Shown here in pieces: positions 1 through 18,362 of a stretch of 18,362 nt of DNA; the stretch's first letter is position 1, and each line of letters starts with the position of its first letter. The position numbers and the translations under genes are program-made. The stretch comes from a bacterium. GTDB taxonomy: Bacteria > ARS69. Location of the stretch: the NCBI GenBank assembly GCA_025774805.1, contig JALGZR010000077.1, forward strand, positions 1 to 18,362. The letters are read 5' to 3'. The notes beneath the pieces are model-generated. The model had not been told where the DNA came from and made no database searches. It saw nothing but the letters and a program-made list of their open reading frames with translations.

Positions 1-716
1 TCTCGGATGTCATCGACGGTCTCGTCGGCACGTCGATCCCGCTCGGCATCGTCCCGACCGGAACGGGCAATCTGGTGGCGCGCGATCTCGGCATTCCGAA
101 CGAGATCGACGATGCGGTCCGGGTTATCGCGGGCGCGCCCCGGTCGAGGAAGATCGACGCGATGAGGATCGGCGATCGCGTGTTCGTGCTGAATGTCAGT
201 GTCGGTTTCAGCGCCGCGGTCATCCGCGGCACGTCACAAGGGAACAAACACCGCTTCGGCCGCATCGCCTATCTCGGGGCTATCGTCTCCAAGATCTTCA
301 CGTCGAGGCCTCGTACCCTCGTCGTCACCGCCGACGGCGCCCGGTGCGAGTACCGCGCGCTTGAGGTCGCGATCATGAACTGCGGGATGCTCGCCAAAAT
401 GCTTTATCCGAAAGGACCCGAGATTCGCATCGATGACGGAAGACTGGACGTCTTCGTCCTGGGGATCAGGACCATTCGTGAGTATCCGCGCTTCGTCGTC
501 GGAATCCTCGCGGGCCGGCCCGCCGATTTCGTTTCGCGGTACACCGGAGCGGAAAGACGCGTCACCATCCGGAGCGATGTTCCACTGCCGGTGCAGGCCG
601 ACGGAGACATCATCGGGACAACCCCGATCGAGGTCGAGCTTCTGCCCGGAGCGGTCACGGTGCTCGTTCCCGAGGAAGACCCGAACGTCCCGGCACCGGA
701 CGCGGGCGGGTCGTAG
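1..716 (+). CDS. Diacylglycerol kinase family lipid kinase, 5'-truncated
   Basis: This is the C-terminal part of a DAGK-catalytic-domain protein (YegS/BmrU/DgkB-like), a family of cytoplasmic lipid kinases that phosphorylate diacylglycerol or related lipids using ATP. The reading frame is open from base 3 to the TAG at 714-716. Near its start it reads LGIVPTGTGNLVARDLGIP, the family segment that follows the nucleotide-binding GGDGT motif, which lies before the window. Further on are GPEIRIDDGRLDV and, at the C-terminus, PVQADGDIIGTTPIEVELLPGAVTVLVP, both typical of the beta-sandwich second domain. An internal GTG at 75 could be mistaken for the start, but the family motif continues upstream of it, so the gene is cut by the window edge. 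The upstream neighbour is unknown and downstream is about 460 bp of noncoding DNA. The family assignment is firm; the exact substrate is not. Confidence 0.9.
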   Translation, partial: SDVIDGLVGTSIPLGIVPTGTGNLVARDLGIPNEIDDAVRVIAGAPRSRKIDAMRIGDRVFVLNVSVGFSAAVIRGTSQGNKHRFGRIAYLGAIVSKIFTSRPRTLVVTADGARCEYRALEVAIMNCGMLAKMLYPKGPEIRIDDGRLDVFVLGIRTIREYPRFVVGILAGRPADFVSRYTGAERRVTIRSDVPLPVQADGDIIGTTPIEVELLPGAVTVLVPEEDPNVPAPDAGGS

Positions 717-832
717 GCCGGGCACGCGCCGTGCGTCCTGCCCGCCGGCGTGGCGGGACAATCTGCGTTTCAGAAGGATGCTCGAGCTGGTGGACGAAGG
801 CCCAGAAGTCGTTGACTCCCGGGCCTTTAAGG

Positions 833-856
833 TTGGTAGCGGGGGCGGGATTTGGA
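833..856 (-). other. tRNA 3'-end-like fragment
   Basis: Read on the minus strand, this stretch looks like the last part of a tRNA: a T-loop-like TCCAAAT, then CCCGC, then an acceptor-like strand ending in ACCA. The normal T-loop would be TTCAAAT, so there is one change. The matching 5' T-stem strand and the rest of a cloverleaf are absent, so this is not a functional tRNA. Such scraps are often left by integration of elements into tRNA genes, or are decayed tRNA genes; which applies here is unknown. Confidence 0.35.
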
Positions 857-940
857 CCGAGGAGGGGTGGTGGCGTAAGCCATTGGAGGAAAAACGCGTT
901 ACGCGCCTAACCGTTTGACCCGTCGGAGGTTGCGAGTCCC

Positions 941-988
941 CTGGAGTCCGCTGGAGTCGACCCCAGTACTGGAGACGAGTGGAGACGG
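941..988 (+). repeat. Two pairs of 10-bp tandem repeats around TGGAG
   Basis: CTGGAGTCCG is followed directly by CTGGAGTCGA (941-960). After 8 bases come CTGGAGACGA and GTGGAGACGG (969-988). The TGGAG cores start at 942, 952, 970 and 980, so each pair lies one helical turn apart on the same face of the DNA. The site is about 190-235 bases upstream of the first envelope gene. A regulator binding site is possible but unproven. Confidence 0.4.
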
Positions 989-1175
989 ATTGGCGACGCC
1001 CCTCGGGGTCGGCGCGTCCTCGGCCCCGAGTCTCCCTCAACATGGAGGGGGCAGGAGTCGATACGGTGTTCAGGAACTATAGCGCAGGGTAGGGAACGGG
1101 CACGGGTGACGAGAGCGCGCAATTCGAACAGGGCGAGCGCTCGGTGAGCCCTGTGGCCGAGCTCTAGGAGATGTC

Positions 1176-1712
1176 GTGATGATGACCATGCGGAAGGTTG
1201 CCGGTGCTCCCATCGCCCTGCTGGCTCTACTGGTGGCGTCCACCCCTTCCCCGGCTGCAACGTCCGGGACCTCGGACGTCATTCTCCACGCCACGGCGAC
1301 GGCGGAGCTCAGCATCGTGGATGCGAGTATCACGCTGAACCCGTCCCAGACCGACTACGAGACCGGATACGTCTCCGCCGAGGGGGCTCCCGGAATCGAC
1401 GTGAACATTCGGACCAACAGCTCGACCGGGGCGATCCTCCGGGTGCTTTGCGCCGACGGCTCGCCGGAGATCACTCTCACCGACCTGCTCTTCAAGACCC
1501 AGACGGCTCCCGGGGGCGCCGGCACCAGTCAAAGCACCTACACCGCGATCACGGCGGCCGACCAGGACCTCTGGAGCACGACGACTGCGACGGGGGTCTC
1601 CTGGACCACCATCCAGACCGACATCCGGGTCCAGAATCTGTTCAACTATGCGGACACAGGCGGCGGAACGGACTACACGAACACACTGACCTACTCGGTC
1701 GTCGTTCAGTAG
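1176..1712 (+). CDS. Secreted beta-rich protein, candidate surface-fibre subunit (paralog 1)
   Basis: I do not recognise a named family. The 178-residue product starts with a clear Sec signal peptide (hydrophobic APIALLALLVAS, likely cleavage near SPAAT) followed by a Thr/Ser/Asp-rich, strand-forming mature protein of about 150 residues. It is a paralog of the gene at 2041: both share PSQTDYETGYV, GI.V.., YTAIT.ADQ.LWST, TD.R.Q.L..Y.D, GGT.YTN.LTY.VV.Q. The ending YTNTLTYSVVVQ resembles the last strand of pilin-type or WxL-type beta-sandwiches. An AGGAG at 1166-1170 serves either the GTG at 1176 or the ATG at 1179. It lies upstream of a PapD-like chaperone and a barrel protein on the same strand, which suggests an exported subunit of a surface structure. 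The subunit role is inferred from context and fold style only. Confidence 0.75.
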   Translation: MMMTMRKVAGAPIALLALLVASTPSPAATSGTSDVILHATATAELSIVDASITLNPSQTDYETGYVSAEGAPGIDVNIRTNSSTGAILRVLCADGSPEITLTDLLFKTQTAPGGAGTSQSTYTAITAADQDLWSTTTATGVSWTTIQTDIRVQNLFNYADTGGGTDYTNTLTYSVVVQ

Positions 1713-2040
1713 GGACAACCCTCCGGGCGCGATCGGGACCATCCCGTCCGCGCTACCATGGCCCCCCCACCCGAAGGATGGATGGGGGGTCATCTGTCCT
1801 TCCCCGGTCCGCCCGCGTCGTACGGCAGCTCGCCCGATGTCTCCGTAGGACCCCCTGCCGGCCCCGGGAACCCGTCGGCCGCTCCTGCGACCGCTCCATC
1901 TCCCCCGGGCGGACCGCTCCCCACCCTGAGAAGGCCCTTCGGACGTTCTCGGCATCTTTCCGTAAGGTTCGCGGTCCTTTTGCCGAAAATAGGAAAGTCG
2001 TGTAGTCCCGCTGTCTCGCGTTAACGGGAGGGTCGGGGCA
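1713..2040. other. Intergenic gap between the two paralogous small genes
   Basis: This 328-bp gap has no convincing gene. It contains a strong G/C hairpin (1763-1789) soon after the first paralog and a Shine-Dalgarno-like GGGAGG (2026-2032) before the GTG start of the second. No good sigma-70-type promoter was seen. The hairpin could reduce read-through so that the two paralogs are made in different amounts. Confidence 0.5.
1763..1789 (+). terminator. GC hairpin after first paralog (attenuator or terminator candidate)
   Basis: Six C's (1763-1768) pair with six G's (1784-1789). The stem continues with A-T, one mismatch and two C-G pairs around a 7-base loop GAAGGAT. There is no T-run after the stem, so it is not a classical intrinsic terminator. 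It may instead attenuate transcription or protect the upstream mRNA end. Confidence 0.4.
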
Positions 2041-2520
2041 GTGCGCTCTCGTGCATTCTCCGGATTCGGAATCGCATGCCTCATGTTGCCGGTGGGTCCC
2101 GGGACTTCGTGGGCTCCACCACTCAGCATCACGATATCGGACGCGAGCGTCTCCCTGCTTCCGAGCCAAACCGATTACGAAACCGGCTATGTGGAGGCGA
2201 CCGGAGAGGCCGGAATCAACGTCCTCGTCACCACGGACAATGCGGCGGGGCTGATGCTTTACGTCCGCTGTGACGACGCGACTCCCGACATTCTCCTCTC
2301 CGACTTTCTGGTCCGGTGTTCCACCCCCGGGACGCTCATGTCCTCCTATACCGCGATCACCGGGGCGGACCAGGCGCTCTGGTCCACCGACAGTGCAGTC
2401 ACGGACGAGGGCGTGGACACGGACGTGCGGATCCAGGGACTGTGGAGCTACCCGGACGCCGCGGGCGGTGGCACGACGGCGTATACGAACTCTCTGACCT
2501 ACACGGTGGTGGATCAATGA
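2041..2520 (+). CDS. Secreted beta-rich protein, candidate surface-fibre subunit (paralog 2)
   Basis: This 159-residue protein has an N-terminal signal peptide (FSGFGIACLMLPVGPGTSWA) and a mature region homologous along its length to the product of the gene at 1176. Shared blocks are DAS..L.PSQTDYETGYV, D..P.I.L.D.L, YTAITGADQALWST, TDVRIQ.LW.Y.DA.GGGT.AYTN and SLTYTVVDQ. Unlike paralog 1 it has two cysteines flanking the DDATPDILLSDFLVR segment, so an intramolecular disulfide is possible; paralog 1 has only the first. The start is a GTG with GGGAGG about 8 bases upstream. Its stop overlaps the ATG of the chaperone gene (ATGA at 2517-2520), so the two are probably translationally coupled. I infer a subunit or client of that chaperone; no database family is claimed. 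Confidence 0.78.
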   Translation: MRSRAFSGFGIACLMLPVGPGTSWAPPLSITISDASVSLLPSQTDYETGYVEATGEAGINVLVTTDNAAGLMLYVRCDDATPDILLSDFLVRCSTPGTLMSSYTAITGADQALWSTDSAVTDEGVDTDVRIQGLWSYPDAAGGGTTAYTNSLTYTVVDQ

Positions 2521-3728
2521 AGGGGCATCGAGACGCGAATGCCAGAAGGGCGATCATGACTCGCGTCGCGGCCATCTTCCTGGTTCTGAATGCGCCCGCA
2601 ATCGCGGACATGCGCATGGCCATCACCCCGGCGAAGCTCCAGCTCTCCCTCGAGCCGGGAGCTTCCCACGTGGCGACCGTGGAGGTGAGCAACAACGGGG
2701 ACGACGCGATCCGCATGATCAGTTACGTCGCCGACTGGACGACGTCCCGGGAAGGCGGGATGGTATTTCTTCCTTCCGGTGCCGTCGACCGGTCCGCGGC
2801 CGCCTGGGTGGAGGCCGATCTGTCCGAGTTCATCCTGCCCCCGCACGATTCACGGATCGTCCGCGTGAGCGCGAGCCTGCCGGACACCGCGCGGGGCTCG
2901 TACTGGGCTCTTCTCTTCTTCGAAGGGGAAGGCGAGACACGTGAGGGACGGCTCGGCGTGGCCGCGAAGGCGCGGATGGGGACCACAATCTACTTGACGG
3001 CGTCGGGAACCGACGAGCGGGACGACGTCCTGACCGGGATGGAGGTCGAGAGGACTGCCGCCGCCGATTCGCTGCAGCTCGTCACCTCCCTCGCGAACCG
3101 CGGAAACGTCCACTACTACCCGGACGGCTGGTTCCAGGTCCTCGATGAAAGCGGTCAAGTCCTGTTCGAGGAGAAGCTCCCCCTCCGCGTGCTGCTTCCC
3201 GGAAGAGAGACGGTCTACCGTATCCCGTGGCGTCCCGAGTCCGCGGGGTCCCGCCGGCTGGTCGTCACCGTCGATCCCGGTCTCGAGACCCTGATGCAAG
3301 GAATCAAGCGGTTCGTGGTTCCCAAGCCACCGGCACGCGGGCCGGCGGCCATCCCGGAGCGGCTCGTCGCACAGGCGACACCGCTCCCCGCCGATGTCGA
3401 TTCGCCTCGCGCGTCGCCGCCCGGTGAGAGGACTGCCGCGGTCCACGAGACGCGGCCCATCCCCGACGCCCAGGCCGAGTCCACCTTGCCCTACGGCGTG
3501 CACGTCGAATCGTTCACGACCCGTGCGGAAGTCGCCGTCGCGAAGCGTCGGTATTTCGCGCTGGATTGCCCGATCACGGTCAGGACGGTCAACCTGGAAG
3601 GCAAGGGAACTTGGCATCAGATCATTCTCGGGCAATTCGCCGACAAGGCGGAAGCGCAGGAGTTCAGCAAGGGGCTGGATGAGATACTTGACCTGGAATA
3701 CATGGCGGTCGTCCGCTTCGATCCGTAG
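2517..3728 (+). CDS. PapD-like periplasmic chaperone fused to a C-terminal SPOR domain
   Basis: The 403-residue protein has a hydrophobic signal segment (residues 14-30, MTRVAAIFLVLNAPAIA), then a first Ig-like domain (about 32-165). That domain runs ITPAKLQLSLEPGASHVATVEVSNNGDDAIRMISYVADW... FILPPHDSRIVRVSASLPD... GSYWALLFFEGE, the layout of the PapD/fimbrial-chaperone N-domain, also seen in DUF916-like WxL-associated proteins. A second Ig-like domain follows (about 170-270, LANRGNVHY, GRETVYRIPW), then a Pro/Ala-rich linker (about 270-325) and a SPOR-like domain (326-401, YGVHVESFTTRAEV..., IILGQFADKAEAQEFSKGL). SPOR domains bind denuded septal peptidoglycan. The ATG at 2517 overlaps the previous stop; Met14 (2556), with AAGGG before it, gives a more usual signal peptide and is an alternative start. 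The likely role is to fold or hold the two small secreted proteins while bound to the cell wall. The chaperone function is inferred. Confidence 0.75.
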   Translation: MKGHRDANARRAIMTRVAAIFLVLNAPAIADMRMAITPAKLQLSLEPGASHVATVEVSNNGDDAIRMISYVADWTTSREGGMVFLPSGAVDRSAAAWVEADLSEFILPPHDSRIVRVSASLPDTARGSYWALLFFEGEGETREGRLGVAAKARMGTTIYLTASGTDERDDVLTGMEVERTAAADSLQLVTSLANRGNVHYYPDGWFQVLDESGQVLFEEKLPLRVLLPGRETVYRIPWRPESAGSRRLVVTVDPGLETLMQGIKRFVVPKPPARGPAAIPERLVAQATPLPADVDSPRASPPGERTAAVHETRPIPDAQAESTLPYGVHVESFTTRAEVAVAKRRYFALDCPITVRTVNLEGKGTWHQIILGQFADKAEAQEFSKGLDEILDLEYMAVVRFDP

Positions 3729-3758
3729 CGCGGGTGGAATGCAGCGCCCCCGGAGCTC

Positions 3759-6392
3759 ATGAAACAGAAACTGGCCGCCGTCGCAGTTCCCGTTATCCTC
3801 CTCGTCGGGATCATCTCGCTCATCGGGAGATCTCCGTCATCCCCGGAGACCGCCGAGAGAGAAGAGCCGCTCGACCTCGATCCTCACACCCCGAGGGTCT
3901 TTCCCACTCAGATTGATTCTGCGCCGCGCGACGAGGACCCGACACGCTCCGTCGTGGTCTCACGCGATCCAACGCGGCACGAACGGCGGGAGACCGGGAG
4001 ACCGGAAGAGGACCCATCGCGCGGTAGGACCGCCGTCACACAAGATGAGAGCGCGAGCGTCCGACCGGAGGGTCGGACGGGGTCGGATCCCTCCCGGCCG
4101 GAATCAGACGAGCCGGCATCAGGCACCTTCGCCCCCCGCTCGCCGCTCCGGCCGGCGGGGACATCGAACGTCGAACCGCGACTTGACGATCTTTCGTTCG
4201 ACACGTTCGAAGTTCGCCAGATCCCTCTGTCCGATTTTCCCGCCGCCGGGGCCACGCATCGGCGGACCCGCGAGCGAAAGGCCCTGGCGCGCGCGTCCGA
4301 AGGGCGGCCCGCATTCCGACCCACCGCCCCGGGGGCGGGCCCGACCCTGTGGGACGAGATGGCGCTTCGCGTCTCGAGTACACAGAACCGCCCGCGAATC
4401 GGAGCTGCGACCCGCGAGGGCTGGTACGACCTGAGGCTGGCCCGCTGGCTCCAGGCCGGTCGGCTCGACCTGGGCGCTCGGGTCGGGGACCGCAACAACG
4501 ACCTCTACCTAGCCCGGGGATACGTCGAGTTCGAGTCCCGAACCGGATGGCTCGCGGCAGTCGGGGACCAGACGGTCGGGTACAGCGGTGCGGGGCTCCA
4601 TGGAACGACGGCCCGGGGCCTCCGCATGGAGCATGCGGGGGGCTCATCGACTGCCTGGAGAGCGGGCCTCATGGCCGGCCGTGCGGCCGTGCATTATGCC
4701 AATCTCGTCAAAGGGGACTTCCCGCGAAGCCTGGAAGCCGGCTATCTCAAGATGGACCAGCGGCGCCGTCAGTCCATCGAAGGAGTTGCCTATCACTTCT
4801 CCGATCGGGACGCGGGGAGCTTCTCGGCTCCTGACGGTGTCCAGGCCGGCTCCGGGATCGGTCTCGTCGGGTCGTTTCGCCGGACGGGCCTGGACCTGCG
4901 CGGCGATCTCGCGGTTTCGGACGTGCACTACCAGGCCGGTGACGAGCGGCAGGGGCGGACGGCCGGCATTCGAGGGCGCGCGGATCGCGGCCCGTTGACG
5001 CTTTCGGGGCGCTACCAGGAAACCGGTGGCACCGCCTACGAGGTCGGATCTCTCGGCATTCTCCAGCCGACGCCCCGGCGGATCGAGGACGTGAATCTCT
5101 CCGTCCGACCCGGCGCCGGGTTCGGCCTGAGTGCCTGGGCCGGTCGCTGGCGCTATCCGCCATCCTTTCTGGCCGACACTTTGGGGTCGAACGTCGAAAG
5201 GTACTCATTGCGGGGAAACCGGGGGGGGGTAAAGCTCTCCTGGAAGAGCCCTCGCGGCGGAACCGGTCTCTCCGCGTCGCGGGAGTTTCGTCGGCGGTCC
5301 CTCGAGCACGGCTCCGAAGACGTCGTCACGCGGAACGCCTCCGTTTCGCAGAGGTTCCGGCGGGGTCTCAACGCTTCCCTCATCTGGAACCAACTCGACT
5401 ACACCGGCCGAGCCCCTCACGACTACGTGACCGGATCTGTGAGCCTGCGTGTAGGGCGGGGCGGCACGCTGACGTTGCAGCAGCGGACTCTGTGGCAGGA
5501 ACCCGTCGGGCCGCGTCTCGAGTCGATTGCCGACCTGTCGTCGATCCGCGCGCTCGCGGGGCGGCTGCTCCTGTCGGCCCAGATCGCCCTGAGGCACGAG
5601 GGGCAAGAGGATGGCCGCTTTCACCGAGTCCAGACGCAGGGGCGGCTGTCCGGCGACTATCGCCTGGGGCGAGACGTCCGATTCTCCGGTCGCTACCAGC
5701 TGAGCCACTCCCCGGGAGGGGATGTACACACGATCGATCTCGCGCTGAGTCACCAACTGGGCCGGACCAGCGAAGTGTTTCCCGGTTCCGGATTGGATCC
5801 TGTCGGCCTGGACCGCCAGATCGTGATCGGCCGTGTCTTCGATGATCGAAATCACGACGGGAAATGGCAGAGTGATGAACCCGGCATCCCCGGCGTGGAG
5901 ATCGCGATCGACGAGGAGACTCGCGAGCCGGTGGTCACGGACGTGAGCGGTGTCTACCGCGCCTTCCTGCGCATCGGCCGGCACTTCCTGCGGCTGTTGC
6001 CGGCCTCCGTGCCGATCGAGTATGCGCTCGACGGAGCCGGGCCGATCGCGCTGGAAGTCATGTCCGACCGGACCGCCGGACACGACTTCGCGCTCAGGCA
6101 CCGCGCGGGGTCCATCGAGGGGTTCGTTCTCGACGATCGGTCGGGTGAAGGAGTGCCCGACGTGAGGATCTACCTGCGCGACCACTTGTATACATACACC
6201 GACGCGACCGGCGCCTACCGGTTCCAATCACTGCCCACCGGCGACTACGACGTTCGCATCGACACGGACACCCTTCCGTTCGGCTATCGGCCCGTGGGCT
6301 CGCAGGGGACGCGGGTTCGCGTGGAGGAGTCGGGCGAGGTCGGTCAATGTGTCTTCCGTGTTTCTCGCCCGATACGCGTGACCGAGTTCTAG
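3759..6392 (+). CDS. Large envelope protein: membrane anchor, disordered linker, predicted beta-barrel, two Sdr/CnaB-like domains
   Basis: 877 residues. Residues 5-22 form one hydrophobic segment (LAAVAVPVILLVGIISLIG) without an obvious signal-peptidase site. Next comes a charged, Pro/Arg/Glu/Ser-rich linker (about 25-190). From about 197 to 680 there are many alternating short strands with aromatic and Arg/Gly pattern (GRLDLGARVGDRNNDLYLARGYVEF, WLAAVGDQTVGYSG..., LSGRYQ), as expected of an outer-membrane barrel; VGD...LHGTTARGLRM recalls usher-type barrels. At about 689 DDRNHDGKWQSDEPGIPGV is a calcium-binding Sdr B-type motif opening a first carboxypeptidase-regulatory/Sdr-like domain. A second starts near 783 (GSIEGFVLDDRSGEGVPDVRIYL..., TDATGAYRFQSLPTGDYDVRI). 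The last residue is Phe. GGAG sits 3 bases before the ATG, 30 bp after the chaperone gene, so the two are one operon. The most likely role is an usher-like or anchoring partner. Barrel topology is a prediction by eye. Confidence 0.7.
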   Translation: MKQKLAAVAVPVILLVGIISLIGRSPSSPETAEREEPLDLDPHTPRVFPTQIDSAPRDEDPTRSVVVSRDPTRHERRETGRPEEDPSRGRTAVTQDESASVRPEGRTGSDPSRPESDEPASGTFAPRSPLRPAGTSNVEPRLDDLSFDTFEVRQIPLSDFPAAGATHRRTRERKALARASEGRPAFRPTAPGAGPTLWDEMALRVSSTQNRPRIGAATREGWYDLRLARWLQAGRLDLGARVGDRNNDLYLARGYVEFESRTGWLAAVGDQTVGYSGAGLHGTTARGLRMEHAGGSSTAWRAGLMAGRAAVHYANLVKGDFPRSLEAGYLKMDQRRRQSIEGVAYHFSDRDAGSFSAPDGVQAGSGIGLVGSFRRTGLDLRGDLAVSDVHYQAGDERQGRTAGIRGRADRGPLTLSGRYQETGGTAYEVGSLGILQPTPRRIEDVNLSVRPGAGFGLSAWAGRWRYPPSFLADTLGSNVERYSLRGNRGGVKLSWKSPRGGTGLSASREFRRRSLEHGSEDVVTRNASVSQRFRRGLNASLIWNQLDYTGRAPHDYVTGSVSLRVGRGGTLTLQQRTLWQEPVGPRLESIADLSSIRALAGRLLLSAQIALRHEGQEDGRFHRVQTQGRLSGDYRLGRDVRFSGRYQLSHSPGGDVHTIDLALSHQLGRTSEVFPGSGLDPVGLDRQIVIGRVFDDRNHDGKWQSDEPGIPGVEIAIDEETREPVVTDVSGVYRAFLRIGRHFLRLLPASVPIEYALDGAGPIALEVMSDRTAGHDFALRHRAGSIEGFVLDDRSGEGVPDVRIYLRDHLYTYTDATGAYRFQSLPTGDYDVRIDTDTLPFGYRPVGSQGTRVRVEESGEVGQCVFRVSRPIRVTEF

Positions 6393-6418
6393 CCTGCATA
6401 TCTCACCAGCCTCTGCTG
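6390..6418 (+). repeat. Dispersed repeat, copy 1
   Basis: The copy begins with the TAG stop codon of the barrel gene and continues CCTGCATATCTCACCAG and then CCTCTGCTG. Bases 6396-6418 (23 bases) are an exact reverse complement of 10822-10844. Copy 5 at 17810 likewise starts at a stop codon. Confidence 0.8.
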
Positions 6419-6455
6419 AGGTCCAGCGACCAGATCGGGTGGGTGAAAGCGAAAC

Positions 6456-6472
6456 CGGGGGGGAATGCCCCG
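6456..6472. terminator. Small hairpin between convergent genes
   Basis: CGGGG (6456-6460) pairs with CCCCG (6468-6472) around a 7-base loop. It lies between the convergent ends of the barrel gene and the cupin gene. It has no T-run, so its role as a terminator is weakly supported. Confidence 0.25.
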
Positions 6473-6489
6473 TCGGCGGACGAGCGGAG

Positions 6490-6915
6490 TCACTCCACCA
6501 GAATGCGCTCCGGCTGATCCTGCTCGTGGACCCGAAACACGATCAGGGTGGCACCTTCGTCCGCCGTGATGGCGGTGTGGACCTGCCGCAGGGGCACCAT
6601 GGCCGCGCCGCCGGCTCGGAGGGTGATGTCGTCCTTGTCCTTCTGCCAGAGCGTGATCGAACCTTCGACCATGTAGGCGAACTCCTCGCCGGGGTGCCAG
6701 TGCTTCGGGAGGGTGGTGTGCGGCGGAATCGTCACGCGACTGACGATGACCTCCGTTCCCACCACGCCCTCGAGCACCTGCTTCATCAGGGTCTCGAGCT
6801 TCAGGCCGGGCGCCGGACTCGCCGCCTCCTGACCGGGTTTCTCTTCGTGGGCAGTTGCCCCCGGCGTCGTTCCGAGCACGCTCAGCAGGCAGAGGGTGAC
6901 GATCATCGGTCGCAC
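6490..6915 (-). CDS. Secreted metal-binding cupin-domain protein
   Basis: 141 residues with a Sec signal peptide (MIVTLCLLSVLGTTPGATA) and a single cupin barrel (about 40-135). Cupin motif 1 is visible as PKHWHPGEEFAYMVEG: His72, His74 and Glu78 are metal ligands and Gly85 closes the motif. Motif 2 supplies the fourth ligand, His113 (PLRQVHTAI). Small secreted cupins of this kind are metal-binding enzymes or sensors of unknown substrate, so no reaction is claimed. The GTG start is chosen because a perfect AGGAGG (6923-6928) lies 7 bases before it; an ATG three codons later is too far. It is divergent from the MBL-fold gene at 7134 across a 218-bp gap, and both products are predicted to be exported, so shared regulation is possible. 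Confidence 0.85.
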   Translation of the reverse strand: MRPMIVTLCLLSVLGTTPGATAHEEKPGQEAASPAPGLKLETLMKQVLEGVVGTEVIVSRVTIPPHTTLPKHWHPGEEFAYMVEGSITLWQKDKDDITLRAGGAAMVPLRQVHTAITADEGATLIVFRVHEQDQPERILVE

Positions 6916-6922
6916 TCGCGTT

Positions 6923-6928
6923 CCTCCT
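6923..6928 (-). promoter_or_regulatory. Ribosome binding site that sets the cupin GTG start
   Basis: A perfect AGGAGG on the minus strand, 7 bases before the GTG at 6915. It favours this GTG over the ATG at 6906. Confidence 0.7.
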
Positions 6929-7133
6929 AGCGGGTCCCTCGTTCGGTGATGCGGCGTGCTCCGGGCAGAGTGCAGCCGCGCGCGAACGTCAGCATAGCCC
7001 GGCGCGGATCGGACTGTCCATGGTGCGAGCCATCTCGGTACGAGACGGGGGAAACGAATCGGGCTAGGATGGGCTCGTCCACCGACGAATCGGCCGCAGC
7101 GCGGCCCGCCAACGAGGAAACGGAGGAGAATCC

Positions 7134-8132
7134 GTGAAGATCGAACGGGTGTCCGGGATCGCCGTTTTCATCGCCCTTGTGAGCGCCCTGGTAGGACGGG
7201 CAGGGGCTGACCGCGCAACCGAGGCCGGTGCGCCCGCCGGCGACTCCATCGTGAACCTGTACGACGCGTTCGGGGCGGAGGTGTCGGGCATGGTGCAGGA
7301 CTTCGGGTTCTCGGCGCTGATCCGGTACCGAGGTACGACGATCCTCTTCGACGCCGGGACCAACGCCGATATCCTGGCGAAGAACGTCGAGGCGGCCGGC
7401 GTCGACCTGCGCGACGTGGACTTCGCCGTCGCGTCCCACAGCCACTTCGATCACATCAGCGGCTTCGACCACGTGCTCGACGTGAACCCGGACCTGAAGA
7501 TCTACTTCCCGAACGATCCGTTCTGGGGCGCGCCGATGCCGTTCGACGCCACGGGAACGGATCCGAACGCCGCCGAGGGCCTGCCGACCGACCAGTGCTA
7601 CTTTCACGGCGAGAAGACCCGTTTCACCTTTCAGTCGAGCGGGCGGTTCTGGAACGCGAACGTGGAGTTCGTGAAGGACCACACGGAAATCGCTCCGGGG
7701 ATCCATCTGATCGTGACTCGGTCGCCCTTCGTCGGCTATTTCAGCCGCTATCCGAACACGGGGATCGCCGGCGATCAGGACACGTCGGCGGTCAAGACCC
7801 TCGGCCTGCCGGAGCTGTCGCTCAGCCTGGCCACGTCGGAGGGAGAGGTGCTAGTGGTCGGCTGCTCTCACAGCCTCGTCGACGTCATCACGCGCACGGC
7901 GCGCGAGCACGTCGATCGCGACGTGGCGATGGTGATGGGCGGTTACCATCTGCTCCCCTACGGCGAGGAGGAGATCCGGGGTATCGCCGACCGGATGCGC
8001 GAGGAGCTCGGAGTCGGGGTGGTGGCGCCAGCGCACTGCACCGGACATCTTGGCTTCAAGCTGTTCCGCGAGATCTTCGGGGACGACTTCCTCCACGCGG
8101 GCTTGGGGGCAACGATCACGATTCCCCACTAG
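7134..8132 (+). CDS. Exported MBL-fold metallohydrolase, DHPS-like subfamily
   Basis: 332 residues. The metallo-beta-lactamase fold is shown by HSHFDH at 102-107 (HxHxDH, dinuclear metal site), GCSH (243-246), GGYH (269-272) and APAHCTGH (298-305). This combination matches the subfamily named after the methanopterin-pathway dihydropteroate-synthase-like enzyme (often annotated 7,8-dihydropterin-6-yl-methyl-beta-ribofuranosylaminobenzene 5'-phosphate synthase). In most bacteria that annotation is nominal and the substrate is unknown. The N-terminus has a hydrophobic signal segment (IAVFIALVSALVGRAGA), so this copy is probably periplasmic or secreted, which fits poorly with a cytoplasmic pterin role. 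GTG start with GGAGGAG 5-6 bases upstream. Length is slightly above the usual size because of the leader. Confidence 0.88.
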   Translation: MKIERVSGIAVFIALVSALVGRAGADRATEAGAPAGDSIVNLYDAFGAEVSGMVQDFGFSALIRYRGTTILFDAGTNADILAKNVEAAGVDLRDVDFAVASHSHFDHISGFDHVLDVNPDLKIYFPNDPFWGAPMPFDATGTDPNAAEGLPTDQCYFHGEKTRFTFQSSGRFWNANVEFVKDHTEIAPGIHLIVTRSPFVGYFSRYPNTGIAGDQDTSAVKTLGLPELSLSLATSEGEVLVVGCSHSLVDVITRTAREHVDRDVAMVMGGYHLLPYGEEEIRGIADRMREELGVGVVAPAHCTGHLGFKLFREIFGDDFLHAGLGATITIPH

Positions 8133-8181
8133 TGAACCGTCTGGCTGAAGGTCACGCCGGCCGGCAGCGATCACTCTCTGC

Positions 8182-8211
8182 CCCCGATCGCGGCTGCGTG
8201 CGCGACCGGGG
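8182..8211. terminator. Strong hairpin between convergent genes
   Basis: CCCCGATCGCG (8182-8192) pairs with CGCGACCGGGG (8201-8211), 10 of 11 positions, around an 8-base loop. It sits between the convergent ends of the MBL-fold gene and the esterase-family gene and could act in both directions. No T-run follows on either strand. Confidence 0.5.
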
Positions 8212-8245
8212 AGGGCGTCCGGCGGCCAACAGTAGCCGGATCCTT

Positions 8246-9634
8246 TTACCGCCCACCGAGGGCCGAGGCTTCAGGGAAGAAGACGAGCACATCGGCCTGC
8301 TCCCGCAATCGTGTGGCGGCCACGGATCCGTTCTGAAGGAAGTTCCTCTCCTTGGAGAGGTAACCAGCCCTCGGATCCTCCGAAGCCAGCTGCAAATGAA
8401 AAGCCCGGCCGCACTTGGCCAAGAGACTCTCGATCGTCCCGGGTGTGCTCGCGACGGCGGCGACGCCCGAATCCTCGAGCACCGTCCCGTGTCTGCCGCG
8501 ATCGTAGGTCATCCAGATGGCCAGGACCTGATCCGGGTAGCGTCGGTTGAGAACAGTCCCGATTGTCGTCCACAGGGTGGGTGCCGAGGATTCGGCCGGA
8601 CCGAGGCGAATCCGCTCACTCTCCTTGTTCAGGTGGAGATTGTGACCCAGTAGGATGACCCTCGCGTCCGGTGGGAGCTCCGCGAGGATCATATCAAGCC
8701 GTTCCGACATGGCCTTCTCTCGATCGATCAGCGCTTTGATCCAAGAGCGCGACCGTGGGCCCTCGTGTGCGGCCTCGCGGAAGCGCAACGCGTCTGCTTC
8801 ATGTCGAACCAACTTCCTCAGTTCATTCGCATGGGCGGGGCCGAGAAGCCCCTCGACCGCCTCCGCTGCTTCACCGGTGAGATGAAACAAGAGCTCTTCC
8901 AACCTGGCTGCCTGCTCTACCCTGGTCTCGCCCGGAACGTCCGCCAGTCGCAGGTGGAGATCGTCCCTCAGCGTTCCGGAGGGTAGTCCCGAGATGCGAC
9001 TCCGCGCTTCCTCAATCCCGACGCCCGGCAGCAGGCCCAGGTCGTACCCGAACCAGCGAAGTCGCTGCTCGTCGTTGGGGAGGCTGGCGTTCAACTCACG
9101 AAGGCCGGCCAGAAAGCTGAATTCGTCGGCCCGAAAGGCCTTCCGGAACTCCGGGTTGTTCATCCCCGGGAATCCGATGGGAAGGTCGTCTCGGTCGACA
9201 CGCCGGCCGCCCGCATAGCCGTAGAGAGCCACCAGGTCCAGGTGGATCTCATTGCCGGAATCGAGATAGCGATCTACCCGTATGCCGTCCGCAAAATCCA
9301 TCTCCATGCCTATGTAGCGCCAGCCCGCGGAGAAGAGGTGGCGAATGAGTGCCAGCCGGTACTCGTACTTCTGCTGGACCCAGTGGTCGGAGGTGCCGAG
9401 GGAGATGATTCGCTTGCCGGTCAGCAGGGTGTCCAGGGTCGTCCAATCGGTTCGGACGGGTTCCCCGTTCGACCCTTCGGAGATGGGCATTGCGGTCTCC
9501 ACGACCCACTCGAGGAACGCTGCCTCCTCGGCTTCCGGGGCTGTCGCCGACAGGGCCGCGGAAGCATTCGAAGAGAGCGCAGCAAAAAGGGACAGCATGA
9601 ACAGGCCGCGGATTCCTTGACGAACGGGATTCAT
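8246..9634 (-). CDS. Erythromycin esterase-family protein, exported
   Basis: 462 residues from the ATG at 9634, chosen because GAGGTG lies about 7 bases upstream and the product then begins with a signal peptide (MNPVRQGIRGLFMLSLFAALSSNASA). An upstream GTG at 9763 would add 43 unlikely residues. The family fold (Ere/succinoglycan-biosynthesis type, PF05139) is seen in IISLGTSDHWVQQKYEYRLALIRHL (residues 77-100), WRYIGMEMDF (Glu111), a RE.AMSERLDMIL helix and the block ILLGHNLHLNKES (His331, His334). Ere enzymes hydrolyse the macrolactone ring, but many relatives have other or unknown substrates. The family normally has LGE..H in the first motif; here it is LGT..H, so the catalytic-centre Glu is Thr81 while His84 is kept. 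It lies downstream of and co-directional with the LuxR gene. Macrolide resistance is not supported by this alone. Confidence 0.85.
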   Translation of the reverse strand: MNPVRQGIRGLFMLSLFAALSSNASAALSATAPEAEEAAFLEWVVETAMPISEGSNGEPVRTDWTTLDTLLTGKRIISLGTSDHWVQQKYEYRLALIRHLFSAGWRYIGMEMDFADGIRVDRYLDSGNEIHLDLVALYGYAGGRRVDRDDLPIGFPGMNNPEFRKAFRADEFSFLAGLRELNASLPNDEQRLRWFGYDLGLLPGVGIEEARSRISGLPSGTLRDDLHLRLADVPGETRVEQAARLEELLFHLTGEAAEAVEGLLGPAHANELRKLVRHEADALRFREAAHEGPRSRSWIKALIDREKAMSERLDMILAELPPDARVILLGHNLHLNKESERIRLGPAESSAPTLWTTIGTVLNRRYPDQVLAIWMTYDRGRHGTVLEDSGVAAVASTPGTIESLLAKCGRAFHLQLASEDPRAGYLSKERNFLQNGSVAATRLREQADVLVFFPEASALGGR

Positions 9635-9805
9635 CGTTTTCACCTCGGAGGAGGACATGTGGATGCGAGAGGTGGGCGGTTCGCGTTCATAGGTCAGGAA
9701 AGCCGTCCACGCGGACGCCGGCAATCGCCCGAAAGGGGTAAATGTGGAGGATATCGGGGTCACCCCAAGGAGTGACTGAACCGTAACTGGCCTGAAGACA
9801 GTGGA

Positions 9806-10744
9806 TTATGGACTTCGCCCGTCGTCGCCCGCGTCCCTCAGGAGCAGGACCAGTTCGAACCGGCTCCTTACCCCGAGCTTCCGGAAGATATTCCGAATGT
9901 GGGTCTTCACGGTGTGTGGGGAGATGAAGAGAGACTCGGCGATCTGCCGGGTCGTGTTCCCCTTGGCGATCAGCGTGATGACCTCCCTCTCCCGCGCCGA
10001 GATCTCAGCCGAGATCAGAATGGGCCCGAGAGCATCGGTGTCAAAACCCTCCGCGACGGTCGCGCGCATGACTCGATAGTTTCGAGCGATGTAGCGGGTG
10101 GACAGAATGCAGAACACGCCGAAGAAAAGCGGTGTGAAAACCAACACGCCCCGGCGCGCCACCAGCGCGAGATCCAGCAGGAATCCGGGGAAGAAGCAGA
10201 GAGTCAGCGGCAGGTTCCAGCGAATGAACGGGCGAATCCGACGGTCAGATCGCCGGAGAGCGATGATCTTCAGGAGAATCGAGTATGAGACTGTCAAGAA
10301 GAACAGCGTGATAGCCGCGTACATCGCAAAGCCTCGTTCCTGCGCGATGACGAGCTCGGTTGAATCGATACGGAGGGAGAGAAAAACGAACAGCAATCCG
10401 ACCACGGCCAAGAGGCCGACGGCCGCGTCGAGCCAGCGCGGCGGGGAGATCCAAACAAGCCCGTGTGAGAAGTAGGGGACTGCAAACATCAGAAAGAATG
10501 CCGCGATCGCTCCGAATCCGACCAACCCGGCCTGGATCGCAAAGGGAAGCTCGGGGAGGTTCAAGTTGACATAGGAGGGCGGCAGCGCAAAACCGAGAAC
10601 GAACATCGTGAAGGACGAGACCAGGACCAGGTAACGGCGCAGGAGCGGGTCGCGGACCCTCGAATATACGAAGCTCCCCACGGCCAACGCCGCCGCACTC
10701 ACAAGAAGCACGGACATATAGAAGAAGAGGACGATATGGTGCAT
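9806..10744 (-). CDS. Membrane-bound LuxR-family transcriptional regulator
   Basis: 312 residues from the ATG at 10744. About seven hydrophobic helices fill the first 210 residues (for example VLLVSAAALAVGSFVY, YLVLVSSFTMFVLGFAL, AAVGLLAVVGLLFVFLSL, MYAAITLFFLTVSYSILL). The last 65 residues are a LuxR-type helix-turn-helix: ISAREREVITLIAKGNTTRQIAESLFISPHTVKTHIRNIFRKLGV. No receiver or kinase domain is present, so it probably senses a signal in or near the membrane and binds DNA directly. A longer frame to 10798 would begin inside a dispersed palindromic repeat, so that start is doubtful; GGAG is only 2 bases before the chosen ATG, so the start is uncertain. The esterase-family gene follows 171 bp downstream on the same strand and is the nearest candidate target. 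Confidence 0.85.
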   Translation of the reverse strand: MHHIVLFFYMSVLLVSAAALAVGSFVYSRVRDPLLRRYLVLVSSFTMFVLGFALPPSYVNLNLPELPFAIQAGLVGFGAIAAFFLMFAVPYFSHGLVWISPPRWLDAAVGLLAVVGLLFVFLSLRIDSTELVIAQERGFAMYAAITLFFLTVSYSILLKIIALRRSDRRIRPFIRWNLPLTLCFFPGFLLDLALVARRGVLVFTPLFFGVFCILSTRYIARNYRVMRATVAEGFDTDALGPILISAEISAREREVITLIAKGNTTRQIAESLFISPHTVKTHIRNIFRKLGVRSRFELVLLLRDAGDDGRSP

Positions 10745-10783
10745 CACTCCGATGCAGCATATAGGACCGGCGATCAGGCGCCA

Positions 10784-10848
10784 GCCCGCATTTCTCACCA
10801 GGCGCGGCTTCGCCGCTGCCGCAGCAGAGGCTGGTGAGATATGCGGGC
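10784..10848. repeat. Palindromic unit of the dispersed repeat (copies 2 and 3)
   Basis: The left arm 10784-10801 (GCCCGCATTTCTCACCAG) and right arm 10831-10848 (CTGGTGAGATATGCGGGC) are inverted copies matching at 17 of 18 positions. The 29-base centre contains a second hairpin, GCGGC-TTC-GCCGC (10804-10816). The right half (10822-10844) is the exact reverse complement of copy 1 at 6396-6418. The unit lies just upstream of the LuxR start and overlaps the extended reading frame of that gene. Confidence 0.8.
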
Positions 10849-11037
10849 CAGGCTTCTTCGCACTCCGGGGTCAGTGCCTGGCGTCCGAGTCCGAGGGGGA
10901 TCTCGCGAATGAGTTGTTAGAGAATGAGTTAGCCGATGGTGGCGGGATTGTTCCCTGTCCCGGTTGGGCTTTGCGCGAGGAAGGGGTTGCCACGCAGTCC
11001 CTTGCCGGGGGCGCCGGATCCGCGATCGCAGCAGGTC

Positions 11038-11057
11038 GTTCATGAATAATCCGGGCT
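11038..11057 (-). repeat. Degenerate copy 4 of the dispersed repeat
   Basis: On the minus strand from about 11058 inward the sequence reads TAGCCCGGATTATTCATGAA. It then has CTGCTGCG about 25 bases from its start, as does the 10848 copy. Together with the left arm at 10784 it gives an inward-facing pair about 275 bases apart, like the ends of a small mobile element or its remnant. Confidence 0.45.
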
Positions 11058-11295
11058 AGCCGGTGGATAGCGAGCGACTTCGGGCCCAACGGGTTCAATC
11101 CGCCCCCGTTACGTCACACGGTTGAGGACTCTCCCCCGTTCTTTCCTGATTCATCTTGTTGGAACCGTAGGCTCCGCGGTTTTTCGCCACGGGTACACGC
11201 GAGCGCGAATCCTCCGCCGACTTCGCCGCGGACAAAGTAATCAGGATCTCATGCGCCTGAACTCCGGCAAAGACCCACAGCTTCTCGCTTTCCTG

Positions 11296-11324
11296 TTCCT
11301 GCCGGAAGCATTCCGACCTATAAT
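11296..11324 (+). promoter_or_regulatory. Sigma-70-type promoter for the BNR protein gene
   Basis: A perfect -10 box TATAAT lies at 11319-11324, with a weak -35 TTCCTG at 11296-11301 and a 17-base spacer. Transcription would start near 11331, leaving a leader of about 100 bases before the ATG at 11433. Confidence 0.5.
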
Positions 11325-11432
11325 GAAGACTCATAGAAGCCACGACTTTTCCCTTCGCGACCGCGTAAACTATCCCGCATCTGTGAGCATCCGACCCTTG
11401 ATCGCTCCATCGACCCCTCGGGAGGTGCGCCG

Positions 11433-12728
11433 ATGAAGTGCTCCGCCATCACTCTGGCCGTCCTTCTTCTCCTGGCCCCGATCGCTTCGGCCCAGTGGAT
11501 CCCCGTTCCCGATCCTCCCAATAGCTTCCAGGGCATCGAGCTCTTCCTCGCCGGCGATGATCGGATCTACGCCGGCACCTTCAACGGCAGGGTCTTCGGC
11601 AGCACGGACCACGCCGACACCTGGACCGAGATCGCCGACGGCCTACCGGAGGCTGACTACTCCATCGTGATGGGCATGGTCATCGTCGGCGACTGGTTCA
11701 TCATGAGCCGTTTCGGACTCAGCGAGGACGACGACCTCAACTTCCGCTCCCACCGCGACGGCACCTCTTGGTCGACCTGGGAGCCCCTCGCCTACCAGGA
11801 CGAGAACTTCTCCTCCTTTGCCGCGATCGGCGGGACACTCTTCGCAGTTCGCGGAGGCAGCGCGATCTACCGCACCGACGACTTCGGCGCGACCTGGTCG
11901 GCGGTCACGGCGCCCAGTGCGAACTCGGGCTGGAAGATCTTCGCCCGCGAGAGCCGCCTCTTCGCCGCCGAGCAGATCACCAACAGCGGCACGGTCTACC
12001 GGTCCGACGACCTCGGCGCGACCTGGACCGAGATCGGTGGCGGTCTCGGCTCGTCCTACGTCTGCTCGGAGATCTACTGGCAGGGCCGTCTGCTGGTCTG
12101 CGTCTACCACGGTGGGGGCGTCGGGAGCTTCTGGTCGTCGATGGACTTCGGCGACAACTGGGAAGAGATCACGACCCTTCCGACCGGGTACAACATCAAC
12201 GGCATGGCGATCGCGCAGGACGGGCGCCTCGCCATCGGCGCGGCGAGCGGGCACCCGACAAGCGCGAGCATTTGGCTCAGCGACGACCTCGTCGACTGGG
12301 AGGACTACACCGGCGACCTGCCCCAGCATTCCTGGCCGTTCAACAGCCTCGTCGCTCACGACGGGTGGTTCTTCAAGTCCGGCGGCACGACTACCGAATA
12401 CCGCGCGCCGCAACCCGCGGCGACCGCCGTGAACGAGAACGTTGCGAAAGCAGCAGCTCTCGAGCTGACGGCCCGCCCCAATCCCTTCCATCCGAAGACC
12501 ACGCTTCGCTTCGTGCTCGAGGAGGCATCTCACGTCGACCTGAGCGTTTACAATCTCGCGGGCCGGCGCGTGGCGACGATCGTCAGCAGGCCGATGCCCG
12601 CCGGGACGCGTGAGCTGCACTGGGATGGGCGCGACGAATCCGGCCGGCCGCTCGCCAGCGGCGTCTACCTGGCGCGGCTCCACACCGGCATCGCGGATCA
12701 GAGCCTGCGGGTCGTTCTGCTGAGGTGA
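11433..12728 (+). CDS. Secreted Asp-box (BNR) beta-propeller protein with FlgD/Por-type C-terminal tail
   Basis: 431 residues. A signal peptide (MKCSAITLAVLLLLAPIASA) is followed by a sialidase-like propeller with repeated Asp boxes: STDHADTWTEI, RTDDFGATWSAV, RSDDLGATWTEI, SSMDFGDNWEEI and a degenerate LSDDLVDWEDY. From about residue 343 a C-terminal Ig-like tail has ARPNPFHPKTTLRF, VDLSVYNLAGRRVATI, AGTRELHWDGRDESGRPLASGVYLARL, the FlgD-Ig/type-A sorting form used for surface attachment or type IX-like export. No sialidase Arg triad or FRIP motif is evident, so enzyme activity is not claimed. GGGAGGTG precedes the ATG by 5-6 bases. It is convergent with the kinase gene. Confidence 0.85.
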   Translation: MKCSAITLAVLLLLAPIASAQWIPVPDPPNSFQGIELFLAGDDRIYAGTFNGRVFGSTDHADTWTEIADGLPEADYSIVMGMVIVGDWFIMSRFGLSEDDDLNFRSHRDGTSWSTWEPLAYQDENFSSFAAIGGTLFAVRGGSAIYRTDDFGATWSAVTAPSANSGWKIFARESRLFAAEQITNSGTVYRSDDLGATWTEIGGGLGSSYVCSEIYWQGRLLVCVYHGGGVGSFWSSMDFGDNWEEITTLPTGYNINGMAIAQDGRLAIGAASGHPTSASIWLSDDLVDWEDYTGDLPQHSWPFNSLVAHDGWFFKSGGTTTEYRAPQPAATAVNENVAKAAALELTARPNPFHPKTTLRFVLEEASHVDLSVYNLAGRRVATIVSRPMPAGTRELHWDGRDESGRPLASGVYLARLHTGIADQSLRVVLLR

Positions 12729-12738
12729 CGCGCGGACG

Positions 12739-12763
12739 GTTTCTCCACTCGAGCGGGGGAGAC
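12739..12763. terminator. Hairpin between convergent BNR and kinase genes
   Basis: GTTTCTCC (12739-12746) pairs with GGGGAGAC (12756-12763) over eight positions, two of them G-T wobbles, around a 9-base loop. It lies 10 bases after the BNR-protein stop. No T-run follows. Confidence 0.35.
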
Positions 12764-12816
12764 ACGCTCAGAGCTCGCGCTGTCAACTCGGGCGAGGTCC
12801 GTAGGGGGAACGGCGG

Positions 12817-15507
12817 TCACTGCCAGGCGGCGGCCGTCTCACTTTCCTCATTCCTCCTCGTCAGTTCCTCCACGATCGCCTCGAACCCCCGGTCGCCATG
12901 GAGAGAGGCGAGGTCAGGGTCATCGAGTATCGGCATGTTCGGCTGACGGTAGCCGTTGTCCAGGGCGTCCCGCAGGATCCCTAAGGCCTCGTCTCGGCTA
13001 CCTCGCAACGCCGCGTGGCACGCGAGGTTATAGCGGACGCGGTTTGTCGTCGAGTGACCCTCGCCGAGGACGAGACGGCTGATCTTCAAGGTCTCTCGCC
13101 GAAGCTCCTCGGCCTCGTCGAGGCGTTCCTGCGCTCTGAATATGGCGGCGAGAGCATCCATGCGATCCAGGGTCTTCTGATGCTCCTCGCCGAGGACGCG
13201 ACGGCTGGTCTCCAGGGTCCCTCGTCGGAGCGCCTCGGCCTCGTCGTAACGGCCCTGCTCCTTGTACGACGCGGCCAGGAGCTCCATCGTATGTAGGGTG
13301 CTCGGGTGCCCTTCCCCGAGGACTCGGCGCTGGATCTCAAGGGCCTCTCGCCGGAGGGCCTCGGCCTCGTCGTAACGGCCCAGCCTCTTGACCGTGGAGG
13401 CGAGGTTCCCCATGGACAGGAGGGTCGTCGGGTGCTCCTCCCCGAGAACTCGGCGCAGGATCTCCAGTGTCTCTCGCAGGAGGACCTCGGCCTCCTCGTA
13501 CCGCCCCTGACGCGCGTAGGTATTCGCGAGGTTTCCCATGACAAGGAGGGTGCTCGGGTGCTCGTCGCCGAAGACTCGCCGCCTGGTCTCCAGGGTCTCT
13601 CGCTTGAGTGCCTCGGCCTCTTCATGCCGGCCCTGACTCGAGTACGTGGCCGCGAGGTTCCCCATGGCCTTCAAAGTCTTCGTGTGCTCCTCCCCGTGGA
13701 CGCGGCGATGGATCTCCAGACTCTCTCGTAAGAGCGCTTCGGCATCCTCGTACCGGCCCTGACTCCAGTTCGCGCTTGCCAACACGCTCATCGAGGTCAG
13801 AGTCTCCGGATGCTCCCGCCCGAGGACAGGGCGGGCGAGCTCCAGGGTCTCTCGGGCGAGCGTCTCGGCCTTCTCGGAAAGGCCTTGCCCCAGATACGCG
13901 TTGGCCAGGTCGTTTCTGGCGTTGAGCGTTCCGAGGTCCTCCTCCCCGAGCCGCTCGCACCGGATCATCACTGCTCTCCGTAGGTGCTCCACCGCGGCAC
14001 CGTACTCCCCGAGCGCGTAGTACGTATTCCCCACGGTGTGGCGGAGACGGGCCTCGACCAGCGGCTGGTCCCGGAACTTCTCTCCGAGCGTCTTCGCGGT
14101 CTCGTCGAGCGTCTCGCGCAACGAGACGTCCCGCCCGCTCCGGGTCGGAGCCAGGGAGGCCAGCATCTCCTCGAGCGAGGTGGTCACGAGCATCGCCTCG
14201 TCCCGAGCGGCCGCGATCTCCGCCTTCTGAACCGTGATCACGACGAGCCCCACCCCTACGGCGAGGAGAATCGTCGCCGCGAAACCGACGCCGACCCGGT
14301 GCCGCTTCACGAACTTCCAGGATCGGTAAACCGCGCTTGGCGGCCTTGCCAGGACGGGCTGATCGCTCATGTGACGCCGCACGTCCTGCGCCAGCTCACG
14401 CGGTGACCCGTATCTGCGGTAGCGGTCCTTCTCCAGCGACCGCATCACGATCCAGTCCAGGTCGCCCTTCAGCTCCCCGGCCAGGCGGCGCGGCTCCGTC
14501 CGTCGGGCCCGGGCGATCTCGGTCGTCCTCTCCCCGAGTGTCGAGATCTTCGTGCTCGGCCGCGGGGGGTCCTTCTCCCGCAGGGTCTTCAGGATCCCCT
14601 CGAGTCCCGCCCTCCGGAGCTCGTCCGGATCGAACGGCAGTGCACCCACCAGCAGCTCGTAGAGCACTACACCCAGCGAGTAGACGTCCGTGCGCGTGTC
14701 GACGTCCTCGCCCGTGAGATCCGCCTGCTCGGGGCTCATGTACTCGGGCGTGCCGATGATCTGACCGAGCGCGGTTTGTATCGTCTTCTCGGTCAGGTTC
14801 TGAGTGGTGGCCTTCGCCACGCCGAAGTCGATGATCTTCGGGAGCGGCTCTCCGTCCACGTCGGCCACCAGGATATTGGTCGGCTTGATGTCCCGATGGA
14901 GCACGGCCTTCTCGTGCGCGTGCTGCACTCCCTCGCAGACCCGCTCGAAGAGCTCCAGCCGCTCCTTCGTGTCGAGCCGGTGCCGGTCGCAGTACTTGAC
15001 GATCGGGACGCCGGGGACGTGCTCCATCACGAAGTAAGGGCGGCCGCGCCCGGTGACGCCGGCGTCGAACACCTTGGCGATGTAGGGGTGGTCCATCAGC
15101 GCCAGTGCCTGACGCTCGGCCTCGAAGCGGGCGAGGACCTGGCGGGAGTCCATGCCGGCCTTGATGAGCTTGAGGGCGACGGTGCGCCGGACCGGGGAGG
15201 TCTGCTCGGCCATCCAGACCTCGCCCATGCCTCCGCCGCCGATGCGCTCCCGGAGGAGGTAGGAGCCGATGCGGTCGGATACGGCGTACGCCGGCTCTTC
15301 TTCCACCTCGATCCGGTTGGCGGCCGGGTCCGGCTTCAGGAAACTTCCCATGCCGTCGTCGTGACGCTCGAGGAGGCTCTCTACGAGAGCGCGGAGCGCA
15401 GGATCGTCGCCGCAATGCTCCTCGAGGAGGGCGGCGCGGTCACCGAGAGGAAGATCCGCGGCGGACTGGAAGATGAACTCCGCTCGAGTCAGCCTTTCCT
15501 CGCTCAA
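12817..15507 (-). CDS. Transmembrane Ser/Thr protein kinase with TPR sensor/scaffold region
   Basis: 896 residues. The N-terminal helical segment (1-75) is followed by a Hanks-type kinase (about 82-375) with all key motifs: Gly loop GGGGMGEVW (90-98), Lys113 in ALKLIK, HRDIKPTN (204-211, Asp206), DFG (227-229) and GTPEYMSPEQ (252-261). One membrane helix (about 406-426) separates it from about nine TPRs (490-855), seven of them exact 42-residue units of kinesin-light-chain type. The kinase is thus predicted cytoplasmic and the TPRs outside the membrane. The start is a TTG supported by AGGAGG 5 bases upstream. The preceding sigma-factor stop overlaps that AGGAGG, so the genes are tightly coupled. 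This ECF-kinase arrangement is known in Planctomycetes, Acidobacteria and relatives, where the kinase is thought to control the sigma factor in place of an anti-sigma protein. Confidence 0.93.
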   Translation of the reverse strand: MSEERLTRAEFIFQSAADLPLGDRAALLEEHCGDDPALRALVESLLERHDDGMGSFLKPDPAANRIEVEEEPAYAVSDRIGSYLLRERIGGGGMGEVWMAEQTSPVRRTVALKLIKAGMDSRQVLARFEAERQALALMDHPYIAKVFDAGVTGRGRPYFVMEHVPGVPIVKYCDRHRLDTKERLELFERVCEGVQHAHEKAVLHRDIKPTNILVADVDGEPLPKIIDFGVAKATTQNLTEKTIQTALGQIIGTPEYMSPEQADLTGEDVDTRTDVYSLGVVLYELLVGALPFDPDELRRAGLEGILKTLREKDPPRPSTKISTLGERTTEIARARRTEPRRLAGELKGDLDWIVMRSLEKDRYRRYGSPRELAQDVRRHMSDQPVLARPPSAVYRSWKFVKRHRVGVGFAATILLAVGVGLVVITVQKAEIAAARDEAMLVTTSLEEMLASLAPTRSGRDVSLRETLDETAKTLGEKFRDQPLVEARLRHTVGNTYYALGEYGAAVEHLRRAVMIRCERLGEEDLGTLNARNDLANAYLGQGLSEKAETLARETLELARPVLGREHPETLTSMSVLASANWSQGRYEDAEALLRESLEIHRRVHGEEHTKTLKAMGNLAATYSSQGRHEEAEALKRETLETRRRVFGDEHPSTLLVMGNLANTYARQGRYEEAEVLLRETLEILRRVLGEEHPTTLLSMGNLASTVKRLGRYDEAEALRREALEIQRRVLGEGHPSTLHTMELLAASYKEQGRYDEAEALRRGTLETSRRVLGEEHQKTLDRMDALAAIFRAQERLDEAEELRRETLKISRLVLGEGHSTTNRVRYNLACHAALRGSRDEALGILRDALDNGYRQPNMPILDDPDLASLHGDRGFEAIVEELTRRNEESETAAAWQ
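13051..13932 (-). repeat. Seven tandem 126-bp TPR-coding repeats
   Basis: Within the kinase gene the GEEHPxTL signature recurs at residues 521, 563, 605, 647, 689, 731 and 773, with a final variant at 815, exactly 42 residues apart. Neighbouring units share long stretches (QGRYEEAEALLRETLE, RRVLGEEHP), suggesting recent tandem duplication or ongoing homogenisation. Confidence 0.85.
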
Positions 15508-15512
15508 GTTCG

Positions 15513-15518
15513 CCTCCT
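15513..15518 (-). promoter_or_regulatory. Ribosome binding site for the TTG start of the kinase
   Basis: AGGAGG on the minus strand, 5 bases before the TTG at 15507. It overlaps the TAG stop (15517-15519) of the sigma gene. This decides the rare TTG start and implies coupled translation. Confidence 0.7.
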
Positions 15519-16104
15519 AGTCGGTCTTCCCGCGCCATCCCGGGGCGAGCTGCGCATGAAGCAGCGCGCGCGCGAAACGCCAGTCACGCTTCACCGTGGG
15601 CTCGGAGATGTTCAGAACCTTGGCGGTCTCTTCGATCGTGAGCCCGGCGAAGTAGCGCAGCATCACGACATCGCACTTGCGCTTGTCGCGCCGGCGCAAG
15701 CTCTCCAGTGCCTCGTCTAGCGCGAGCACGTCTTCGGAAGGCATCTCGATCGGGATGTCGATCTCGTCGGCGTTCAGTCGCTTGCTGCCGCCGCCATGCT
15801 TGCGCCGTCCCTTACGCCGGGCCTGCTCGACCAGAATGCGGCGCATGGCCAGCGCCGCCGCGGCGAAGAAGTGGCCACGGCCGTTCCAGCCGGGGTCCCC
15901 CGTCCCGATAAGCCGGAGGTAAGCCTCGTGGACGAGCGCGGTGGGCTGGAGCGTGTTGCCGGGCGGTACCTTGGCCATCAGGGAGCGGCCGAGCTTGCGC
16001 AGCTCCGCATAGACGATCGGGAGCAGCCTCTCCGCTGCGGTGGGGTCCCCGGCCTCCACGGCCTGGAGGACCCGGGTGACCACGCTCTGCCCGGACTCGG
16101 TCAT
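15517..16104 (-). CDS. ECF-subfamily RNA polymerase sigma factor (TIGR02999-like)
   Basis: 195 residues. Region 2 (about 10-100) has LLPIVYAELRKLGRSLM, TLQPTALVHEAYLRLIG and WNGRGHFFAAAALAMRRILVEQARRK, the signature of the ECF group that pairs with Ser/Thr kinases. Region 4 (about 135-186) has a helix-turn-helix, CDVVMLRYFAGLTIEETAKVLNISEPTVKRDWRFARALLHAQL, for -35 recognition. No anti-sigma gene is adjacent. The kinase gene begins 9 bases downstream, so the two form an operon, and phosphorylation-based control is the likely mode. Starts at an ATG with only a weak Shine-Dalgarno. It is divergent from the WDG-repeat protein gene. Confidence 0.93.
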   Translation of the reverse strand: MTESGQSVVTRVLQAVEAGDPTAAERLLPIVYAELRKLGRSLMAKVPPGNTLQPTALVHEAYLRLIGTGDPGWNGRGHFFAAAALAMRRILVEQARRKGRRKHGGGSKRLNADEIDIPIEMPSEDVLALDEALESLRRRDKRKCDVVMLRYFAGLTIEETAKVLNISEPTVKRDWRFARALLHAQLAPGWRGKTD

Positions 16105-16208
16105 TGAAGAAATTCGCCCCTTCGCTGATCCATTTTAGCTGTCCCCGTCGGACTGTTCAATGTGCGGGCGAGAATGGGTAATCTCGGTGAGGGGCGTTGG
16201 ATGTCACA

Positions 16209-16247
16209 CGGGACCTCGTCCCGGCACCCACATGATCCGGGATCATG
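16209..16247. promoter_or_regulatory. Two perfect palindromes between sigma factor and WDG-protein genes
   Basis: CGGGAC-CTC-GTCCCG (16209-16223) and CATGATCC-G-GGATCATG (16231-16247) lie 7 bases apart in the 229-bp divergent region. The second has 8-base arms around one central base, the form of a dimeric repressor operator. It is about 86 bases before the ATG at 16334 and about 127 before the sigma start. Regulator unknown. Confidence 0.5.
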
Positions 16248-16333
16248 ATCTTGGCGGCGTGAGGCGTAGACGACGTCCGCGGGGCCGCTCCAGTTCCCGG
16301 GGAAGGACGAACATTGAGGACATGGAGGATGTC

Positions 16334-17812
16334 ATGACGGTCAATCGTTCGATTGTCTGCGCGTCGTACCGGACTCTCTTTCGGAACGGCCTACTCATAG
16401 CGTTACTCGCACTATCCGTTCCGGAAGCTCGTTCCCAGTGTGTGCCTGGCTGGGAGACATATCCTGACTTCCAGACGAACGCCGTCTATGGCGTCTGTGA
16501 ACACGAGGGTGTCCTTTACCGGGGCGGGTGGTTCTGCCTGTTCCGTTGGGATGGAAGCGAGTGGGAGATTTTTGGGGGTGGAATAGGAGGGGATATGGCG
16601 ACCCTGTACGCTGCAGACTTCAGACCTTACGGAGGCGTTCTCGTCATCGGTGGACGCTTCCCGATCGCGGGGTCGACGATCGTCAACTCGATCGCGACCT
16701 GGGACGGATCGGAGTTCGGGCCGCTGGGAACTGGTGTCGACGGAGAGATTCTATCCCTCGTCACCTATCGCGGTGACCTGATCGCCGGGGGCCTGTTCGA
16801 GAACGCTGGTGGTAGGCCGGCGCACAATATCGCGCGATGGGACGGGAACGAGTGGCATCCGCTCGGCTCCGGTGTCTACGATGCGGTTCCGGACGGGACG
16901 ACCGACGATGTGTGGGACATGGTCGTTTGGCAGGGGGATCTCTATGTTGTCGGCAGCTTTACTCACGCCGGGGGTGTCGAGGTCTCCTACCTGGCCCGGT
17001 GGGATGGTTCCACGTGGTCGGACGTGGGCGGCGGTGTTTCGATGATCGGCGGAGGGCCGACAGGACTCCGCGGTGTCGACGTGTACGACGGCAAGCTCGT
17101 GATCGTCGGGTGTCTCGACTATGCCGGCGGAGTCGAAGCGACCAACATCGCCCAGTGGGACGGCGTGACCTGGTCCCCCCTTGGCTCGGGGTCGGATCCC
17201 TATGATGATATGTGGGGATGGAGGCAGGCGGCGCTGTCGGTTGCCTCCTACCGGGGTCTCCTCTATGTCGGAGCCGATTTCAGTGAGGCCGTAGGAGAGG
17301 CCGCCGCGGTTCTTGCCGTATGGGATGGCGTGAGCTGGGAGCCGGTGGATAATGGACTGGACGGAGAACAGTGGCCCCTCGGGCCTTACATACGCGACCT
17401 GGAGGTTGCCGGCGCGGGGATGACGGCGTCTCTCCTGATGGGCGGGAACTTCAACGAGGCCAATGGTGAGGAAACGGATAATGTGGCTCGCTACACCAAT
17501 TGCGACGAGACGACCGACGTGGTCACTGCGCCGCAAACCGACGGACCACTGCAAGTTCATCTGTCTCCGAATCCGACAAAGGCGAGGTTTCGATACACGA
17601 TTCGGCTCGAGAGTCGATCGGACGTGAACGCAGCGCTTTTCGACGTAAGAGGGCGACGAATCGAGTCGTTGATCGATCAGCCCCTTTCTGCCGGGATCCA
17701 CAGCTTTCATGGTTATCTGGACAAACGTGGGGCACGAACCGGCGGAGTCTATTTCCTTCGCGTCGAGGCAGAAGGGTCAGCGGTGACGAGAAAGCTGACC
17801 GTGATTCCCTAG
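16334..17812 (+). CDS. Secreted WDG-repeat beta-propeller protein with Por-type C-terminal tail
   Basis: 492 residues from the ATG at 16334, chosen because GGAGG (16324-16328) lies 5 bases upstream and a signal peptide follows (LLIALLALSVPEARS). An in-frame upstream start at 16160 would add an Arg-rich, non-secretory leader. The body has repeated blade motifs IATWDGSEFGPLGTGV, IARWDGNEWHPLGSGV, LARWDGSTWSDVGGGV, IAQWDGVTWSPLGSGS and LAVWDGVSWEPVDNGL. Each is followed by a 'G-L-Y/I-V-G-G-x-F' strand (DLIAGGLFENAGG, DLYVVGSFTHAGG). From about residue 405 the tail LHLSPNPTKARF-type motif, ALFDVRGRRIESL and GVYFLRVEAEG is a type-A/Por-like sorting domain. No enzyme motif is seen. Its stop codon is the first triplet of a dispersed repeat. 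Confidence 0.85.
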   Translation: MTVNRSIVCASYRTLFRNGLLIALLALSVPEARSQCVPGWETYPDFQTNAVYGVCEHEGVLYRGGWFCLFRWDGSEWEIFGGGIGGDMATLYAADFRPYGGVLVIGGRFPIAGSTIVNSIATWDGSEFGPLGTGVDGEILSLVTYRGDLIAGGLFENAGGRPAHNIARWDGNEWHPLGSGVYDAVPDGTTDDVWDMVVWQGDLYVVGSFTHAGGVEVSYLARWDGSTWSDVGGGVSMIGGGPTGLRGVDVYDGKLVIVGCLDYAGGVEATNIAQWDGVTWSPLGSGSDPYDDMWGWRQAALSVASYRGLLYVGADFSEAVGEAAAVLAVWDGVSWEPVDNGLDGEQWPLGPYIRDLEVAGAGMTASLLMGGNFNEANGEETDNVARYTNCDETTDVVTAPQTDGPLQVHLSPNPTKARFRYTIRLESRSDVNAALFDVRGRRIESLIDQPLSAGIHSFHGYLDKRGARTGGVYFLRVEAEGSAVTRKLTVIP

Positions 17813-17842
17813 CCGGCACCTCTCACCAGACTCTCCGCCGGC
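17810..17842 (+). repeat. Dispersed repeat, copy 5
   Basis: Begins with the TAG stop of the WDG-protein gene: TAGCCGGCACCTCTCACCAG, then ACTCT. CCGGC (17813-17817) and GCCGG further on can pair, giving a hairpin that might also serve as a terminator. It is more diverged from copy 1 than the copies near 10.8 kb are. Confidence 0.55.
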
Positions 17843-17990
17843 CCGGTTCAAAGTATGGTACAACAGCATCATCCGGGGAGGTCGGGTGGGCCGCACCGCC
17901 GACTCTGCTCATCAGTCCCGCGCCGGCTCCAAGCGGGAGTGCCGGACCTCTCCGTTCCCTGTTTCTGACCTGGTCCAGGCGGAAGTCGCC

Positions 17991-18362
17991 GTGCGCATTC
18001 CCCCGCAACCGTTCCTGCTCGTTGCAGGCCTGGCGCTCGTCTCCGGGCTCTGGGGCGGGTTGCTTCGCACCGGAATGGCGCTGCCGGATGTCCGTGCCCT
18101 TTGGGGTCCCGCGCATGGGCCGCTCATGGTGTGCGGTTTCCTCGGGACGCTGATCTCCGTCGAGAGAGCGACGGCGCTGGGTCGGCCGGCCGGGTGGCTG
18201 GTCCCCGCGGTGACGGCGGTGGGATCGCTGGGATTGGCGGCGGGTCCTCTCGGCTTCCCGACGGTGTGGTTCTTCGTGGTCGGGAGCGCCGGACTCACGG
18301 TGCTTCTCACGGTGCTGGCGAGGGTTCGTCCGGACCTCGCCTCCATGCTGCTCGTGGCGGGC
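17991..18362 (+). CDS. Polytopic integral membrane protein, 3'-truncated
   Basis: The frame is open from the GTG at 17991 to the window end (124 codons seen). It encodes several hydrophobic helices (PFLLVAGLALVSGLWGGLL, LVPAVTAVGSLGLAAGPLG, VWFFVVGSAGLTVLLTVLA). The segment HGPLMVCGFLGTLISVERATALG, a conserved His then a GFLGTLI.LERA motif, is a pattern I associate with uncharacterised bacterial membrane proteins, possibly distant from the NnrS group. I do not assign a function. A weak GGCGGAAG lies before the GTG. The next in-frame ATG (M29) would cut the first helix, so GTG is preferred. Confidence 0.7.
   Translation, partial: MRIPPQPFLLVAGLALVSGLWGGLLRTGMALPDVRALWGPAHGPLMVCGFLGTLISVERATALGRPAGWLVPAVTAVGSLGLAAGPLGFPTVWFFVVGSAGLTVLLTVLARVRPDLASMLLVAG

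Follow-up and report, generated by a model that had tools for sequence, protein, structure and literature searches.

The window, the 18,362-nucleotide stretch of DNA that we analysed, holds four adjacent genes coding for two small secreted proteins (subunits 1 and 2), a two-domain chaperone and an usher-like barrel protein (Table 1). This layout had been proposed in the initial annotation, and its open reading frames, the ATGA overlap (2517-2520) joining the subunit 2 and chaperone genes and the 30-bp spacing between the chaperone gene and the usher-like gene were all reproduced. Synteny in related genomes was a check named beforehand; the identical four-gene set is kept together in three further 'Candidatus Eisenbacteria' MAGs (L090, L091 and L116). 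The four genes are genuine and their order is conserved. A broader arrangement, comprising a small secreted protein, a two-Ig chaperone and a barrel with two C-terminal beta-sandwiches, was found in many distant genomes; a barrel of the same family adjoins 25 of 48 chaperone genes, and a small secreted protein adjoins 40 of the 48. A terminator or attenuator between the subunit genes was considered and rejected: the hairpin in the window is no better than those of shuffled sequences, and L090 has a strong one and L091 none. An Rfam search gave no match.

Table 1. Features of the four-gene locus (positions in the window).
Feature	Position (nt)	Strand	Description
Subunit 1 gene	1176-1712	+	ORF, 178 aa; proposed polymerising subunit, secreted, pilin-like
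Subunit 1 N-terminal extension	1257-1301	+	About residues 28-42; in all four orthologues
Subunit 2 gene	2041-2520	+	ORF, 159 aa; proposed tip or chain-end subunit
Chaperone gene	2517-3728	+	ORF, 403 aa; signal peptide, two Ig-like domains, C-terminal SPOR
Two Ig-like domains	About 2607-3326	+	WxLIP_PGBD sub-threshold; full-length match to PDB 9i25/9i1y
Putative G1-like donor strand	2949-2996	+	RLGVAAKARMGTTIYL, with Arg153; from alignment with archaic chaperones
SPOR domain	3501-3725	+	C-terminal end of chaperone; 0.0038, below cut-off in the window
Divergent usher gene	3759-6392	+	ORF, 877 aa; barrel and two C-terminal beta-sandwich domains
Motif F-x-[VL]-R-[QR]-I-x-x-[SA]-[DE]-F-P-x-A	4206-4247	+	Conserved; directly before barrel, where usher NTD is expected
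Barrel	4356-5756	+	Predicted, about 24-26 strands
Loop between predicted strands 6 and 7	4635-4724	+	Residues 293-322 (30 residues) in window model; plug absent
SdrD_B domain	5832-6104	+	1e-11; aligned with usher CTD1
CarboxypepD_reg domain	6111-6365	+	5e-13; aligned with usher CTD2

Subunits 1 and 2 are paralogues, 51% identical across 136 aa (E 5e-40), and both have hydrophobic N-termini, in agreement with the earlier description of two homologous small proteins with signal peptides. Subunit 1 has about 15 additional N-terminal residues that are missing from subunit 2 in all four genomes; judged from the sequences, we propose that this is the difference expected between a donor-strand-bearing subunit and one at the chain end. 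In the AF2 model of subunit 1, the core (residues 43-178) has a pLDDT of about 84 and residues 1-38 lie below 50. The CS20 pilus subunit ranked first in a Foldseek search with this model, with no E below 1e-3, and strand-exchange pilins made up most of the top rows in VIA-align, with Z at most 7.8, scores that fall short of the level excluding a common arrangement. Subunit 1 is predicted by its model to be a pilin-like sandwich. Neither subunit shows any sequence relation to SCPU pilins or matches any Pfam family, WxL included.

The third product had been called a PapD-like two-Ig protein, and comparison with PF00345-positive archaic chaperones bears this out. In HHalign, the lone window chaperone matched them at 97.0% (E 9e-11, 205 columns), the chaperones of the four orthologues at 97.9% and the 31-member chaperone family at 99.4% (4e-21), with the reversed control at 0.1%; the family match holds for both Ig domains separately once the signal peptide is removed. 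These profiles indicate that the chaperone is homologous to archaic PapD-type chaperones over both Ig domains. The PF00345 Pfam HMM itself matches 0 of the 31 family members. In the alignment, Arg153 falls on the basic residue preceding the PVF of archaic chaperones, a column that is R in 22 of the 31, and Lys40 (nt 2634-2636), kept in the four orthologues, occupies the archaic Arg position. HMMER with the family profile also identified a full-length homologue in EfmWxLIP1 (PDB 9i25, 9i1y; 4e-13), a Gram-positive WxL-interacting protein, the homology running across both domains of the WxLIP (DUF916-DUF3324) pair, whereas the best PapD-type PDB match in plain HMMER, EcpB, reached just 0.047. 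PF06030 remained below its cut-off on the chaperone, and a scan of the genome's contigs with the chaperone alone gave no match. As for the chaperone-SPOR fusion of the initial annotation, the SPOR domain is present, sub-threshold in the window and clear in L090 (1.9e-10), but it is absent from L091 and L116; the tail is not a conserved feature and does not define the system.

Behind the predicted barrel of the fourth product lie the Sdr/CnaB-type domains that had been reported earlier. In a Foldseek search of the PDB with the model of this protein, ranks 1-14 were all FimD or PapC (best 6.8e-19, ~800 columns), and non-usher outer-membrane barrels scored 2e-8 or weaker. The bare barrel is not usher-specific in VIA-align (Z 14.9 for OccK, 14.3 for LptD and 14.0 for PapC); ushers alone align over the barrel plus the C-terminal domains together. 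By HHalign, the family profile placed window residues 708-834 on usher residues 632-761 (95.8%, 7e-9), and a second setting gave 361 columns covering a half-barrel plus the CTDs (96.7%; reversed control 0.2%); the column setting -M 30 was discarded, since it gave high scores even with short overlaps. The window barrel alone reached only 2.7% against ushers, and its identification as an usher comes from the AF2 model (pTM 0.52) together with the family profiles. Read with that pTM, the model shows the usher arrangement, with two C-terminal domains behind a large barrel.

The SdrD_B and CarboxypepD_reg domains are the equivalents of usher CTD1 and CTD2. This overturns the earlier view that the usher C-terminal domains are missing: the pair aligns with CTD1-CTD2 and is not an extra. 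A PF00577 usher carries a weak CarboxypepD_reg match of its own at the corresponding place, and in L027 and L108, both members of the family, matches to usher plug and CTDs run in collinear order, against at most 7% for CnaB proteins of other origin. PF00577 matched neither the window protein, nor the 24 family barrels, nor anything in the window's genome, and a viral fold library returned only CnaB and porin-like matches. That the two C-terminal usher-like domains are retained in 22-23 of 24 barrel family members, and that the two subunits differ in a donor-strand-like extension, makes it highly improbable that the barrel serves as a general channel of the outer membrane, secreting or displaying the subunits singly as an unpolymerised coat. 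Such a role might be suggested by its bare geometry, common to many outer-membrane barrels, and by the absence of a plug.

The same architecture bears on a second alternative, in which the locus is a diderm WxL/WxLIP cluster whose two-Ig protein and small proteins form a surface adhesion complex, with the barrel as anchor or porin and no fibre assembly. The full-length homology of the chaperone to EfmWxLIP1, the adjoining small secreted proteins, as in WxL clusters, and the SPOR tail on the two-Ig protein are in its favour. Nevertheless, we regard it as very unlikely, given a barrel protein of usher architecture with CTD equivalents, a chaperone that aligns with PapD-type chaperones, G1 motif included, and subunits combining a pilin-like fold with the extension difference.

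Ushers of E. coli possess an N-terminal domain (NTD) and a plug. In the window protein, a hydrophobic N-terminus and then a disordered linker precede the barrel; residues 22-195, with pLDDT mostly below 50, have no family match, and no usher N-terminal recruitment domain is detectable. NTD similarity was also sought in L027, with none found (0.1%). In the orthologue L116, the barrel protein opens with either a signal peptide or a lipobox, and its N-terminal part is short. The membrane anchor and disordered linker, once put forward as hallmarks, vary among the four orthologous loci and are not conserved. The plug, which in PapC is inserted between strands 6 and 7 (PMC4356140), is indeed missing from the window protein, as first noted, but distant family members such as L027 have a plug-like insert. 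As a possible usher signature we tried a 'GD...RG' motif that precedes the plug and rejected it: 14 of 29 family barrels have it, versus 6 of 48 background proteins, and the ushers used do not show it at this position.

Alternatively, the locus might simply belong to the archaic (sigma) CU class as one of its fast-evolving members, with no separate status. The gene order is that of myxococcal archaic loci, the chaperone aligns full-length with archaic chaperones, and although CU pili have been described mainly from proteobacteria, the archaic class is also reported from Cyanobacteria and Deinococcus-Thermus (PMC4654587). We consider this unlikely, since PF00577, PF00345 and SCPU all fail family-wide, plain HMMER matches the chaperone to WxLIP far ahead of EcpB, the N-terminal domains are variable and the plug is missing; the combination of SCPU-type subunits with a PF00577 usher that marks the class was not found here.

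The locus is probably a divergent chaperone-usher (CU) pathway, and our verdict is that it represents a new, deeply diverged variant outside the standard protein-family libraries. The family-wide failure of PF00577 and PF00345 agrees with the initial proposal of a fibre or coat system, of chaperone and usher-like type, beyond the known CU sequence models. Two of the three checks named beforehand come out in favour of that proposal, which was largely correct. Computation supports the genes and their synteny, the paralogy of the subunits, the homology of the chaperone, the CTD equivalence, the folds as predicted and the extension difference; from these we infer strand exchange, a fibre, the roles of both subunits and gating. 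Sec would carry subunits 1 and 2 into the periplasm, where the chaperone would cap each subunit with its G1 strand, anchored by the two basic residues, and deliver it to the barrel protein, whose CTD1/CTD2 equivalents would hold the chaperone-subunit complex. The next subunit 1 would insert its N-terminal extension in place of the chaperone strand, and the fibre would grow outward through the barrel; subunit 2, having no extension, would start the chain as its tip or end it. With no recognisable N-terminal recruitment domain or plug in the window usher, recruitment and gating would have to proceed otherwise. The FEVRQIPxSDFPxA segment may serve them. SPOR domains bind peptidoglycan in other proteins, and the SPOR tail of the chaperone may help in the window genome and L090.

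Among 386 genomes sampled broadly, 52 contain a match to the chaperone profile, and a strongly diverged CU relative appears to occur in several bacterial phyla. A homologous system unnamed by the family libraries would put strand-exchange fibres far beyond their annotated range. Tentatively, and with slightly less than even confidence, we suggest an unrecognised deep CU class across many diderm phyla, whose chaperone family includes the Gram-positive WxLIPs, such that WxL clusters and CU pili share an ancestor and the ushers of this branch work without NTD and plug. The WxLIP link offers a testable origin for both WxL clusters and the CU system, and an usher with neither plug nor NTD would offer a test of which usher components are indispensable for fibre assembly. 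In open-access literature other than preprints, we found no description of such a combination.

Among known systems, the Gram-positive WxL/WxLIP (DUF916-DUF3324) clusters share with the locus the full-length homology of EfmWxLIP1 and adjoining small secreted partners, whereas the locus is diderm, has an usher-like barrel and has subunits that do not match WxL; a text search of the WxLIP paper (PMC10599100) returned no mention of a chaperone role. FimD and PapC of type 1 and P pili are the best PDB matches for the predicted fold of the barrel protein, at about 11-12% identity and, unlike it, with NTD and plug. Compared with archaic (sigma) CU systems (the SCPU pilin, PF00345 chaperone and PF00577 usher loci of myxobacterium-like genomes; Csu pili), the locus matches none of these three families, its window barrel protein has no recognisable usher NTD or plug, its CTDs are SdrD_B/CarboxypepD_reg-like, its subunit family is unrecognised and its chaperone bears a SPOR domain. 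Yet both have the order subunit-chaperone-usher, chaperones that are homologous across both domains with the G1 motif and basic residues in common, an usher-like barrel with two C-terminal beta-sandwich domains, and subunits of two kinds, one bearing an N-terminal extension and one lacking it.

All four genes of the envelope locus described in the initial annotation were recovered on the plus strand of the window, which spans 1-18362 of contig C12 in a draft genome of 5.1 Mb in 284 contigs. Genes 2 and 3 share an ATGA overlap, and gene 4 starts after a 30-bp gap. The two subunits are paralogous (51% over 136 amino acids, E 5e-40), and neither matched a Pfam or NCBIfam family. The gene 3 product gave WxLIP_PGBD and SPOR matches, both sub-threshold; the C-terminus of the gene 4 product gave clear SdrD_B and CarboxypepD_reg matches. 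The spacer separating the two subunit genes measures ≈220-330 nt across the orthologous loci; that of L090 contains a perfect 14-bp hairpin (z -3.6) and that of the window a weaker one, equalled by shuffles. Elsewhere in the window, a gene for an ECF-type sigma factor (PF07638, 8.5e-57) has a kinase gene immediately downstream, and two secreted propeller-like proteins carry sorting-type C-terminal ends.

Coordinates of the features discussed
Feature	Location	Coordinates	Strand
Subunit 1 (gene 1)	window	1176-1712	+
Subunit spacer	window	1713-2040	
Subunit 2 (gene 2)	window	2041-2520	+
Chaperone (gene 3)	window	2517-3728	+
Barrel protein (gene 4)	window	3759-6392	+
FEVRQIPxSDFPxA segment	window	4206-4247	
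Erythromycin-esterase family protein (PF05139, 3e-17)	window	8246-9763	-
Propeller-like protein (FlgD_ig, 4e-10)	window	11433-12728	+
Serine/threonine kinase with TPR repeats	window	12817-16104	-
Propeller-like protein	window	16160-17812	+
Complete four-gene locus	L090 (= L114), OFTM309		
Subunit spacer	L090	6964-7182	
Recurring variants of the segment	L090	8842-12429	
Complete four-gene locus	L091 (= L115), RS_13_32		
Complete four-gene locus	L116, GL140		
Second chaperone-usher-like locus	L024, contig C244, window's genome	3727-8591	
Third chaperone-family gene	L025, contig C44, window's genome	8657-9496	
Chaperone-family proteins (two or more Ig pairs) and secretin-like neighbours	L029	2494-8333	
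Same	L109	5562-9536	
Same	L096	5057-10380	
Two chaperone-family genes	L107, G063 (0.8-Mb genome)	5757-9330	

Computed synteny extends to three further MAGs labelled Candidatus Eisenbacteria, in which the whole four-gene locus is present with its order kept. Between loci, chaperones are 47-63% and barrel proteins 35-50% identical, and the other subunits are 42-75% identical to the two window subunits. The phyla given to L090 and L091 in our collection differ from that of the window. Among 386 sampled genomes the subunit family is confined to the lineages of these four loci, plus one borderline match, and it is absent from the remaining four of the five genomes that represent the window's phylum in the whole collection; its distribution is therefore sparse. 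Horizontal transfer of the locus is likely; the contig may also have been misbinned into the MAG (estimated contamination 5%).

Homology of the chaperone to known proteins was established computationally. Against the PDB, a profile of its family matched the Gram-positive WxL-interacting protein EfmWxLIP1 across both domains (4e-13), and the sole pilus chaperone in the match list was EcpB (0.047). For comparison we used archaic chaperone-usher loci from a single class of the genome collection, whose gene content points to probable myxobacteria; three chaperones from these loci were confirmed as PF00345. In HHalign, the window chaperone alone matched the archaic chaperones with 97.0% probability (E 9e-11, 205 columns), rising to 97.9% with the four orthologues and to 99.4% (4e-21) with 31 family members stripped of signal peptides, against 0.1% for a reversed control. 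Domains 1 and 2 matched separately; some distant family members, used singly, gave no match to PapD-type chaperones. The G1 strand, which PapD-type chaperones lend to subunits, is recognisable in the alignment (RLGVAAKARMGTTIYL in the window, GLKVLTRVSIPVFV in the archaic chaperones), and 22 of 31 family members have a basic residue at the corresponding position. The first-strand Arg of the archaic chaperones is Lys in all four orthologues. From the alignment, we take these two basic residues to be the equivalents of Arg8 and Lys112 of PapD.

The computed architecture of the barrel protein is that of an usher. In the AF2 model (24-sequence alignment, pLDDT 69, pTM 0.52), the first 195 residues, of low confidence, are followed by a 25- or 26-stranded barrel (residues 200 to 666) and then by a pair of beta-sandwich domains. 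FimD and PapC ushers occupied ranks 1 to 14 in a Foldseek search of the PDB (best 6.8e-19, ≈800 columns), the next non-usher outer-membrane barrels lying near 2e-8. By VIA-align the bare barrel is not usher-specific (OccK 14.9, LptD 14.3, PapC 14.0); barrel and C-terminal domains together were aligned by ushers only. In a profile comparison with the archaic ushers, the SdrD_B-CarboxypepD_reg pair fell on the usher C-terminal domains CTD1-CTD2 (95.8%, 7e-9; reversed control 0.2%), and another column setting aligned 361 columns, half of the barrel included (96.7%). Two relatives, in L027 and L108, matched the usher plug and C-terminal domains in the right order, while CnaB-type proteins outside such loci reached 7% at most. 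One PF00577 usher has its own weak C-terminal CarboxypepD_reg match. Among 24 family barrels, 23 carry CarboxypepD_reg, 22 carry SdrD_B and none matched PF00577. PapC carries its plug between strands 6 and 7 (PMC4356140); the window model has only a 30-residue loop at this site. All four orthologues share a short conserved segment, FEVRQIPxSDFPxA, ahead of the barrel, and the long linker of L090 contains several further variants of this segment.

Subunit 1 was predicted by AF2 to form a beta-sandwich (residues 43-178, pLDDT ≈84) behind a disordered N-terminus. Its best Foldseek match in the PDB was a CS20 pilus subunit (E 2.6e-3, probability 1.00), and the top VIA-align rows were mostly strand-exchange subunits (TLP-1, FimG, FimA, FimH, PapG, CfaE, CsuE), with Z up to 7.8, which alone is not conclusive. 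Between signal peptide and first strand, subunit 1 has ≈15 extra residues (AATSGTSDVILxAxAT) in all four genomes; subunit 2 is without them. In chaperone-usher pili the N-terminal extension serves as the donor strand; a subunit lacking it is restricted to a chain end. On inspection of the archaic loci, the same difference distinguishes their main and second SCPU-type proteins.

At E below 1e-12, a chaperone profile picked up relatives in 52 of the 386 genomes of the broad sample. A same-family barrel gene adjoins the chaperone gene on the same strand in 25 of the 48 neighbourhoods read, a count that is partly circular since the barrel model was derived from those loci. Most of these barrels were also recovered in single-sequence searches with the barrel of the window or of L027, and a profile of the four close barrels re-found chaperone-adjoining barrels in at least nine other genomes. 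In 40 of the 48 neighbourhoods, a small protein whose N-terminus resembles a signal peptide is encoded. The window's own genome holds a second copy of the system, L024, consisting of a small subunit, a chaperone with three Ig-like domains and a barrel protein whose N-terminal domain is of the T2SS/T3SS_pil_N type and whose C-terminal domains are of the SdrD type. Within the stretches read, no barrel gene accompanies L025 or L107. In three distant genomes (L029, L109, L096) the neighbours are secretin-like, not usher-like, and possibly constitute an alternative exporter for subunits of this kind.

In the best-supported reading, the locus encodes a chaperone-usher machine that would polymerise subunit 1 into a fibre, with subunit 2 at its end; we infer strand exchange, polymerisation, these roles of the two subunits and gating of the plug-less pore. 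Two features are lineage-specific additions outside the system core: the chaperone's SPOR tail, confined to the window and L090, and, on the barrel protein, the long linker or hydrophobic N-terminus that L116 lacks. In function the locus would resemble a chaperone-usher pathway. Its chaperone belongs to the same superfamily and its barrel protein has the general layout of an usher, whereas PF00577 and SCPU matches, the plug and a recognisable recruitment domain are missing. No description of this combination was found in the open-access literature, which is not proof of absence. Because of this partial agreement with the chaperone-usher pathway, we class the locus as a new chaperone-usher variant.
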